Of a DNA stretch of 64,000 nucleotides, positions 1 to 64,000 are shown one piece after another (positions within the stretch are counted from its first letter, which is position 1; each line of letters begins with the position of its first letter). Made by a program: the position numbers and the translations under genes. The notes beneath the pieces were generated by a model, which saw only the letters and a list, made by a program, of their open reading frames with translations, was not told the DNA's origin and did not search any database. The stretch spans positions 1-64,000 of the forward strand of contig NZ_FRBU01000012.1 in the NCBI RefSeq assembly GCF_900142695.1, written 5' to 3'. The DNA is from Flavobacterium xanthum (GTDB lineage: Bacteria; Bacteroidota; Bacteroidia; Flavobacteriales; Flavobacteriaceae).

Positions 1-26
1 CTCTTCTTGTTCTTGACATAATTCTG

Positions 27-551
27 CTAATTTAAGGTTTTTAATCCTATCTTAAATTCACACAAAAAGTTGTACGTTTTTTGGGGAGCAGCATATATCT
101 CATATCTTTTTTGTAAAATACAAAGTTGAACGCAGTTAAAAGAATGTCCATAATCGCGAATGATCTCCAATTTTGAATAAAAGATATTCGTTTTTTGCGA
201 GTCATCAAAAAAGAACATTTTAAAGAAAGCAGCATCGTTTATAGTTCCTTTTGATACGCTTTCTACATCAAAAGTATACTGTGCTGGAATGAGTGCAAGT
301 CCAGAATGCATCGGTTCTTGAAAATCGGTTGATTTTAATGTGTATTCTTCTCCATCGATCCTTACTTTAAGTTTTTTGGTTCCATTATATGGAAAAATAC
401 CATCAAAGTAAAGTTGATAATCAGTCTTCGTTTTCGTGAGAAATGCTTTTTCACCTCCTTTTTCTAGTACAATTTCTTGTTTCTTGAAATTTTCAAATTT
501 TATAATGATTGCTATTTCCTTCGAGAAATCTTTATGTTTAATCTCTTTCAT
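27..551 (-). CDS. Hypothetical protein, 174 aa
   Basis: I do not recognise this family. The product is soluble-looking, with alternating beta-strand-like hydrophobic residues, no signal peptide and no clear membrane segment. It is rich in Phe and Tyr near the C-terminus. The ATG start (MKEIKHKDF) is followed by an uninterrupted frame to a TAG stop just inside the window edge, so the gene is complete. It stands alone on the minus strand, next to a tRNA 3'-end remnant at 621-650. It may therefore belong to a neighbouring element rather than to the defence operon that begins at 855. No function is proposed. Confidence 0.55.
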   Translation of the reverse strand: MKEIKHKDFSKEIAIIIKFENFKKQEIVLEKGGEKAFLTKTKTDYQLYFDGIFPYNGTKKLKVRIDGEEYTLKSTDFQEPMHSGLALIPAQYTFDVESVSKGTINDAAFFKMFFFDDSQKTNIFYSKLEIIRDYGHSFNCVQLCILQKRYEIYAAPQKTYNFLCEFKIGLKTLN

Positions 552-854
552 CTTTCACTTATTCTATGAAGCATTAGGCTTACATCTTTTACAATTTCCG
601 GTTTAAAATCACTGTAAAACTTGTAGAGGTTCGAATCCTAGAGGGGTCACGATTTGCTATTTAACTTTTTGAAAATCAATATTTTTAATATTTTACTGGG
701 ACGTTTTCGTATCTCAAAATATTAAAAAAAGGTTTTTTTTAAAAAGGAGAATAAGGGTGTGTCATTTTTAGCAGCCAACAAGATGGAAACTACTGATGCA
801 ATTATTGTAATGATACTCTCTAAATTCATAATGTAAATATACTACTAATTGCAA
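552..854. other. Intergenic region between hypothetical gene and defence operon
   Basis: This 303-bp AT-rich stretch holds the tRNA 3' remnant (621-650) and the 3' flank of the nuclease gene. I see no ORF, strong terminator or clear promoter in it. Confidence 0.5.
621..650 (+). other. tRNA 3'-end remnant, possible old attachment site
   Basis: The stretch contains a T-arm-like GGTTCGAATCC followed by AGGGGTCA, the layout of the T-loop and acceptor 3' strand of a tRNA. No D-arm, anticodon arm or 5' acceptor strand lies upstream, and the T-stem is imperfect, so this is not a working tRNA. Short tRNA 3' ends are typical footprints of integrases that use tRNA genes. It differs from the tmRNA 3' end at 33,318, so it is not the partner att site of the serine recombinase. 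Confidence 0.45.
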
Positions 855-1760
855 TTAAATTATAGCCTGTTTCACCAAACTCATAATATATTCTAAAAAT
901 ATTGTATCTATAACAAAAACTTCATAATCACCATTACCCCAGTGCCCAATTTCAGAAACATCTCTCACTATTTCTTTAGGGTCATCTAATAGCCCTTTCT
1001 TCATGTTTATAAATATCCTAATTCCTTTTTTAGTGATTACAATATCTGAAATGTTTTTATTCTTTTTGAATGCGATATATAGTTTTTTAGGAACAATTTC
1101 AATATCATCAGCCAAATTCAAAATTGCATTTTTAAAGGTTTCATATAATTCAATTATTTCTTCTGGATATCCTTTTGTATGATCTTCTTCAGTGTATACT
1201 TTGATTTCATCCGTTACCGCTTTTATGATACCATTTTGTTGGGTGAGCGGCTTGATGCTTTCAGCTGATTTGGTTTTTTTGATAGGGTTTATGCTTATCA
1301 AATCATTTTCATAGCGTTTTATTTCCCATAGTTCAATTGCAATATCTTTGAAGTTGGTGGCTAATCGCTGGTTTTCGGTAAAGCTAGGAGAAACAAAAAC
1401 AACCCGTGTTTGCGACCAGTCAATTTTACTGCTATGTAATGTTTTTTGAAGGGTTTCGTTGTAACACAATACAAAATCTGCCTTGTTTTCCAGCATTAAA
1501 CTTAAATAGGTAAATCCTTGATCGACAACACTCACATTTTTATCTCGCTTGTATTCAATAATAATAAAGGCATTTGATTGACTATCATAAGTTAGCGTGT
1601 CAATACGTTTTCCTTTTATGCTAAATTCTCTTTTTACCATTTCTAAACCTGTAATTTGAAATAGGTTCTGTTCAAACAACGTTTGTATTTCTTTTTCTAG
1701 TTTAAAGGGCTTTTCTTTTAGAGTTGAAAGCTGATGATTATTGAGATGGTAAAGATTCAT
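855..1760 (-). CDS. PD-(D/E)xK nuclease-like protein (NucS/DUF91-like N-terminus, DUF5655-like C-terminus)
   Basis: This 301-residue protein has an N-terminal nuclease-like fold with Asp54 (RIDTLTYD) and a Glu69-Tyr70-Lys71 triad in IIIEYKR, the expected spacing of a PD-(D/E)xK site. The C-terminal 110 residues (from about TKGYPEEIIELYETF) resemble the DUF5655 domain often found behind such nucleases. It is the last gene of the minus-strand defence operon, 38 bp after hsdR. Proteins of this kind often accompany type I restriction systems. An accessory DNA-end or restriction nuclease role is inferred from the fold and position. The catalytic residues look intact. Confidence 0.7.
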   Translation of the reverse strand: MNLYHLNNHQLSTLKEKPFKLEKEIQTLFEQNLFQITGLEMVKREFSIKGKRIDTLTYDSQSNAFIIIEYKRDKNVSVVDQGFTYLSLMLENKADFVLCYNETLQKTLHSSKIDWSQTRVVFVSPSFTENQRLATNFKDIAIELWEIKRYENDLISINPIKKTKSAESIKPLTQQNGIIKAVTDEIKVYTEEDHTKGYPEEIIELYETFKNAILNLADDIEIVPKKLYIAFKKNKNISDIVITKKGIRIFINMKKGLLDDPKEIVRDVSEIGHWGNGDYEVFVIDTIFLEYIMSLVKQAII

Positions 1761-1798
1761 GATTTTAATTAGTTTATGGTACTCTGTAATATTGGTTA

Positions 1799-4700
1799 TT
1801 AAATTAAATTCCTCTCAAAATCATCACATAATTGATTTAGAATATCCTTTGTTTCTCTCTTGAAAAACTCTCCTAAATCTTTATTCATTATGGTATATTT
1901 TCGATACAATTTATTAAAGTCTGAATAAATTTCATCTTGTGAGAATGCAGAACCACCATCTCTAATTTTTGCTATTAAGCGTTTACCTATATCGTCCGAT
2001 TTGATGAAACCAAAAAAGGTATCTATTTTACTTTCAAAATCTACAATCAATTCGGCTATAGCTTCTTCTTCTTGATTTCGTTTTTCAATTACTTTTAAAA
2101 TATTGTATTTGAATTTGTTTTCGCCGTATTCGCCATTAGGTTCTCCAAGCACCTTTAGTTTTATATCCTTAACTGCATAATCTTGTGGAGCAACAATACC
2201 TATTTTGTTATCAAAATATATTTCTACATCATCAATAACTTCATTGTCTTTGTTGATTTGGCTGTAAATAATATTGAACTTACGCCAGAATTGTAAAAAT
2301 AGTTCTTGGCTATATTTTTTGTCTAGTTCAATTACAAATTCTATTAGATTTAATATTTTGAAATACGCACTAACTATTTTTTTAAGTTTCTTTGCTTCTT
2401 TCTTTTGTGTAGTTATAAATCGTGTAAAATCATTATCAATTGCTAAAATGATTTTTATATCTGCATTAGTAGTATTGTATTCTTGAAAGGATTTGAAATT
2501 TTTTATAAATAAATCATTCTCTTTTAATTCTTTCAAATAAATTTCTAATTTCTCTTCGTCTCCTAATGGGTCAAAGTCTGAAACTACTACATTACTAAAA
2601 TGTTCAAAAGCTAATTTGATGTTTTTTACATTTACATTTTTATAAGACAAATCAATAATCTTGCAATCGTTTTTATATTTGGTTGTTCTGTTTACTCTAG
2701 AAATAGTTTGAATAGCGTTGATACCTCTAATTTCTTTGTCTAAAAACAAAGTATGTAATTTAGGTTCATCAAATCCAGTTTGCAATTTATCAACTACTAT
2801 TATTAAACCATTTTTAGCCAATTTAAAATTTTGCAAGACTTGTTTTTCATTCAAGCCATCATTAACACTATTACTAGTTGGATGGTCTTGACTGTCGGAA
2901 TACACAATATAAATTGGCGCATCTTTGAACCTATCATATTTCTTTTGTTCAACTAATGCTTTGTATTGCTTGTCAATTAATCTTTTGTATTTAATGGCAT
3001 TTGGAATAGATGATACTGCCAACATTGCTTTAGCTGTTCCTCTAATGTTATGATATACTGTTGTTACTAATCTTTCGGAAATGAATTTTGCAATAGCTTC
3101 AATTCGTTGCGGATTGGAATATATTTTCTTTTTACGGATGGCATATTTTTTACCTTCATCATCTATTCCAGTATCGGTATCGTCAGGGATTTCTTCATAA
3201 CCCATTGACTTTTCAAAACCCTCTAATTCATTTTCGGGAATTTCGAAATACATTTTAGCAGATACCGGCACAATCCCTTTTATTGGATTTAAAATAAAAC
3301 CATCTTCAATGGCTTCTTTCATAGTATAGCTGTCAAATGGTATCCATATTTTCTCGGCTTCGGCATATTTATTATATTCTCCAAATCGAGCTAATGTATG
3401 ATCGCTTGGAGTTGCAGTAAAACCAATGATTAAATTCTTCTTGTTAGCTGATGATTGGTATTGTTTGTTATTATCAAAACTACTTTGCAATTCATCAAAA
3501 ACACTAATCATTTCTTCGTGTTGTGCTCCGCTATTGCTTCTATGGATTTCATCAATTAGAAATGCAATCCTTAATTTTGAAAGCTTTGTAGTAACCTCAT
3601 CATCAAGAATATCTTTAACCGTTGCAAATTTTTGAACATTTACTACAATTACTCTTTTATCACTACTTAAAGCAGTCATAAAACTTTTTTTATCTGAAGC
3701 TTCTAGAAACATTCCTTTTTGAATATTCATATTATGAAGCATTGTATCTAATTGGTCACGAAGTTGTAACCTATCTACAACCAACATTACTTTATCGTAA
3801 ACATAGTTGCCTTCTTTGCGATAATCTTTTAATTGTAATGCTGTCCAACCAATAATGTTACTTTTTCCAAATCCTGCTGCATATTGCAATAATAATGAAT
3901 AGACATTTTTATTGTTTTGATACTTTAACCTTTTTGCAATTAGTTCTTTTATTTGGGTTTCTCCAATACCTTTTGCTTTTAACTCTTTTTCGAGTTTGGT
4001 AATAAAATAATCAGGTTCGCTTTCGTGTTCTAAAAACTCATTGATTTTATTTATTATTTTATCTGTTCCGAACTTTTGCTTTGGTCTTGGACTTATTAAT
4101 CTCCCATCATTGTGCTTATATTCTTTTACGTTACTACCTTCTTTTTTAACTAATTCACGCTCAATAAAATTGTAATAAAGAATTTCTTTCTCAATCATTT
4201 TTTTATCATACAATGCCTTAAAAACCTCTTCAAACTTATGTAGTTTATCGGCTTCTTTGTTTAAAAGCGGATAAGGTTTAAAATCTTTTAAAATCTTCTT
4301 ATTGTAATTTTCAAAATCATAATCTCCAGTAACAACTGTTGCTTTTATTTCTTCAAATTGATTGGAAATATTTCTGATAACGTAGGTTTCATTTATATCT
4401 GTTGAAGTGATGTGAATTGCTTTTTCAAATATTTTTAGGAAATCTTTTTTGATACTTTGAGATAAATCATTACCATCGGCAATTTGTAAATATTCTTGAA
4501 CTGCTGAAAGGTAATCTTTAGCTACTTTTTTTCTGCCGTTGGTTTTAGCATTTTGATTGTTCCAATTGCTTTTTAGTTCACTATACCCAAGAAAAATACC
4601 ATTAAGAAAAAAGGATAAATCAGGACGAAAAGAGAAACGAGGTTTACCATCATATTTGAATGTATAAGGCAACTCCTGAACTATTGAAAATATATTCTCG

Positions 4701-5065
4701 TCAAACAATTTATCTTCGTGGGTTTCGCTTCCGCTTGGATAAAACAAATGCAACTTTATTCCCTCGAAAGTAACTGACTTATTGGTATTAATAAATAAAG
4801 CCATATTCATTGACGACTTTACTTTTTCGTCAAGAAACAAAGTAATAGCATTCATTAACTCCTTTTCGTTATTGGAAAATTTGCGTAACAATTTTTTATA
4901 ATTGTCTTTGTTTAATGACGTTTCAGAAATAAACTGCTTTAAATCTTCGTTAATAAAGAATTGAGCTGAAACCGTATTGGCTTTAGCTTCTTTGTATTGT
5001 AAACCATCTGGACGCTCACAAAAAAAGTGTACTAAATATTTGTCTTGTAAATCGAGTTCGTTCAT
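1799..5065 (-). CDS. hsdR: Type I restriction enzyme, R subunit (HsdR)
   Basis: This is the motor and nuclease subunit of a type I restriction-modification system, which translocates DNA with ATP and cuts it when HsdS-HsdM finds an unmethylated site. The N-terminus carries a nuclease site: PD at 148-149 and ELK at 163-165. A superfamily 2 helicase core follows, with a Walker A-like AAGFGKSN (about 396-403), DEIH (505-508) and a motif VI-like region SRVNRTTKYKND. At 1,088 residues it has a usual HsdR length and no break. It is separated from hsdS by the Kiwa genes, starting 3 bp after kwaB stops. With hsdS carrying a stop codon, this subunit probably has nothing to direct it. Confidence 0.92.
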   Translation of the reverse strand: MNELDLQDKYLVHFFCERPDGLQYKEAKANTVSAQFFINEDLKQFISETSLNKDNYKKLLRKFSNNEKELMNAITLFLDEKVKSSMNMALFINTNKSVTFEGIKLHLFYPSGSETHEDKLFDENIFSIVQELPYTFKYDGKPRFSFRPDLSFFLNGIFLGYSELKSNWNNQNAKTNGRKKVAKDYLSAVQEYLQIADGNDLSQSIKKDFLKIFEKAIHITSTDINETYVIRNISNQFEEIKATVVTGDYDFENYNKKILKDFKPYPLLNKEADKLHKFEEVFKALYDKKMIEKEILYYNFIERELVKKEGSNVKEYKHNDGRLISPRPKQKFGTDKIINKINEFLEHESEPDYFITKLEKELKAKGIGETQIKELIAKRLKYQNNKNVYSLLLQYAAGFGKSNIIGWTALQLKDYRKEGNYVYDKVMLVVDRLQLRDQLDTMLHNMNIQKGMFLEASDKKSFMTALSSDKRVIVVNVQKFATVKDILDDEVTTKLSKLRIAFLIDEIHRSNSGAQHEEMISVFDELQSSFDNNKQYQSSANKKNLIIGFTATPSDHTLARFGEYNKYAEAEKIWIPFDSYTMKEAIEDGFILNPIKGIVPVSAKMYFEIPENELEGFEKSMGYEEIPDDTDTGIDDEGKKYAIRKKKIYSNPQRIEAIAKFISERLVTTVYHNIRGTAKAMLAVSSIPNAIKYKRLIDKQYKALVEQKKYDRFKDAPIYIVYSDSQDHPTSNSVNDGLNEKQVLQNFKLAKNGLIIVVDKLQTGFDEPKLHTLFLDKEIRGINAIQTISRVNRTTKYKNDCKIIDLSYKNVNVKNIKLAFEHFSNVVVSDFDPLGDEEKLEIYLKELKENDLFIKNFKSFQEYNTTNADIKIILAIDNDFTRFITTQKKEAKKLKKIVSAYFKILNLIEFVIELDKKYSQELFLQFWRKFNIIYSQINKDNEVIDDVEIYFDNKIGIVAPQDYAVKDIKLKVLGEPNGEYGENKFKYNILKVIEKRNQEEEAIAELIVDFESKIDTFFGFIKSDDIGKRLIAKIRDGGSAFSQDEIYSDFNKLYRKYTIMNKDLGEFFKRETKDILNQLCDDFERNLI

Positions 5066-5067
5066 TT

Positions 5068-6009
5068 TTATAATTTATCTTTTGCAGGAGTCACATAATC
5101 ATAATCGGTTAATTGAGAATGAAGAAAATCATCATTCATCAATCGTAAAAAGAAATTTTGAGATTTTTTTGTGTCTAAAAGTATTTTTGTACCATCTTGA
5201 GAATAGCGAAACTCGTGTCCTAACGTTAGATGTCCTCTAACAAAATTCATAATAGTTTCTTTTGGAAGTTGAAAGACTGGAGAAGTAGTTGAAATTTTAG
5301 ATAATTTTCTAGCAAAAGCAACATCATTTATTCTTTCACTTAAAACTTCAATGTTTTCAAGAATTTGTAAAGCACTTATGTTCTCTATTGATGCTGTTGC
5401 TTCATTAATTATTATATTTCTAAACTCGTAGTGGCGTTCTAGTATGTCTATATTATTTATATAAATAACAGCTTCTATTTTTAAAACATCTATTTTACCA
5501 TCAATTCTTAAAAATTCCTCGTCAATGCTTGTAAATTGTGTTTCATGACCTTTTATTAGATAGATTTTTCCTTGCTTAAAGAGATTTACCGACATTTGTT
5601 TTCTATAAAATAAAACATTGTTTGCATGGTCACCAAAATAAACAAAATATCCTTCCAAGTCCGCTAATTCATCCAAGTCAAAAGAGAAGTATGGTATTTG
5701 ATTTTGAGGATTAGTTATTTCCTCAAAAAAATTAAATACTCCTGGTGTTTCTTCTAAATCATATTTATAAAAAGCATGAATTCTATCGTCCGCAGCAGAT
5801 AAATTAAGTAGGGCTAAATCTTCATTTTGAATAATTGAATTTAAAGAATTTTTATATGAACTTATTATTGTAGTTTTAACGTTCTCAATAATATTTGCTC
5901 TTTTCAAAACATAATTATTTTCTGCCTTCAAAAGAAAATATACATTAATTCCAATCCCTTCCATTTCGCAAATGGAGTGTAACTTCTCTTTAATCTCTTC
6001 TAAATTCAT
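5068..6009 (-). CDS. kwaB: Kiwa antiphage protein KwaB (DUF4868)
   Basis: This 313-residue protein has the length and motif pattern of KwaB/DUF4868: an AFYKYDLEE segment, a central FYRKQMSVNLF stretch, and a C-terminal FLRLMNDDFLHSQLT followed by a Tyr-Asp-rich tail. In characterised Kiwa systems the membrane protein KwaA senses phage attachment or injection, and KwaB is its cytosolic DNA-binding partner that blocks phage replication. Here kwaB starts 3 bp after the kwaA frame and ends 2 bp before hsdR. Kiwa is thus nested within the type I operon. The reading frame is intact, but its partner kwaA is split by an insertion sequence, and transcription from hsdM must cross that element. The family call rests on recalled motifs, not a search. 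Confidence 0.78.
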   Translation of the reverse strand: MNLEEIKEKLHSICEMEGIGINVYFLLKAENNYVLKRANIIENVKTTIISSYKNSLNSIIQNEDLALLNLSAADDRIHAFYKYDLEETPGVFNFFEEITNPQNQIPYFSFDLDELADLEGYFVYFGDHANNVLFYRKQMSVNLFKQGKIYLIKGHETQFTSIDEEFLRIDGKIDVLKIEAVIYINNIDILERHYEFRNIIINEATASIENISALQILENIEVLSERINDVAFARKLSKISTTSPVFQLPKETIMNFVRGHLTLGHEFRYSQDGTKILLDTKKSQNFFLRLMNDDFLHSQLTDYDYVTPAKDKL

Positions 6010-6012
6010 ACT

Positions 6013-6218
6013 TTATATTTTTTTAGTGAAATATACTTTTTCGGAAATCATTAAATATTTAACTTTATCTCCTTCCTTAATTTTATCCTTTGTAATAAAT
6101 ATACTGCACGAAAGTAAAGAATTGTTTGTTTCAGCTCTGTAAATATGAAACCCCAATAATGCAAAAGAGGGATTTGAATAAAATAATTCTGTTTTAATAA
6201 AAATTGCTCCCATTATTA
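6013..6218 (-). pseudogene. kwaA: kwaA 3' fragment, cut off by an IS3-family element
   Basis: This is the C-terminal part of the Kiwa membrane protein, beginning MGAIFIKTELFYSNPSF and ending VYFTKKI (about 66 residues). The frame stays open for nine codons into the insertion sequence (to 6240), but those residues come from the element. Removing 6219-7537 plus one copy of TATTA joins codon for codon to the 5' fragment (LLVI-MGAIF), giving a single 186-residue protein. That fits a KwaA with several N-terminal helices and a cytosolic tail. Independent translation from the internal ATG at 6213 is possible, but it would lack all membrane helices. Confidence 0.75.
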
Positions 6219-6268
6219 TGTTTTGACCCCTATAAAACAAGAGTACTATTTTAAATTTCGATTTTTAA

Positions 6269-7165
6269 TTAAGCGGTTAATTTTTTCATTTCTATTAGAT
6301 GTTTATCCGAGTTCCATTTCTCCATTGGAGTGATTCTTCCTAGGAGTCCATGAAGTCTTTCATTGTTATAAAAAGAGACAAATCGTTTTAATATCTGCTG
6401 AACCTCTCCAAAAGTTCGATAATCGAACCTGGAAAACACTTCCTTCTTCAAGATTCCATGATAGGCTTCTATATGAGCATTTTCTTCAGGTGTTGCGACA
6501 TGGGTAAATTCTTGTTGAACACCTATTAACCCTAAATATTCACGGACGCTTTTAGCTATAAATTGACTTCCATTATCACTTCTAATAACAACGCTTTCAG
6601 GGTAGTTATATTCGTCAAAAAGTTGGGATAGTAATTCTATAACGTGTTTTTGCTTTATGTTGAAAGAAAAATAATCCTTTAAAATTCGTCGTGTATGAAC
6701 ATCAATTACAGATAATAAATATGCATTTTTACCAACATTTGGCACCCATACCATTTTAATATCCATTTCTAAACATTGCAATGGTCTAGAAGTATAAACT
6801 TTCCTAAATTTCACAAACTTACGTCCAGAACCACTTCTGTTAATTCTATTCTCGAGTTTTAAAAGTCCTTCTTCTTTCATAATTCGGTACAGTTTTTTAT
6901 GATTTATTTGGTAGCCATCTCTATTTAGATACTTGGTAATCAACCGATAACCACAATCTATAAATTCATGTTTTAAGATTTTTTTAATAGATTTTACAAC
7001 ATCTAATTGACTAACAAAACCATTTTTATGATGAAATGTTACTGCCGTAGGATGATTGCCTTTCTTACCAAAATTTGGTTTTCTATAATAACTACTGCTA
7101 ATTATACCAACCATCTTTATTATCTTAGCCTTGCTACATTTATGCTTTTGATAAATAGAGTTCAC
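6269..7165 (-). CDS. IS3-family transposase, OrfB (DDE integrase domain)
   Basis: This is the catalytic half of the transposase. Its DDE residues appear in order: LEMDIKMVW, IRSDNGSQF and HIEAYHGILKKE. The N-terminal HTH_21-like segment (LKHEFIDCGYRLITKYLNRDG) is also visible. The listed start is a GTG; the frame is open further upstream, across an A10 run on the coding strand at 7196-7205, just after the orfA stop. IS3 elements usually make an OrfAB fusion by -1 frameshifting, and the overlap here fits that, although I could not place the slip site exactly. The protein looks intact. Confidence 0.92.
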   Translation of the reverse strand: MNSIYQKHKCSKAKIIKMVGIISSSYYRKPNFGKKGNHPTAVTFHHKNGFVSQLDVVKSIKKILKHEFIDCGYRLITKYLNRDGYQINHKKLYRIMKEEGLLKLENRINRSGSGRKFVKFRKVYTSRPLQCLEMDIKMVWVPNVGKNAYLLSVIDVHTRRILKDYFSFNIKQKHVIELLSQLFDEYNYPESVVIRSDNGSQFIAKSVREYLGLIGVQQEFTHVATPEENAHIEAYHGILKKEVFSRFDYRTFGEVQQILKRFVSFYNNERLHGLLGRITPMEKWNSDKHLIEMKKLTA

Positions 7166-7203
7166 TAAATCTTTCTTGGATCGGATGTCCCAAACTTTTT
7201 TTT

Positions 7204-7476
7204 TTAAAGCTCCCTTTGTACCTCTAATTCTATTTCTTTATTGCTCAGTAGCTTGCGTAGAATCCGATTTTCCTCTTCTGCATCTTTCAGCTCTTTGCTT
7301 TTAGTGTCATAGGTGACTTTTAAGCCAGCCTCGCCTTTGTGTTCGTACTTCTTCTTCCAGTTATATAAACTTGCCGTACTCACGCCAAACTTACGGCATG
7401 CTTCTACAATACCAGTATCCTCTGAAGCAGCTAGTATTTCTAGCTTCTGAGCTAAAGTCCATTTCTTGTATTTCAT
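7204..7476 (-). CDS. IS3-family transposase, OrfA (helix-turn-helix)
   Basis: This 90-residue protein has an HTH_Tnp_1 domain (KWTLAQKLEILAASE, then GVSTASLYNWKKKY), followed by a leucine-zipper-like coiled coil (ELKDAEEENRILRKLLSNKE). It binds the IS ends and supplies the N-terminal half of the OrfAB transposase. It is the upstream partner of OrfB and ends just before an A10 run. No defects are seen. Confidence 0.9.
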   Translation of the reverse strand: MKYKKWTLAQKLEILAASEDTGIVEACRKFGVSTASLYNWKKKYEHKGEAGLKVTYDTKSKELKDAEEENRILRKLLSNKEIELEVQREL

Positions 7477-7537
7477 ATCTCAAATATATAATTTTGAAAT
7501 TTAAAATAACACTCCGAACTATTAAGGGGCTAAACTA

Positions 7538-7897
7538 TATTACTAGTAATACTGTCAACAAAATCAATCCCCTAATAGTTTTAAAATCAAAAGAAATTAG
7601 TGATATAATGGTCATCAACAATGCAAAATATTCATAATTTATATTTTCAATTTTTAAAATCTCAACAGGAATATCCAAATCTCCTTTTAACTTATTTTTA
7701 AATTGATAATAGAATAAACCACCTAATAGAAGAAAAATAAAACCTCCAAAAGCAATGCAGTTTGAAATAGTTATTAAACTTGAAAATTGCACTAATTTGA
7801 ATTCTTTAGCAAAAGAAAATGGAATATCTACCGTTACTATAATTAGTAAAAGGAAAAAAATCCAAAACGACATTATAAATAGTTTGATTTTATTCAT
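7538..7897 (-). pseudogene. kwaA: kwaA 5' fragment (membrane part of Kiwa protein KwaA)
   Basis: These 120 residues contain about four hydrophobic segments: near 5-25 (FIMSFWIFFLLLIIVTV), 40-65 (ISNCIAFGGFIFLLLGG), 90-102 and 108-120. This matches the multi-helix N-terminal half of KwaA. The frame now ends at a TAG made by the IS border (7535-7537). The gene starts 4 bp after hsdS stops. Its missing C-terminus lies beyond the IS at 6013-6218, in the same frame once the element and one TATTA are removed. The truncated product would keep its membrane helices but lose the cytosolic tail, so Kiwa is probably inactive here. Confidence 0.75.
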
Positions 7898-7901
7898 CAG
7901 T

Positions 7902-9179
7902 TTAATTTACTTTTATTTTACCTGTTACGGCATCATTTATTAATGTTTTACGTAATTCTTTCAGCGTTTGAATTTGTGTATTGATATTTGAAACTATTTT
8001 ATCAATTGTTTGGGTTTTGGTATCTAAATATTTGGCAATTTCTGTTTGTTCCCTTAAAGGTGGAAACGGACAAGGAAAATTATTTAAGATATGAGGATTT
8101 AAATGTGGTATTCCCATTCCTGTTGGTATTTGTTTCAAAACATATTCAATATTATCTCTTAAATGAAAGAAATATTTAGATGATAAACTTTTATGAAAAT
8201 CAAACTTTGCAATTGTAGAAGAAATGAAACCTTTTTTTGCTTTCAAAATTTCGCCAACTCCAGCACCATCCCAAATAATAATAATATCTTTTTCATCGGC
8301 TAACAAAGATTTATCAGACGAATAACAAAAATTATTAAACGTGACAGTATCATTTCTTAAATAATCTAATGAAAGATTTGGCAAACTATTCTCAAAATGC
8401 TCATCAAAGAAATCAAGATTTTTTCCTTTAATTGTTTTAGCAATATTTTTCAATCTCTTCACTTCCCAATGTTCCGGAATTTGACCAATCCAATCAATGC
8501 CGCTATCTTTCAACTTTACATCTTTATCTAAACCTTTGCAAACGGTTTCGTTAATAATGCTTTTTCTATATTCTTTGTAGTAATTGGCTTTTTGCGTCAG
8601 TAGGTTTATTTTTTTGTCAATGGCTTGGGTTTTGGTATTAAGAAAATTAACTATTTGACTTTGCTCTTTAATTTTTGGAAAATAAATAAATAAATTTTTA
8701 ACAGCATCTTGATTTATATTTGGATCTTTTCTCGCACCATCTGCAAAAATTTTCCAACTACTTCTGAAGAATTTTAAGAAATATAAAAAGTATTCCGAAT
8801 TCAATTTATTACTTGGTAAAATTGCACATACAGACTGATTAATAGTTGAAGCTTTTTTTAAAATACTGTTTTTCCCAATCGTTCCAAAACCACCATACAT
8901 TGCAACTAAAATAGTGTTTATTGGTAAAAATGACACATTACATTCTTCTACAGCAATATCTGTAATTTTATATTCAACTTCAAATAATTCTCCATCATTT
9001 AAATCTGTAGTCCTAACCCAATTATGTATACCTTTCGAATAATATTTTTTTGTTTGACTGTGAGGAGTTGTACCTGACTTTGTTTTAGCCAAATCTTTTA
9101 CCCTTTTAACTTCCCAATCGTTTGGAATATCACCTAACCAATTTATTTCTGATGATTTCTATTTGTCGTACTTAATCAT
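7902..9179 (-). pseudogene. hsdS: Type I restriction specificity subunit HsdS with in-frame stop at codon 7
   Basis: HsdS chooses the target sequence for both methylation and cutting. Two target-recognition domains are visible, each opened by the classic WLGDIPNDWEVKR or WIGQIPEHWEVKRLK signature and each followed by a coiled spacer (LNTKTQAIDKKI; LDTKTQTIDKIV). The natural start is ATG 9179-9177, which overlaps the hsdM stop as ATGA. Six codons later (MIKYDK) the frame meets TAG at 9161-9159, where relatives have a Tyr codon, then continues unbroken to 7902. The next start in frame (TTG at 9092) would drop the first domain's N-terminal helix. The subunit is thus probably non-functional or made only by readthrough; a sequencing error is the other explanation. 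Confidence 0.83.
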
Positions 9180-11260
9180 ATTGCTAATTCTTTTTCAAGG
9201 TTAGCTAAATCATTTTCTAATTCCATTAAATCGGCAGAAATTTCAATAATATTTCTTAACACCTCTGGCTTGTAGAAAACTTTATTGAAATTAATTTCAA
9301 CGCCAATACTATTTTCTAAATATTCAAATGGTTTGGTTACATATTTTGCCATAAAATCGGCAATGTATTTTTGGTTTGTCTCCTCAATTGGGCTATATGG
9401 AATTACCTCATAATCTTTTTGCAAGTCTTTTGTGAGTTCAGCAGTTACCAAAATATGTTCTGCTTTGGTTTTAGTTGCTTTTTTATAAGAAGATTTAATA
9501 ACTATTTTACCATTACCTAAAAAGCTCTCCTTTTGCTTTTTGTCTTTTACAACAATACTTTCTTTGTTATTATCATAGGTAAATGAATTGCCTTGATTGT
9601 CAAATAATATAAAGGCATCATCTTTATACTCAATACTGTTTACAAGAGCTTTATAATGATTTTCAAAATAATCTGATAAGCTTGAATAGGCTGTTTTATC
9701 AAATTCGGTTATTTCGGTAGTGTTTATGGCTTTCATTCCATTTTCTTTGAAACTATCCAAAACCGCAATAGTTTTTACATCAATTTTAATGCTCTTTTCC
9801 TCTTTTACTTCGCCATCTTTAGATACTTTGTTTGGCATTTCAATAGCATTACCAAAATCATCAACATTGGTAAGAATTATGCTTTGCTTGTTATAATAAA
9901 AGTACCATTTATCAAATACTTTACTAAACTCATTTGGTTTAAATTCAGTTAGCGCTTTTACAATGTCTAATCTATTTTCAACGCTCATTTCCTTACGCTT
10001 TTTACCTTTACTTTTCTTTAAAGGCACAAACAGATCGGCTGCATTAATTAGCATTACTTTGTCTTTTCTTTCGGCTACTTTATTTTTATTGAAAATCCAC
10101 AAATAAGTATAAATTCCAGTATTGAAAAATTCATCTGTTGGCATTTGAATTATAGCCTCAACCCAATCATTATCAAAAATATATTTTCTAATATTGCTTT
10201 CACCACTTTTGGCATCGCCACTAAACAAAGCAGAACCATTATGCACTACAACACCTAAACCTGTATCAGATAATTGAAAAAGGTTGTGTTGTGCAAATAA
10301 AAGTTGCCCGTCTGATATTGCCGGTAATGCTACAAAACGTTCTGTTGTGTCATTGTAAATATCTTTTTTATAACCATCCCACGGAATACCGTGAGGTGGA
10401 TTTGCAACTATGATATCAAAACGTTTTTCAATAAATGAAATATTGGTTAATGTATTTCCATAACGAATATCACTATCGTTTCTAAAACGACTTTCAATTT
10501 TAGCTAAAGCAAATAAACTATCACTCCAATCTTCGCCAAATGTTTTAGTTGGTCTTTTGTATTTTTCTTTAATTTTATCTTCAACTCCAAAAAGTAGATT
10601 TCCTCCGCCACACGTAGGATCATAAATCGTTAAAAAGCTATCGTTGTCCTCAATTTTTGAGAGAATAATATCTGTAATAAGCCAAATAATATCATCTGGC
10701 GTATATTGTTCTCCAGCCGTTTCAGCAGAAATATCAGCCCATTTTCTTTTAATGTGTTCTTCTAAAGTTGTAATTTCAGAATTATTGAATGGCGTTAAAT
10801 CAATCTCACTCCAAGTTTGAACTGTTTCAAATAAAATACGTTTCTTTTTTAACTGTCCACTAATACCCGAAATATCCAAAAACTTTTCCTCTTCAGTTCC
10901 TTTATCAACTCCTAATAAATATTTTGTTTCTGGGTCAAATGCTTTTAAATAAGCGTGAAAATCAACATCAAAAGCTTTATCATTTTTACAAATGTCTTTT
11001 AGCGTTTTATTTTTTCTGATTACAAAATCGTTATATCCTAGACCTTCTAATTGAAACATTTCTATAAAATCTTCAATATCAATATCTCCAATTTCTTCTT
11101 TCAGTCTTTTAGCTTCTCTTACTAATCTACTTTCTACCATTAGAAGAGCGAAAAAAGGCATCATAAATTTTGGGAAATCACTTTGTTTTATACCTGATGC
11201 AATTAATAAATTTGCTGTTTTCCAAATATCACTTTCGTATTTTAGTATGTTTATGCTCAT
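9176..11260 (-). CDS. hsdM: Type I restriction-modification system, M subunit (HsdM)
   Basis: This N6-adenine methyltransferase subunit modifies the host's sites together with HsdS. The S-adenosylmethionine motif DPTCGGGNLLFG is at 214-225 and the catalytic NPPHG at 287-291. The N-terminal helical HsdM domain is present. The 694 residues run a little longer than common HsdM because of an extended C-terminal region ending in a coiled coil (LMELENDLANLEKELAI). It is the first gene of the minus-strand defence operon and overlaps the true hsdS start by 4 bp, showing translational coupling. The frame is intact. Confidence 0.92.
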   Translation of the reverse strand: MSINILKYESDIWKTANLLIASGIKQSDFPKFMMPFFALLMVESRLVREAKRLKEEIGDIDIEDFIEMFQLEGLGYNDFVIRKNKTLKDICKNDKAFDVDFHAYLKAFDPETKYLLGVDKGTEEEKFLDISGISGQLKKKRILFETVQTWSEIDLTPFNNSEITTLEEHIKRKWADISAETAGEQYTPDDIIWLITDIILSKIEDNDSFLTIYDPTCGGGNLLFGVEDKIKEKYKRPTKTFGEDWSDSLFALAKIESRFRNDSDIRYGNTLTNISFIEKRFDIIVANPPHGIPWDGYKKDIYNDTTERFVALPAISDGQLLFAQHNLFQLSDTGLGVVVHNGSALFSGDAKSGESNIRKYIFDNDWVEAIIQMPTDEFFNTGIYTYLWIFNKNKVAERKDKVMLINAADLFVPLKKSKGKKRKEMSVENRLDIVKALTEFKPNEFSKVFDKWYFYYNKQSIILTNVDDFGNAIEMPNKVSKDGEVKEEKSIKIDVKTIAVLDSFKENGMKAINTTEITEFDKTAYSSLSDYFENHYKALVNSIEYKDDAFILFDNQGNSFTYDNNKESIVVKDKKQKESFLGNGKIVIKSSYKKATKTKAEHILVTAELTKDLQKDYEVIPYSPIEETNQKYIADFMAKYVTKPFEYLENSIGVEINFNKVFYKPEVLRNIIEISADLMELENDLANLEKELAI

Positions 11261-11387
11261 TCTTTTTTATTGGATTATTTAATGTTAAAACTTTATGCCA
11301 ATGGTAAAAAGCTTCTATTTTTATCAATTGCCGAAATTAATAAATAAGCCTTACAAATTGGGGGAATTGAGTTTATATATTTTAAAT

Positions 11388-12641
11388 TTAGGGTATAATA
11401 AAAGCTTTTTCCATCAATTCCTGTTCACTTCTTGGAATCCCTATTTCTTTAGCTATCATTTTCCAGTTGCTTGTAACTTGTGTAACTTCTTGAATAATGT
11501 CATCCATTTGCAAAGAGTTCAGTCTAAAATATGCACCGACACTTATAGCTAATTCAAAATCTAATACATTATTATCCATATCAATATTTAAGGCCAAACC
11601 ATCTTTGTCAATTGACGGGTTTAGGTCATAAGCAGGGGAGAGGATCCAACCTTCTTTGGTCAATATAAATCCGTGGTTACGCAAATGATCATCAGTGTTT
11701 GAAATAGCGATGTTAAAGATTATTCTGCGCCATAATTGTTGGAGGTTTTCTTGGACGTTCGCACCATGATTGCTTATGAATTCGGCAATATCTAAATAAC
11801 TTGCAGGATTGTCCTTTATGGTATTTTCGTTGTTGCCTGTCATGGTCATAGCGGAAGCGAAATGAATTCTTGTCCCGTTTTCTCTATCGAAGCGTTTGGT
11901 GAAAAAGGTGTTGTGGTTGCCCATGATTTTTTCGATTCTAGAGGGAGCCATGTCAATACCAGCATTGATTGCTAGTTGATAGGCTAGAAACTCCCAAGCT
12001 CCTTTATCAATAGTATCCGTTTTGGAAGGGAATTTGGCAATCCAAAGGCTTTTGTCATTGTCTAAAATATTGGCTTTAGGTCTTGCTCCACCTAATGAAG
12101 AACCAGGAGCCATTAATACCGTTAACCATTTATTGACTTCTTCGTTGTCGTTATCATTCTCGAAAATGGACGCTGCATTTTGTAGTTCTCGAATGGAAGA
12201 CCATGGTGGTGTTGAAGTTGTTTTGTTATTGTCTAAGAAATCTCCATTTGGGTCGGTTTTAAATCGTAACGCTCCCATACGACTTTCGTCATACACGCCT
12301 AAAAGAAAATCAATATCATAAAGTGTTTTTGGTTTTTCATTATGTTCTCTAGCTTGTTGGGCTTCGCGACGTTTCATTAAAGTTCGTCCCCATGTATCAG
12401 GCATACTATCTAAAAAAATACCGAAGTTTTCTTTTTGGTTTGGGTATTGTGGACCACCGTATAATTGGATGTCCGGATCCAAAAGAAATTTATGTTCTGT
12501 TTTAAGCCAATTTTTATCGTATTCAAAACTAAATGCTTTTTTTCCTTTGGCTTGTTGCGCAGATAAGATACCTATTAATTTAGGTTCCTGCATTTCTTGC
12601 CAATGGGCATAAACGTAGATATCGGTTTTAGATGGAAACAT
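11388..12641 (-). CDS. hipA: HipA-family serine/threonine kinase toxin
   Basis: HipA kinases phosphorylate a translation factor (GltX in E. coli) and slow growth, and are held in check by HipB. The 417 residues show an N-terminal HipA_N-like domain with the RMGALRF signature (121-127), a P-loop-like SSLGGARPKA (181-190), the catalytic loop SNTDDHLRNHGF (314-325) and the metal-binding SPAYDLNPS (335-343). All key residues appear present. It lies 13 bp behind hipB in one transcription unit, between the mobilisation genes and the restriction operon. It may help keep the element by addiction. Confidence 0.9.
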   Translation of the reverse strand: MFPSKTDIYVYAHWQEMQEPKLIGILSAQQAKGKKAFSFEYDKNWLKTEHKFLLDPDIQLYGGPQYPNQKENFGIFLDSMPDTWGRTLMKRREAQQAREHNEKPKTLYDIDFLLGVYDESRMGALRFKTDPNGDFLDNNKTTSTPPWSSIRELQNAASIFENDNDNEEVNKWLTVLMAPGSSLGGARPKANILDNDKSLWIAKFPSKTDTIDKGAWEFLAYQLAINAGIDMAPSRIEKIMGNHNTFFTKRFDRENGTRIHFASAMTMTGNNENTIKDNPASYLDIAEFISNHGANVQENLQQLWRRIIFNIAISNTDDHLRNHGFILTKEGWILSPAYDLNPSIDKDGLALNIDMDNNVLDFELAISVGAYFRLNSLQMDDIIQEVTQVTSNWKMIAKEIGIPRSEQELMEKAFIIP

Positions 12642-12654
12642 ATTTTGTGTTTTA

Positions 12655-12945
12655 TTATTTTAACAGGTCAAGGTCTTGGAGTTTTCTTCCTAGTTCATCA
12701 TCCGCGGCTAATTTTAAAAAATCATCTTGTAAGCCTAATACCCTGAGGACATTGAAATAAGCACCTATTGCCACACTAGAATTTCCTTTTTCTATTTGAT
12801 ATAACGTAGTTCTAGCAATATCGGCTCTTTCAGAAACTTGTATGGCGGTTAGTTTTCTTCTTTTTCGAGCTAATTTAATATTCTCACCCATTTGCTCTAA
12901 AAGGAGTTGGTGTTTAGGGAAGACAATTTGTTTCTTTACGCTCAT
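12655..12945 (-). CDS. hipB: HipB-like antitoxin, XRE-family DNA-binding protein
   Basis: This 96-residue protein has a Cro/CI-type helix-turn-helix (IKLARKRRKLTAIQVSERA, then ARTTLYQIEKGNSS). Typical HipB proteins bind operators upstream of hipBA, repress the pair, and sequester HipA. The start ATG is set by its position 10 nt behind a perfect 7+7 inverted repeat. It is the first gene of the pair. Confidence 0.87.
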   Translation of the reverse strand: MSVKKQIVFPKHQLLLEQMGENIKLARKRRKLTAIQVSERADIARTTLYQIEKGNSSVAIGAYFNVLRVLGLQDDFLKLAADDELGRKLQDLDLLK

Positions 12946-12954
12946 TTCAGTAAA

Positions 12955-13009
12955 TGTTCATTAATATGAACAAAAATAGCAAATATGTACATAATAACAA
13001 ACATTATGT
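12955..13009. promoter_or_regulatory. Candidate HipB operators upstream of hipBA
   Basis: Two inverted repeats lie just ahead of hipB. One is TGTTCAT-4 nt-ATGAACA (12955-12972). The other is ACATAAT-7 nt-ATTATGT (12989-13009), which overlaps the palindrome TATGTACATA. Paired operators over the promoter are normal for hipBA autoregulation. Binding itself is inferred. Confidence 0.5.
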
Positions 13010-13039
13010 ATTGAATTCTATAATTCACGTTTTACTATT

Positions 13040-15040
13040 TCAACCCTCCTGCACCAAATGCTGTAAATCAGGATCATTTTTAATACGATCCAATTCACTT
13101 TCGATAATTAAAACAATATCCCGTTTTATCTGTTTGTAATTAGCTTCAATTTCGATCTTCATATTGTCTTGTCCGTTTTCGTCAGTGAAAGATAAAATCT
13201 CGGGAATTTTTTTATAGGCCTTGGTTTCATAAGCTACTTTTTCGTTATCGACTACAATTTCCGAATGGAAAATTTTCTGTTCGATGCGTTCGTCAAAGTT
13301 GTCGGAAACTGCTCCCACGAACATCCCTTGGGTAAGCGTGGAGATTTTGGAAGCTGGAATCAAGCTGTCTAATTGAGTGGATATCGAAGTTGATTTGTCA
13401 TTTCGATTGATCGTTAGACTCTGGCGTTTCTGCAATACTTTTCCAAAGCGTTCTGATAAGCTTTTGGCTGTTTCTCCCACAACCTGGCCACTGAATATAT
13501 TGCCTACGGTATTTTGGATTACCTTACTTTCTTTGTCACCGTAATCACGTGTTAATTGCGAATAATCTTGAAATCCTAAGCAAACCGCTACTTTATTACT
13601 TCTAGCGGTAGCTATTAAATTATCTAATCCTCTGAAGTAAATTGTTGGCAACTCATCAATGATAACTGAGCTTTTTAATTTTCCTTTCTTATTTATCAGT
13701 TTTATGATTCTCGAATTGTACAAACCCAGTGCCGCCGAATAAATATTTTGACGATCTGGATTATTACCAACGCATAGAATTTTAGGCTCTTTAGGATTGT
13801 TAATGTCCAACGAAAAATCATCTCCGGTCATAACCCAATAGAGTTGGGGCGAAATCATTCGTGACAACGGAATTTTTGCGGAAGCAATTTGTCCCTGTAA
13901 CTGATCCTGCGCGCCACCTTGCCAAGCATCCATAAACGGCGAAAGATAGTTTTCGAGATCAGGGTAGGAAGTAAGGATGGTAAATACTTCAACATATTTC
14001 TTGTTCAGTAATTCAATAGCATGCGGAAAGGTACAGTACTTTCCACTATCATAAATTTTCAGAAACCAGATTATGGCGGCCAGCAAAATAATCGGAGATT
14101 CCACAAAGAAATCGCCCTGTTTTTGTATCCAACTGCGGTTAAGGTTCAACATAATGGTATAAGCCGATTCATAAGCATCTGATATGTCAGTCATGAAATC
14201 TGGACTGATGGGATTACAGCGGTGGCTTCTGCTAGGATTATCAAAGTTGATAATATAGAATTTTGGTTTAACAGTATACTTATCGCTATGTTTTAATAAG
14301 TGATTGTATGCAATTGTCGAAAGATCATCGAATTTGAAATCGTAGATGTACATCGAAAATCCTTTTTCTATATGCTGCTTGATGTAGTTGTTTATGATGG
14401 CATAACTTTTTCCAGAACCTGGTGTTCCCAAAACAATGGAGGCTCGGAAAGGATTTACAACGTTTATCCATCCTTCATTCCATTTTCCTTTGTAGTAGAA
14501 TTTGGTTGGCAAGTTAACAGAATATTCATTTTGCATTAATGTAGTTTCTTGCATAAAGCTTTCATTCTCATTATTAAAAACGTCATCCATAAGATTGGTA
14601 CGCAGTAGGCGGCTAATCCATACACCAGCTACCATTAACGAAATATAACCCGCTGAAGTAGTCAAGATGTACAAGGAGATAGCGATTGCAGCAGGCAACT
14701 TCAACAAAGGTGTATTGAGAAAGAAAAGTATAAATCCAATGATTAAGGCACTGTATATTTTTGTCCAACTAATTTTTTCGTTTTTTACTCCTTTTGTTCC
14801 CAAACAGCTTAAAGCTAACAACACCAGAGCAAAAATCTTTGTGTATAGGGTGTGAGAGAACAGGCTTGCTGTTCGTTGGAAATTGCCAAGTATTTTATTG
14901 ATGATTTCTAGCGTCCAACCTTTTTCTAAGAAAAAACTATAGCAAAACCAGTAAAAGTGCATCAATAATAATAGGATGCTTACCGCACGCATGAAAGCCA
15001 TTATTTTGGCGAGTCCTCTTAAATCGTCTTCTCCTTGCAT
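13040..15040 (-). CDS. Type IV coupling protein (MobC/TraG-VirD4 family)
   Basis: This 666-residue membrane ATPase links the relaxase-bound DNA to the transfer channel. Hydrophobic segments occupy roughly residues 17-35, 68-82, 95-112 and 118-145. A Walker A GTPGSGKS (205-212) follows, then a Walker B-like SSVIIDELPTI. The middle region matches the conjugal transfer coupling proteins called MobC or TraG in Bacteroidetes elements. It lies downstream of the relaxase on the same strand. No break is seen. Confidence 0.85.
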   Translation of the reverse strand: MQGEDDLRGLAKIMAFMRAVSILLLLMHFYWFCYSFFLEKGWTLEIINKILGNFQRTASLFSHTLYTKIFALVLLALSCLGTKGVKNEKISWTKIYSALIIGFILFFLNTPLLKLPAAIAISLYILTTSAGYISLMVAGVWISRLLRTNLMDDVFNNENESFMQETTLMQNEYSVNLPTKFYYKGKWNEGWINVVNPFRASIVLGTPGSGKSYAIINNYIKQHIEKGFSMYIYDFKFDDLSTIAYNHLLKHSDKYTVKPKFYIINFDNPSRSHRCNPISPDFMTDISDAYESAYTIMLNLNRSWIQKQGDFFVESPIILLAAIIWFLKIYDSGKYCTFPHAIELLNKKYVEVFTILTSYPDLENYLSPFMDAWQGGAQDQLQGQIASAKIPLSRMISPQLYWVMTGDDFSLDINNPKEPKILCVGNNPDRQNIYSAALGLYNSRIIKLINKKGKLKSSVIIDELPTIYFRGLDNLIATARSNKVAVCLGFQDYSQLTRDYGDKESKVIQNTVGNIFSGQVVGETAKSLSERFGKVLQKRQSLTINRNDKSTSISTQLDSLIPASKISTLTQGMFVGAVSDNFDERIEQKIFHSEIVVDNEKVAYETKAYKKIPEILSFTDENGQDNMKIEIEANYKQIKRDIVLIIESELDRIKNDPDLQHLVQEG

Positions 15041-15145
15041 AGTAGAAATATTTAAAATATAACGAGCGAAAGTAGATCGAGCGTAAAGGAATATAGTTGA
15101 ATTGGCTTTTGTTGTCGTCTTTTGGCATTTGTAGTCTCGCTGAAA

Positions 15146-16462
15146 CTATTTCCTGCCACGACGATTGTTTCGTTTCGCCTTTTTCTTGATTTGATTAGCA
15201 AATGTTTGCTCTTCATAATCTTCAGCTTGAGCATTTGGAAGGTAACTTCCAAGGCTGTCTACAAGGCCAAAATCAGTAGTAGAATAGGTTGAATTATTTC
15301 CATTAAGGAAATCGAAAAGAGCATGCGGTTTTTCATTTTCTGGTTTGGAATCATTTTCTTGATTTTGGGATGAGACTTTTTTATCAATTTTATCATCATT
15401 CTGAACTTTTTGCGTTCCATCCTTTTTCCATAACTCATTAAAAACGTTGGCAGATAAATTTTTACGCAATTGGGATCCATTCCAAACAGAACGGGATTCG
15501 TGGTCAATATAAGTCATTCCATATATTCGCCCTAGGTCATTTCTTCGAACAACGGTATTCACTCCCTGTTCGACTAGTTGTTTTTTAAAGTCGGTTTCAC
15601 TAGTGGTGGTATTCATGGCGACTTCAATTGAATTTTTTAAAATCTCTTTCGAAGGCTCTGTCTTCATTTTTACTTTCGATTGTTCAAAATGGTTTTGTAA
15701 ACTTTCCATTCCAGCCTGTTTACCAAAGAGTGAGGATTTAAACGGATTTGTTGCTTTTTCTCCATTTTTATCCAGTGCAAAATAAACGAGTCCTTGCTTT
15801 GTTCGACCTTGAATTTCTTCTGTTATTTGTTCGGCAGTGATATTGAATAGGGAAAGTAATGCGTTATAAGCTCCTAAACTTTGATACTGGTAATACTTTG
15901 GCAAATGCCGAATTACCGATGCTATTTGACTTTTTACATTGGCTTCTTTGTAGACAACGGGTTTAAAAATAACTTCTTTCGAATTGTGTTTCTTTTCAGT
16001 AGCAGGAAGCAATTGATATTTTTGTTCCAGTTCGCGGCAAGCATTCATAGAGCGCAATTTCTCATAGGAGTCGGATAACTTTTTACCGTAACGATCTACA
16101 CAGGTCGAAACGATATGAATGTGCGTTCGTTCAATATCAGTGTGTTTAAATACTACATAAGGCTGGTCACCATAACCCATAAGATCCATATAATCTTTTG
16201 CGATTTTTTTAAAGTCTTCATCAGTGACACTATCTTTAGGATTTGGATTGAGTGAGATATGTAAAACTGGTTTTTCTGTTCGTTTATTTGCCATTAAATA
16301 GGGTTCAAAAGAGCTGTATAATTGGTTAACAGTAAACTGTCCATTGACTGTTTCTCTTATTCTATGAGTCGCTAGTATTGCTCCATTTTCTTGGTTAACT
16401 TTGAGTTGATTATAAGTAAGTGCACCAATTATATTTGCTCCACGACCAATTTTCGCTATCAT
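15146..16462 (-). CDS. mobB: Relaxase (MobB-type relaxase/mobilisation nuclease)
   Basis: The relaxase nicks oriT and stays attached to the transferred strand. The N-terminal domain has a candidate catalytic Tyr17 (GALTYNQL) and a metal-binding HIH at 114-116 within HTDIERTHIHIVSTCVD, the MobP-type arrangement. The C-terminal third is charged and low-complexity, ending in KKKAKRNNRRGRK. It overlaps mobA by 4 bp (ATGA-type coupling) and lies ahead of the coupling protein. The 438 residues and motifs look complete. Confidence 0.88.
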   Translation of the reverse strand: MIAKIGRGANIIGALTYNQLKVNQENGAILATHRIRETVNGQFTVNQLYSSFEPYLMANKRTEKPVLHISLNPNPKDSVTDEDFKKIAKDYMDLMGYGDQPYVVFKHTDIERTHIHIVSTCVDRYGKKLSDSYEKLRSMNACRELEQKYQLLPATEKKHNSKEVIFKPVVYKEANVKSQIASVIRHLPKYYQYQSLGAYNALLSLFNITAEQITEEIQGRTKQGLVYFALDKNGEKATNPFKSSLFGKQAGMESLQNHFEQSKVKMKTEPSKEILKNSIEVAMNTTTSETDFKKQLVEQGVNTVVRRNDLGRIYGMTYIDHESRSVWNGSQLRKNLSANVFNELWKKDGTQKVQNDDKIDKKVSSQNQENDSKPENEKPHALFDFLNGNNSTYSTTDFGLVDSLGSYLPNAQAEDYEEQTFANQIKKKAKRNNRRGRK

Positions 16463-16899
16463 TTTTCTTCTTTTTTCAAATGTTTCAATTCAAACTCTGC
16501 TGTTAATTGAGCGATATCTCGACATAACTGCGCTAATTCTATAGTTTGTTTTTCCAATTTAAAGAGGTAAGCTGCTGCTTTCTTTTCGGAGAAATTGCGG
16601 TACAATATCTTCACAATTTGATTGTAATTGACACCAACCGCCCGAAACTGACCATACAAAGTGGTTAAACGCATGTAATAATCCATTGCTGCCATGTCTA
16701 CTTTTACCGTTTTTATTTGCTTTTCAAATAGTACCGAAGTAATAAAACGAGCTTTATTGTCTAATCCAGAAGCTTCAAAAAGCGAAAGGAATTTAGCATT
16801 TTCCTGATCCGTTAAACGAAAAACATAACGATGAATGCTAGGATCCTTTTTGGGATTCCTACCACCTTTGTGTTGTTTTTTGTTCTTTTGATTCTCCAT
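16459..16899 (-). CDS. mobA: MobA-like relaxosome accessory protein
   Basis: This small basic protein (about 146 residues) resembles plasmid mobilisation relaxosome proteins (MobC/MobA type in Bacteroidetes). It has a GGRNPKKDP lead, a ribbon-helix-helix-like RYVFRLTDQENAKFLSLFEASG segment, and the conserved GVNYNQIVKILYRNFS. It would bind oriT beside the relaxase. The frame is open to 17013, but that upstream part runs through the palindromes at 16965-17017 and is not protein-like. ATG at 16899 (MENQKNKK) or 16905 is therefore the better start. It overlaps mobB by 4 bp. Confidence 0.78.
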   Translation of the reverse strand: MENQKNKKQHKGGRNPKKDPSIHRYVFRLTDQENAKFLSLFEASGLDNKARFITSVLFEKQIKTVKVDMAAMDYYMRLTTLYGQFRAVGVNYNQIVKILYRNFSEKKAAAYLFKLEKQTIELAQLCRDIAQLTAEFELKHLKKEEK

Positions 16900-16964
16900 G
16901 ATCATTCCAATTTTAATTTTTAGAAAACCCCGACTTCGGAGGGAGTTTTTAGCTTCCTGCAAGG

Positions 16965-17099
16965 GCAAGTTGTTTTGAGGCACGGAATTCATTTCGAGTG
17001 CCTCAAAACACAACTTGCTCTGTTCTGGTGAACAGATAATCCGTCCGCCTGTCGGCGGAACAGATTTAATAGATCAGGGAAAAACGGCTTCAGGCCGTT
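16965..17099. other. Candidate origin of transfer (oriT): cluster of inverted repeats
   Basis: Three hairpins follow one another upstream of mobA. A near-perfect repeat has 19-20-nt arms (16965-16983 and 16998-17017, with a 2-nt bulge). The second is TCCGCC-TGTC-GGCGGA (17044-17059). The third is AACGGC-TTCAG-GCCGTT (17083-17099). Bacteroidetes mobilisation modules place oriT next to the accessory gene, and this is the most structured, most GC-rich patch of the intergenic region. The nick site itself is not identified. Confidence 0.5.
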
Positions 17100-17625
17100 C
17101 CAGTTCTTGTTTGAAATTCGATTTATGGCCTTCATTTTGTAATCATTTTTGTCTTTTTACAAAGTAAGACATTGATTGGTTTATGGTTATGCTTAAAGGA
17201 ATTGCCAAAACGTGTCAATAAAAGCCAAGAACAACCACAATGTTAAAAGCACTTATATCGCTCTGTTTCTTTGTACTTATAAACAAACAGGTATACCTAG
17301 TTAGCTATGTACGTAACAACATAATTATATAAGTATCACTATAGAAAAGTACAGACATACAGTTATAAATAGAGATAGATTGAACTAGATAAATACATGA
17401 TTAATTATAGTAGTACTTGTGTTTCTAAGTACTAGTGCGGAAAAATATTCATGGAATTGCCTACAGATATCAATACATAATGCAATGTGCAGATATTTTG
17501 TTAACAGCTTACTTAACTACATAAAATCATAGATAAAGAGGTACAGACATATTGCTGTAGGTATCTAAGTAAAGATGTACAAATACAAGTTAATACCGAT
17601 ATAAATAATTAAAAACAGTGGAACT
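17100..17625. other. AT-rich region between mob and tra genes
   Basis: No ORF of note is present. The sequence is rich in short palindromes and repeats: GGTATACC, AGTACTT-8 nt-AAGTACT (17412-17433), and GTACAGACATA twice (near 17350 and 17553). This likely holds divergent promoters for mobA and traA and possibly regulator sites. I could not fix a promoter. Confidence 0.4.
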
Positions 17626-18279
17626 ATGAATGCAAATCACAACACAAAATTTATCGCTTTTTCTTCTCAAAAAGGAGGTGTCGGAAAAAGTACGTTTACA
17701 ACATTAGTTGCAAGTACATTGCACTATCGATTAGGTCACAACGTAGCCGTCTTTGATGCCGATTTTCCGCAACATAGTTTGATTAAAATGAAATCTCGTG
17801 ATCTGGCTATGGTTATGGAAAATGAGCATTTGAAAAAACTAGCCTACAAACAATTTACCACCATCAACAAAAAAGCCTATCCCATTCTACAACACAAAGC
17901 GGAAAGCGTATTGGAGGCTGCTGAGGAATTTTTAAATACTTCTGATGTACCAATTGATGTCCTGTTTTTTGATCTCCCTGGAACGGTGAATACTCCTGGT
18001 ATTCTGAAAGCTTTGGCAGGAATGCACCACATTTTTACGCCAATTACGGCTGATCGTTTGGTTATGGAAAGCACCCTTATTTTTACGCAGCTGTTGCAAG
18101 ATGTAATTATGAAAAAAGGAGCAACTTCTATAGAAACTATCATTTCATCCTGTTTACCTGTGTTAGCTAAATCAAGGATTTGTAGAGCTTTTGCAATGCG
18201 TTCCCAACTACGAAAAAGTGATGCTGCATGTTCTTCACCTATTCTTGATTTCAGTTCGTCCTCATCCGTATATTCATAA
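17626..18279 (+). pseudogene. traA: traA (ParA-type ATPase), truncated after about 172 codons
   Basis: This is the first gene of the Bacteroidetes tra operon, a ParA/MinD-like ATPase. A deviant Walker A KGGVGKST opens it (residues 16-23), and DVLFFDLPGT is the second nucleotide motif. Family-like sequence runs to KKGATSIETI (18141). After that the frame continues for about 45 residues through the opposite strand of a ParB-like gene, giving a serine- and cysteine-rich tail unlike any ParA. The normal C-terminal third, and the traB-traD genes expected next, are absent. The junction lies at about 18138-18146. Confidence 0.72.
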
Positions 18280-18611
18280 ACTGGTAATTGTACAAAAGTT
18301 GTTTTTGCTTCTGAAAGTCTAAATCTTCCAGGCATTTGAAGTGCTTTAACTGCTGCACATCTTCTATTTCCGTCTCGAACTGTAAACTTTCCCTCAGAAT
18401 TTTTTATAACCCATAAAGCTTTATCTTCATAGAATTCATTTCTAAAGGCAATTGATTTAGCAATTTCTTCTGCAGCTTCTTCAAAAAGTAAATATTCAAT
18501 TAAGTCCTCTTCTTTTTTACTACCATTATACAACTCACCAAAGCGAGGGTTATTAATATCTAATTCTAAATCTTCTAAATTGACAAAAATTAAGTTTGAT
18601 CTTTTTTGCAT
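18140..18611 (-). pseudogene. ParB-like nuclease-domain gene, 3'-truncated
   Basis: On the minus strand this frame encodes a ParB N-terminal-like domain. It opens with LIFVNLEDLELDINNPRFG and has the signature VRDGNRRCAAVKAL. Native-looking sequence ends near LANTGKQDEM; the frame then runs on to 17877 through antisense traA, which is not real protein. Both genes are therefore cut at one shared junction near 18,140. Such stand-alone ParB-like proteins occur in defence and mobile loci. A working protein is unlikely here without its C-terminus. Confidence 0.65.
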
Positions 18612-18808
18612 ATATTTTTATATTTGTAGGCGTCTCCTTATTCTTAAACTTATTATTAAAATTTGATAAATGTAAATGTATCGAAATGAAACTGAAAAAA
18701 GTAGTAAAATTTAGGTGATTTACTAAGAATGTTAAAGTTTTTGTGAGTTAATTTGTGTTTAATTTTGCTAGGGATTTTATCATGATTTCAATTCTGAAAA
18801 TTCGTCTA

Positions 18809-19498
18809 TTATTTTATTATTCCCTCTATTTTCTCCATTAACATTTGAAATCTTTCCTCTCTAATAAGTGGATGTATGTGCATGGCTAAAATTTCTTCTG
18901 CTTGTGGATGGTTTTTAAAGGTTGTAAGTTCTTCCTTTATATATTGTTTTACATCATCTTCACTTGCTAATATTTCTTCAACTATTGTTGTTCTATTGTC
19001 AATCAAATAGATAATATCTTCGTAGTCGTGGCTTCCGTAAAAGTCATTTTGTCCTCTATCTTTAAATGCTTCTAATTTGGTAGCTAAAAAATAAGGTGAT
19101 GGTAATACGTTAATTTTAATTCCTTCTGGCAATTCTATTTGTTGTAGGTATTTGAATCCTGGTTTGTACCATTTATTGGATACTCCAATGCTACTATCAT
19201 CAGCAGGCATAATGTCTATGGCAATATCTTGAAATTTATAAGAACAAATAGAATGTCCCTCAGGATCTGGATAGAAATTTAGGTCTGCCAATCGTTCCTG
19301 CATCTGTGTCCATTCGTAATAATTGGCCAAATTAATAGTCATGTCAATATCAGTAGTCGGACGAATTTCTTCCGCAGCAGGATCATCGGTATACAAGCTA
19401 ATTACTGCTCCACCAATGAACACCATTTTTTCATTAAGTTCCTTCAAACCCTTGGCTACTTGCGCTACTAAAGCGAGATTGATTATTTTATTATACAT
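18809..19498 (-). CDS. Nucleotidyltransferase, AbiEii/toxin-like
   Basis: This 229-residue protein has the nucleotidyltransferase core: MVFIGGAVISLY (GG motif) and a DxD in RPTTDIDMTIN, followed by an acidic strand IAIDIMPAD. It overlaps the upstream regulator gene by 8 bp, which is the layout of AbiE-type toxin-antitoxin or abortive-infection pairs. In those the enzyme modifies tRNA or another target and the partner represses the operon. The substrate is unknown here. It sits in the inserted block that replaces traB-traD. Confidence 0.65.
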   Translation of the reverse strand: MYNKIINLALVAQVAKGLKELNEKMVFIGGAVISLYTDDPAAEEIRPTTDIDMTINLANYYEWTQMQERLADLNFYPDPEGHSICSYKFQDIAIDIMPADDSSIGVSNKWYKPGFKYLQQIELPEGIKINVLPSPYFLATKLEAFKDRGQNDFYGSHDYEDIIYLIDNRTTIVEEILASEDDVKQYIKEELTTFKNHPQAEEILAMHIHPLIREERFQMLMEKIEGIIK

Positions 19499-20012
19499 TC
19501 AGGATCCTTTTTTCTAATTCTCTTTTTGCCATTTCTTTTTCTCTAACTCTTCCCACTCTAATAGCGTCGACTAAAGTTAGTAATTCGTATAACTCGTTGT
19601 CTTTTAAGGAAGCTTCAACGGCAGTAGGGTATAAGGGTTCTATAGCTTGCCCACGATCTAAACCTTTTGCATTTGGCCAAACATACTTATCCGTTGCTTG
19701 TATTATTTTATTCAAAGGTTCTGCCGAATGGGCGGTTAGCATTCCTCTAACCAAGGCACCAGGTTGTTGTGGAAAAGCATATGCCACACCGTGAAGTAAA
19801 AATTCATTAAAAGCTATTTTGTTTACTTTTTTTCTGGCATTATCAATTAGTCCAGCATATTTGGAACGATTTAAGGATTGGCTTACTTCCGATTGACTCA
19901 TACCTAAATCTTGAGCAATAGTATGATGAAACCACGGCTTTTCACCTAGTGCAATGACTTTTAACAAGATTATGATGTCCTGTGGCTTGAGACTGTTTTT
20001 TGTTTGTACCAT
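19491..20012 (-). CDS. Winged-helix regulator/antitoxin candidate paired with nucleotidyltransferase
   Basis: This protein has an N-terminal helix-turn-helix (WFHHTIAQDLGMSQSEVSQSLNRSKYAGLI) and a C-terminal region with a charged helical tail. The frame is open to 20039 from a TTG, but ATG at 20012 (MVQTKNSLKPQD, about 173 residues) is the better start. It lies directly behind a long palindrome that would otherwise be coding. It is first in the pair and overlaps the nucleotidyltransferase by 8 bp. A role as repressor and antitoxin is inferred from layout. Confidence 0.65.
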   Translation of the reverse strand: MVQTKNSLKPQDIIILLKVIALGEKPWFHHTIAQDLGMSQSEVSQSLNRSKYAGLIDNARKKVNKIAFNEFLLHGVAYAFPQQPGALVRGMLTAHSAEPLNKIIQATDKYVWPNAKGLDRGQAIEPLYPTAVEASLKDNELYELLTLVDAIRVGRVREKEMAKRELEKRILNV

Positions 20013-20014
20013 CC

Positions 20015-20098
20015 TTATAATTAATATTGCGATCTGCAATATTAATTATAAATTCTATAATATGCAATTTTAAACTTCAGAATATCGCATATTGCGAT
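20015..20098. promoter_or_regulatory. Palindromic operators for the nucleotidyltransferase/regulator pair
   Basis: A perfect inverted repeat with 16-nt arms and a 5-nt centre (GATCT) spans 20015-20051, ending three bases before the start codon. Its inner part reads ATATTGC-GATCT-GCAATAT. A second site, ATCGCA-TAT-TGCGAT (20084-20098), shares the TTGCGAT core. The shared motif and position suggest autoregulation by the helix-turn-helix protein. Confidence 0.6.
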
Positions 20099-20277
20099 TT
20101 GCGTTTGTTTTCAAGTCAAATTTAATGTTTTTACGATGCTAAAACTAATTTTAACGTCTTCTTATGCCAAACAAATCCACTTAACGACAACATATTAAAC
20201 AGAAACTGTTTCTACTTGATATTTGTTTCAAAATCCTGCAAAACGTAGGAATACAGAACAAAAAAAATATTAAAAGC

Positions 20278-20580
20278 ATGGAAAAACACAGAAAAAAAGT
20301 AGTGTTGATAGTAATTGCACTATCAACAATTAGTGCAATGGCACAAGGAAACGGTACTGCAGGAATCACGGAAGCTACACAAATGGTAACCTCTTATTTT
20401 GATCCTGCTACAAAACTCATTTACGCTATTGGAGCAGTAGTGGGGCTCATTGGCGGGGTAAAGGTGTATAACAAGTTTAGTAGCGGTGATCCTGATACAA
20501 GCAAGACAGCAGCCAGTTGGTTTGGTGCTTGTATATTCCTTATCGTAGCGGCAACTGTTTTACGTTCTTTCTTCCTTTAA
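20278..20580 (+). CDS. traE: Conjugal transfer protein TraE (DUF4134)
   Basis: This small 100-residue membrane protein has a cleavable signal-like N-terminus (VVLIVIALSTISAMAQG) and two further hydrophobic segments (LIYAIGAVVGLIGGVKV and ACIFLIVAATVLRSFF). This is the VirB2/TraE pilin-like pattern of DUF4134. It is the first intact gene of the plus-strand transfer operon, 10 bp ahead of traF. The size matches the family. It probably forms the pilus or channel subunit. Confidence 0.85.
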   Translation: MEKHRKKVVLIVIALSTISAMAQGNGTAGITEATQMVTSYFDPATKLIYAIGAVVGLIGGVKVYNKFSSGDPDTSKTAASWFGACIFLIVAATVLRSFFL

Positions 20581-20590
20581 TTATTGTCTT

Positions 20591-20929
20591 ATGAATATTT
20601 ACAATATAAATAAGGGAATAGGAAGAACAGTAGAGTTTAAAGGACTGAAAGCACAATACTTGTTCCTATTCGCAGGAGGTTTGCTCGGGATGGTTATCCT
20701 GATAATGATCTTGTACATGATTGGAGTCAATTCATATCTGTGTCTGTTTATCGGAATCGGTGGGGGATCGCTATTGGTGTGGCAAACATTTTCACTTAAC
20801 AAAAAGTATGGTGAACATGGCTTGATGAAAGTAGGAGCCAATAAACGACATCCACGATACATCATCTGTCGTAAGCCTGTATATCGCTATTTCAAGTTAA
20901 CTCCAAATTGTACTAGCTATGAGAAATAA
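20591..20929 (+). CDS. traF: Conjugal transfer protein TraF (DUF4133)
   Basis: This 112-residue protein has two adjacent membrane helices (AQYLFLFAGGLLGMVILIMIL and YLCLFIGIGGGSLLVW) and a basic tail, as in VirB3-like DUF4133 proteins. The N-terminus (INKGIGRTVEFKGLKAQY) is a strong family signature. It overlaps the traG start by 11 bp, so the two are translationally coupled. Confidence 0.87.
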   Translation: MNIYNINKGIGRTVEFKGLKAQYLFLFAGGLLGMVILIMILYMIGVNSYLCLFIGIGGGSLLVWQTFSLNKKYGEHGLMKVGANKRHPRYIICRKPVYRYFKLTPNCTSYEK

Positions 20930-23423
20930 ATCAAAAGCAACTACACTTGAAAGTAAGTTTCCGTTGTTGGCACTAGAAAATAATTGTATCATCTCAAAGG
21001 ATGCTGATATTACCGCTTGTTTTCGAGTACAGCTACCAGAACTTTTCACAGTAGCCTCTGCGGAATATGAAGCGATACATTCAGCGTGGCATAAGGCTAT
21101 TAAGACCTTGCCTGATTATACGGTGGTACACAAACAGGATTGGTACATCAAGGAAAATTATGCTCCTGATATTGCAAAAGAGGATTTGAGTTTTTTGGCG
21201 AAATCCTACCAACAACATTTTAATGAGCGTCCGTTTCTCAATCATTATTGCTATCTGTTCTTAACAAAAACTACGAAAGAGCGCATGCGCATGCAGAGTA
21301 ATTTCTCTTCGCTTTGCAGAGGGGTACTTATTCCAAAAGAAATAAGAGATAAGGAAACCATTTCTCGTTTTATGGAATCGGTGGCGCAATTTGAACGGAT
21401 CGTCAATGAGTCCGGTTTTATAAAATTGGAACGTTTAAGTGAGGAAGACATCATTGGAACAAATGACAAACAAGGATTATTGGAACAATACCTAAGTCTT
21501 TCAACAGAGGAGGGGACACCAATGCAGGATATAGCTTTGGGAGGGGAAGAAGTTCGTATTGGAAACAAAAGACTTTGTCTGCATACGTTGTCCGATACCG
21601 ATGATTTGCCTAGTTCCGTATCTGCAGAAACTCGCTACGAAAAATTGTCCACCGATAGAAGTGATTGTTTGTTGTCTTTTGCTGCGCCAGTTGGATTACT
21701 GTTAAGTTGCAATCACATCTACAACCAGTATCTTTTTTTGGATAACAGTGAGGACAACCTGCGTAAGTTTGAGAAATCAGCACGAAACATGCATTCGTTG
21801 GCACGCTATAGCAGAGCCAATCAAATCAATAAAGAATGGATCGAACGTTATTTGAATGAAGCACATTCTTTCGGACATGCTTCTATCCGAGCGCATTTCA
21901 ATGTAATGGCGTGGTCAGACAATCCAGCAGAACTAAAACAGTTAAAGAACGACACAGGTAGCGCTTTGGCGTTGATGGAATGCAAACCAAGGCACAACAC
22001 TACAGATGTCGCGACGCTCTACTGGGCAGGAATGCCAGGCAATGCAGGAGATTTTCCAAGTGAAGAAAGTTTTTACACATTCATCGAACCTGCGTTGTGT
22101 TTTTTTACGGAGGAAACTAACTATAAAAGTTCACCTTCTCCTTTCGGGATTAAAATGGCTGACCGACTTACAGGAAAACCGATTCACTTGGATATTTCTG
22201 ATCTGCCAATGAAAAAGGGTATTATCACGAACAGGAATAAGTTTATTTTGGGGCCTTCAGGCTCTGGAAAATCATTTTTTACCAATCACATGGTCAGACA
22301 ATATTACGAGCAAGGGGCACATGTTTTATTGGTAGACACTGGTAATTCGTATCAAGGTTTGTGCGAACTCATCAAAGGAAAAACCAAAGGCGAAGATGGG
22401 GTTTATTTCACCTACACTGAGGACAATCCAATAGCCTTTAATCCTTTTTACACCGATGATGGCATATTCGATATTGAGAAAAGAGAAAGTGTCAAAACTT
22501 TGATATTAACCTTATGGAAACGGGATGATGAACCACCAACTCGTTCGGAAGAAGTCGCATTGTCTAATGCTGTGAGTGGTTATATTGAACGCATCAAGCA
22601 GCATGACGATTTTCCGTCTTTCAATGGGTTTTATGAATTTGTACAAGGGGACTATAGAAAGGTATTGGAAGATAAAAAGGTACGAGAAAAAGACTTTGAT
22701 ATTGACAACTTCTTAAATGTATTAGAACCCTATTACAAGGGCGGAGAATATGATTATCTGCTAAACTCAGAGAAGCAACTTGACTTACTTAGTAAGCGAT
22801 TTATTGTTTTCGAAATAGATGCCATCAAGGATCACAAAATCCTTTTTCCCATTGTGACGATCATCATTATGGAGGTTTTTATCAATAAGATGCGTCGCTT
22901 GAAAGGAGTACGAAAACTAATTCTGATTGAAGAAGCTTGGAAAGCGATTGCGAAAGAGGGAATGGCAGAGTACATCAAATACCTTTTTAAAACGGTACGG
23001 AAGTTTTTTGGAGAAGCGATTGTAGTAACCCAAGAAGTAGATGATATTATTCAGTCACCTATTGTGAAAGAAAGTATCATTAATAATTCAGATTGTAAAA
23101 TACTCCTTGACCAACGGAAGTACATGAACAAATTTGATGATATCCAAGCGATGCTTGGTCTAACCGAGAAAGAAAAAGCGCAGGTACTTTCAATCAATAT
23201 GAATAATGATCCTAAAAGATTATACAAAGAAGTCTGGATTGGGCTAGGGGGAACGCATTCTGCAGTATATGCCACAGAAGTGAGTCTTGAAGAATATTTA
23301 GCCTATACCACAGAAGAAACCGAAAAGTTAGAAGTGATGCGTCTTGCGGGAGAACTGGATGGAAATGTAGAACAGGCCATTAAAAGGTTAGCTCTTGAGA
23401 AAAGAGAAAAAGAAAACAAATAG
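20919..23423 (+). CDS. traG: Conjugation ATPase TraG (VirB4 family)
   Basis: This 834-residue ATPase powers assembly of the mating channel. The N-terminal half is the TraG_N-like domain. Walker A GPSGSGKS is at 445-452 and Walker B lies in LILIEEAWKAIAKEGMAEY. The C-terminal region includes KILLDQRKYMNKFDDIQAMLG, as in Bacteroidetes TraG. It lies between traF and traI; the traH usual in some relatives is not seen. The frame is intact. Confidence 0.92.
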   Translation: MRNKSKATTLESKFPLLALENNCIISKDADITACFRVQLPELFTVASAEYEAIHSAWHKAIKTLPDYTVVHKQDWYIKENYAPDIAKEDLSFLAKSYQQHFNERPFLNHYCYLFLTKTTKERMRMQSNFSSLCRGVLIPKEIRDKETISRFMESVAQFERIVNESGFIKLERLSEEDIIGTNDKQGLLEQYLSLSTEEGTPMQDIALGGEEVRIGNKRLCLHTLSDTDDLPSSVSAETRYEKLSTDRSDCLLSFAAPVGLLLSCNHIYNQYLFLDNSEDNLRKFEKSARNMHSLARYSRANQINKEWIERYLNEAHSFGHASIRAHFNVMAWSDNPAELKQLKNDTGSALALMECKPRHNTTDVATLYWAGMPGNAGDFPSEESFYTFIEPALCFFTEETNYKSSPSPFGIKMADRLTGKPIHLDISDLPMKKGIITNRNKFILGPSGSGKSFFTNHMVRQYYEQGAHVLLVDTGNSYQGLCELIKGKTKGEDGVYFTYTEDNPIAFNPFYTDDGIFDIEKRESVKTLILTLWKRDDEPPTRSEEVALSNAVSGYIERIKQHDDFPSFNGFYEFVQGDYRKVLEDKKVREKDFDIDNFLNVLEPYYKGGEYDYLLNSEKQLDLLSKRFIVFEIDAIKDHKILFPIVTIIIMEVFINKMRRLKGVRKLILIEEAWKAIAKEGMAEYIKYLFKTVRKFFGEAIVVTQEVDDIIQSPIVKESIINNSDCKILLDQRKYMNKFDDIQAMLGLTEKEKAQVLSINMNNDPKRLYKEVWIGLGGTHSAVYATEVSLEEYLAYTTEETEKLEVMRLAGELDGNVEQAIKRLALEKREKENK

Positions 23424-23446
23424 TAAAAATTTAAAAACGAATAAAA

Positions 23447-24079
23447 ATGAAAAATTTAAAAATTAAGGTGTGCATGGTAATTTTATTTGCTGTCATGCCG
23501 ACTGCTAAAGCACAGTGGGTGGTAACAGATCCAACCAATTTGGCTCAAGGAATAGTCAATTCAGCGAGACAGATTATACAAACTTCAACCACAGCGACTA
23601 ACATGATTAACAACTTTAAAGAAGTCCAAAAAGTATATAATCAAGGAAAAGAATATTATGACAAGCTAAAGGCTGTAAATAACCTAGTAAAGGATGCTCG
23701 AAAAGTACAGCAGACCGTATTACTTGTTGGTGATGTATCTGAGATGTATGTAAGTAATTTTGGGAAAATGTTGAACGATCCTAATTTTAATGAACAAGAA
23801 TTAACGGCTATTGCTAATGGGTATTCCATATTGTTAAATGAAAGTACCGAACTTCTGAAAGAGCTAAAGCAAATTGTAAGCACTTCCAGCTTGTCGCTTA
23901 CTGATAAGGAGCGAATGGATATTATTGATCGTGTTTATCTAAAAGTAAAAGAGTACCACAATTTGGTTCGTTATTTTACCAATAAAAATATTTCGGTTAG
24001 TTATCTGCGAGCTAAGAAAGCAAACGCTAGTAAAAGAGTTTTGGAGCTTTATGGAAATGCTAACCAAAAATACTGGTAA
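23447..24079 (+). CDS. traI: Conjugal transfer protein TraI (DUF4141)
   Basis: This 210-residue secreted protein begins with a signal peptide (VCMVILFAVMPTAKAQW) and continues as a helical, coiled-coil-prone protein. It matches DUF4141, a VirB5-like component of the channel. It follows traG by 23 bp and precedes traJ by 2 bp. The ATG start is supported by the signal peptide. Confidence 0.85.
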   Translation: MKNLKIKVCMVILFAVMPTAKAQWVVTDPTNLAQGIVNSARQIIQTSTTATNMINNFKEVQKVYNQGKEYYDKLKAVNNLVKDARKVQQTVLLVGDVSEMYVSNFGKMLNDPNFNEQELTAIANGYSILLNESTELLKELKQIVSTSSLSLTDKERMDIIDRVYLKVKEYHNLVRYFTNKNISVSYLRAKKANASKRVLELYGNANQKYW

Positions 24080-24081
24080 CC

Positions 24082-25074
24082 ATGGAATTTAGTAATCTTC
24101 ACCAAGTACTGCGTTCGCTCTATGACGAGATGCTACCACTATCAGCAGATATGGCAGCAGTAGCAAAAGGATTGGCTGGATTGGGAGCTTTGTTTTATGT
24201 AGCGTTAAAAGTGTGGCAGGCACTCAGTAGTGCAGAACCGATAGACGTATATCCGCTACTTAGGCCATTTGCATTAGGCCTCTGCATTATGTTTTTTCCA
24301 ACGATCGTTTTAGGAACGCTTAATGGGGTGCTTAGTCCAATTGTAAAAGGAACACATAGTATTTTAGAAAACCAAGTATTGGATTTAAATGCCCTACAAC
24401 AGCAGAAAGACCAATTAGAAAGAGAGGCTATGTTGCGCAATCCTGAGACAGCTTATTTGGTTTCAAATGAAGAATTTGATAAGAAATTGGATGAAATAGG
24501 TTGGTCACCTGCTGATTTAGCAACCATATCGGGGATGTATATTGAAAGAGAAATGTATAGTATCAAGAAAATGATTCGCGATAGTTTTCGAGAATTTTTA
24601 GAAGTGCTTTTTCAAGCTGCTGCACTGGTCATTGACACGATACGAACTTTCTTCTTGATTGTGCTATCAATATTGGGGCCTATAGCATTTGCTATTTCAG
24701 TCTGGGATGGGTTTCAGTCCACATTGACGCAGTGGTTTACTCGATACATTAGTGTATATCTCTGGTTGCCAGTCTCTGACCTTTTCAGCTCGATGTTGTC
24801 CAAGATCCAATCGTTAATACTGCAAAAGGATATTGACAGTTTATCCGATCCTAATTTTATTCCAGATTCATCCAGTACAGTGTATATCATCTTTATGATT
24901 ATTGGCATCATTGGATATTTTACAATTCCTACGGTGACTGGGTGGATTATTCAGGCAGGGGGAGCAGGAAACTTTGTTCGTAATATAAATCAAACTAGCG
25001 CTAAAACTGGAAATATTGTAGGAGCTGGTACGGGAGCAGTTACTGGAAATATTGGGGGGAGATTAATGAAGTAA
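24082..25074 (+). CDS. traJ: Conjugal transfer protein TraJ (VirB6-like)
   Basis: This 330-residue inner-membrane protein has at least five or six hydrophobic segments, including LAGLGALFYVALKVW, FALGLCIMFFPTIVLG, TFFLIVLSILGPIAFAISVW and IIFMIIGIIGYFTIPTVTGW. It ends in a glycine-rich tail. The layout is that of Bacteroidetes TraJ. It lies between traI and traK in the operon. Confidence 0.88.
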   Translation: MEFSNLHQVLRSLYDEMLPLSADMAAVAKGLAGLGALFYVALKVWQALSSAEPIDVYPLLRPFALGLCIMFFPTIVLGTLNGVLSPIVKGTHSILENQVLDLNALQQQKDQLEREAMLRNPETAYLVSNEEFDKKLDEIGWSPADLATISGMYIEREMYSIKKMIRDSFREFLEVLFQAAALVIDTIRTFFLIVLSILGPIAFAISVWDGFQSTLTQWFTRYISVYLWLPVSDLFSSMLSKIQSLILQKDIDSLSDPNFIPDSSSTVYIIFMIIGIIGYFTIPTVTGWIIQAGGAGNFVRNINQTSAKTGNIVGAGTGAVTGNIGGRLMK

Positions 25075-25094
25075 CAATTTAAAATTAAAGTAAA

Positions 25095-25718
25095 ATGGAA
25101 TTTAAAATATTAAGAAATATCGAAAATAGCTTTAAACAAATCAGACTGTATGCCATAGTATTTGCAGTACTATGTGTTGGAGTAGCAGGATATGCAATTT
25201 GGGAATCGTATCGGTTTGCAGAATTGCAGCGTCAAAAGGTTTATGTGTTGGATAATGGTAAATCATTAATGCTAGCGCTGGCGCAAGACGCTTCAATCAA
25301 TCGTCCTGTAGAAGCTCGGGAACACATACGTCGATTTCATGAGCTTTTCTTTACACAGGCACCAGACAAGAGTGCTATAGAAAATAATATGAAAAGAGCA
25401 TTTAATCTAGCAGACAAAAGCGCTTTTGATTATTACAAAGACTTAGCTGAAAAGGGGTATTACAATCGGATTATTTCAGGTAATGTTCAACAGCGCCTTG
25501 AAGTAGATAGTGTGGTATGCAACTTCGAAACCTATCCTTATGCTGTAAAAACCTATGCTAAGCAGTTCATCATTCGCTCTAGTAATGTAACCAAACGCAA
25601 TTTAGTTACCTCCTGTTACCTTGTGAATTCCGTTCGTTCGGATAATAATCCGCAAGGCTTCAATATAGAAAAGTTTACTGTGCTGCAGAATAATGATCTA
25701 GAAATTATTGAACGTTAA
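25095..25718 (+). CDS. traK: Conjugal transfer protein TraK
   Basis: This 207-residue protein has one N-terminal membrane helix (YAIVFAVLCVGVAGYAIW) followed by a periplasmic domain. The EHIRRFHELFF segment is typical of Bacteroidetes TraK, a VirB8-like scaffold. It follows traJ by 20 bp and precedes the small traL by 11 bp. Confidence 0.88.
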   Translation: MEFKILRNIENSFKQIRLYAIVFAVLCVGVAGYAIWESYRFAELQRQKVYVLDNGKSLMLALAQDASINRPVEAREHIRRFHELFFTQAPDKSAIENNMKRAFNLADKSAFDYYKDLAEKGYYNRIISGNVQQRLEVDSVVCNFETYPYAVKTYAKQFIIRSSNVTKRNLVTSCYLVNSVRSDNNPQGFNIEKFTVLQNNDLEIIER

Positions 25719-25729
25719 AATAAACCAAG

Positions 25730-26017
25730 ATGGAAAATCTTCGAACAAATATTGACTTATGGTTAATAAAGATTGATGTACGCTGGAGAGCACTTCCTCT
25801 TCAAAAACAGTACAAGTACATTCTGTATTCTTTTATCAGTTATTTGATTCTTACTGTAGTTGTTACACTTAGCGTTTGGTTTGAAACCGGAAAACACAGC
25901 AGTAAGCTGGATGAGGAGCGTATTGAAAACGCTCTTCTCAAAAAGAACGAATCCACAGCATCGTTACGGGATTCCTTGTTGTTAATTATAAAAAACAGAA
26001 AACATGAAAGAAAGTGA
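25730..26017 (+). CDS. traL: Conjugal transfer protein TraL-like (DUF3989)
   Basis: This 95-residue protein has one membrane helix (YILYSFISYLILTVVVTLSVW) between a short cytoplasmic lead and a charged tail. Its size and position between traK and traM identify it as the TraL/DUF3989 protein of these operons. It overlaps traM by 14 bp. Confidence 0.75.
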   Translation: MENLRTNIDLWLIKIDVRWRALPLQKQYKYILYSFISYLILTVVVTLSVWFETGKHSSKLDEERIENALLKKNESTASLRDSLLLIIKNRKHERK

Positions 26018-27305
26018 AAACAAAAAAAATACAGTCTTGGTTACGGATGGTAGCTTAGATAAAAGTACAGATATAGCGCGAGAATCTTCAGATAATAATG
26101 TAGAAAAATTTAAAAAGCCAATCCTGTTTGCGTTGATGGGTATAGTATTTCTTGGTTGTATGTATCTACTATTCAAACCATCGGAAAACATAAGAAAGAC
26201 AGAAGATGTAGGTCTCAATGATTCCGTTCCTCAGGCTTCTACTATCGGTTTACAGAATGATAAACAAAAAGCCTATGAACAGGAAATAGTGGAACAAAAA
26301 AATCGAGAAAAACAAAATGCGCTAACCTCTCTTTCTGATTACTGGAATGAGGGGACCACAGAAGAATCATTGCAAGATGTTCCTGAAACAGAAAAAGAAA
26401 CCAATACTAATACTTCGCTGAATAGTTATCGCAATGCACAAAATACATTGGGCAGTTTTTACAATAATGATAAATCTGAAACGCAGGAATTACGCAAACA
26501 ATTAGATGAGGTAAAAAAAGAGTTAGCAAGAAAGGAAGAAACACCTACCAATATTGTTGACAATCAATTGGAGTTAATGGAGAAGTCATATCAGATGGCG
26601 GCTAAATATTTGCCAGTCAATAAGACTTCAACGGAACAATTAAATGAAAAGACAATGGCTGTTTCTACTGCTTCAACCGAAAAGGAATCTTTTATTTCAT
26701 TTATTCCTGCTCGCAAAAGTGCGGTATCTTCATTGCATAGAGATCTTCCTGACAGTACTTTTATAGCCAATTGGAGCGAAAGTCGTAATCGAGGATTTTA
26801 CACTGCAGGGAAAATCGAAAAGGAGACACAGCTCAAAAATAGTATTCGAGCAGTTATCCAAACCACACAGTTAGTATCAGTGGAAAGTAGTGTTCGTTTG
26901 CGTTTATTAGAGCCTGCCAAAATGCAAAATCATATTATTCCGCAAGGAACAGTGTTGACGGCAAATTCAAAATTTAATCAAGGAAGGCTCCAAATGAAAA
27001 TTACTTCTATTGAGTTGGATGGTACTATCCTCCCTGTTGATCTTACTATCTATGGATTAGATGGACAACAAGGATTATTTGTACCCTATTCTCCCGAAAT
27101 GAGCGCTCTAAAAGAAATGGCTGCCAATATGGGACAAACTTCAGGAAGCAGTATTATGCTTTCAAGTTCCCCAGGACAGCAGATAGCTGGCGATTTGAGC
27201 CGTGGCCTTGTGCAGGGCATTTCAGGTTATTTTTCAAAAAAAATGAAAACTCCAAAAGTCACTTTGAAGGCAGGCCTTCAAGTGTTTCTAGTGTCAAAAA
27301 AATAA
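26004..27305 (+). CDS. traM: Conjugal transfer protein TraM (VirB10-like)
   Basis: This 433-residue protein has a short cytoplasmic N-terminus, one membrane helix (PILFALMGIVFLGCMYLLF), a long charged linker with a coiled coil (about 150-200), and a C-terminal TraM domain with MQNHIIPQGTVLTANSKF and GLDGQQGLFVP. It would span the envelope as the channel scaffold. It overlaps traL by 14 bp and precedes traN by 27 bp. Confidence 0.88.
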   Translation: MKESENKKNTVLVTDGSLDKSTDIARESSDNNVEKFKKPILFALMGIVFLGCMYLLFKPSENIRKTEDVGLNDSVPQASTIGLQNDKQKAYEQEIVEQKNREKQNALTSLSDYWNEGTTEESLQDVPETEKETNTNTSLNSYRNAQNTLGSFYNNDKSETQELRKQLDEVKKELARKEETPTNIVDNQLELMEKSYQMAAKYLPVNKTSTEQLNEKTMAVSTASTEKESFISFIPARKSAVSSLHRDLPDSTFIANWSESRNRGFYTAGKIEKETQLKNSIRAVIQTTQLVSVESSVRLRLLEPAKMQNHIIPQGTVLTANSKFNQGRLQMKITSIELDGTILPVDLTIYGLDGQQGLFVPYSPEMSALKEMAANMGQTSGSSIMLSSSPGQQIAGDLSRGLVQGISGYFSKKMKTPKVTLKAGLQVFLVSKK

Positions 27306-27332
27306 TTATTCACTTTAATAAAAAATTTAAAT

Positions 27333-28235
27333 ATGAAAACTATAAAAAAAAACATGGTAATAGTACTGGTCTTATTTTTAGGATACAGTATGGAATCAGA
27401 AGGGCAAGTGACTGTTACTAATACCCAAAAATTGGACTTAGAAAAAATAGATCCGTACCCGATAGAGGTAACTTATAGTAAAACGTCGCATCTACTCTTT
27501 CCTTCTGCAATACGATACGTAGATTTAGGAAGTGACTATTTGATTGCAAGCAAAGCAGAAGATGCAGAAAATGTGTTAAGAGTAAAAGCTTCAGTCCGTA
27601 ATTTCGATGAGGAAACAAACTTTTCTGTAATTACCGAAGACGGGCATTTTTATAATTTCAATGTGCTCTATAATTCTTGTCCTATGATTATAAATTATAA
27701 TCTTTTGGAAATGCAGAAAGGGATAAATAGAGAGCATAGAAATGATATCCTATTTGAGGAACTCGGAAAAAATTCGCCTTCACTGGTAGACGATTTAATG
27801 GGAAAGATATACAAAAAAGACAAACGTTTAATAAAGAATAAGGGTGCTAGTAGTTATGGTGTCAAGTTCATATTGAAAGGAATCTATGTAGATGATGGCA
27901 AGTTCTATTTCCATACTCAAGTTACTAATTGCAGTTATGTCTCTTTCCTTGTCGATTTTGTTACTTTCAAAGTAGTTGATAAAAAGCTAGCCAAACGTAC
28001 GGTTATACAAGAAATGACGTTGAATCCACTAAGAATTTACAAACCATTGGACGAAATTAAAGGTAAAACGGTAGAGCGAAATATATTTTTATTGGATCAA
28101 TTTACTATTGCCGATGACAAAGTACTCCTGATAGAAATTTATGAGAAAAATGGAGCGAGACATCAGTTGATAAAACTTAAAAATTCAGATTTACTCAAAG
28201 CAATACTGATAAAAGATAGGAAGTTTCATAATTAA
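27333..28235 (+). CDS. traN: Conjugal transfer protein TraN (VirB9-like, DUF4138)
   Basis: This 300-residue secreted protein has a signal peptide near MVIVLVLFLGYSMESEGQ. It carries family signatures: KTSHLLFPSAIRYVDLGSDY and VLRVKASVRNF. It is the last clear tra gene. A hairpin terminator at 28303-28341 follows, so no traO, traP or traQ is encoded in this operon. The frame is intact. Confidence 0.9.
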   Translation: MKTIKKNMVIVLVLFLGYSMESEGQVTVTNTQKLDLEKIDPYPIEVTYSKTSHLLFPSAIRYVDLGSDYLIASKAEDAENVLRVKASVRNFDEETNFSVITEDGHFYNFNVLYNSCPMIINYNLLEMQKGINREHRNDILFEELGKNSPSLVDDLMGKIYKKDKRLIKNKGASSYGVKFILKGIYVDDGKFYFHTQVTNCSYVSFLVDFVTFKVVDKKLAKRTVIQEMTLNPLRIYKPLDEIKGKTVERNIFLLDQFTIADDKVLLIEIYEKNGARHQLIKLKNSDLLKAILIKDRKFHN

Positions 28236-28302
28236 AATTGGTTCTTTATAAAGGAGGTATTTGAGGATAATTCTCTCATAGTATTCAAAATATAATAATG
28301 GG

Positions 28303-28341
28303 AAAATAGGCTGTTTCACGACTTGTGATATAGCCTATTTT
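28303..28341 (+). terminator. Rho-independent terminator after traN
   Basis: A 10-bp perfect stem (AAAATAGGCT at 28303-28312, AGCCTATTTT at 28332-28341) is followed by a run of Ts. It closes the transfer operon about 70 bp after traN. Confidence 0.75.
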
Positions 28342-28468
28342 TGTTGGGTATATTACAGTGTTTTTTTAACTGTTTATAAATAAGTACGCAACTTACTGAT
28401 TTATAAATAGTAATTTCCGTACTGATGAGGTAGTTTTTAGTAAATTTAAAATTTAAAAAAATCAAATT

Positions 28469-28741
28469 ATGAATCCAACAATGGTTTTAAGTGGTTTTGG
28501 TATTCGTTATTGGATAAACAGAAGAAAATTTTACAGAAGAAGTCCTTTGGGAGCGGAAAGTTTTTCAAGTTATGAAAAATCAGTCTTTATTTCATTTTTG
28601 GAACGTACAGGAAAATGGATTGCTTATATTCTGATTATTTTTGGACTACTTTTATTATGGAGTTATTCAAAACAACAGAAAGATAACAAAGTGCTAATTC
28701 AAAAAGAAGTTCCATTTAAACACGATCAAAATCCAAAATAA
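28469..28741 (+). CDS. Small single-span membrane protein, hypothetical
   Basis: This 90-residue protein has one hydrophobic helix near residues 50-66 (WIAYILIIFGLLLLWSY), flanked by basic residues on the N-terminal side (RYWINRRKFYRR). I do not recognise a family, but similar small membrane proteins occur downstream of tra genes in Bacteroidetes elements. It has its own leader, separate from traN by a terminator. Confidence 0.6.
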   Translation: MNPTMVLSGFGIRYWINRRKFYRRSPLGAESFSSYEKSVFISFLERTGKWIAYILIIFGLLLLWSYSKQQKDNKVLIQKEVPFKHDQNPK

Positions 28742-29064
28742 TAAAGTGGCATTCTTTTGCTTCTTTTCTTTTGTCACTTATGTGGAAAGAAAAGAAGTCC
28801 AGTAAAAAAAAATAGGATACTGACTATCCTAACCAATAATCACGAGCTTTTTGGTAAAATATAAAGAGCAATGAGAATCTGTGCGATTGTTGTTTTACCA
28901 AAATGGTTGTATCATTTCCCGCAAAAAGACTTTCCCGACCATTGGAAGGGAGTGTCTTTTTGCATCCAGACTTTGAAGTAATGCAACCGGAATAGGTTGT
29001 GCCCTAAAATCTTTAAGATTTAGAAAAAAACTTTATTCTGAAAAATAATAGAAATTGTTAAAAT
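28742..29064. other. Intergenic region with long hairpin
   Basis: The main structure is a 16-bp imperfect stem (28921-28936 and 28948-28963; outer arms GCAAAAAGAC and GTCTTTTTGC, loop of 11 nt). No ORF is supported. It could be a structured transcript end or a remnant of a mobile sequence. Confidence 0.45.
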
Positions 29065-29092
29065 AGGCGACTACTTTTGTGAGTAGTCGCCT
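29065..29092. terminator. Hairpin terminator behind the DUF932 gene
   Basis: AGGCGACTAC and GTAGTCGCCT form a perfect 10-bp stem with an 8-nt loop, just beyond the DUF932 stop on the minus strand. The T tract is weak on the minus strand and better on the plus strand, so it may act in both directions. Confidence 0.5.
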
Positions 29093-29109
29093 TTAATTTT
29101 AAAGCCTTT

Positions 29110-30183
29110 TTAATTGAAGTTGAAAACGTCAGTACCATTTTTTTGAAATGAGGTACAGATTTCAAAAGCCTTTTGCGATTTTGATTGTGCAGTACCTCCC
29201 AAAATAATAGATTGTAATTTTGCTTCATTGTTCTTATAGCTACGTACATTTTGGTAGTAGCCTGTAACTGCGTTATAAGCTCCAAACAAAGTGCCTTTTG
29301 TCGTTTCCATTTGTTGTGAGTCGCTCGTCATAGCATAGGCAAAGGCATCCTCAACCGTATTTTTAAAAACGGTTGATATTTCGTCCTCATTTCCGTTTTT
29401 AATATGCTGTAAGGTTTCCTTGTTGGGACATAGTGCTAATTGTATCAATTTTTTAACCTCGTTGTCCTTTACTCTTACTTTTGACCATTCATTAAAAATT
29501 CCCTCTAGTTGATTACTAAATTCGTTTGCTAATCCCATTACTTTATGCGCATTCTCCAAACGTTGTTTTGCTCCCGAAGTATGGCGGATGCGTACCACGT
29601 TGCTCATATTTCGAAGTGAAGCGTTTAGTGTATTTTGGCATACAATTCTAACAGGTGTAAAAGCTGCCGTAATACTTCCGCTACCATCGTGTGAAGTAGT
29701 GAGGAAAATATATTTTTCTGTAACATCATCACCAGTACCCACACGAATATAGTCAGGTAATTTTGCTGTAATAAAAATGCGTTCTCCATTTCCTAAAGCG
29801 CCTGCAGTCTCGTACATAATTCCATCTGTACCACCTACAATAGCATCAAAGAAACGAAATGCTTCACGATTTTGTACAATATGATACTCTTTACCGACTA
29901 CACCCAAAACAGTATTGTTATCGGTACGGGTAGTAGCAAAATAATTAGGCACTTTTAGTTCATTGTCCCTAATTTCTAAACTGTCAGTAGGATCAATTAT
30001 GTTTGATACCTTGGAATAAAGAGGACTTTTTATAACTTCATAGTCAAGTCCTGCGTTGTTAATAGCTTCTGCACTTGTCGGATAGTCTGATACTATTTGA
30101 CCTAAACCGTGCCAAGCTTTTTGTTGTACGCTAAAAAATGAATAACGTCCCGTTCTTTCGTTGAAATTTAAATTGTGTGCCAT
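29110..30183 (-). CDS. DUF932 domain protein (phage/plasmid-like protein)
   Basis: This 357-residue protein has the DUF932 signature: AWHGLGQIVSDYPTSAEAI near the N-terminus, then GEERIF-like GNGERIFITAKLPDYIRV, VRIVCQNTLNASLR and the C-terminal NAVTGYYQNVRSYKN. Members are common on conjugative elements and phages; the biochemical role is unknown. It sits downstream of ssb on the minus strand, suggesting DNA-transfer-linked or early-expressed genes. Confidence 0.83.
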   Translation of the reverse strand: MAHNLNFNERTGRYSFFSVQQKAWHGLGQIVSDYPTSAEAINNAGLDYEVIKSPLYSKVSNIIDPTDSLEIRDNELKVPNYFATTRTDNNTVLGVVGKEYHIVQNREAFRFFDAIVGGTDGIMYETAGALGNGERIFITAKLPDYIRVGTGDDVTEKYIFLTTSHDGSGSITAAFTPVRIVCQNTLNASLRNMSNVVRIRHTSGAKQRLENAHKVMGLANEFSNQLEGIFNEWSKVRVKDNEVKKLIQLALCPNKETLQHIKNGNEDEISTVFKNTVEDAFAYAMTSDSQQMETTKGTLFGAYNAVTGYYQNVRSYKNNEAKLQSIILGGTAQSKSQKAFEICTSFQKNGTDVFNFN

Positions 30184-30228
30184 GATATTAAAATTTTAAA
30201 AGTTGAAAAAATTATTATATGTTTAGAG

Positions 30229-30621
30229 TTAAAAGGGTAAATCCTCAGCAGGTTCTGGTGTGATGATCTTTGTATTATCCTGCTCTGTAAACCCTTGTGT
30301 AAATTCAATTTTCTTACTGCCTCCGTGCAATTTTATAGTCGAAGTATGAAAAGTCAAACGTGATTTTAATTCTCCGCTACTAGCTGTCCAGGCTCTTGCA
30401 CTTACTCTACCTGTAAGCTCAACTAAAGCGCCTTTGGTGAGTATTTTTGCAACATTTGGACTTATCCAGTAGGAGCAATCAAAATAGCTTGTTTGCTCTA
30501 CACGTTCGCCTTGTTTATTTTTGTAGCTATCATTGATGGCTAGAGAAAAATTCACTACTTGCTTGTCTTGCGCGGTTCTGTGTACTTCCGCATCCTTTGT
30601 TAATCTTCCGATGATGTTCAT
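30229..30621 (-). CDS. ssb: Single-stranded DNA-binding protein
   Basis: This 130-residue protein has an OB-fold SSB core (MNIIGRLTKDAEVH, VVNFSLAINDSYKN, FDCSYWISPNVAKILTKGALVELTGRV) and ends in the acidic tip PAEDLPF, which recruits partners. It would protect single-stranded DNA entering or leaving during transfer. It lies 45 bp ahead of the DUF932 gene, on the same strand. Confidence 0.9.
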   Translation of the reverse strand: MNIIGRLTKDAEVHRTAQDKQVVNFSLAINDSYKNKQGERVEQTSYFDCSYWISPNVAKILTKGALVELTGRVSARAWTASSGELKSRLTFHTSTIKLHGGSKKIEFTQGFTEQDNTKIITPEPAEDLPF

Positions 30622-31670
30622 GATTTTTTATTTTTAGGGTTATTTTTTTTAATTAATTTATTCGGTAATGAGAGGAGGAGCTGTTTTGTTTCACTCTAAT
30701 TCCAATGTAAATGGTATTAAATTTCATTGTTGACATTTTTTTTATTCGTCCAAAGAGTCGGAGTATGCTATGTTTCGTTTCGAGAGCATAAAAGGTTAGT
30801 GTTTAGCAAAAACAAGGTTTTATCAAATAAATACTATTCGCCGCGGCGGATGGAGATTTTTTGATAAACCCGCAGGGCTTGACCTTTTTTTTGCGTTAAA
30901 AACACTAGTATACCTTTGCTCTTGAAATGGGACAATTAGCATACTGGCTTTTGAATATAGATAGGATGGAAGCAAGGTTGTAAAGCGTATTATGTTTTAT
31001 TGTAAAGAAAGAAGGTAATCACTAGAAATATTGTCTGATGGTTTTAATCGGCTTATAGTTTGAAGTAATGATATGGCTATTAAAGCCATGGAAAAGGATC
31101 TTGAAAATTATACGTAGGTAGCAACTTCAATTTTCAAGATTCTTTTATTGAGTATTCTTAAAGCTCTTTTATACTGTAGCATAGCGAAAGTATAAATGTG
31201 CTTTGCGGATTGTGCTGCGGACAAAAAGCCCAGGGTTCTTAAAGTCTGAGCTGAATTTTAAAATTATGCAAATAATGCATTGTCAAAGGATATTTATCCA
31301 CAAGAAAGAGAAGTATATTCATTAGTACTAAGTACTGAACGGGACAATTTATATAGATTGTTTATTTATTGAGTTAATTTATTTAGTCCTCAAGTTTAGA
31401 AAAGGAAATAGTGAAATAGTAGGAGTGATAGAAATGTAATAAATTTAAATTTCCGATGGAAATAGATAATTTATTTAGACGAGTTACCAATTACAAACAA
31501 AATGATACATCGACTGATGTTAAATGCCACTAGTAGTCAAAAAGAGCCTTGACATGACATTCCCATTCGATTTACTGGCCTTGCTGTTAAATTTATTTAT
31601 GTGTGCGTTCATATAAAATTCACAAAGTAAAAATAAAATTCATTTTCATAAAGAGCAAAGGAGGTAAATA
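30622..31670. other. Long non-coding region between ssb and recombinase
   Basis: This region of about 1 kb lacks a convincing ORF but is structured. A nested palindrome at 30816-30870 has GGTTTTATCAAA and TTTGATAAACC arms around a GC-rich CGCCGCGGCG centre at 30839-30848. A hairpin lies at 31099-31139 (TCTTGAAAATT and AATTTTCAAGA, followed by a T-rich tail). One perfect DnaA-box-like TTATCCACA is at 31294-31302. It may hold replication, transfer or regulatory signals of the excised element. Confidence 0.45.
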
Positions 31671-31820
31671 ATGGAACAGGAAGACAAGAGCTTGATTGAT
31701 GGAAAGATAGAGGAGTTAAAGTTTGATATTGAGAAGCTAAATGAACAGAAATTCGTAAATTTACTGATTGAAATTATTGTTTCTATTACATTAAATGAAT
31801 TAAATGAAAAGAGCGATTAG
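31671..31820 (+). CDS. Small 49-residue protein coupled to the recombinase gene
   Basis: A strong Shine-Dalgarno (AAAGGAGGT) lies 5 nt before this ATG. The frame encodes an acidic helical peptide starting MEQEDKSLIDGKIEELKFD and ending in a hydrophobic stretch (NLLIEIIVSITLNE). It ends at TAG 31818-31820, overlapping the recombinase start by 17 nt in another frame, so the two are probably translationally coupled. No family is recognised. A regulator or directionality factor for the integrase is possible but unproven. Confidence 0.6.
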   Translation: MEQEDKSLIDGKIEELKFDIEKLNEQKFVNLLIEIIVSITLNELNEKSD

Positions 31821-33360
31821 ATACTTAAGATTTAGTCAGTTGGGACAAAGTAATGGTTCCATTGAAAGACAGGAGCTTTATACGGATCAATGGTTGAAAT
31901 TTAACAATGTTGAATTAACAGATACTTTTATTGATCGAGGGAGAAGTGCTAAGACATTTGATAGACCAGACTTTATTAAACTTCAAGAGTTTATTAGTAA
32001 ACATTTTAAAACTGTGGACTATCTTTTGGTAGATCAAATGGACAGATTTAGTAGGGATGCTGGAGAAGCAATGAGTATGGTAAAGATGCTTCAGCGAAAA
32101 TACAATATTCAGGTCGTCAGTGTAACCGAAGGAATTACGTTCGACTATGATACTCCAGGAAGTTTTTTCAGAGCGGGATTACAACTATTGCTTGCTGAAG
32201 AGGATAATATTAACAGGAGTATTAAAATTAGGGGAGGACTCTATACTGCTAGAGCAAAAGAAGGCCGTTACATCGGAATTAAACCACCTTATGGTTATAT
32301 AAAGTTTGGCGAAGGAAAGGAACGAAAATTAATTATTGAAGAAACAGAAGCAAAGGTTGTCAAGTTTATGTATGATGCTTATTTACATGATACACCACTT
32401 TATATAATTAAAGGACAAGTATTTAAATTAGGATTTAAAGCAAGAGGAAATACGGCTGTTGAAAGAGTATTGACTAATCCTGTGTATGCAGGTATGTTGC
32501 AGGTTCAGGGATATAAAGAGTATCCCGGGGGAATTTTTCCAGCTATACACGAAGCTATTATTGATAAAACTACTTGGCAATTGGTGCAAAATAAGATGAA
32601 AAAGCCTGAAAAAGTTAGAGCAATATTAGATGAAAATTTACCACTTCGCGGAATCTTAAAATGTCATTGCGGAAACCTACTCACAGGTGCTCCATCAAGA
32701 GGGAAATCAGGCAAGTATTTTAATTATTATAAGTGTAAGACTTCAAAGCATAATAATATAAGTGCAATAAAAGCCCATACACAGCTTGCTGAAATATTAG
32801 AATTAATGAGTCTCCCAGAAAATACTTTGTCTGAAATAAAAAAGTCTTCTAGTGTGGCAATAGAAGAAAATTTAAAATCTAACAAACTGATAATAGAACA
32901 AAAGAAACTTTTGCTAGAAGAGACTCAAGAAAAGATGTTTTCTGTAGAAGAAAAGTGGATTAAAAATGAGATTTCAAAAGATACTTATGATAGATGGTAT
33001 GCTACTTATAGCAGTACTATCCATTCCTGCAAAGATGCAATTGAGCGTTTAAGTAAAGTTGAAACACATGCATTCAAAATTTTACATAAAAAATTACACT
33101 TACTCGGAGATCTAAAATCTATATATGATAATGCAAATATTATCCAAAAAAGGGAATTTGTCAAATTGGTGTTCGACAGCAATTTATACTATCAGGAAGG
33201 TGTCTATCGAACACCTACCATGATACCGATAATGTCTCGGAATCACCTGTTAATGCAGGAAAAAGGCTTGTTGATTTACCATAAAAAAAGGGATGATTTT
33301 CCAATCATCCCATCCAGTGGAGTCGCCGAGAATCGAACTCGGGTCCAAACAAGCAACTAA
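31804..33360 (+). CDS. Large serine recombinase (integrase of the element)
   Basis: This 518-residue protein has a resolvase domain with catalytic Ser11 in YLRFSQLGQ and an active-site DRFSRD (80-85). A Recombinase domain follows (GIKPPYGYIKFGEGK, RVLTNPVYAGMLQVQGYK), then a zinc ribbon with CHC and C ligands (LKCHCGNLLTG ... YYKCKTSKHN) and a coiled coil. It would integrate and excise the element at ssrA. Its last 16 or so codons read through the reverse strand of the tmRNA gene (SGVAENRTRVQTSN), so its C-terminus is made partly from the target site. The tmRNA terminator also lies inside this gene. Confidence 0.9.
   Translation: MKRAIRYLRFSQLGQSNGSIERQELYTDQWLKFNNVELTDTFIDRGRSAKTFDRPDFIKLQEFISKHFKTVDYLLVDQMDRFSRDAGEAMSMVKMLQRKYNIQVVSVTEGITFDYDTPGSFFRAGLQLLLAEEDNINRSIKIRGGLYTARAKEGRYIGIKPPYGYIKFGEGKERKLIIEETEAKVVKFMYDAYLHDTPLYIIKGQVFKLGFKARGNTAVERVLTNPVYAGMLQVQGYKEYPGGIFPAIHEAIIDKTTWQLVQNKMKKPEKVRAILDENLPLRGILKCHCGNLLTGAPSRGKSGKYFNYYKCKTSKHNNISAIKAHTQLAEILELMSLPENTLSEIKKSSSVAIEENLKSNKLIIEQKKLLLEETQEKMFSVEEKWIKNEISKDTYDRWYATYSSTIHSCKDAIERLSKVETHAFKILHKKLHLLGDLKSIYDNANIIQKREFVKLVFDSNLYYQEGVYRTPTMIPIMSRNHLLMQEKGLLIYHKKRDDFPIIPSSGVAENRTRVQTSN
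33283..33311 (-). terminator. Intrinsic terminator of tmRNA, inside the recombinase gene
   Basis: A perfect 9-bp stem (GGGATGATT at 33290-33298, AATCATCCC at 33303-33311) with a TTCC loop is followed, on the minus strand, by seven Ts. It ends transcription of ssrA a few bases after the mature 3' end. It is coding sequence for the recombinase on the other strand. Confidence 0.78.
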
Positions 33361-33711
33361 AAAGCTTTCTACGCGTTTATTTCCTGATTGAGTTTTCGAT
33401 AGTGTGCTAGGCCAGAAACAGCCACACGCTACTTATCTTCTTAATTTTGAAATCCACCCGAAGCTCATGGAAATCTAGGTTTATTTTTACGGTTCTCCTA
33501 AACTGAACGCCACAAACCAAGGCTTTCAAGGAGAATCCAGCTTTCCTATCTGATAGGAACGTGGCTTAATCGTACTATAATTCGGATTATGCAGCTAAAG
33601 CGTAGTTATTTTCGCCGTGTAAAATGGTAAGATCTTATATTTACGAGCAAGGTCTCAATGCTCGACGTGCTTACTTATCAATTCGACTTGCTGTCAAAAC
33701 CAGTCGACCCC
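33318..33711 (-). ncRNA. ssrA: tmRNA (transfer-messenger RNA)
   Basis: The tRNA-like ends pair: the 5' end GGGGTCG (33711-33705) with the 3' end CGACTCC plus discriminator A (33318). A T-arm GAGTTCGATTCTC is visible. The tag frame at 33616-33587 reads GGC GAA AAT AAC TAC GCT TTA GCT GCA TAA, giving (A)GENNYALAA, the Bacteroidetes form. It rescues stalled ribosomes and tags their products for proteolysis. It is complete at 394 nt and is the integration target of the neighbouring element. Confidence 0.95.
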
Positions 33712-33751
33712 ATTATTTAATTTCAAAATTTAAACTTGAATTTTGAGTTTG

Positions 33752-33759
33752 CAAATATA
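33752..33759 (-). promoter_or_regulatory. Promoter -7 box of ssrA
   Basis: On the minus strand this reads TATATTTG, a perfect match to the Bacteroidetes -7 consensus TAnnTTTG, about 40 nt before the mature tmRNA 5' end. That fits a precursor whose 5' end is trimmed. No clear -33 element is seen. Confidence 0.5.
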
Positions 33760-33821
33760 CACTTTTAAAGTTGAATTTGTATCGCTAAACTTTAAAGACA
33801 GTGTCAAAAATCATACCTTTT

Positions 33822-35021
33822 TTATTCGTCTCGTAATTTGAAAGGATAATCTCCAAATAAGACGGCTAATTTCCGAACGTCATACGTTTTGCGTGTAAAT
33901 TTATTAGATAAAGCGATTATAGTGACGCCTTCTTTTCGCAAAGTAATAAAGGATGAGGTGTTTCCATGCCACCAACCATTATGAAAATAAAAATTTTGTC
34001 CCGTTTCCCAATTCACCATTCGGATTCCAAGACCATAATTTTTGGTTCCTTTGCGTTCGTTGCTGTATCCTTTATATACCATAGCTTGCAATGCTGGTGT
34101 TAAAAAAGTAGCACTGCTTCTTGCTCTATCAAATTTTAATAAATCTCTAGGTGTGCTATAGATATTCTTATCGCCATAAACAGCATCTAGATAGTCTTTT
34201 CCTATCTCTACTTTATTTCCTTTATAGGACGTGACAGCAGAATCTTTATCCTTATCATAATCAAAAACATACGTGTTTTTCATTCCTAAGGGATCAAAAA
34301 TGATTTGTTTCATGGCCTCTTTGAACGGAAGTTTTGTGATTTTTTCTACTATTAAGGCTAACATGGCATAATTAGTATTGCAGTAACTAAAACGGGTGTC
34401 AGTTTTGAACTCCAGACCAATATCTTTGGTTGCCATAATCGTAAGGATATCCTGATTGGTCAGTATATTGTGCCGATCCCAAACCGTTTTATCACGATCT
34501 GTAAAATAGGCATAATTGCGCATGCCGCTTCTGTGATTGAGTAATGTTTTTATGGTAACATCTGGATAAGGAAATTCCTTGAGAATGGTGTTGACCTTTT
34601 GATCTAGTTCGATTCTTTTGGCATTGACTAATTTCAAAATAGCAGTAGCTGTAATGACTTTACTAACTGATGCAAGATGCAGTGGTGTGGTCTTAGTAAT
34701 TTCTATCTTATCTCTAAAATTAGCGTACCCTTCGTATTTTTCATAAATAATCTGACCGTTTTTTGCTACCAGAAAACTGCCATTTGCACTATTATTTGGC
34801 CAATTTTTTTTGTAAAAAGAGTCAATCTCCTGCTTTTTTGAATTGATATACGCGGCAGTGAGCTTGGGCTCCGGTTTAGATAAAGGCTTCATTTTAGGCA
34901 ATGTACTCTTTGGGAGTTGCGCATCATTTAATTCCACTTTCTTTTTCTCTTTGGCGCAAGAGCTTAATATCACAAGGAGCAGGAATATATGTAGTATATT
35001 TGTTTTTTTTATAAAATTCAT
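33822..35021 (-). CDS. Serine hydrolase lipoprotein, class C beta-lactamase/PBP-like
   Basis: The N-terminus is a lipoprotein signal (ILHIFLLLVILSSCAKE) with Cys as the lipidated residue, so ATG at 35021 is chosen over the longer open frame to 35093. The domain shows SVSK (SxxK nucleophile, in LASVSKVITATAIL) and a YCN motif (FSYCNTNYAML), as in class C beta-lactamases and esterases. The C-terminus contains FYFHNGWWHGNTSSF, where an HxG-like motif is expected. It is likely a peptidase or esterase in the periplasm; beta-lactamase activity is not implied. It lies just outside the element. Confidence 0.82.
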   Translation of the reverse strand: MNFIKKTNILHIFLLLVILSSCAKEKKKVELNDAQLPKSTLPKMKPLSKPEPKLTAAYINSKKQEIDSFYKKNWPNNSANGSFLVAKNGQIIYEKYEGYANFRDKIEITKTTPLHLASVSKVITATAILKLVNAKRIELDQKVNTILKEFPYPDVTIKTLLNHRSGMRNYAYFTDRDKTVWDRHNILTNQDILTIMATKDIGLEFKTDTRFSYCNTNYAMLALIVEKITKLPFKEAMKQIIFDPLGMKNTYVFDYDKDKDSAVTSYKGNKVEIGKDYLDAVYGDKNIYSTPRDLLKFDRARSSATFLTPALQAMVYKGYSNERKGTKNYGLGIRMVNWETGQNFYFHNGWWHGNTSSFITLRKEGVTIIALSNKFTRKTYDVRKLAVLFGDYPFKLRDE

Positions 35022-35207
35022 TTCTGTAGTGCTAGAAGGGCAAATATATAGAATCAATGTGTTTTGATTCCCTGTTTTTTTAAACCTTAACACTATTTTA
35101 CCAGATGCTTTTGATTACAATTACTGTATTATTATGTGCGTCAGTGGATAGTGGGATTGCGAATTATAGATTTTACTGAAAAAAAAATTCAATTTCGTTT
35201 AAATTGT

Positions 35208-35215
35208 TATATTTG
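35208..35215 (+). promoter_or_regulatory. Promoter -7 box ahead of the saccharopine/alanine dehydrogenase-like gene
   Basis: TATATTTG fits the Bacteroidetes TAnnTTTG consensus, about 56 nt ahead of the ATG at 35271. No convincing -33 element was found. Confidence 0.45.
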
Positions 35216-35270
35216 TAACAAATAAACACGATAAAGTTATATTAAATAAATTTTAAAGCGCACAAGAGAT

Positions 35271-36473
35271 ATGAAATTTGGAATTTTAAAAGAACGAAAA
35301 AATCCGCCTGACAGGAGAGTTGTTTTCTCACCAAATGCATTAACAAAGTTAAAACAGCAATATCAAAATGTTTCCGTAATGGTAGAACGTTCTGATATTA
35401 GGATTTTCACCGATTCTGAATATGAAAATCTTGGAATTGAAGTTACCGCTGATATCAGTGATTGTGATGTACTGTTTGGAGTGAAAGAAGTACCGGTAGA
35501 AAATTTAATTCCTAATAAAACATATTTTTTCTTTTCCCATACCATCAAAAGACAACCCTACAATAGAAAATTGTTGCAAGCAATATTAGCCAATAACATT
35601 GATTTGTACGACTATGAAACTATTGTAGATGGAGAAAACCGCAGATTAATTGGTTTTGGAAGATACGCTGGAATTGTGGGCGCTTACAATAGTATTCGGG
35701 CTTTTGGAATAAAATTTGAATTGTTTAAATTACCAAAAGCAGAAACTCTTTCAGATAAAGAGGCCCTGATTGCTCATTTGAAAAGATTAGTATTACCGCC
35801 TTTAAAATTTGTGATTACTGGAACGGGTAAAGTTGGTAATGGAGCTAAAGAAGTTTTAGATGCGATAAAAATAAAGGAAGTATCCATTGAAAATTATTTG
35901 ACAAAAAATTATTCGCAACCAGTTTACACCCAAATTGATGTATTGGAATACAACAAGCGCAAGGACGGACAGGTTTTAGACTTTACTGATTTTTATCAAA
36001 ATCCAAAGGATTACATGTCTGATTTTGAAAAATTTACTAAAGTGTCTGACATCTATATCACAGGACATTTTTATGGTAATGATGCTCCAGTAATTCTTAC
36101 CCAAGAAATGCTGAAAGCGAATGATTGCAAGATTAAAGTGGTTGCCGATGTCTCTTGTGATGTGAATGGTCCTATCGCTTGCACACTACGATCCTCTTCG
36201 ATTGCAGAACCTTTGTATGGCTATTTACCTAACGAACATCAAGAATCAGATGTTTTTCATCCTGCAGCAATTGTTGTCATGGCCGTGGATAATTTACCAT
36301 GCGAACTGCCAAAAGATGCTAGTGAAGGATTTGGTGAAATGTTCTTAGAACACGTAATTCCAGCATTTTTTAACGAAGATAAAGACGGGATTCTGAAAAG
36401 AGCTAAAATTACTGAGAATGGTAAATTGACTCCAAGATTTAGTTATTTGCAAGATTATGTAGATGGGAAATAA
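35271..36473 (+). CDS. NAD(P)-dependent oxidoreductase, saccharopine/alanine dehydrogenase family
   Basis: This 400-residue protein has an AlaDh/PNT N-terminal domain (MKFGILKERKNPPDRRVVFSP; FFFSHTIKRQPYNRKLL) and a Rossmann domain with VITGTGKVGNGAKEVL. The FSHTIKRQPYN segment is characteristic of saccharopine dehydrogenase-like proteins rather than true alanine dehydrogenase. It likely acts in lysine or related amino-acid metabolism, but the substrate cannot be read from the sequence. It is a single-gene unit with a promoter and a terminator of its own. Confidence 0.75.
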   Translation: MKFGILKERKNPPDRRVVFSPNALTKLKQQYQNVSVMVERSDIRIFTDSEYENLGIEVTADISDCDVLFGVKEVPVENLIPNKTYFFFSHTIKRQPYNRKLLQAILANNIDLYDYETIVDGENRRLIGFGRYAGIVGAYNSIRAFGIKFELFKLPKAETLSDKEALIAHLKRLVLPPLKFVITGTGKVGNGAKEVLDAIKIKEVSIENYLTKNYSQPVYTQIDVLEYNKRKDGQVLDFTDFYQNPKDYMSDFEKFTKVSDIYITGHFYGNDAPVILTQEMLKANDCKIKVVADVSCDVNGPIACTLRSSSIAEPLYGYLPNEHQESDVFHPAAIVVMAVDNLPCELPKDASEGFGEMFLEHVIPAFFNEDKDGILKRAKITENGKLTPRFSYLQDYVDGK

Positions 36474-36496
36474 GTATCTTTTTTAAAATAAATTAT

Positions 36497-36525
36497 AAAA
36501 CCTGCCCTTCAAAGTTGCAGGTTTT
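36497..36525 (+). terminator. Rho-independent terminator
   Basis: AAAACCTGC and GCAGGTTTT form a 9-bp stem followed by a run of eight Ts, about 25 bp behind the dehydrogenase stop. Confidence 0.82.
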
Positions 36526-36617
36526 TTTTATGGTTCCAAAGGAGTAAACTATTTTTCGTTTTTCAAACATTATAAATCTATTAACACCAGAGAATTTTAG
36601 GCTCGATAGGAAATGAT

Positions 36618-36625
36618 TATTTTTG
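36618..36625 (+). promoter_or_regulatory. Promoter -7 box ahead of the LLM oxidoreductase gene
   Basis: TATTTTTG matches TAnnTTTG and lies 19 nt before the ATG at 36645. Confidence 0.4.
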
Positions 36626-36644
36626 TTAAAATTTGAAATTAATA

Positions 36645-37643
36645 ATGAAAAAAAACATTCCAATTTCCATATTAGAATTAGCCATAATTACTCAAGATAG
36701 CGATGCAAAGGATACTTTTCAAAAAACAACAGCACTAGCGCAACTTGCTGACAGTCTAGGATACAATAGATTTTGGTTGGCTGAACATCATAATATGGCT
36801 CATGTAGCCAGTACCGCTACGGTTGTACTCATAGGTTATATTGCCAGTAAAACTCAGAATATTAGAGTAGGTTCTGGCGGCATCATGTTGCCTAACCACG
36901 CTCCATTAATTGTTGCTGAACAGTTTGGCACACTGGAGATTTTGTATCCAAATCGTATTGATTTAGGTTTAGGAAGAGCGCCAGGAACCGATGGATTAAC
37001 CGCGCAAGCCATTCGCAAAGATTTTTTCGAACAGTCACAGCGCTTTCCTCAAAATGTTGCTGCTCTTCAGGATTTTTTCTCAAATGATAATGCGAATGCA
37101 CAGGTTAGAGCCTTTCCTGCAGAAGGAACTGATGTCCCTATTTGGATTTTAGGTTCTAGTATGGATAGTGCTGCTTTGGCTGCAGCCAATGGATTGCCAT
37201 ATGCTTTTGCTGGACATTTTGCCCCCAAACAGATGGTGCAAGCGTTTCAATTTTATCGTGAAAATTTTCAAGCTTCAAAATATTTAGACAAACCCAAAAT
37301 GATGGCCTGCGCCAATGCAATTGTAGCTGACACAGATGAAGAAGCTCAAAGGTTATCCACTAGCTTGACCCAAATGTTTCTGAACTTGATTCGGAATGAT
37401 AGAAAACCATTGCAGCCGCCAGTAGATTCTTTGGATGGAATTATGACGGAAGAAGAACACTTTCATGTGAACCAAATGACATCTTGTTCCTTTATTGGAA
37501 GCAAAAAGAAAGTAGAAATCGAATTAAGACAGTTTATAGACTACACGCAAATTGATGAATTGATGATTACCACTCCCATTTTCAATCACGATGATAAATT
37601 GAAAAGCATACAATTAATGAAAGAGGTTATCGATACCATATAA
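36645..37643 (+). CDS. Luciferase-like monooxygenase family (LLM) flavin-dependent oxidoreductase
   Basis: The 332-residue protein has the TIM-barrel signatures of the MsnO8-type group: LADSLGYNRFWLAEHHNMAHVASTA at the N-terminus, VGSGGIMLPNHAPLIVAEQFG, and DLGLGRAPGTD. These enzymes use FMN with NAD(P)H to oxidise small substrates; the substrate is not known here. The start at ATG 36645 (MKKNIPISIL) is preferred over the TTG at 36633. It stands alone in its transcription unit. Confidence 0.87.
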   Translation: MKKNIPISILELAIITQDSDAKDTFQKTTALAQLADSLGYNRFWLAEHHNMAHVASTATVVLIGYIASKTQNIRVGSGGIMLPNHAPLIVAEQFGTLEILYPNRIDLGLGRAPGTDGLTAQAIRKDFFEQSQRFPQNVAALQDFFSNDNANAQVRAFPAEGTDVPIWILGSSMDSAALAAANGLPYAFAGHFAPKQMVQAFQFYRENFQASKYLDKPKMMACANAIVADTDEEAQRLSTSLTQMFLNLIRNDRKPLQPPVDSLDGIMTEEEHFHVNQMTSCSFIGSKKKVEIELRQFIDYTQIDELMITTPIFNHDDKLKSIQLMKEVIDTI

Positions 37644-37890
37644 ATTCACTATAAAGATTCTGACTTGTAAAATGGAGTCCCATTATTACTATTTTTTTGT
37701 TAGCTATGACAGGCAAAATGCTCTACTTCATTTAATTCAATTCTAAATGTAGCACTAACTAGTGTGTTTTAAACATGTGGTTATTGCTAATTTGAAATTG
37801 TTTAAAACGTTAAAATATGTACCCCTGAAAATAGACATTCCAACAAAGCAAGGCTTTGACTTGAATGTAAATTTCACTTTTAATGCCAAA

Positions 37891-38268
37891 TTATTTTGCT
37901 ACAAATAAACCTTTGTAATTTGACCAATGACTAATTATTAAAAAGATATTACCAAAAAACACAAATAAGGCGACTGGTAGATTTTCTGGAGTTAAAAAAA
38001 AATTAATCAGCAAGATATTTAATGTGACTGGCAAAATGATAAGGTTCGCGAGGGTTACATAGCGACCGGTTATAAAAGAGAGTCCGCATAGGAACTCTAA
38101 AGATTTAGCCAAAGGAATTAAATAAGTAGATGCCATTAAACCAACATTAAAAGCTTTAAAATTACCAGTAGTTTCGGCTTCAGGTGCAAGGTGCAGAAAA
38201 AAACTAACGGAGGTATAAAGGAATAAGATTCCTAATAAAGATCGAATAATAAGGATTGCAATTTTCAT
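37891..38268 (-). CDS. DoxX-like membrane protein
   Basis: This 125-residue protein has four hydrophobic segments and DoxX-like features: RSLLGILFLYTSVSFFL, AKSLEFLCGLSFITG (G-x-L-x-x-G) and a C-terminal membrane helix. DoxX proteins are poorly understood; some take part in oxidative-stress complexes. It stands apart from its neighbours, with no operon partner. Confidence 0.75.
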   Translation of the reverse strand: MKIAILIIRSLLGILFLYTSVSFFLHLAPEAETTGNFKAFNVGLMASTYLIPLAKSLEFLCGLSFITGRYVTLANLIILPVTLNILLINFFLTPENLPVALFVFFGNIFLIISHWSNYKGLFVAK

Positions 38269-38669
38269 ACTATATGGTTTTTATTGGTTACATATAAGAG
38301 AATTATCATAATGGGTTTGCAATTTTTATCCTATTTGCAATTTCCCATCCGTGCCCATTTAAAGTTGCAAAATTAGTAGTGTTAAACCACTGTTGAGCTG
38401 CTGGTTCCTATTCGTGAATTATAGTCTGATACAATCCTACAAGTTGTTTTTTTATCCGTAAATTGTGGATTGAAGTAAAATTCTATTAGTGTAAAAAATC
38501 AATTGCTTTTTTGTTCCTGAAGGTCTGAAGGTCTGATTTTTTCTGACACTTTAAAAAGATTAATTAAAAGCCTGAAAAAACCAAAATTGATTCTACTTTA
38601 CCAAATTTACAAAAAAATAAGCTATTTTTAGTAAAATCAATTATTGAAGGTTTATTTTTTATTGTAATT
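38269..38669. other. Intergenic region, 401 bp
   Basis: This is AT-rich and contains a short direct repeat, GAAGGTCTGAAGGTCTGA, near 38518. The divergent promoters of the DoxX-like gene and pabB must lie here, but no consensus box was clear. Confidence 0.35.
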
Positions 38670-39980
38670 TTGAATTTTAAATACCAATACTTTTTGAGAA
38701 CTTCAATTTACAAGACCATTTCTGATCCAAAACTGTTTAAAGAACAGCTTTTATTATGGTCTCAACAGTTTCGAGAAATCATTTATTTGGACAGTAATGA
38801 TTATCCACAAAATTATTCCAGTTATGATTGTGTTCTTGCTGTTGATGCATTAACATCCATTAAAACTGATTTTCACAATGCTTTTGAAGACTTGAAACAA
38901 TACCAGCAAAGTACCAAAGACTGGCTTTTTGGCTATTTATCGTATGATTTAAAAAATGATATTGAGGAGTTACAATCTCATAATTTTGACGGATTAGAAT
39001 TTCCCGATTTGTATTTCTTTCAGCCTAAAAAACTGTTTTTATTGAAAGGAAATGAACTCGAAATTCAATACCTCAATATGTGTGGTGATGAAGTGGAGGA
39101 AGATTTTGAAGAAATAAGTGTTCAGTATTCAGTGTTCAGTAATAAGGATTCACAAACAGCCATTCAACAACGAATTCGGAAAGAGAATTATCTTCAAAAA
39201 GTGGCTAAAATTTTGGAATACATTCATCGTGGGGACATCTATGAAGCCAATTTTTGCATGGAGTTTTTTGCCGAAAATGCAATCCTAGATCCTTTTAAAA
39301 AATTTATAAAACTTAACGAAATTTCTCAGCCTCCATTTGCTGTTTTTTTTAAAAATAATACACACTTTTTACTTTCGGCGACACCAGAACGCTATGTAAG
39401 GAAAGAAGGAGAACTGATTGTTTCGCAACCGATTAAAGGAACTTCAAAACGATTTTTAGACCCAATTGAAGATGAAAAATCAAAAAATGAATTGGCGGCA
39501 GATGCAAAAGAGAGATCAGAGAATATTATGATAACGGATTTAGTGCGAAACGACCTATCACGCACTGCACAAAAAGGATCTGTTGAAGTAAAAGAACTCT
39601 GTAAAATTTATTCTTTTATGCAAGTGCACCAGATGATCTCAACTGTTATTTCAAAATTAGATGCGCAATATTCGGCTTTAGATGTTTTGAAAACAACTTT
39701 TCCAATGGGGAGTATGACTGGAGCACCAAAAATTTCGGTGATGAAAATCATTGAAGAACTTGAAGAAACAAAACGAGGTTTGTATAGTGGAGCAGTAGGG
39801 TATTTTACACCAAACGGAGATTTTGATTTTAATGTAGTTATTCGAAGTATTTTATACAATCAAGAAAAGAAATATGTTTCATTTTCTGTAGGAAGTGCCA
39901 TTACTTCGCAGTCTATTCCTGAAAAAGAATACGAGGAATGTTTGCTAAAAGCAAAAGCAATGCGAGAGGTTTTAAGTTAA
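38670..39980 (+). CDS. pabB: Aminodeoxychorismate synthase component I (PabB-like)
   Basis: This anthranilate synthase component I family enzyme makes aminodeoxychorismate for folate. The C-terminal catalytic domain has PIKGTSKR, where the Lys replaces the TrpE alanine as in PabB, then ERSENIMITDLVRNDLSR, FPMGSMTGAPKISVMKII and GLYSGAVGYF. The 436-residue length fits PabB. The start is uncertain: the frame opens with TTG at 38670 and another TTG lies in MRTSIYKT-like sequence, with no ATG near. It precedes tilS on the same strand by 27 bp. Confidence 0.86.
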   Translation: MNFKYQYFLRTSIYKTISDPKLFKEQLLLWSQQFREIIYLDSNDYPQNYSSYDCVLAVDALTSIKTDFHNAFEDLKQYQQSTKDWLFGYLSYDLKNDIEELQSHNFDGLEFPDLYFFQPKKLFLLKGNELEIQYLNMCGDEVEEDFEEISVQYSVFSNKDSQTAIQQRIRKENYLQKVAKILEYIHRGDIYEANFCMEFFAENAILDPFKKFIKLNEISQPPFAVFFKNNTHFLLSATPERYVRKEGELIVSQPIKGTSKRFLDPIEDEKSKNELAADAKERSENIMITDLVRNDLSRTAQKGSVEVKELCKIYSFMQVHQMISTVISKLDAQYSALDVLKTTFPMGSMTGAPKISVMKIIEELEETKRGLYSGAVGYFTPNGDFDFNVVIRSILYNQEKKYVSFSVGSAITSQSIPEKEYEECLLKAKAMREVLS

Positions 39981-40007
39981 ATCAAAAGGAATTAATTAAA
40001 TTTGAAT

Positions 40008-41318
40008 ATGCTACAAAAATTTCAAAATCACCTGTTACATAATTTTCAGTTTCTACGCGGTAAAAAGATACTTATAGCTACTAGCGGTGGCAAAGATAGT
40101 ATGGTGATGGTGCATTTGTTGCAGCACTTGGACTACGAAATAGGAATTGCACATTGTAACTTTCAACTTCGCGGAATAGAAAGTTTTGGAGATCAGAATT
40201 TTGTGCAGGAATATGCTTCCGCAAATAATATTTCAATTTTTATAACACAATTTGACACCAAAGCCTTCTCCGAAGATTATAAAATATCTACTCAAGTTGC
40301 GGCTCGCGAGCTGCGATACAATTGGTTTTATGAATTATTAGAAACTGAAAAATACGATTATATTCTTACCGCACATCATGCTGATGATAATTTAGAAACC
40401 TTTCTTATCAATCTGTCACGTGGTACTGGTTTAGAGGGATTAATAGGTATTCCAGAACAAAACGAAAAAGTAGTACGCCCACTTTTGGCATTTAGCCAAG
40501 AAGAAATGGAAGAATATGCGATTTTACATGGTATACAATGGCGTGAAGACAGCAGTAATGCCTCTGATAAGTACCTTCGCAATAAAATCCGCCATCATGT
40601 TGTTCCACTGTTAAAGGAATTGAATCCCAATTTCCTCTTATCGTTTCACAAAACACAAGGATATTTGCAACAAGCTCAGGATATGGTCGATGATGCGGCT
40701 ATTATGGTGTATCAACAAGTTGCACAGCAAGATGGCGATACCATTTATTTTGATTTAAAGAAATTACAAAAGTTACCGAACTACAAATCGTATTTGTACC
40801 AATGGCTCAATGAATTTGGATTTAAAGCATGGGTTGATATTTATGATCTAGTCGATAGCCAATCGGGTAAATGTGTTTATTCTTCGGAGTACCGCTTGCT
40901 AAAAGATCGGGATTCCTTACTCTTGAGCCGCCTGAATGAGGAAGATGAAATTCAGGAGTATGCAATTTTAGAAAATCAAAAAGAAGTTAATATTCCCTTA
41001 AATCTTAGCTTTTGCAAAGTAGCGGACATCAGTATCGGTTCAAATAAAACTATATTTGTGGACGCTGATAAATTACACTATCCACTGGTTTTGCGCCATT
41101 GGAATGAAGGCGATCATTTTCAACCTTTTGGAATGGATGGCAAATCAAAAAAGATCAGTAAACTGTTTAAAGATGAAAAATTATCCTTGATTGAGAAAGA
41201 AAGTAAATGGCTTTTATGTTCCAATACTGAGATAGTTTGGGTAATAGGGCTTCGTCAGGATGAGCGCTTTAGAATAGACAACACAACAAAGAATATACTT
41301 AAAATACAATTAGAATAA
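40008..41318 (+). CDS. tilS: tRNA(Ile)-lysidine synthase
   Basis: TilS converts cytidine 34 of the minor tRNA-Ile to lysidine, so the anticodon reads AUA. The PP-loop SGGKDS is near residues 26-31, followed by GIAHCNFQLRG and the AHHADDNLETFLINLSRG segment. The C-terminal TilS domain (LRHWNEGDHFQPFGM) is present. ATG at 40008 is chosen over the TTG at 40002. The stop overlaps the dsbD start by one base (TAATG), so the genes are coupled. Confidence 0.93.
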   Translation: MLQKFQNHLLHNFQFLRGKKILIATSGGKDSMVMVHLLQHLDYEIGIAHCNFQLRGIESFGDQNFVQEYASANNISIFITQFDTKAFSEDYKISTQVAARELRYNWFYELLETEKYDYILTAHHADDNLETFLINLSRGTGLEGLIGIPEQNEKVVRPLLAFSQEEMEEYAILHGIQWREDSSNASDKYLRNKIRHHVVPLLKELNPNFLLSFHKTQGYLQQAQDMVDDAAIMVYQQVAQQDGDTIYFDLKKLQKLPNYKSYLYQWLNEFGFKAWVDIYDLVDSQSGKCVYSSEYRLLKDRDSLLLSRLNEEDEIQEYAILENQKEVNIPLNLSFCKVADISIGSNKTIFVDADKLHYPLVLRHWNEGDHFQPFGMDGKSKKISKLFKDEKLSLIEKESKWLLCSNTEIVWVIGLRQDERFRIDNTTKNILKIQLE

Positions 41319-43351
41319 TGAAGAAACTACTATTTATACTTCTTGCTTTTTTGGCTTTTGCCAATGGAAATGCCCAGATTTTAGATCCAGCAAAATGGAC
41401 TACTAAAATTGAAAAAAAATCCGAGACTAATTACATCCTAACCTTCAATACGGTTATAGAAAATGATTGGCATTTGTATTCGCAGTTTACTCCAGATGGT
41501 GGGCCATTACCATTAGAAATTATCTTCAAAAATCAGAAAGGGAATTTTACTTTAGTAGGTAAGGCTAAAGAAAGTAAAACAAGAACGGCCTATAATGACA
41601 TATTTGAGGTTAACGAAACATTCTTTGAAAAGAAAGGTCAAATACAGCAAAAAATTACAATAACAAATCCGAAGCTTACGGAAATAAAAGTTGATTTTAA
41701 TTATCAGGTTTGTAAAGATGTTTGTATTAATATAGAAAAGAGTTTCACGTTTACCATTCCTGCGGCTTCAAAAGCAGCAGAAATCGCTACTATACCAACA
41801 AATTTAACGACAATAGATTCAGCTAATGTTGACACTGTAGTTACAAATACAGATGCAAATAAAGAACAGGTTGTTACTCCTGAAAAAGTTCCTGTTCTGG
41901 ATACGAAGCCTTCCAAACAAAGGGGATTGTGGTCTATTTTCTTCATTGCTTTTTTATCTGGATTTGCTGCATTGCTTACGCCATGCGTCTTCCCGATGAT
42001 TCCTATGACGGTAAGTTTCTTTACGAAACAAAGTAAAACAAAGGCAAAAGGAATTAGAAATGCCATTATTTATGGAATTGCTATCATCTTCATTTATGTA
42101 GTTTTAGGATTCTTAGTGACGTGGATTTTTGGTGCCGATGCACTGAATGCGTTGTCGACCAATGTTTGGTTTAATATTATTTTCTTTGTTTTGTTAGTCA
42201 CATTTGCGGCTTCATTTTTAGGTGCTTTTGAGATTATGCTGCCTAATTCTTGGGCAAATAAAGTAGATAATCAGGCCGATAGAGGCGGAATAATTGGAAT
42301 TTTATTTATGGCTTTGGCACTTGCGATTGTATCTTTTTCATGTACCGGACCAATCGTAGGAACCCTTTTAGTCGAAGCTGCTTCTAAAGGCGGAATCGCA
42401 CCTATTGTTGGAATGTTCGGATTTTCATTGGCTTTAGCCTTACCATTCATGTTATTTGCGATGTTCCCGGGTTGGTTGAATTCTTTACCAAAATCGGGTG
42501 GTTGGTTGAATACCGTTAAAGTAGTTTTAGGATTCTTAGAACTGGCATTGGCCTTCAAATTTTTGTCGAATGCAGATTTAGTATTACAGTTGCATTTCTT
42601 GGAAAGAGAAGTTTTCTTGGCCATCTGGATTGCTATTTTTGGAACATTGGCATTCTATCTTTTTGGAAAAATTACACTTCCACATGATAGTCCCATGACA
42701 CATATTTCTGTGGGCCGATTGTCTTTTGGCTTAGTAGTTTTGGCTTTTACAATCTATTTAATTCCTGGTATATGGGGAGCGCCATTAAAATTAATTTCTG
42801 GTTTCCCACCACCAATGACTTATAGCGAAAGCCCTTATGGTGTAGGAAATTCAAAAGGCAGTTCAAACGCAACAGCTCAAATTTTGCCAGAAGGCGCACA
42901 TTTAGGTCCGCATGACCTGATTGCTTTTGAAGATTATGAAAAAGGATTGGCCTACGCCAAATCAGTAAATAAGCCGATTTTGCTTGATTTTACAGGATAT
43001 GCTTGCGTCAATTGTAGAAAAATGGAAGACTATGTTTGGTCCGATCCTGCGATTCTAAAAATATTACAAGCAGAAGTGGTGTTAATCTCTCTTTATGTTG
43101 ATGACAAAAGAGAATTACCAAAAAGCGAACAATATGTATCCAAAGAAACGGGGAAAGAAATTGTAAGTATTGGAAATAAATGGAGTGATTTTCAAATTAC
43201 CAAATTTAAAGCTAATGCGCAACCGTATTATATTATTTTAGACACGGAAGGCATCATGCTATCAGACAAGCCAGAAAGCTATAACTCAGATATAAATGCC
43301 TACAAAGGTTGGTTGAGAGAGGGAATTGATCGATTTGAAAAGGTAAAATAA
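41318..43351 (+). CDS. dsbD: Thiol:disulfide interchange protein DsbD
   Basis: The 677-residue protein carries a signal peptide (LLFILLAFLAFANGNAQ), an N-terminal alpha domain with a Cys pair (CKDVCINIEKSF), eight or so membrane helices from about 205 to 490 including PCVFPMIPMTVSFF, and a C-terminal thioredoxin-like domain with the active site CVNC (TGYACVNCRKMEDY). It moves electrons from the cytoplasm to periplasmic or outer-membrane thiol proteins. It follows tilS with a one-base overlap. Confidence 0.92.
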   Translation: MKKLLFILLAFLAFANGNAQILDPAKWTTKIEKKSETNYILTFNTVIENDWHLYSQFTPDGGPLPLEIIFKNQKGNFTLVGKAKESKTRTAYNDIFEVNETFFEKKGQIQQKITITNPKLTEIKVDFNYQVCKDVCINIEKSFTFTIPAASKAAEIATIPTNLTTIDSANVDTVVTNTDANKEQVVTPEKVPVLDTKPSKQRGLWSIFFIAFLSGFAALLTPCVFPMIPMTVSFFTKQSKTKAKGIRNAIIYGIAIIFIYVVLGFLVTWIFGADALNALSTNVWFNIIFFVLLVTFAASFLGAFEIMLPNSWANKVDNQADRGGIIGILFMALALAIVSFSCTGPIVGTLLVEAASKGGIAPIVGMFGFSLALALPFMLFAMFPGWLNSLPKSGGWLNTVKVVLGFLELALAFKFLSNADLVLQLHFLEREVFLAIWIAIFGTLAFYLFGKITLPHDSPMTHISVGRLSFGLVVLAFTIYLIPGIWGAPLKLISGFPPPMTYSESPYGVGNSKGSSNATAQILPEGAHLGPHDLIAFEDYEKGLAYAKSVNKPILLDFTGYACVNCRKMEDYVWSDPAILKILQAEVVLISLYVDDKRELPKSEQYVSKETGKEIVSIGNKWSDFQITKFKANAQPYYIILDTEGIMLSDKPESYNSDINAYKGWLREGIDRFEKVK

Positions 43352-43388
43352 AATCGATTGCCTGCACGCAAAAGGTAGGCTGAATTTA

Positions 43389-43446
43389 AACACGAATTGC
43401 ATTAGTTTCCACAAATTGATTATTGGAAATTAGTGCAATTCGTGTT
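43389..43446. terminator. Convergent bidirectional terminator-like hairpin
   Basis: A stem of about 22 bp with two mismatches (outer arms AACACGAATTGCA and TGCAATTCGTGTT) sits between the convergent dsbD and amino-acid racemase genes. Confidence 0.6.
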
Positions 43447-43524
43447 AGGAGTTGGTACATTAAGTAAAAAAAAATCGCACTACAAGTTACGATTTACAAA
43501 AAAAGTTGGAGACAATAGTATTTA

Positions 43525-44598
43525 CTATTCGATAGTTTTTTCAATATAATCTGAATTTAAAAGGTATAAAGCGCCCATGTACCTAATTTTAAAAGCAACT
43601 AAATCTCCAATTTTATAAGTCTTTTTAGAATTTGAAATATCAATCACAAGCATATCAGAACTGGCATCTACAATAGTAATATCAGCATCATCCGATTCTA
43701 AATACTGTGGTTGCATGTCTAACAAACCAATGTCTAAGATGGCTCTTAAAGACGTAATACCTAAATCGGTGACATCATTCATAGAAAAAGAATTTCCGGC
43801 GACGTTCTCGCCTAATTCACCCGTAGGCGTATTGGGTTTTTCGGTGATTTCTATGATTTCAGCAAATAATTTGAAAACATCGTTATGCATTCCTTCCATG
43901 GTATCGCCCGTGAATAAATCTTTTCCAAAAAAGAGCGCTTCTCCTATTCGAAAATGATTAACAGCCATAGGACGGGCATTTTTAAGTATAAGCGGAATTG
44001 CCACGGAGGTTCCACCAGAGACAAACGGAATGCTTATATTGAATTTAGCTTCAATTAATTGCTTATATAAACTCAATTGAATGAGCTTGTCTTGCGTAGG
44101 CATTACACCGCTAAGGCAATTGAGATTAGTTCCTATTCCTGAAATCTCGATGTTTGGCATTTTTAAAATAGTACCGTAAAAAGCGATTAGCTCTTCACCC
44201 ATAACACCTTCTCGAAGGTCACCCATTTCGATCATGATAATGACTTTATGAATCTTATTTTGCTTTACAGCTTCGTTAGAAAGCAATTGTATGGTGTAGA
44301 TTTCAGTATTAAAACTGATGTCGGCATACTTAACAATACTTTCAATACTTCGTTTTGCTGGTGGTTTTATATAAACAGTTTGAATTTCTGGATCCAATGA
44401 TTTGATTTTTTTTAAATTGCTCACTCTGGAATCATGAATTTCCCGAACTCCTAAAGCAATTATTTCTTTGAGATATATTTTATTTCCACATAAAAGTTTG
44501 GAAACTACGCCCCACTGGATATTTCTAGATTTAAAAATGTGATCCAGAAAGGCATAATTTTCTTCGAGTTTTTTGCGATATAATTTTATAAAGGCCAT
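43525..44598 (-). CDS. Alanine/ornithine racemase family PLP enzyme
   Basis: This 357-residue PLP-dependent TIM-barrel racemase has its PLP lysine in VSKLLCGN (about Lys34), plus VIIMIEMGDLREGV and VSGGTSVAIP. The pattern is that of the amino-acid racemase group that includes ornithine racemase, not classical Alr. The stop-start junction with alr is TAATG (one-base overlap). With a transporter, an M20 amidohydrolase and an alanine racemase upstream, it likely interconverts the D- and L-forms of an imported amino acid. The exact substrate is unknown. Confidence 0.8.
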   Translation of the reverse strand: MAFIKLYRKKLEENYAFLDHIFKSRNIQWGVVSKLLCGNKIYLKEIIALGVREIHDSRVSNLKKIKSLDPEIQTVYIKPPAKRSIESIVKYADISFNTEIYTIQLLSNEAVKQNKIHKVIIMIEMGDLREGVMGEELIAFYGTILKMPNIEISGIGTNLNCLSGVMPTQDKLIQLSLYKQLIEAKFNISIPFVSGGTSVAIPLILKNARPMAVNHFRIGEALFFGKDLFTGDTMEGMHNDVFKLFAEIIEITEKPNTPTGELGENVAGNSFSMNDVTDLGITSLRAILDIGLLDMQPQYLESDDADITIVDASSDMLVIDISNSKKTYKIGDLVAFKIRYMGALYLLNSDYIEKTIE

Positions 44599-45749
44599 TA
44601 TTCTATAATTTTACGTGGAATTGCTTTAGAAATCCGAGTTAATAATTCGTAATTAAGTTGGTTGCTGAAGTCACTAAATGAGGCTACAGAAACGGATAGC
44701 TCTTTTTGCGTACCAATCAGCATAACTTCATCTTCTTTTTTTGCTATATCGACATCAGTCACATCAACGGTCATCATATTCATATTTACGGAACCCACTA
44801 CTATGCAGCGTTGGCCGTGGATCAGTACCCGTCCTTGGTTGCTTAAAGAGCGACTGTATCCATGACAGTAGCCAATGGGGATAACCGCAATTTTCATTTT
44901 CCTTTTAGCCATAAAACTGCTGCCATAACCTATGAAATCGCCAATATTGACTTTTTTAATACTCATGATCGTGCTTTTCCAACTGATAACGCGTTGCAGC
45001 GGGTCAATTTTGCTTTTTTTAGAGTTTAAATAGGTTACAAATACTTCTGGACTGGACCACAAGCCGTACTGCATTATTCCAATACGCACCATATCCATTC
45101 TCGTTTGCGGAAACATTATTGATGCTGCAGAACAAGCGGAATGTCTTATTTCAGGTTTCAGGTCATTTTTACAAAAGTATTGGTATATTTCTTCAAATTT
45201 CTTAATTTGCTTATCAACTCTGTAATAGTTGTCTATACTTTCCGCTCCGGCATAGTGTGTGCAAAGTCCTTTAAAAGTAAGCTGCTCTTTCCCTTTTTGT
45301 AAAAAAGAAATCACATGACTAAGCTCATTCTTGTCAAAACCAGTCCGGTTCATTCCAGTTTCAACTTCAATATGTAAAATCGCTTTTTTATTGAGTTTTT
45401 TTGCTGTTTTTGAAGCTTGTGTTAACCTGCTTTTATCAAAAACAAAAAATTCAACATTGTTTTTAATAACCCATTCCATATCTTCATCCTGAACAAGACC
45501 CATAACCATTACGGTCGCTTGATCTTGTAAGGCTTCTTTCACTACTTTCGCTTCTTGAACGTCAAATACTGAAAAATGGGTTACACCACACTGATGCGCC
45601 ATAGTTACAAACTCTTCCGCGCCATGGCCATACGCATTTCCCTTTACAACCGAGGAAAGAACTACTTTTTTACCGAAAGTTTTTTTTAGAAAATCGATAT
45701 TATTTTGATAGGCTGAACGGTTAAGTTCTATAAGTGAATTAGTATGCAT
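44598..45749 (-). CDS. alr: Alanine racemase
   Basis: This enzyme makes D-alanine for peptidoglycan, or degrades it. The PLP lysine sits in VVKGNAYGHG; the dimer and catalytic features GTHYAG-like CTHYAG, RIGIMQYGLW and the tyrosine-bearing GYGSSFMAKRKM are present. The frame is open to 45818, but ATG 45749 (MHTNSLIELNRSAYQNN) is the usual start and sits inside the upstream M20 gene's 3' end (11-bp overlap). It is the fourth gene of a five-gene operon. Confidence 0.9.
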   Translation of the reverse strand: MHTNSLIELNRSAYQNNIDFLKKTFGKKVVLSSVVKGNAYGHGAEEFVTMAHQCGVTHFSVFDVQEAKVVKEALQDQATVMVMGLVQDEDMEWVIKNNVEFFVFDKSRLTQASKTAKKLNKKAILHIEVETGMNRTGFDKNELSHVISFLQKGKEQLTFKGLCTHYAGAESIDNYYRVDKQIKKFEEIYQYFCKNDLKPEIRHSACSAASIMFPQTRMDMVRIGIMQYGLWSSPEVFVTYLNSKKSKIDPLQRVISWKSTIMSIKKVNIGDFIGYGSSFMAKRKMKIAVIPIGYCHGYSRSLSNQGRVLIHGQRCIVVGSVNMNMMTVDVTDVDIAKKEDEVMLIGTQKELSVSVASFSDFSNQLNYELLTRISKAIPRKIIE

Positions 45750-46881
45750 TTGTAATTTCTTTACTGATTTGGTAAAAAATAGCCACTCCTGTTGCAATAA
45801 TTTCATCTGGGAAATCATAATCAGGATTGTGTAAAGCAGGTGTGTTTATTCCAGATCCTAGACCAAACATAGCGCCAGGATACTGTTGTGTAAATAAACC
45901 AAAGTCTTCACCCCAAGTAAATGGTTTGTCTTTTTCAAGCAATGCAAAATTATTTATTTTTGCTGCTTTTTTGATTGCATCTACTGCCATCTTATTATTC
46001 TCATTGGCTTGAAAGCCCTGTGTCCATTTAATTTTACAACTCAAGTTATATTTATTTGCAATTGTTTGAGCTACATTTTCTAGCGTACCTTCTATTTTTC
46101 TCATTTGCGAATTGCTGTCACTCCGCACTGTAAAATGAACTTCTCCTGCGCCCGCAGAAACGCCATAGGCTTTTTTGCCCATTTTGGTGTAAATTGGAGT
46201 AATTAAGCAAAAGTCTTCTTGAGCAATATCGGCCTGAATAATTGCATTGAATTCCGTAATGATAGCGGCTATCGCCAAGGCAGGGTTAATTCCTTTTTCA
46301 GGTTCACCTGCATGGGAAGTCTTGCCTTTTAATTTAATTATGATACTATTGACAGCACAAGTAAAAGTATTGTTTTTAACTACAATTTGATGCATTTCAT
46401 ATCCAGGCAAATTATGCAAAGCAAATACATAGTCGGGTTGAAGTATAGCAAATTTTGGATCTAAATATACTTTTTGTGCTCCAGTGCCATCTTCCTCAGC
46501 AGGTTGAAATAGTAAAATTACATTCCCTGATACTGGTCGTTTTTGATGCAATTCTATGGCTAAACCGCATAAAATAGCGATATGACCGTCGTGTCCACAT
46601 TTATGAGAAACTCCTTTGGACAGGGAGCGATGTTCAAAAATATTAATTTCTTCAATTGGTAAAGCATCTAATTCGCAGCGAAACAATATTGTTTTACCGG
46701 TTTTTGTACCTTTATAAATAGCAGCTACGCCAGTTTTTCCTATTTCCGTAATTACTTCATCAGGAGGATAATTTTCAAGGAAAGAAAGAACACGTTTTGC
46801 CGTGTGAATTTCTTGTCCTGAAACCTCAGGATGTTGGTGTAATTCCTTTCGTAAAAGAATGAGTGCGTTTGAATTTTCCAT
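45739..46881 (-). CDS. M20-family amidohydrolase (N-acyl amino acid/hippurate hydrolase type)
   Basis: The 380-residue metallopeptidase has HQHPEVSGQE, a GVSHKCGHDGHIA metal motif (Cys, His and Asp-Gly-His as in M20D), the QPAEEDGTGAQK glutamate motif and HNLPGYE. It releases an amino acid from an N-acyl compound. It is the third gene of the operon, 6 bp behind the GNAT gene and overlapping alr by 11 bp. The context suggests hydrolysis of an acylated amino acid before racemisation. Confidence 0.88.
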   Translation of the reverse strand: MENSNALILLRKELHQHPEVSGQEIHTAKRVLSFLENYPPDEVITEIGKTGVAAIYKGTKTGKTILFRCELDALPIEEINIFEHRSLSKGVSHKCGHDGHIAILCGLAIELHQKRPVSGNVILLFQPAEEDGTGAQKVYLDPKFAILQPDYVFALHNLPGYEMHQIVVKNNTFTCAVNSIIIKLKGKTSHAGEPEKGINPALAIAAIITEFNAIIQADIAQEDFCLITPIYTKMGKKAYGVSAGAGEVHFTVRSDSNSQMRKIEGTLENVAQTIANKYNLSCKIKWTQGFQANENNKMAVDAIKKAAKINNFALLEKDKPFTWGEDFGLFTQQYPGAMFGLGSGINTPALHNPDYDFPDEIIATGVAIFYQISKEITNAY

Positions 46882-46887
46882 TTTGGT

Positions 46888-47322
46888 CTATTTTATGAGA
46901 CGCATTTCTAAGTATTTGTTGGTAAAACCTAATTTTTCATATAATTTTTTAGCCGGATTATCAGGTTCTACATGTAGCGCAATATTTCCTTCAGCGATCG
47001 ATATGGCTTTTTGCATTAATTGTTTTCCAAAACCTTTTCCGCGTTGACTATTGTCTACGGCGATATACACTAAAATATTTTCGGGAATAAAATCTTTCAT
47101 TCCAGTATTGTTTAAGATCACAACACCTACAATTTTTTGTTCTTCGATACCAACTATGATGTTTCCTCCTTTACTGGGATTCATTACATAATCCATACAT
47201 TTAGTAATATCCGCAACGGTATCGCCGTATTGTTCTAAATGAGCATAAAGAAATAAGGCTATAATTGGATTGGTATAAACGGCATCTTCTCCTGTTGTAT
47301 CGTTAATTTGTTTGAATTCCAT
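46888..47322 (-). CDS. GNAT-family N-acetyltransferase
   Basis: This 144-residue protein has the acetyl-CoA-binding region VAVDNSQRGKGFGKQLMQKAI (Q/R-x-x-G-x-G/A) and the C-terminal NPAKKLYEKLGF. The frame is open to 47406 but ATG 47322 (MEFKQINDTTG) is the plausible start, since the longer N-terminus is low-complexity. It overlaps the upstream symporter gene by 20 bp. Its acceptor is unknown, possibly an amine or amino acid handled by the operon. Confidence 0.85.
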   Translation of the reverse strand: MEFKQINDTTGEDAVYTNPIIALFLYAHLEQYGDTVADITKCMDYVMNPSKGGNIIVGIEEQKIVGVVILNNTGMKDFIPENILVYIAVDNSQRGKGFGKQLMQKAISIAEGNIALHVEPDNPAKKLYEKLGFTNKYLEMRLIK

Positions 47323-48775
47323 TTTGTCTTTCTTTTTTATTAGTATGATAAAGTGATAGTGTAACGAATAATAGTAGTGAAATGCTAATTCCGTAAATAT
47401 TAGCATCTAAGTGCTCTGGTAATTTTATACCTAAAGGTAGTTTATTCTCGGTGACGATTAGTAAGATTGTGGTTGCACCTCCAAAAAGCATACTCCAAAA
47501 AGCAGCAATTGGATGACTTTTCTTCCAAAACAAAGCGCCTATTACTGGAATGAATAAGCCTGAAACCATAAAAGCATAGGAGTACAGCATGAGTTCCAAT
47601 ACATTTTGCATTTGTGAGGCCAATAAGATGGCGAAAAATCCAACTAATAAGGTTACAATTTGTGACAGTTGAAGTTCTCTTTTATGGCTCATTTCTTTTT
47701 TAGAAAATTTAGCGATAATATCAGTAACAATATTTCCAGAAGCAGCCATCAAGCAACTATCCGCAGTGGAAAGTATTGCTGAGAAATAAGAAGAAAGCAT
47801 CAATCCCATGAGTCCTACTGGAAGTATAGTGGCTAATAAAATAGGCAATCCCATTTCGCTATCCATCGAAGCGGCATCGGTAATTCCGTTAAACATTCCT
47901 TTTGTTGCCGCCACTTTTGCCAGCATTCCCAGAATTACGCCCATAAAGGCCATTATCGGCCATTCAAAAACACCGGCAATCAGCCATGCTTTTTTCGCCT
48001 CTTTTTCGCCTTTGCTGGCATAAATTCTTTGGTACAAGGTCATTCCCACAAACCAAATAGGAATTATAGTGATGGACCAGTTTAATATTTGATACCATTT
48101 TACATTGGTCAGGGATAAATATTCGGGTGCTAAGGTAGTTTTGATTGCATCGTACCCTCCCACGGCAGTATAGGCAATAGGAATTCCGATGAAAACTAAT
48201 CCTCCAATTAAGACTAACCATTGGATTGTATCGGTATATATAACTGCTTTCAATCCACCTATAGCGGTATAAATAACAGCTATAAGGCCCATAACTATTA
48301 AAGCCGTTTGTAGATTTAGTCCTTCTATGGTCGCGGAAGCTAATTTGGCTCCAGCCAAGACTTGAGAACTGGTAAATCCTATATATCCAATAGCCGAAAT
48401 TATTCCCGCTAGCAAAGCGACTTTAGCGTTATAGAAATGGCCAAAAATTTGTGGAAAGGTAAAAAATTTATATTTATGTCCTAAAGTACTCACTTTTGGA
48501 ATAAGATAAACTGCACTTAGCCAAGCTCCTAGTAATCCCGTAAATAACATCCAAGAACCGGAGATTCCCATAGTAAATCCCAGTCCGCCTAACCCAATTG
48601 AAAATCCACCACCAACATCTGTGGCCACTACCGATAAACCGATGTGCCAACTGCTCATATTTCTGCCGCTTACATAAAAATCTTCAGCAGTTTTATTCTT
48701 GTTGAAAAAATAAACGCCAACTCCTAGCATAGCAAGCATATAAACAACAAAGATTACATAATCTATTATGTGCAT
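47303..48775 (-). CDS. Sodium:solute symporter family protein
   Basis: This 490-residue membrane protein has about 13 hydrophobic segments and the SSS family signature (GGLKAVIYTDTIQWLVLIGG; the N-terminal VYFFNKNKTAEDFYVSGRNM). It couples sodium influx to uptake of a small solute. It is first in the racemase/amidohydrolase operon, so an acylated or D-amino acid is a likely substrate. The next gene overlaps it by 20 bp. Confidence 0.88.
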   Translation of the reverse strand: MHIIDYVIFVVYMLAMLGVGVYFFNKNKTAEDFYVSGRNMSSWHIGLSVVATDVGGGFSIGLGGLGFTMGISGSWMLFTGLLGAWLSAVYLIPKVSTLGHKYKFFTFPQIFGHFYNAKVALLAGIISAIGYIGFTSSQVLAGAKLASATIEGLNLQTALIVMGLIAVIYTAIGGLKAVIYTDTIQWLVLIGGLVFIGIPIAYTAVGGYDAIKTTLAPEYLSLTNVKWYQILNWSITIIPIWFVGMTLYQRIYASKGEKEAKKAWLIAGVFEWPIMAFMGVILGMLAKVAATKGMFNGITDAASMDSEMGLPILLATILPVGLMGLMLSSYFSAILSTADSCLMAASGNIVTDIIAKFSKKEMSHKRELQLSQIVTLLVGFFAILLASQMQNVLELMLYSYAFMVSGLFIPVIGALFWKKSHPIAAFWSMLFGGATTILLIVTENKLPLGIKLPEHLDANIYGISISLLLFVTLSLYHTNKKERQNGIQTN

Positions 48776-49393
48776 TTTATTAATTTTCGATTATTTAATA
48801 GCCTGTAAATGGAATTTTTCCAAGAGGCAAAGGATGCAGTAAACTGCATTAATATAAAGACGTTTTTTTCAGAATTAGTTCCGAAAGAAGAGATCTTGAT
48901 TTTGGATTAAAAGTTCGTAAAATGAACAAATAGTAATCGCAAAACATAATTTGGTATTTTACAAAGATAGATTAAATTTACCCAAAATGCCCCATAAAAA
49001 GGTCTTTTCCAGTTTTTACATACTTTTATAGAGGCTTTTTTTTGTGTTTTTTATTAAAAATAAATCGATTTAAATTACATAAATAGCTGTTTTAAAGTGT
49101 TTTATAAAATATTTTTTATTTTTATTTCCAAAATATAAGATTTGCTTTTTAAATTTTACAAAAAAGGGATATTTCACTTCAAAAAAATATAAAGGAATAG
49201 TTTACAATTGAAATTTGAATGAAGATTTTCTTATTAAATTCTTTTATTTTAAATTGTAATTGATAGTAAGAAAGTTATTTATTTTTTACAAAATCCTAAA
49301 TCAGGAGTAATCATTAAAAAAAAAAACGGTGAAGGATATTATATTCGAAGAGATTTTTTATCTTTAAAAACTATTTAAACTCAAAAAATACAG
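48776..49393. other. Divergent promoter region, 618 bp
   Basis: This AT-rich region separates the symporter and CocE genes. The palindrome ATGCAGT-AA-ACTGCAT (48834-48849) lies about 60 bp before the symporter start and could be an operator. CAAAGATA at 48962-48969 is, on the minus strand, TATCTTTG, which fits the -7 consensus for the symporter operon. No ORF is convincing. Confidence 0.4.
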
Positions 49394-51241
49394 ATGAAAA
49401 AACTATTAAGTATTTCTCTTCTTTTTATTGGTGTGATTCTTTTTGCCCAAGACAAAGCAGTAAATTATGTCGCTGATAATTACACTAAAAAGGAAGTACA
49501 TATCAAGATGCGCGATGGAGCAGAATTGTTTACGGCTATTTATACTCCTAAGGATGTTTCTAAAAAATATCCAATTATAATGCAAAGAACCCCTTATAAT
49601 TCTGGTCCTTATGGGGAAGGTCAATTCAAGAGAAGTATTTCTCCAAGTGAAACGATGATGAAAGAAGGATATATCGTCGTGTATCAAGATGTACGAGGCA
49701 GGTTCATGAGCGATGGATTATATGATAATATGCGAGGCTTTATTCCAAATAAAAAAGGGAAGTCAGCTATTGATGAAGCTTCAGATACGTATGATACAAT
49801 TGATTGGCTGGTTAAAAATGTGGCCAATAACAACGGAAATGTTGGGACTTGGGGGATTTCATATCCTGGATTTTATGCTGCATATTCTTTGTTGAGCAAT
49901 CATCCAGCTTTGAAAGCGGTTTCGCCTCAAGCGTGTATTGCCGACTTCTTCTTTGATGATTTTCGTCATAATGGTGCTTATTTGTTGAGCTATTGGAAAG
50001 TAACGCCATTATTTGGCCCTCAAAAAACAAAGCGTACTACCGAGCCTTGGTATAAATTCAGCAACATAGGAACGAATGATGATTATCAGTTTTTCTTGGA
50101 TGCTGGACCTTTATCAAATTTGGACAAATATTATGGTAAGGAGAATGAATTTTGGCAGCAGCTGAAAGACCATTCTAGCTATGATGATTTTTGGCAAAAA
50201 CGTGGGATATTGCAACATTTGAACAATATTAAACCAGCAGTAATGACAGTTGGAGGTTGGTTTGATGCGGAAGATTTATACGGTCCATTAAACACCTATG
50301 CTACTATCGAAAAGAGTAGCAAAAACTACAACACGATCGTTATGGGACCATGGAGTCACGGCGATTGGGCTAGAAATTCAGCAAAACAAGTGATTGGTAA
50401 TATTAATTTTGGAGATAGTATTTCTGGTTATTATCAAAAAAATATCGAAGCTAATTTCTTCCGTCATTTCTTGAAAAATAATGGAAAAGGTGAAAATAAA
50501 TTACCGGAAGCGTATGTTTTTGATACGGGTAGAAAAGAGTGGAAAACGTATGAAACTTGGCCTCCTCAAAATACTGAAAAGCAAGATTTCTTTTTGCAAG
50601 GAAGTCAATTGACAAAAATGGCAAAGCGTAATATTTCTTTTGAAGAATTCATCAGTGATCCTAAGAAACCGGTTCCTTATTCTGAAGACATTAAACAAGC
50701 AGGGCTAACGCCAAGGAAATACATGACAGATGATCAGCGTTTTGCTGCTCGACGTCCAGATGTTATTGTTTTTGAAACAGAAGTATTGGCCGATGATATC
50801 ACATTAGCAGGAGAAATATTGGCTAAATTACAAGTTTCAACAACAGGAACTGATGCGGACTGGATTGTTAAAGTGGTAGATGTTTTTCCAAGTGACGAGC
50901 CAGAGACGAAAGATGTGGCTCCTTATTTGAAAATGAGCAATTACCACATGATGGTCCGTAGTGAAGTAATGCGCGGTCGTTTTAGAAACAGTTTTTCAAA
51001 ACCAGAAGCTTTTGTTGCCAATGAGAAAACAGCAGTAAATATTAAACTGCAAGATGTGTTTCATACGTTCAAAAAAGGACATAAAATCCAGATTCAGATT
51101 CAAAGTACATGGTTTCCGTTTATTGATTTGAATCCGCAAACGTTTGTTGATAATATATTTTATGCTAAACCAGAGGATTTCCAAAAACAAACACATAGAA
51201 TATATAACGACTCTAAAATTGAGTTTACAATATTAAAATAA
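49394..51241 (+). CDS. CocE/NonD-family hydrolase (X-Pro dipeptidyl-peptidase S15-like)
   Basis: This 615-residue secreted hydrolase has a signal peptide (LLSISLLFIGVILFAQ), the alpha/beta-hydrolase nucleophile in GTWGISYPGFYAAYSL (GxSxxG-like), an acid in VGGWFDAEDLYG and a catalytic His in MGPWSHGDWAR. The C-terminal half is the jelly-roll X-Pro dipeptidyl-peptidase C-like domain. Relatives include cephalosporin acylases and cocaine esterase; the natural substrate is likely a peptide or acyl amide. Confidence 0.88.
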   Translation: MKKLLSISLLFIGVILFAQDKAVNYVADNYTKKEVHIKMRDGAELFTAIYTPKDVSKKYPIIMQRTPYNSGPYGEGQFKRSISPSETMMKEGYIVVYQDVRGRFMSDGLYDNMRGFIPNKKGKSAIDEASDTYDTIDWLVKNVANNNGNVGTWGISYPGFYAAYSLLSNHPALKAVSPQACIADFFFDDFRHNGAYLLSYWKVTPLFGPQKTKRTTEPWYKFSNIGTNDDYQFFLDAGPLSNLDKYYGKENEFWQQLKDHSSYDDFWQKRGILQHLNNIKPAVMTVGGWFDAEDLYGPLNTYATIEKSSKNYNTIVMGPWSHGDWARNSAKQVIGNINFGDSISGYYQKNIEANFFRHFLKNNGKGENKLPEAYVFDTGRKEWKTYETWPPQNTEKQDFFLQGSQLTKMAKRNISFEEFISDPKKPVPYSEDIKQAGLTPRKYMTDDQRFAARRPDVIVFETEVLADDITLAGEILAKLQVSTTGTDADWIVKVVDVFPSDEPETKDVAPYLKMSNYHMMVRSEVMRGRFRNSFSKPEAFVANEKTAVNIKLQDVFHTFKKGHKIQIQIQSTWFPFIDLNPQTFVDNIFYAKPEDFQKQTHRIYNDSKIEFTILK

Positions 51242-51289
51242 GACGGTAATCTAGTTCTGTGCTAAAAAAGCATTCCACTATACTAAAAG

Positions 51290-51330
51290 CAAAATCCCAA
51301 TCTTTTTCTTAAGATTGGGATTTTGTTTTT
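51290..51330 (+). terminator. Rho-independent terminator behind the CocE gene
   Basis: A perfect 15-bp stem (CAAAATCCCAATCTT at 51290-51304 and its complement at 51311-51325) with a 6-nt loop is followed by a T tract. Confidence 0.87.
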
Positions 51331-51446
51331 AAATGACTGAGACTAAAACTAGTCTGGTAAAATTCGGTTTTGAAAGATAGTTTTTCTTGTCTAAATAGAT
51401 TCGCAGACCGCACTAAATCATCAGTATATAAATGAGTTTATTGCAA

Positions 51447-51477
51447 AAAAAACACTCTGAATTTCAGAGTGTTTTTT
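51447..51477 (-). terminator. Bidirectional terminator behind amt
   Basis: AAAAAACACTCTG and CAGAGTGTTTTTT form a 13-bp stem with an AATTT loop, just after the amt stop on the minus strand. Confidence 0.8.
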
Positions 51478-51497
51478 GATTTCATCTAAAAATAGAT

Positions 51498-52814
51498 TTA
51501 TAAAAACTCACCATGTTGAGAAATATCCAAACCTAATTCTTCTTTCTCTTCACTTACACGAAGTGGAGTAATTTTGTTTACAATAAAGAATAGGAAATAA
51601 GACATTGAAAATGCAAATACTGAAACCACAACTAATGCCGTTAATTGGTTTAAGAATAATGTAGCATCGCCAAAAATTAGTCCTTGATTATCACCTACAA
51701 CAGAGTTGATTGATTTTGAAGCGAAAACTCCAGTTAGAAGCATACCAACCATTCCACCTACACCGTGGCAAGCGAAAACGTCTAAAGCGTCATCAATTTT
51801 TCCTTTGTGGAAACTTCTAACCACTAAATTACTCACAATACTGGCAAAAATACCGATGAACAAAGCATGAGGAATACTAACAAAACCTGCGGCAGGAGTA
51901 ATGGCCACTAGACCTACAACTACACCTATACAAGCTCCCATTGCAGAAAGTTTGTGACCGAGAATTTTATCAAGAAATACCCAAGCCATTCCAGCGGCAG
52001 CGGCAGCAACTGTAGTCGTACCAAGTGCCTGAACTGCTAGGCCATTAGAACCTAATGCTGAACCTGCGTTGAAACCAAACCATCCAAACCACAATAAACC
52101 GGTTCCTAATAACACATATGTAATACGCGCTGGATTTACTTTTTGTCCTTTTCTTCTTCCTAAGAAAATGGCTCCTGCCAATGCTGCCCATCCAGCACTC
52201 ATGTGAACAACTGTTCCACCTGCAAAATCCAAAACTCCCATTTTAAAGAAAATACCATCTGGATGCCAAGTCATGTGTGCTAATGGTGCATAAACAACTA
52301 GTATGAATAAAACCATAAATAGTAAGTACGCCCAAAAACGTATTCTCTCTGCAAAAGCTCCAGTTATTAATGCTGGTGTAATTATAGCAAATTTTGCCTG
52401 AAATAAAGCAAATAACATAAAAGGTATTGTAGGTGCAAGGCTCCAAGCAGTATTTGTACCGACACCTTGGAAAAATAAATTCGGTAGAGGGTTTCCTATA
52501 ATCCCTCCAATTGATGGACCAAAAGACAATCCGAAACCAATAACAACCCAAAGTACGGTTACAATTATCATAGCCATAAAACTTTGAAGCATGGTACTGA
52601 TTACATTTTTCTTACCTACCATTCCACCGTAAAAGAAACCTAAACCAGGAGTCATGATTAATACAAGTGCTGTAGCAACAATCATCCAAGCGGTGTCGCC
52701 AGTATCAAATTTGACAACTTCAGCAGGAGCGGGGCTGTCTATTAGAAAATAATTTGAAAAAAGGGTCACTACCAAAATGGTGATCAATAATACACTTAAA
52801 ATAATTTTTCGCAT
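51498..52814 (-). CDS. amt: Ammonium transporter
   Basis: Amt proteins take up ammonium through a trimeric membrane channel. The 438 residues show 11 or so hydrophobic segments, the pore signature region LDFAGGTVVHMSAGWAALAG with its conserved His, FGWFGFNAGSALGSNG, and ACHGVGGMVGMLLTGVFAS with the second His. The N-terminus is an extra signal-like helix. It is a single gene; no glnB is beside it. Confidence 0.93.
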   Translation of the reverse strand: MRKIILSVLLITILVVTLFSNYFLIDSPAPAEVVKFDTGDTAWMIVATALVLIMTPGLGFFYGGMVGKKNVISTMLQSFMAMIIVTVLWVVIGFGLSFGPSIGGIIGNPLPNLFFQGVGTNTAWSLAPTIPFMLFALFQAKFAIITPALITGAFAERIRFWAYLLFMVLFILVVYAPLAHMTWHPDGIFFKMGVLDFAGGTVVHMSAGWAALAGAIFLGRRKGQKVNPARITYVLLGTGLLWFGWFGFNAGSALGSNGLAVQALGTTTVAAAAAGMAWVFLDKILGHKLSAMGACIGVVVGLVAITPAAGFVSIPHALFIGIFASIVSNLVVRSFHKGKIDDALDVFACHGVGGMVGMLLTGVFASKSINSVVGDNQGLIFGDATLFLNQLTALVVVSVFAFSMSYFLFFIVNKITPLRVSEEKEELGLDISQHGEFL

Positions 52815-53084
52815 TGTTTTTAGTTTTAAATTTCGATAAAAATAGAAAAATACTGAATATACCCCCTTAAAAAATCAGTTGAATGTTTAATTTTTATGAT
52901 TTAAATAATCTATACCCCTTTTTATTGTGGGTATTATATAATTTAATCTTAATATCTATAATTTGTTAAAATTAGGTTAAAGAAATATTAGTATAAAGCC
53001 CAGTAACGCGTTATTTTTAGAAATAAAATCTACTGAATTCTAATTACGGGTTCTCATTTCCAACTAAAAATGGGTTAAACTAAA
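52815..53084. other. Intergenic region ahead of amt
   Basis: This AT-rich stretch is the likely site of the amt promoter (minus strand). I did not find a clear TAnnTTTG box or other motif. The PH-domain gene's terminator hairpin follows it. Confidence 0.3.
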
Positions 53085-53121
53085 AAAGGCACTAATTGTT
53101 TGGATTACAATTAGTGCCTTT
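53085..53121. terminator. Hairpin terminator behind the PH-domain gene
   Basis: AAAGGCACTAATTGT and ACAATTAGTGCCTTT form a 15-bp perfect stem with a 7-nt loop, just beyond the PH-domain gene's stop on the minus strand. Confidence 0.75.
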
Positions 53122-53143
53122 CGATGCTGAAAATTATGTTTTT

Positions 53144-53521
53144 TTATTTCAACGTATGTTGACTTAAAATTTTATAGACTTCATTAATATTATTTCCACC
53201 TTTTCCAAATTGCTTCACAATTGGATTATTATCGTGGTTTAACCAAATTTTTAATTCGGCATCCAAATCTAATATTCCTGCACTTTCTTTAGAGAATTTC
53301 TTGATACTTGAATATGGAATCGACATATAATCAACTTTGCTACCTACCAATTGTTTTTCGACTAGAATCAGCCTTTTATTGGTAAAGATAAACATATCGC
53401 GAATGAGCTTATATGCTTTTTCAATTACCTCTCCATCAATTAAGATAGGCTCGAATTCCTTCGAAACATTTTCAATGTTAACTTCAGATGCATTGCCTAA
53501 AATGGCGTTAAATAGTCCCAT
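53144..53521 (-). CDS. Bacterial PH-domain protein
   Basis: This 125-residue soluble protein has the bacterial PH-like fold pattern: IEKAYKLIRDMFIFTNKRLILVEKQ, MSIPYSSIKKFSKESAG and a C-terminal helix. The TNKRLI motif is typical of these domains (YvbH/DUF1696 type). The function is unknown in most cases. It lies 9 bp from the next amidohydrolase gene, on the same strand. Confidence 0.78.
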   Translation of the reverse strand: MGLFNAILGNASEVNIENVSKEFEPILIDGEVIEKAYKLIRDMFIFTNKRLILVEKQLVGSKVDYMSIPYSSIKKFSKESAGILDLDAELKIWLNHDNNPIVKQFGKGGNNINEVYKILSQHTLK

Positions 53522-53530
53522 GATATTATT

Positions 53531-54838
53531 TTATTTTTGATTGTATTTAGTCTTGTATCTCTCGTTCAACCTAGTTTGATGCGTTTCTAAACTGATCATT
53601 CTCCCTTGAATAAAAGCATTTGTTAATTTATTGGTTCTCATATCTAAAGCATCACCTTCGGATATAAATAACGTAGCATCTTTTCCTTGCTCTAAGGTAC
53701 CACATTGCGCATCAATTCCTAATATTTTTGCAGTATTTGAAGTGATTAATTGTAACGCTTTTTCTTTATCCATTCCGTAAGCAGCGCATGTTCCTGCTAA
53801 AAACGGTAAGTTTCTGGTATTCATCCTTTCATGAGCACCACTATTTTCTAAACCAACCAAAACACCTTTGTCTGATAATAATTTAGCTGCCTTGTAAGGC
53901 AAATCGATATCATGATCATCATTGTCAGGCATGTCATGAACTCTCCTTAATAACACACCAATATTGTTTTTTTGTAATAATTCAGCAACTTTGTAGGCTT
54001 CATATCCACCAACAATAACCATTTTCTTAATACCATTTTCTTTGGTAAATTGCACCGCATCTATAATTTGCTTTTCTTCATTGGCATGAATGAATAGTGT
54101 TTGGCTTCCGTCATATATACCTTTCGTGGATTCTAAAACTAAGTTTCTTTCTTTTGAACCATCGCCTAAATAGGCTTTTGCATTAGATAAAAATCCTGAT
54201 AATTCTAAAATTTGTTTTGTATAATCTTTATTGGTTTCGATATTTCCGGGTTCAAATAGTGATCCACCTCTTCTAAAAGTAGTTGGGAAATTTACATGAA
54301 TTCCGTCATTTTCTTTTACCAAAGCATCTGTCCAGTTCCAGGCATCCAATTGAACAATGGAGGAAGATCCAGAGATTGTTCCACCGCGAGGCGTAATTTG
54401 AGCCATTAAAATACCGTTGGGTCTCACGGTTTCTATTACTTTTGAATCGGCGGTGTATGCAATAATACTTCTTACATTTGGATTCATAACTCCAATTTCA
54501 TCTTCATCATCGGATGATTTTACAGCATCAATTTCAACAAGTCCCAATGTAGAGTTTGGTGCAATAAATCCTGGATAGACATGTTTTCCGCTGGCATCAA
54601 TCGTTACGTCGTATGCTCCTGCAGCTAATTGGATTACTGTAGCATCCGCTACCAAAGTGATTTTTCCATCCACAAATCCGATGGCGCTATTTTCAATTAT
54701 TTTACCATTCCCTAAATGCGCTGTTGCATTTAGAATTAAAACAGATTTTGATTGTTTAGCGGCAGGTGTTTGTTGTGCTCTTGTAAGTATTGATATACTA
54801 CATACCAACGCTAAAAGATATATTTTTTTATTAATCAT
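53531..54838 (-). CDS. Secreted amidohydrolase-like protein lacking the first metal motif
   Basis: The 435 residues begin with a signal peptide (LLALVCSISILTRAQ) and follow the imidazolonepropionase-like amidohydrolase fold, with VYPGFIAPNSTLGL where the HxH metal pair should be. The C-terminus LITSNTAKILGIDAQCGTLEQGKDATLFIS is a normal amidohydrolase end. The missing HxH suggests a non-catalytic protein or a partner of the adjacent larger enzyme. It is 70 bp downstream of that gene. Confidence 0.76.
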   Translation of the reverse strand: MINKKIYLLALVCSISILTRAQQTPAAKQSKSVLILNATAHLGNGKIIENSAIGFVDGKITLVADATVIQLAAGAYDVTIDASGKHVYPGFIAPNSTLGLVEIDAVKSSDDEDEIGVMNPNVRSIIAYTADSKVIETVRPNGILMAQITPRGGTISGSSSIVQLDAWNWTDALVKENDGIHVNFPTTFRRGGSLFEPGNIETNKDYTKQILELSGFLSNAKAYLGDGSKERNLVLESTKGIYDGSQTLFIHANEEKQIIDAVQFTKENGIKKMVIVGGYEAYKVAELLQKNNIGVLLRRVHDMPDNDDHDIDLPYKAAKLLSDKGVLVGLENSGAHERMNTRNLPFLAGTCAAYGMDKEKALQLITSNTAKILGIDAQCGTLEQGKDATLFISEGDALDMRTNKLTNAFIQGRMISLETHQTRLNERYKTKYNQK

Positions 54839-54908
54839 ATTTATACGTTTTTTAAAATTGCTTAGCTTTTTTATAAAAGCTCGGGTTTTTGAAATTCAAA
54901 TTGTTCCG

Positions 54909-57899
54909 TTATTCTTCCATCGAATCACAGTGATATTCTGTTTTTTCCTTCTTTTTAGGTTCCTGAGTATTCATACCTTTATTTTTTTCTTGCAGTAACT
55001 GACCAATAAGCTCATTTCTTTCTTTAGCAATTGCCACTCTTTGCGCTTCATCTTTTTGCGCATCATAATACACAACTCCTTCAATTAAGGTTTTTTCAGC
55101 TTTAGCATAAATAGACAACGGATTTGCATTCCATAATACGATATCTGCATCTTTACCCACTTTTATACTTCCTACTTTGTCATCAATATGCAACAATTTA
55201 GCAGGATTCAGTGTTACGAATTTCCAAGCATCTTCTTCCGAAATATTACCATATTTCACTGCTTTTGCTGCCTCTTGATTCAGTCTTCTTGACATTTCAG
55301 CATCATCAGAATTGTAAGCTACTACAAGTCCTGCATTGTGCATAATTGGTCCGTTGAAAGGTATAGCATCATTTACTTCAAATTTATACGCCCACCAATC
55401 TGAGAAAGTAGAGGCTCCAACGCCGTGTTCTTTCATTTTATCTGCCACTTTATATCCTTCAAGAATGTGAGTATATGTATTTACTTTAAAATTAAATTTT
55501 TCGGCAACATTCATCAACATCAAAATTTCCGATTGAACATAGGAGTGACAAGTAATAAAACGTTCTTTGTTTAAAATTTCGGCTAATGTTTGTAATTCTA
55601 AATCCACTCTTGGCGCATTTCCTTTTGCTTTTTTACCACCAGAATTGTATGCTTTCCAAGCCATATCATATTCTTTTGCACGTTGGAAATAATCTGTAAA
55701 AACTTGTTCAACTCCCATTCTGGTTTGCGGAAAACGAGTAGGATTAGTGATTCCCCAATTGGCTTGTTTTACATTTTCTCCCAAAGCAAATTTGATGAAT
55801 CCTGGTTGATTTTTATACAGCATTTCTTCTGCAGAAGCACCCCATTTCCATTTTACAATTGCAGAGCGTCCACCAATAGGATTAGCGGAACCGTGTAATA
55901 ATTGCGAAATAGTTACTCCACCAGCTAAATCTCTGTAGATATTAATGTCTTCTGAATTTACCACATCTTGTATTGTTACTTCGGCACTGGAATTGTGTCC
56001 GCCTTCATTGACACCGTTTGAAATAGCGATATGTGAATGTTCATCAATAATTCCGCTGGTTAAATGTTTGCCTTTGGCGTCAATGATTGTTGCAGCTGCG
56101 TCAGAAATATTTTTCCCGATAGACGCGATTTTTCCGTTTTTAACTAATACATCCGTTTCTTCAAGAATCCCTTCTTTTTCATTGGTCCAAACAGTAGCAT
56201 TTTTGAATAATAAGGTTTCTGCAGTTGGTTTTTTCAAATTACCATAAGCAACATTTGGAAATGTTGTTGGGATAATCATGTTGTTTTTCTCAATTTTGGA
56301 GGAATCCACCACTTTTACGAAAGGTGCCGTTTTTACAGCCGACCATTTTACTTCATTTCCATTAAATAAAACGGCTTTTCCAGAAAGATTTTGTGTGTCT
56401 TCAATGTATCCAATTAATCTTGTAAAGCTGGTTTTTGTTGAATCATTAGGTTTGATTACTGTCGAAATCCAATTGTTGGTCATCGTCAGTTTTGAGTTTA
56501 CTTTTTTTGCATCAACTGTTGTAATTTCTGATTTTGGTGCGCTAATTTCGCCATTAATCTTCCATTTGTATTTTTCATTGTTAATGGTTAAATCATAATT
56601 CCCACGAATATCTTTTGTAGTCAAGTCATTTATAACAAATTTGTTTCCTTGAACCCAGTTTTCATAGAGTATTGTTTTTTCTTCGAAAATTTCTCCAGAA
56701 GTAATAACGAAATTGGCTAAACTTCCTGTTTTCAAAGTTCCCATTTCGTTACTTTTTCCTAAAAGTGCAGCAGGAATTGTAGTCAATGCTTCTAACGCTT
56801 TTGTTTTATCAAAACCATATTTGATGGCTCTTAAAAGATTAGGTCTAAAATCTTCCATCTTCTTTAACTTGTCTGTCGTCAATGCGAAAACAATTCCGTT
56901 ATCAGCTAAAACTTTAAGGTTAGTAGGCGCTTGGTTCCAAAAACGCAAATCTTTCAATTCCATTTGGTTCGCTTGATTTGGATCAGAAACATCATAGGCT
57001 TCAGGGAAATTGACTGGAATAATAAATTTTGAATTTGTTTTTTTGATTTCCTCAATACGTTCAAATTCGTTTCCGTTTCCTTTTAGAACATAATTTAAAC
57101 CAAATTCCTTCGCTATTTTGGCAGCACGCAAACTGTTTAATTTGTCTTCAGAAGCGAATATTTGAATCAATTTTTCATTATTTGCTAAGGCTTCTAATGA
57201 TAAATCTTTAGTTGTTGAATTGCCTTTTTTATACCAATCCAAATCATGATACATTTGGCGTAATAATGCCATCATTCCCATTAAAGAACTTGGGTAGGAT
57301 TGATTTGTGGTTACACTTTTAGTAAACGCAAAGTGATTGGTTACTTTATCAGAAAGCAATTGATTCTTTTTTTCAAAGTTGTTCAAAGCGATTAAAGTTC
57401 CTGATCCGCGTGCAATTCCGTCCGGGATATGAGTTCCCACAACACCAAATCCGGCTTTTAATAATTCTTCGGCTTTAGTTTGGTCGTATTTGAAAGCTTC
57501 GTAAGCATTCACCTCGGAACGAATGCTCTCATTCCAATAAAAACCGGATCTTTTTGTATCATATAATGGGTTTCTTTCGGTGATTCCTTTTGGTTTTTCT
57601 ACTCCAAAACTGGTATACATATCAATAAAAGATGGATAAATGGATCTTCCCTCCAGATTGATTGTCGTGCAATTTTTTGGGATGGAAATATTTGTTCCAA
57701 CACCAATAACTTTTCCGTTTTGAATCAGTAATGTACCTTTTTCGACAACTTGTGTGGGCGTTACATAAATTCTTGCATTGGTAAAAGCGGTAAAATTGGT
57801 GTTTTTGTTTTGAACACTTTCATTATTCGGAAAGTATTCTTGTGCGTAGGTTTTTGGCAGTAAAAAACTAAAAAAGAGAAGTAGTACAATTTTTTTCAT
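54909..57899 (-). CDS. Large secreted amidohydrolase with two amidohydrolase-like domains
   Basis: This 996-residue protein has a signal peptide and two similar halves. The first half opens with a metal-site stretch reading YPSFIDMYTSFG, which lacks HxH. The second, from about LLFKNATVWTNEKEG, has the intact TSGIIDEHSHIAIS and later FITCHSYVQ and a C-terminal VGSIKVGKDADIVLWNANPL. Thus one catalytic and one degenerate domain appear fused. It probably acts on peptides or amides in the periplasm. The smaller paralogue follows it. Confidence 0.82.
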   Translation of the reverse strand: MKKIVLLLFFSFLLPKTYAQEYFPNNESVQNKNTNFTAFTNARIYVTPTQVVEKGTLLIQNGKVIGVGTNISIPKNCTTINLEGRSIYPSFIDMYTSFGVEKPKGITERNPLYDTKRSGFYWNESIRSEVNAYEAFKYDQTKAEELLKAGFGVVGTHIPDGIARGSGTLIALNNFEKKNQLLSDKVTNHFAFTKSVTTNQSYPSSLMGMMALLRQMYHDLDWYKKGNSTTKDLSLEALANNEKLIQIFASEDKLNSLRAAKIAKEFGLNYVLKGNGNEFERIEEIKKTNSKFIIPVNFPEAYDVSDPNQANQMELKDLRFWNQAPTNLKVLADNGIVFALTTDKLKKMEDFRPNLLRAIKYGFDKTKALEALTTIPAALLGKSNEMGTLKTGSLANFVITSGEIFEEKTILYENWVQGNKFVINDLTTKDIRGNYDLTINNEKYKWKINGEISAPKSEITTVDAKKVNSKLTMTNNWISTVIKPNDSTKTSFTRLIGYIEDTQNLSGKAVLFNGNEVKWSAVKTAPFVKVVDSSKIEKNNMIIPTTFPNVAYGNLKKPTAETLLFKNATVWTNEKEGILEETDVLVKNGKIASIGKNISDAAATIIDAKGKHLTSGIIDEHSHIAISNGVNEGGHNSSAEVTIQDVVNSEDINIYRDLAGGVTISQLLHGSANPIGGRSAIVKWKWGASAEEMLYKNQPGFIKFALGENVKQANWGITNPTRFPQTRMGVEQVFTDYFQRAKEYDMAWKAYNSGGKKAKGNAPRVDLELQTLAEILNKERFITCHSYVQSEILMLMNVAEKFNFKVNTYTHILEGYKVADKMKEHGVGASTFSDWWAYKFEVNDAIPFNGPIMHNAGLVVAYNSDDAEMSRRLNQEAAKAVKYGNISEEDAWKFVTLNPAKLLHIDDKVGSIKVGKDADIVLWNANPLSIYAKAEKTLIEGVVYYDAQKDEAQRVAIAKERNELIGQLLQEKNKGMNTQEPKKKEKTEYHCDSMEE

Positions 57900-58132
57900 A
57901 ATGTGGTTTCTAATTATTTCCTAAAAGTAGAAAAATGTTAATATTATACCTTCAATTTTTTAAATTTTAACATTTTGTTTTTGCGAATAATAAATGGTAT
58001 TGGGTTAATCATCATACTATTTGGAGTGTTTTTTGAATATTTTATGTTATTTAGTATTTTATCAGAAGTTATGTAAGATTTTTTATAACAATAAGAAAAG
58101 TTTTCTCTAATTTTAGAATAAAATAAATAGAG

Positions 58133-59668
58133 ATGCTAGTTAAAGTTTTTGGAAGTGCAGTTTTTGGAGTCGAAGCTACAACGATTACTGTTGAGGTAAA
58201 TATTGATAAAGGGATTGGTTATCATTTAGTTGGCTTGCCAGACAATGCCATCAAGGAAAGCAGTTATCGAATTGCGGCTGCACTTAAAAATAATGGGTAC
58301 GCCATGCCCGGGAAAAAAATAACGATTAATATGGCTCCCGCTGATTTGCGCAAAGAAGGTTCTGCGTATGACTTAACTTTAACTATCGGAATTTTGGTCG
58401 CTTCCGGACAAATCAAAGCGGAGGATATTGATAAATATATTATTATGGGAGAACTTTCTCTTGATGGCAGTCTTCAGCCGATACGTGGCGCTTTGCCAAT
58501 TGCGATAAAAGCCAAAGAAGAAGGTTTTAAAGGTTTTTTTCTTCCAAAGCAAAATGTAAAAGAAGCAGCAATTGTTGCTGGATTGGATGTTTATGGAATC
58601 GAAAACGTTCAGGAAGTGATTGATTTCTTGGAAGGTAAAGGAACCCTAGAACCGACAACTATAGATACACGGGCCGAATTTTATAAAACATTAGATTTTC
58701 CCGAATTCGATTTTTCGGATGTAAAAGGACAAGAAAGCATCAAGCGTTGTATGGAAATTGCCGCAGCGGGAGGACATAATATTATCTTGATTGGTCCGCC
58801 CGGCGCAGGGAAAACGATGCTGGCCAAACGATTACCTAGTATTTTACCGCCGATGACGTTACGTGAAGCCTTGGAAACCACTAAAATTCATAGTGTGGCA
58901 GGGAAATTAAAAGAAGTAGGTTTGATGAATCAACGCCCTTTTCGTAGTCCGCATCACACGATTTCGAACGTCGCGCTTGTTGGTGGAGGAAGTTATCCGC
59001 AACCGGGTGAAATTTCTATGGCGCATAATGGCGTTTTATTTCTGGATGAATTACCGGAATTTAAAAGAGACGTTCTGGAAGTAATGCGTCAACCTTTAGA
59101 AGATCGCGAAGTGACAATTTCGAGAGCCAAGTTTACGGTTACCTATCCTTCCTCTTTTATGTTAGTGGCAAGTATGAACCCAAGTCCGAGTGGTTTTTTT
59201 AACGATCCAGATTCTCCACAAACTTCTTCTCCTCATGAAATGCAACGGTACTTAAGTAAAATTTCCGGACCTTTATTAGATAGAATCGATATTCACATCG
59301 AAGTGACGCCAGTTCCTTTCGAAAAATTATCTGATGACCAAAAAGCAGAAAGCAGTGTTGACATTCGTAAAAGAGTGACTGCTGCTCGAGAAATACAAAC
59401 GGAGCGCTTTGAGCAAATGGAAAACATCCATTACAATGCACAAATGAATACCAAACACATTAGGGAATATTGTGCTTTGGATGATGTTTCGAAACAATTA
59501 TTAAAAACGGCTATGGAACGATTGAATCTTTCCGCTAGGGCCTACGATCGTATTTTGAAAGTGGCCAGAACTATCGCTGATCTTGATGCGGCTCCAATAG
59601 TGGTTTCCAGTCATATTGCTGAAGCCATTCAGTATAGAAGTTTGGATCGTGATGGCTGGTTGGGTTAA
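58133..59668 (+). CDS. YifB/ComM-family Mg chelatase-like AAA ATPase
   Basis: The 511-residue protein has an N-terminal Lon-protease-like domain (HLVGLPDNAIKESSYR), an AAA core with Walker A GPPGAGKTMLAKRLPS and Walker B LFLDELPEF, and the Mg_chelatase C-terminal region. ComM relatives are branch-migration helicases that help integrate transforming DNA. It precedes the REP/RAYT region on the same strand but has no operon link to it. Confidence 0.92.
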   Translation: MLVKVFGSAVFGVEATTITVEVNIDKGIGYHLVGLPDNAIKESSYRIAAALKNNGYAMPGKKITINMAPADLRKEGSAYDLTLTIGILVASGQIKAEDIDKYIIMGELSLDGSLQPIRGALPIAIKAKEEGFKGFFLPKQNVKEAAIVAGLDVYGIENVQEVIDFLEGKGTLEPTTIDTRAEFYKTLDFPEFDFSDVKGQESIKRCMEIAAAGGHNIILIGPPGAGKTMLAKRLPSILPPMTLREALETTKIHSVAGKLKEVGLMNQRPFRSPHHTISNVALVGGGSYPQPGEISMAHNGVLFLDELPEFKRDVLEVMRQPLEDREVTISRAKFTVTYPSSFMLVASMNPSPSGFFNDPDSPQTSSPHEMQRYLSKISGPLLDRIDIHIEVTPVPFEKLSDDQKAESSVDIRKRVTAAREIQTERFEQMENIHYNAQMNTKHIREYCALDDVSKQLLKTAMERLNLSARAYDRILKVARTIADLDAAPIVVSSHIAEAIQYRSLDRDGWLG

Positions 59669-59692
59669 AATAGATTTCAGTTGTATAGTTAC

Positions 59693-60075
59693 GCTCCGCA
59701 AAGTCTCCGACTTTGGGATAGTGAATAGATTATGCTTCGCAAAGTCTCCGACTTTGAGGTAGTGACTCTCGGTTTTCAACCGAATTTATTTTTGATTGTT
59801 TGATTTTTATTTCAGTCACAGACTGACGAACGCATCCTCAAAGTCTCTGACTTTGCGGAGCATGTAACATGGTGAATTAGATTTGATATTTTTGATTTTA
59901 TGTCAGTCATAGACTGACGAATGCATCCTCAAAGTCAGAGACTTTGCGGAGCGAGGCGAGTAATTTATAACTTCGTTACAAACTGACGAACGCATCTTGA
60001 AAATCAGATATTTTGTATAGCGGAAGCAAAATTTCAGATTTTATGCTCCGCAAAGTCTCCGACTTTGAGGAAGTG
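59693..60075. repeat. REP-like palindromes upstream of the RAYT gene
   Basis: About six copies of a roughly 30-nt unit share the core AAAGTC-TCC-GACTTT or AAAGTCAGAGACTTT, a 6-bp stem. They occur in two orientations: GCTCCGCAAAGTC... at 59693, 59734 and 60045, and its opposite ...GACTTTGCGGAGC at 59832 and 59923, with a degenerate copy at 59992. They also share flanking CAGACTGACGAA-like words. Such palindromes near RAYT genes are typical of REP/BIME systems. Confidence 0.8.
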
Positions 60076-60109
60076 ATTTTCAGTCTCTGACTGACCCTAA
60101 AAAGACACA

Positions 60110-60715
60110 ATGAAAGATAAAGAAGGATTTATAATTCGAGACCAATCCAAACTGCATTTTATAACCGCGGCGGTTGTAGACTGGGTTGATGTTTTTTCTA
60201 GAAAAACCTATAAAGATTGTATTATCGAAAGCTTGGATTTTTGCATTAAAAACAAAGGAATGATTTTGTATGGATTTGTAATTATGTCCAATCACATTCA
60301 TTTAATTATTCAATCAGAAAACAATAAATTATCTGACTTGATTCGGGATTTCAAGAAGTTTACGGCAAAGACTATTTTGAGTAAAATAGAAACTGAGCCA
60401 GAAAGTAGAGCCGATTGGATGCTGAAACGTTTTGAATTTGCGTGTAAAAGTCACAGTCGAAATGAAAAATATCAGTTTTGGCAATATGGGAGTCATCCTG
60501 AAGAAATTTTTTCAGAAAAGTTATTTTGGTCGAAATTGGATTATATTCATTTGAATCCTGTTCGAGCAGGAATAGTGGCTAAGGCTTCTCATTATATATA
60601 TTCCAGTGCTTCTAATTATGTGGAAGATAGTGGAATTATAGCAATTACAAAAGTTGATAATCCGGTAATTGATGTTTTGAAACCGCAATCGATTAGTACT
60701 TTTGATAAGTGGTGA
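60110..60715 (+). CDS. REP-associated tyrosine transposase (RAYT)
   Basis: The 201-residue protein is a Y1 HUH endonuclease of the TnpA_REP family. It has HIH in VIMSNHIHLIIQ (residues 62-64), the downstream KFTAKTIL helix, and YGSHPEEIFSEKLFWSKLDYIHLNPVRAGIV with the catalytic tyrosine region. It cuts single-stranded DNA at REP hairpins. The flanking REP copies in both orientations make it probably autonomous. Its last codons are copied in a tandem duplication just downstream. Confidence 0.9.
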   Translation: MKDKEGFIIRDQSKLHFITAAVVDWVDVFSRKTYKDCIIESLDFCIKNKGMILYGFVIMSNHIHLIIQSENNKLSDLIRDFKKFTAKTILSKIETEPESRADWMLKRFEFACKSHSRNEKYQFWQYGSHPEEIFSEKLFWSKLDYIHLNPVRAGIVAKASHYIYSSASNYVEDSGIIAITKVDNPVIDVLKPQSISTFDKW

Positions 60716-60879
60716 GAAAGGTCAAAGACTTTATTACGCATCCTCAAAGTCAGAGACTTTGCGGAGCGTTATTAATTGATGTTTTGAAACTGTAATCGAT
60801 TAGTACTTTTGATAAGTGGTGACAAAGGTCGGAGACCTTATTACACATCCTCAAAGTCAGAGACTTTGCGGAGCGAGCA
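60666..60879. repeat. Tandem duplication of RAYT 3' end with REP units
   Basis: Two copies of a roughly 107-bp unit (60666-60772 and 60773-60879) each contain the end of the RAYT coding sequence, an AAAGGTC/GGTCGGAGACC-like word and a full REP unit (60738-60767 and 60845-60874). The second copy has diverged by several substitutions, so the duplication is not fresh. Confidence 0.78.
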
Positions 60880-60919
60880 AGTAGGGAAGAAAGAAAAGTA
60901 TAGAAATAAATAAGTCAAA

Positions 60920-60945
60920 AAAGAGATTTCGATAGAAATCTCTTT
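60920..60945 (+). terminator. Hairpin terminator ahead of truC
   Basis: AAAGAGATTTC-GATA-GAAATCTCTTT forms an 11-bp perfect stem followed by a T-rich tail, 12 bp before the truC start. It separates the REP/RAYT region from truC. Confidence 0.7.
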
Positions 60946-60957
60946 TATTTTTGCCAG

Positions 60958-61656
60958 ATGTTAGAAATCCTGTACCAAGACGAATATATTATTGCAATTA
61001 ATAAACCAAGTGGATTGTTGGTCCACAAATCATTTTATGCGCGCGATGCAAAAGTGTTTGCTATTCAAGAATTGAGAAATCAAATAGGAGGGCAACACGT
61101 TTATCCGATTCATCGGTTGGATCGCAAAACATCTGGTGTCTTGTTATTTGCGTTGGATACAGCCGTTTTGAAAATCATGAATGATCGTTTTGCCACACGC
61201 GAAGTCGAAAAAAAATATTTAGCAATTTTACGTGGTTGGTCACCCGAAGAACTAACGATTGATTATGATCTAACCAATGATGGTGGCATTGTTCAAAATG
61301 CAATAACCTACTTTCATCGCTTGCAAAGTACCGAAATTGAGTTAGAATTTAACAATAAACAAACGTCTCGATATTGTTTGGTAGAAGCGATTCCAGAAAC
61401 GGGGCGTATGCATCAATTGCGAAAACATTTCAAACATATTTTTCATCCCATTTTAGGAAGTCGCCCGCATGGTTGTAACAAACAAAATAAATTATGGTTC
61501 GAGAATTTTGAACTGAAAGGGATGATGCTTCATGCACATCAGTTACTTGTTAATCATCCCATAACAGATGAACCACTTATCATAAATGCAAAGATTAATG
61601 AAGAGTTTAGCAGAGTTGGTGATATTCTTAAACTAGATTTGAAAGAGTATGAATAA
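60958..61656 (+). CDS. truC: tRNA pseudouridine synthase TruC (RluA family)
   Basis: This 232-residue protein isomerises uridine 65 in tRNA in E. coli. The catalytic motif HRLDRKTSGVLLFA has the essential Asp, and the N-terminal LYQDEYIIAINKPSGLLVHKS is typical. LVEAIPETGRMHQLRKH is the RluA-family second motif. Length and start fit TruC. Confidence 0.88.
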   Translation: MLEILYQDEYIIAINKPSGLLVHKSFYARDAKVFAIQELRNQIGGQHVYPIHRLDRKTSGVLLFALDTAVLKIMNDRFATREVEKKYLAILRGWSPEELTIDYDLTNDGGIVQNAITYFHRLQSTEIELEFNNKQTSRYCLVEAIPETGRMHQLRKHFKHIFHPILGSRPHGCNKQNKLWFENFELKGMMLHAHQLLVNHPITDEPLIINAKINEEFSRVGDILKLDLKEYE

Positions 61657-61780
61657 AATATTGATTTGTAAAGTAATGCTCTAAATTGTTGTTGTATTTG
61701 GAAATAACAGTTTTCAGTATAAAGAGGAACAGATTTCAGATTTTTGATCAACGATTTTTGATTTCAGATTTTAAGCACAA

Positions 61781-61917
61781 CGTTTTATAAAGTCTCCGAC
61801 TTTGAGGAAGTGACTTTATATTCTTAACCGATTTTGTTTTTAAAATATTTTAATTTTAAGGTCAGCATGAGACTGAAAAAAAAACATACTTAAAGTCGGA
61901 GACTTTGCTTAACGGGC
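61781..61917. repeat. Degenerate REP-like pair near rloB
   Basis: AAGTCTCCGACTTTGAGGAAGTGACT near 61788 and AAAGTCGGAGACTTTG near 61893 are the same palindromic core in opposite orientations. They show that the REP family extends past truC to the edge of the defence pair. Confidence 0.6.
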
Positions 61918-62583
61918 TTATTCTTTCTGTAGCTTTTCAATTAATTTATAAATGTGTGAACCTAATTTTTTAGGATATGTTTCATTGTTATTATCTAATT
62001 TTTTAGCTATTTCAGTAGCCGCTTTTGTCAAAGGTAAAAATAGTTCCGGATTTGGGTTTTTATTATAGCCAATACCTTGTAAATCGCTTAGAACTATATC
62101 GATATGATTTTTATTTTTATTGAACTTAGCGTTTTCTAAAAGCTTTTTTTGTTCTTCATCATCATACTCAGAAATATCTTTTAAGTGCATAATCAGCCAT
62201 ATTTCAAAACAAGGATTACTCATTGCTAAGAAAAAGTTGTTCTCTTTATTACAGTCTATTACTAATTGATTGAAATCTATTTTATGAATAGTTTCCCAAT
62301 GGTCTCTATCAACAATAAGCCAAAATTCGTCTGTTTTTTTAAAGGGGTAATTTGCTTTAGCTTTTTTAAGTAATCTTTTAACACTTAGTGGGTCTGTTCC
62401 AGTATTGACCTCTCTTTCTAAAGGAATAATTTCTATTATTCCTGAATCATTAAAAAACTCAGACATTCTAAAATCATTGAAGTATGTGACTTCAGTTTTT
62501 TGACCTTCATAGGATAAGATATACAATTTTTCCGCATCTTTAAAACTGCCTTCCCTCATTAATGGTATTGGTTCTCTTGGCAT
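61918..62583 (-). CDS. rloB: RloB-family TOPRIM-like protein (AbiLii-like)
   Basis: This 221-residue RloB protein has Glu26 in LSYEGQKTE and D92-R-D94 in WLIVDRDHW, the residues of a TOPRIM-type metal site, and the family segment SNPCFEIWLIMHLKDI. It lies 2 bp after rloA. RloA/RloB are linked to restriction loci and match the AbiL layout, where an ATPase controls a TOPRIM effector. The effector's target is unknown. Confidence 0.83.
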   Translation of the reverse strand: MPREPIPLMREGSFKDAEKLYILSYEGQKTEVTYFNDFRMSEFFNDSGIIEIIPLEREVNTGTDPLSVKRLLKKAKANYPFKKTDEFWLIVDRDHWETIHKIDFNQLVIDCNKENNFFLAMSNPCFEIWLIMHLKDISEYDDEEQKKLLENAKFNKNKNHIDIVLSDLQGIGYNKNPNPELFLPLTKAATEIAKKLDNNNETYPKKLGSHIYKLIEKLQKE

Positions 62584-62585
62584 AC

Positions 62586-63962
62586 TTAGTTGATTTGTGG
62601 GATAACAGTTAAATTATCTCTATTGCCAAACTTAGGAACACCTTTATATCTACCTAACAAATAATCACGTCTGACTTCCTTGTCAAATCTAATGCTGTAG
62701 TCTTCTAAAGAATGAAGTCTACTAGCTCCTGACTTGTCTTTAACGACAAACCATATTTCATCTTTTCTTAATAACTTTTGAGTTAAAAGAGTTGATTCGT
62801 GACTTGCAACGATAAACTGACTATTAACATTTTTACACTTGGATAGAAAAAAATCAAATAAGTCATATATCAAATTAGGATGTAAACTTCTTTCCATTTC
62901 GTCAATTACAAAAACGTTATTTCCTTTGAAAAAATCAATTATTAATGGAATTAAATCCATTATTCTTCTTGTTCCGTCTGATTCATCTCTTAAATCAAAT
63001 AACTCATAGCCTCCTCCAGAAATTTTATGTTTTGTTTTTAAAAGCTGAGCTCTTATTGAGCGGTCTTTATTCAAAGAAATAACATAATATTTGTCATCTT
63101 GGATGTTAGAAATAAACGCATTAGTTTTTTCTGATTTATCTCCCACCAAATCATTCTCAATATCTTTTAATATTTCACTTGGAATATCAATTTTTTCTAT
63201 GTCAACTTCTTTAAATTCTATTCCGTCAATACCAGTGTCAAAATACCCAAGCATTTCAGTAAATACTTTATTTAAATCGGTGTCTTCTAATAATTCAAAC
63301 TTCTTTCCAACATTTTTTGAATTTGGATATATTACAGTTAGGGCATTTTGAAACCAATCAATAACATTGATAAGATCGTCAATGTTCGAAACATTTTCCT
63401 TTACTTTTCTTGTTCTAATTTCAGATAAGAATAATTGATTTTTCTGAGTTCCTTTTGCGGTAAATTCTAAAAATTGTTTTTCCTCCGTTTTTTTGTTTTT
63501 GCTAAGTATTGCTTCAAGGTCAAATTCTTTTGTTCTATTCTTATCTCTAGTGAATATTTTTTTTTCCGATTTTTTTGAAATTTCGTAAAGCCATTCTTCT
63601 ATTATTTCCTTAGAATTAAAAATAAAACCGTAAGCATAATTTTTATCTTTGTGCTGTATTTCGTATTCGATTCTTGAATTATGTTTTAATTGCTTTTTAT
63701 CTAATTTAAAATTACTATATTTTATAGGTTGTTCCGCCTTGTTTCCTTTTAAAATAAGCTCTTTTCCGAATTCGATAGCTTTAATCAAATTGGATTTTCC
63801 AGATGCATTAGCACCATAGACAACTGCTGTTTTAAGAGCGGAAGTTCCTTTTATTGATTTGGATTTATGATGTGATTTTAGAGTTCCTTTTCCTGGGATA
63901 AGGGAAAATACTTCTCTGTCTTTAAATGACAAAAAATTCTCAATTGTAAATCTAATTAGCAT
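62586..63962 (-). CDS. rloA: RloA-family AAA ATPase (AbiLi-like, AAA15/OLD-like)
   Basis: The 458-residue ABC-type ATPase has Walker A GANASGKS at 50-57 near an N-terminal MLIRFTIENFLSFKD lead, a signature-like SGGGYELFDLRDESDGTRRIMDL region, and Walker B VFVIDEMERSLHP. It probably senses an infection cue and activates RloB. The gene is complete, its ATG lying 38 bp from the window edge. Confidence 0.85.
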   Translation of the reverse strand: MLIRFTIENFLSFKDREVFSLIPGKGTLKSHHKSKSIKGTSALKTAVVYGANASGKSNLIKAIEFGKELILKGNKAEQPIKYSNFKLDKKQLKHNSRIEYEIQHKDKNYAYGFIFNSKEIIEEWLYEISKKSEKKIFTRDKNRTKEFDLEAILSKNKKTEEKQFLEFTAKGTQKNQLFLSEIRTRKVKENVSNIDDLINVIDWFQNALTVIYPNSKNVGKKFELLEDTDLNKVFTEMLGYFDTGIDGIEFKEVDIEKIDIPSEILKDIENDLVGDKSEKTNAFISNIQDDKYYVISLNKDRSIRAQLLKTKHKISGGGYELFDLRDESDGTRRIMDLIPLIIDFFKGNNVFVIDEMERSLHPNLIYDLFDFFLSKCKNVNSQFIVASHESTLLTQKLLRKDEIWFVVKDKSGASRLHSLEDYSIRFDKEVRRDYLLGRYKGVPKFGNRDNLTVIPQIN

Positions 63963-64000
63963 AATACTATCTGTTTTTTATACAAATATAGTGAAAAAAT

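Follow-up and report, generated by a model that had tools for sequence, protein, structure and literature searches.

The stretch of Flavobacterium xanthum DNA analyzed here (the window; 64,000 nucleotides of contig NZ_FRBU01000012.1) carries a two-gene Kiwa system inside a type I restriction operon. This locus raises the question of whether the two systems work together, were packed side by side by chance, or are decaying as passengers of a mobile element.

Kiwa genes within a type I restriction operon

Domain and PADLOC profile matches on the minus strand gave the gene order hsdM-hsdS-kwaA-kwaB-hsdR, followed by a PDC-S18 gene, in agreement with the order proposed in an earlier note on this DNA. 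The features of the window are as follows.

9176..11260, minus: hsdM, type I methyltransferase, 694 aa, frame intact (PF02384, N6_Mtase, E 2.4e-46; PADLOC MTase_I, E 3.8e-110)
7902..9179, minus: hsdS, specificity subunit gene (PF01420, Methylase_S, two stretches, at 9125-8604 and 8477-7968 in our own genome scan)
7535..7897, minus: kwaA 5' part, ORF of 120 aa ending at the insertion element (PADLOC KwaA PDLC00219, E 2.2e-25, profile 5-124)
6220..7535, minus: IS3-type insertion element in kwaA, with ends placed to within a few bases (terminal repeats, target duplication, transposase domains)
7204..7476, minus: insertion element orfA, HTH_Tnp_1 (PF01527, E 3.9e-16)
6269..7165, minus: insertion element orfB, rve integrase core (PF00665, E 4.7e-17)
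6013..6219, minus: kwaA 3' part, in ORF 6240-6013 (PADLOC KwaA PDLC00219, E 2.4e-23, profile 123-192)
5068..6009, minus: kwaB, 313 aa, frame intact (PF16162, E 3.5e-35, above cut-off; PADLOC KwaB, E 6.9e-88; solved KwaB 9mrx)
1799..5065, minus: hsdR, type I restriction subunit, 1088 aa, frame intact (SWI2_SNF2, ResIII, T1R_D3-like; PADLOC REase_I, E 1.3e-26)
855..1760, minus: PDC-S18 candidate defence gene, 38 bp downstream of hsdR (PADLOC PDC-S18, E 3.5e-138; DUF5655, HSDR_N_2)
31804..33360, plus: serine recombinase whose gene overlaps that of the tmRNA; probably the integrase of the carrier element (Resolvase, Recombinase, Zn_ribbon_recom)
33317..33711, minus: tmRNA gene, probable integration site (ARAGORN)

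The Kiwa pair lies between the specificity and restriction genes, as had been claimed, and is separated from hsdS by 4 bp and from hsdR by 2 bp, with 3 bp between kwaA and kwaB, all on the same strand. The gaps of 3 to 4 bp previously described are therefore correct for the first two junctions, but not for kwaB-hsdR. The motor domains of HsdR were matched (SWI2/SNF2), HSDR_N gave no match at E 0.1, and a PD-(D/E)xK-like stretch at residues 148-165 was seen by eye only. Upstream of hsdM are a HipA-type gene and a small HTH-type gene, the latter recognized by eye. A search of the operon strand for a Bacteroidetes-type promoter pattern found no site.

The earlier note had staked the Kiwa identity on a match of both proteins, and profile and solved-chain comparisons returned matches for both. 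KwaB (DUF4868) matches PF16162 and the PADLOC profile, and its residues 2-313 align end to end with residues 2-313 of solved KwaB 9mrx (E 2e-34); these matches reject the possibility that the 313-aa protein is something other than KwaB. In an alignment of 17 sequences including the window kwaB, 64 invariant columns are kept. The two pieces of KwaA were searched apart, not rejoined, and each matches both the KwaA profile and solved KwaA 9mrg, the 5' part at residues 7-124 (E 9e-8) and the 3' part at residues 124-193 (E 7e-8). The pieces thus cover consecutive stretches of the PADLOC profile and of the solved protein, and kwaA lies just upstream of kwaB.

Lesions in kwaA and hsdS

The match of KwaA to the solved protein falls into two pieces, since the gene is divided in the window by an IS3-type element of ~1.3 kb (about 7535-6220), which leaves it without one continuous frame. 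The terminal repeats of the element are imperfect (26/38) and its target duplication is 3 to 5 bp (3 and 4 bp computed, 5 bp by eye). No close copies were found elsewhere in the genome, where other matches reach 26-29%. In calling kwaA "rejoined," the earlier note had acknowledged the split but left the element undescribed. An uninterrupted kwaA is present at the Epilithonimonas hominis locus L002 and elsewhere, for example at L034, L041, L045, and L051. The window copy is an interrupted Kiwa locus, not a complete one.

The adjacent hsdS gene carries a second lesion. Its start, ATG 9179, shares bases with the stop codon of hsdM and is followed by an in-frame TAG at codon 7 (9161-9159), beyond which the remainder is one open frame holding both Methylase_S stretches. 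N-terminal comparison placed the conserved first stretch 3' of the TAG and 5' of the next usual start codon, TTG at 9092. This stop is absent from the earlier note.

With a split kwaA and an early stop in hsdS, the window copy is probably damaged and likely no longer functions as a complete system. The two lesions also make it unlikely, for this copy, that a single transcript gives modification first, a membrane-anchored defence second, and restriction last, as had been proposed. KwaB may keep a residual role without KwaA, hsdS may be translated from an unusual start codon, and a specificity subunit encoded elsewhere may help the damaged system.

Recurrence and separate histories

Tight junctions, defined as 60 bp or less on the same strand, were counted at 34 other KwaB loci, all from the phylum of the window genome, and at 34 control loci (AbiEii or HamA). 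HamA yielded only 4 loci, so that AbiEii supplies most of the control. Kiwa formed a tight junction with a recognized restriction-modification gene at 12/34 loci, versus 3/34 in the control (Fisher p 0.017), in a comparison in which the Kiwa flanks were annotated more deeply. When the near-copies L077 and L079 (84-88% identical) were counted once, the result was 11/33 (p 0.017). For type I hsd genes alone, the excess was not significant (6/34 versus 3/34; p 0.48). At the remaining 22 of the 34 loci, no tight restriction-modification neighbor was recognized. Left out of the count were an HNH-like 79-aa ORF upstream of kwaA at L054 (E 3.1e-5) and, from the Kiwa flanks, one Mrr_cat match that could not be placed.

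Each of the 12 tight cases has one or more methyltransferase genes on the 5' side of kwaAB, and kwaA directly follows hsdS in the window and at L034, L045, and L051. Three tight junctions (L045, L051, and L077) overlap by 1 to 4 bp, which suggests translational coupling. The L002 locus has the nested order S-x-kwaA-kwaB-x-x-x-R. Together with the six tight type I cases, it extends the nesting beyond the window and rejects the idea that the arrangement is unique to it. Kiwa at L043, L050, and L084 was considered as lying inside BREX, and this was rejected by the PADLOC top rank of the gene upstream of kwaA, which was for type IIG enzymes; at L050 and L084, an SNF2-type helicase gene precedes this type IIG-like gene.

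Mapped onto the KwaB tree, the 8 type I loci require 7 changes of the type I label, indicating that the association was gained or lost repeatedly, and the scattered type I associations cluster no more than shuffled labels do. The closest KwaB among the loci examined is that of L002 (56% identity), yet its operon belongs to a different hsd family (29% HsdR identity to the window). Conversely, the HsdR proteins of L130 and L132 are 54-55% identical to that of the window. L130, on a Planktothrix plasmid, is a same-family operon without Kiwa, and L132, on a viral-collection contig, has PDC-S02, a nuclease, at the S-R junction. Because close relatives of the Kiwa pair and of the hsd operon are found apart, a long-term partnership is not supported, and long shared travel of Kiwa with this hsd family was rejected. 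The co-transfer suggested by the close packing is nonetheless plausible at present, given the serine recombinase at the tmRNA end. The 3' end of the tmRNA was not found a second time within the window, searches of viral contigs and phage records gave no KwaB match, and DNA relatives on plasmids amounted to four short matches covering 1-3% of the query.

The junction also holds other cargo. In the window genome's own C5 operon, a GmrSD pair and PDC-S02 lie between S and R. In the window itself, unrelated defence genes lie between hsd genes on the same strand and at tight spacing, and same-family operons occur without Kiwa. Since AbiEii and HamA also adjoin hsd genes (the 3/34 control loci), the slot is not reserved for Kiwa.

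Proposed layered defence, its rivals, and known systems

We favor, with a probability of about 0.68, the reading that Kiwa at the hsdS-hsdR junction is one of several plug-in defence modules and that intact relatives co-express it with the restriction-modification genes as independent, layered barriers. In such relatives, whose co-transcription we infer, restriction-modification would cut entering DNA lacking the host methyl marks. Kiwa, to judge from the literature on other Kiwa systems, would target injected DNA at the membrane irrespective of methylation and so would still confront phages that evade restriction through modified DNA or anti-restriction proteins. Intact versions are likely to give independent, layered protection. 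With Kiwa directly beside restriction-modification genes at 12 of 34 loci, it is likely that bacteria stack the two as layered defences. A bolder version, which we regard as unlikely, holds that selection has repeatedly favored kwaAB immediately 3' of the methyltransferase or specificity genes of type I, II, and IIG systems. The advantage would be that a membrane fence detains entering DNA at the injection site long enough for the restriction enzyme to find and cleave it, and the pair's protection would far exceed the sum of the two.

Defence-island packing offers a simpler account, in which chance recombination placed Kiwa beside hsd genes and the arrangement means only shared mobility and a shared promoter. 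The scattered associations on the KwaB tree, the unrelated cargo in the same slot, the control genes found there, and the 22 loci without a recognized neighbor all fit it. However, the junctions are tight, on the same strand, and in three cases overlapping, and they exceed the control, which suggests selection for co-expression; the constant 5' methyltransferase gene also speaks against packing. We find this account doubtful as a full explanation. A closer link, with Kiwa wired to the restriction complex and firing once phage proteins disable restriction, has a precedent in PrrC of the EcoPrrI locus, which becomes active once T4 Stp inhibits EcoPrrI (PMC12707154, available part), and is compatible with hsdS directly preceding kwaA in four loci, the window included. 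Against it, the available part of PMC11514479 describes a cloned Kiwa pair that protects without a cloned restriction partner, most loci have no recognized tight partner, and the partners that do occur differ so widely (type I, II, and IIG) that a single protein contact is argued against. The covered literature, as far as available, describes no PrrC-like control of Kiwa, and such a link is very improbable.

For the isolate itself, it is somewhat probable that the two systems ride on a mobile element as decaying, inactive passengers, as the lesions in two adjacent genes would suggest. The intact frames of hsdM, kwaB, and hsdR and the 64 invariant columns kept in kwaB weigh against this and indicate that any decay is recent; KwaB has also been credited with an effect without KwaA (PMC11514479, available part, citing other work). 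Decay here concerns this isolate only and is compatible with layered defence in intact relatives.

With these data, Kiwa, a defence that senses at the membrane, joins the systems known from within restriction operons. The data also support a general role of the hsdS-hsdR junction as a cargo slot, in which new defences can be sought. The natural pairings of Kiwa with type I, II, and IIG genes form a test set for distinguishing stacking as mere packing from real cooperation.

The EcoPrrI locus has the gene order prrA-B-C-D. Like Kiwa here, its PrrC is an extra defence gene within a type I operon, but it is a tRNA nuclease activated upon inhibition of the restriction enzyme (PMC12707154). Defence genes embedded in hsd operons are thus already known, in the available parts of this and two other papers (PMC11411939 and PMC12255303). 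By contrast, no Kiwa pair inside an hsd operon is described in the available parts of PMC11514479 and PMC11318856. A search of the covered literature for Kiwa with type I restriction or embedding found none, and the Kiwa Cell 2025 paper or the Payne 2024 preprint may already report such loci. The characterized Kiwa (9mrg and 9mrx; PMC12904381, in part) is like the window pair in both genes, with KwaB alike end to end and KwaA in two pieces; the window differs in its interrupted kwaA and in the position of the pair inside an hsd operon. In the Vibrio island VPI-2, the type I operon contains TgvAB, likewise a two-gene defence pair and one found inside and outside type I clusters; it acts on phages with modified genomes as a GmrSD-type modification-dependent nuclease (PMC11411939, available part), whereas Kiwa combines a membrane sensor and a DNA-binding protein. 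DarTG2 of a coli defence island shares the hsdS-cargo-hsdR position and the two-gene cargo, at a site termed a potential recombination hotspot by its authors, but it is a toxin-antitoxin cargo with a dedicated repressor, RptR, upstream (PMC12255303, available part). The hsdS-hsdR junction is best read as a cargo slot, with Kiwa a new passenger beside PrrC, TgvAB, and DarTG2.

Kiwa genes and lesions in the type I operon

The locus lies on the minus strand in the order hsdM, hsdS, kwaA, kwaB, hsdR, PDC-S18 gene, with gaps of 4 bp (hsdS-kwaA), 3 bp (kwaA-kwaB), and 2 bp (kwaB-hsdR).

11260-9176, minus strand: hsdM
ATG start at 9179, minus strand: hsdS
7476-7204, minus strand: orfA of an IS3-type element
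7165-6269, minus strand: orfB of the same element
6009-5068, minus strand: kwaB
5065-1799, minus strand: hsdR
1760-855, minus strand: PDC-S18 gene, a candidate defense gene

KwaB was matched by Pfam PF16162 (E = 3.5e-35) and the PADLOC KwaB profile (E = 6.9e-88) and aligned to the solved KwaB chain from residues 2-313 to 2-313 (E = 2e-34). A lack of such a match, which would have refuted the earlier claim of Kiwa genes nested within a type I restriction operon, was thus not observed. Since the PDC-S18 gene begins 38 bp past hsdR, the 3' end of the operon may carry another passenger.

The kwaA gene is interrupted by the IS3-type element (about 7535-6220), whose terminal repeats match at 26 of 38 positions and whose target duplication, in AT-rich DNA, is ambiguous at 3 to 5 bp. 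The two kwaA pieces cover successive positions of the KwaA profile (5-124 and 123-192) and of solved KwaA (residues 7-124 and 124-193). No second close copy of the element was found in the window's genome, where other matches are 26 to 29% identical. The ATG of hsdS overlaps the hsdM stop, and codon 7 is an in-frame TAG (9161-9159), which the earlier note had overlooked. This stop falls just before the first conserved stretch, K-x-S-x-I/V-x-W-x-G-x-I/V-P-x-x-W, which is common to the window hsdS and the HsdS proteins of L130, L132, and L002 (comparison loci described below) and is 5' of the next usual start (TTG, 9092). The open frames of hsdM, kwaB, and hsdR are intact. Because kwaA is split and hsdS stops early, the window copy as a whole is probably not working. 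Solitary HsdS subunits acting in trans are known from other systems (PMC11514479, PMC11318856), and the window's genome has two further hsdS genes, at C5 and C52. Judging from protein identity, rescue by these is unlikely, because the adjoining HsdM proteins are only 24 to 30% identical to the window HsdM over the aligned part.

Restriction-modification neighbors of Kiwa in Bacteroidota

PF16162 scored over the cutoff in 10/199 genomes of the genus, 5/299 of the family, 8/395 of the class, 14/395 of a phylum draw, 9/341 of the class of G821, and 2/92 of the family of G927; some genomes fall in more than one draw, including that of the window, which is counted in four. Removal of repeats and the window left 34 KwaB loci in 33 genomes, all within Bacteroidota. 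Flanks of up to about 10 kb per side (shorter at contig ends) were labeled with iterated profiles made from the loci themselves, and Pfam and PADLOC checks cover many, not all, of the neighbors. Genes on the same strand that overlapped or were separated by at most 60 bp were termed tight. Type I genes were tight neighbors at six loci.

Tight type I arrangements (M, S, R: hsdM, hsdS, hsdR; x: other gene)
L034: R-M-S-kwaAB
L040: M-x-S-R-kwaAB; hsdR spans two frames
L041: M-x-kwaAB-R; x is a 283-aa protein without a Pfam or PADLOC match, and the locus has no other recognised hsdS
L045: M-S-kwaAB; no hsdR recognised downstream
L051: M-OLD-like-S-kwaAB; hsdR about 3 kb further, past other genes
L052: M-x-x-kwaAB-S; KwaB match borderline (26.2 bits)

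Three other loci have a type IIG-like methyltransferase directly upstream of kwaAB (L043, L050, L084). In two of these, L050 and L084, its gene is itself preceded by an SNF2-type helicase gene, and the arrangement perhaps represents an undescribed composite defense locus. Type II enzymes are tight with kwaAB at L047 (Eco29kI-type endonuclease) and at L077 and L079, which are near-copies (84 to 88% identical). Any recognised restriction-modification gene was thus tight at 12/34 loci, and all 12 have at least one methyltransferase gene 5' of kwaAB. The hsd genes of L039 are near kwaAB without being tight, and those of L042 are divergent. Outside the sample, Epilithonimonas hominis L002 reads M-S-x-kwaA-kwaB-x-x-x-R, none of its gaps exceeding 69 bp. 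A plasmid of Emticicia, L018, carries Kiwa with no annotated restriction genes alongside. One contig (G1173 contig 8) holds two different Kiwa pairs, L080 and L081, about 11.5 kb apart.

As a control, the same 60-bp criterion was applied in ±1,500-bp stretches to 30 AbiEii loci (the best scoring, one per genome, from 70 positive of 138 genomes) and 4 HamA loci (from 4/128 genomes), the gene after HamA being assumed to be HamB. Tight restriction-modification neighbors were found at 3/34 control loci (HsdR-like at L095, HsdM at L101, HsdS at L115), compared with 12/34 for Kiwa (two-sided Fisher P = 0.017; 11/33 versus 3/34, P = 0.017, with L077 and L079 counted once), a comparison in which Kiwa flanks were annotated over longer stretches, with profiles partly derived from those flanks, and control loci were top-ranked ones. 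Type I alone did not differ significantly (6/34 versus 3/34, P = 0.48). Control neighbors of 484 and 89 aa had no Pfam match, and the control Pfam search left out three neighbors of 60 to 86 aa. In Pfam counts from the short stretches, taken over 120 flank proteins on the Kiwa side and 113 on the control side, the best 25 of 52 Kiwa-side families included Methylase_S (4), HsdM_N (2), and HSDR_N (1), and the best 25 of 83 control-side families included HSDR_N (2) and N6_Mtase (1).

The KwaB tree had 36 rows: 33 of the 34 survey loci, L002, L018, and the window. L079, a same-genus relative adjoining a type II system, was omitted because its kwaB (9424-10443) is broken by stops; Kiwa decay is not confined to the window. 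The type I label required 7 changes for 8 loci (shuffled labels, 7.4), and all three labels together required 12 (shuffled, 12.1), on a tree in which some rows, above all L052, have long branches. The observed changes are thus close to the shuffled values, and the type I association of Kiwa has been gained or lost repeatedly. The window and L002 are the only sister pair among type I rows; their KwaB proteins are 56% identical, their HsdM proteins 33%, and their HsdR proteins 29%, the hsd genes belonging to different families. The protein database holds KwaB proteins up to 93% identical to that of the window, closer than its tree relatives; the few named relatives listed are mostly Bacteroidota, with one Sphingomonadales MAG. 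A KwaB-like gene also occurs on small (4.8- to 11.5-kb) enterobacterial plasmids, some of them from E. coli Nissle 1917.

Proposed working and carrier element

In the window, L034, L040, L045, L051, and L077, the kwaA start overlaps or lies within 4 bp of the upstream gene, a spacing that suggests co-transcription and perhaps translational coupling. In Kiwa systems elsewhere, KwaA forms a tetramer in the inner membrane, and dimeric KwaB binds the injected DNA and inhibits both replication and late transcription (PMC12904381). By analogy with this mode of action, layered protection is likely: restriction would act on unmethylated sites, and Kiwa would act on entering DNA regardless of modification. 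Closer ties, namely, a PrrC-like guardian link between Kiwa and restriction or the physical cooperation of the two, are possible but unsupported.

A serine recombinase gene overlaps the tmRNA 3' end (31804-33711), the probable integration site of the element carrying the locus. The element is probably of the integrative conjugative kind; transfer-type genes were seen at 13 to 31 kb, by eye only. Also by eye, the tail of a ParA-like ORF overlaps an opposite-strand ParB-like ORF at 17626-18611, and the ParA gene looks broken by cargo insertion; next comes an AbiEii-like gene (18830-19441, profile match). An ATPase and a small partner at 61918-63962 resemble RloA/RloB by eye, and L018 has an RloB-family gene next to an ATP-binding gene near Kiwa.

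The hsdS-hsdR junction as a probable cargo slot

The window's hsd family also occurs in L130, on a Planktothrix plasmid, and L132, a viral-collection contig (HsdM, 56% identity; HsdR, 54 to 55%).

Arrangements at related and same-genome hsd loci
L130: M-(small gene + PemK/MazF toxin)-S-R; Kiwa absent; a 72-aa DUF2281 gene on the opposite strand between S and R
L132: M-S-[PDC-S02 nuclease]-R
L128 (C5): M-S-[GmrSD pair]-[PDC-S02]-R; the pair and the nuclease at L128 7851-12339
L129 (C52): M-S-R; no insert

Since the contents differ among L132, C5, and the window, the S-R junction accepts varied defense cargo. The literature agrees that type I operons carry cargo: EcoPrrI contains PrrC (PMC12707154), and DarTG2 sits between hsdS and hsdR at a site named a potential recombination hotspot (PMC12255303). 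A type I operon is also described with TgvAB inside (PMC11411939), and the GmrSD-type pair and PDC-S02 nuclease between hsdS and hsdR on C5 are embedded in a TgvAB-like manner.
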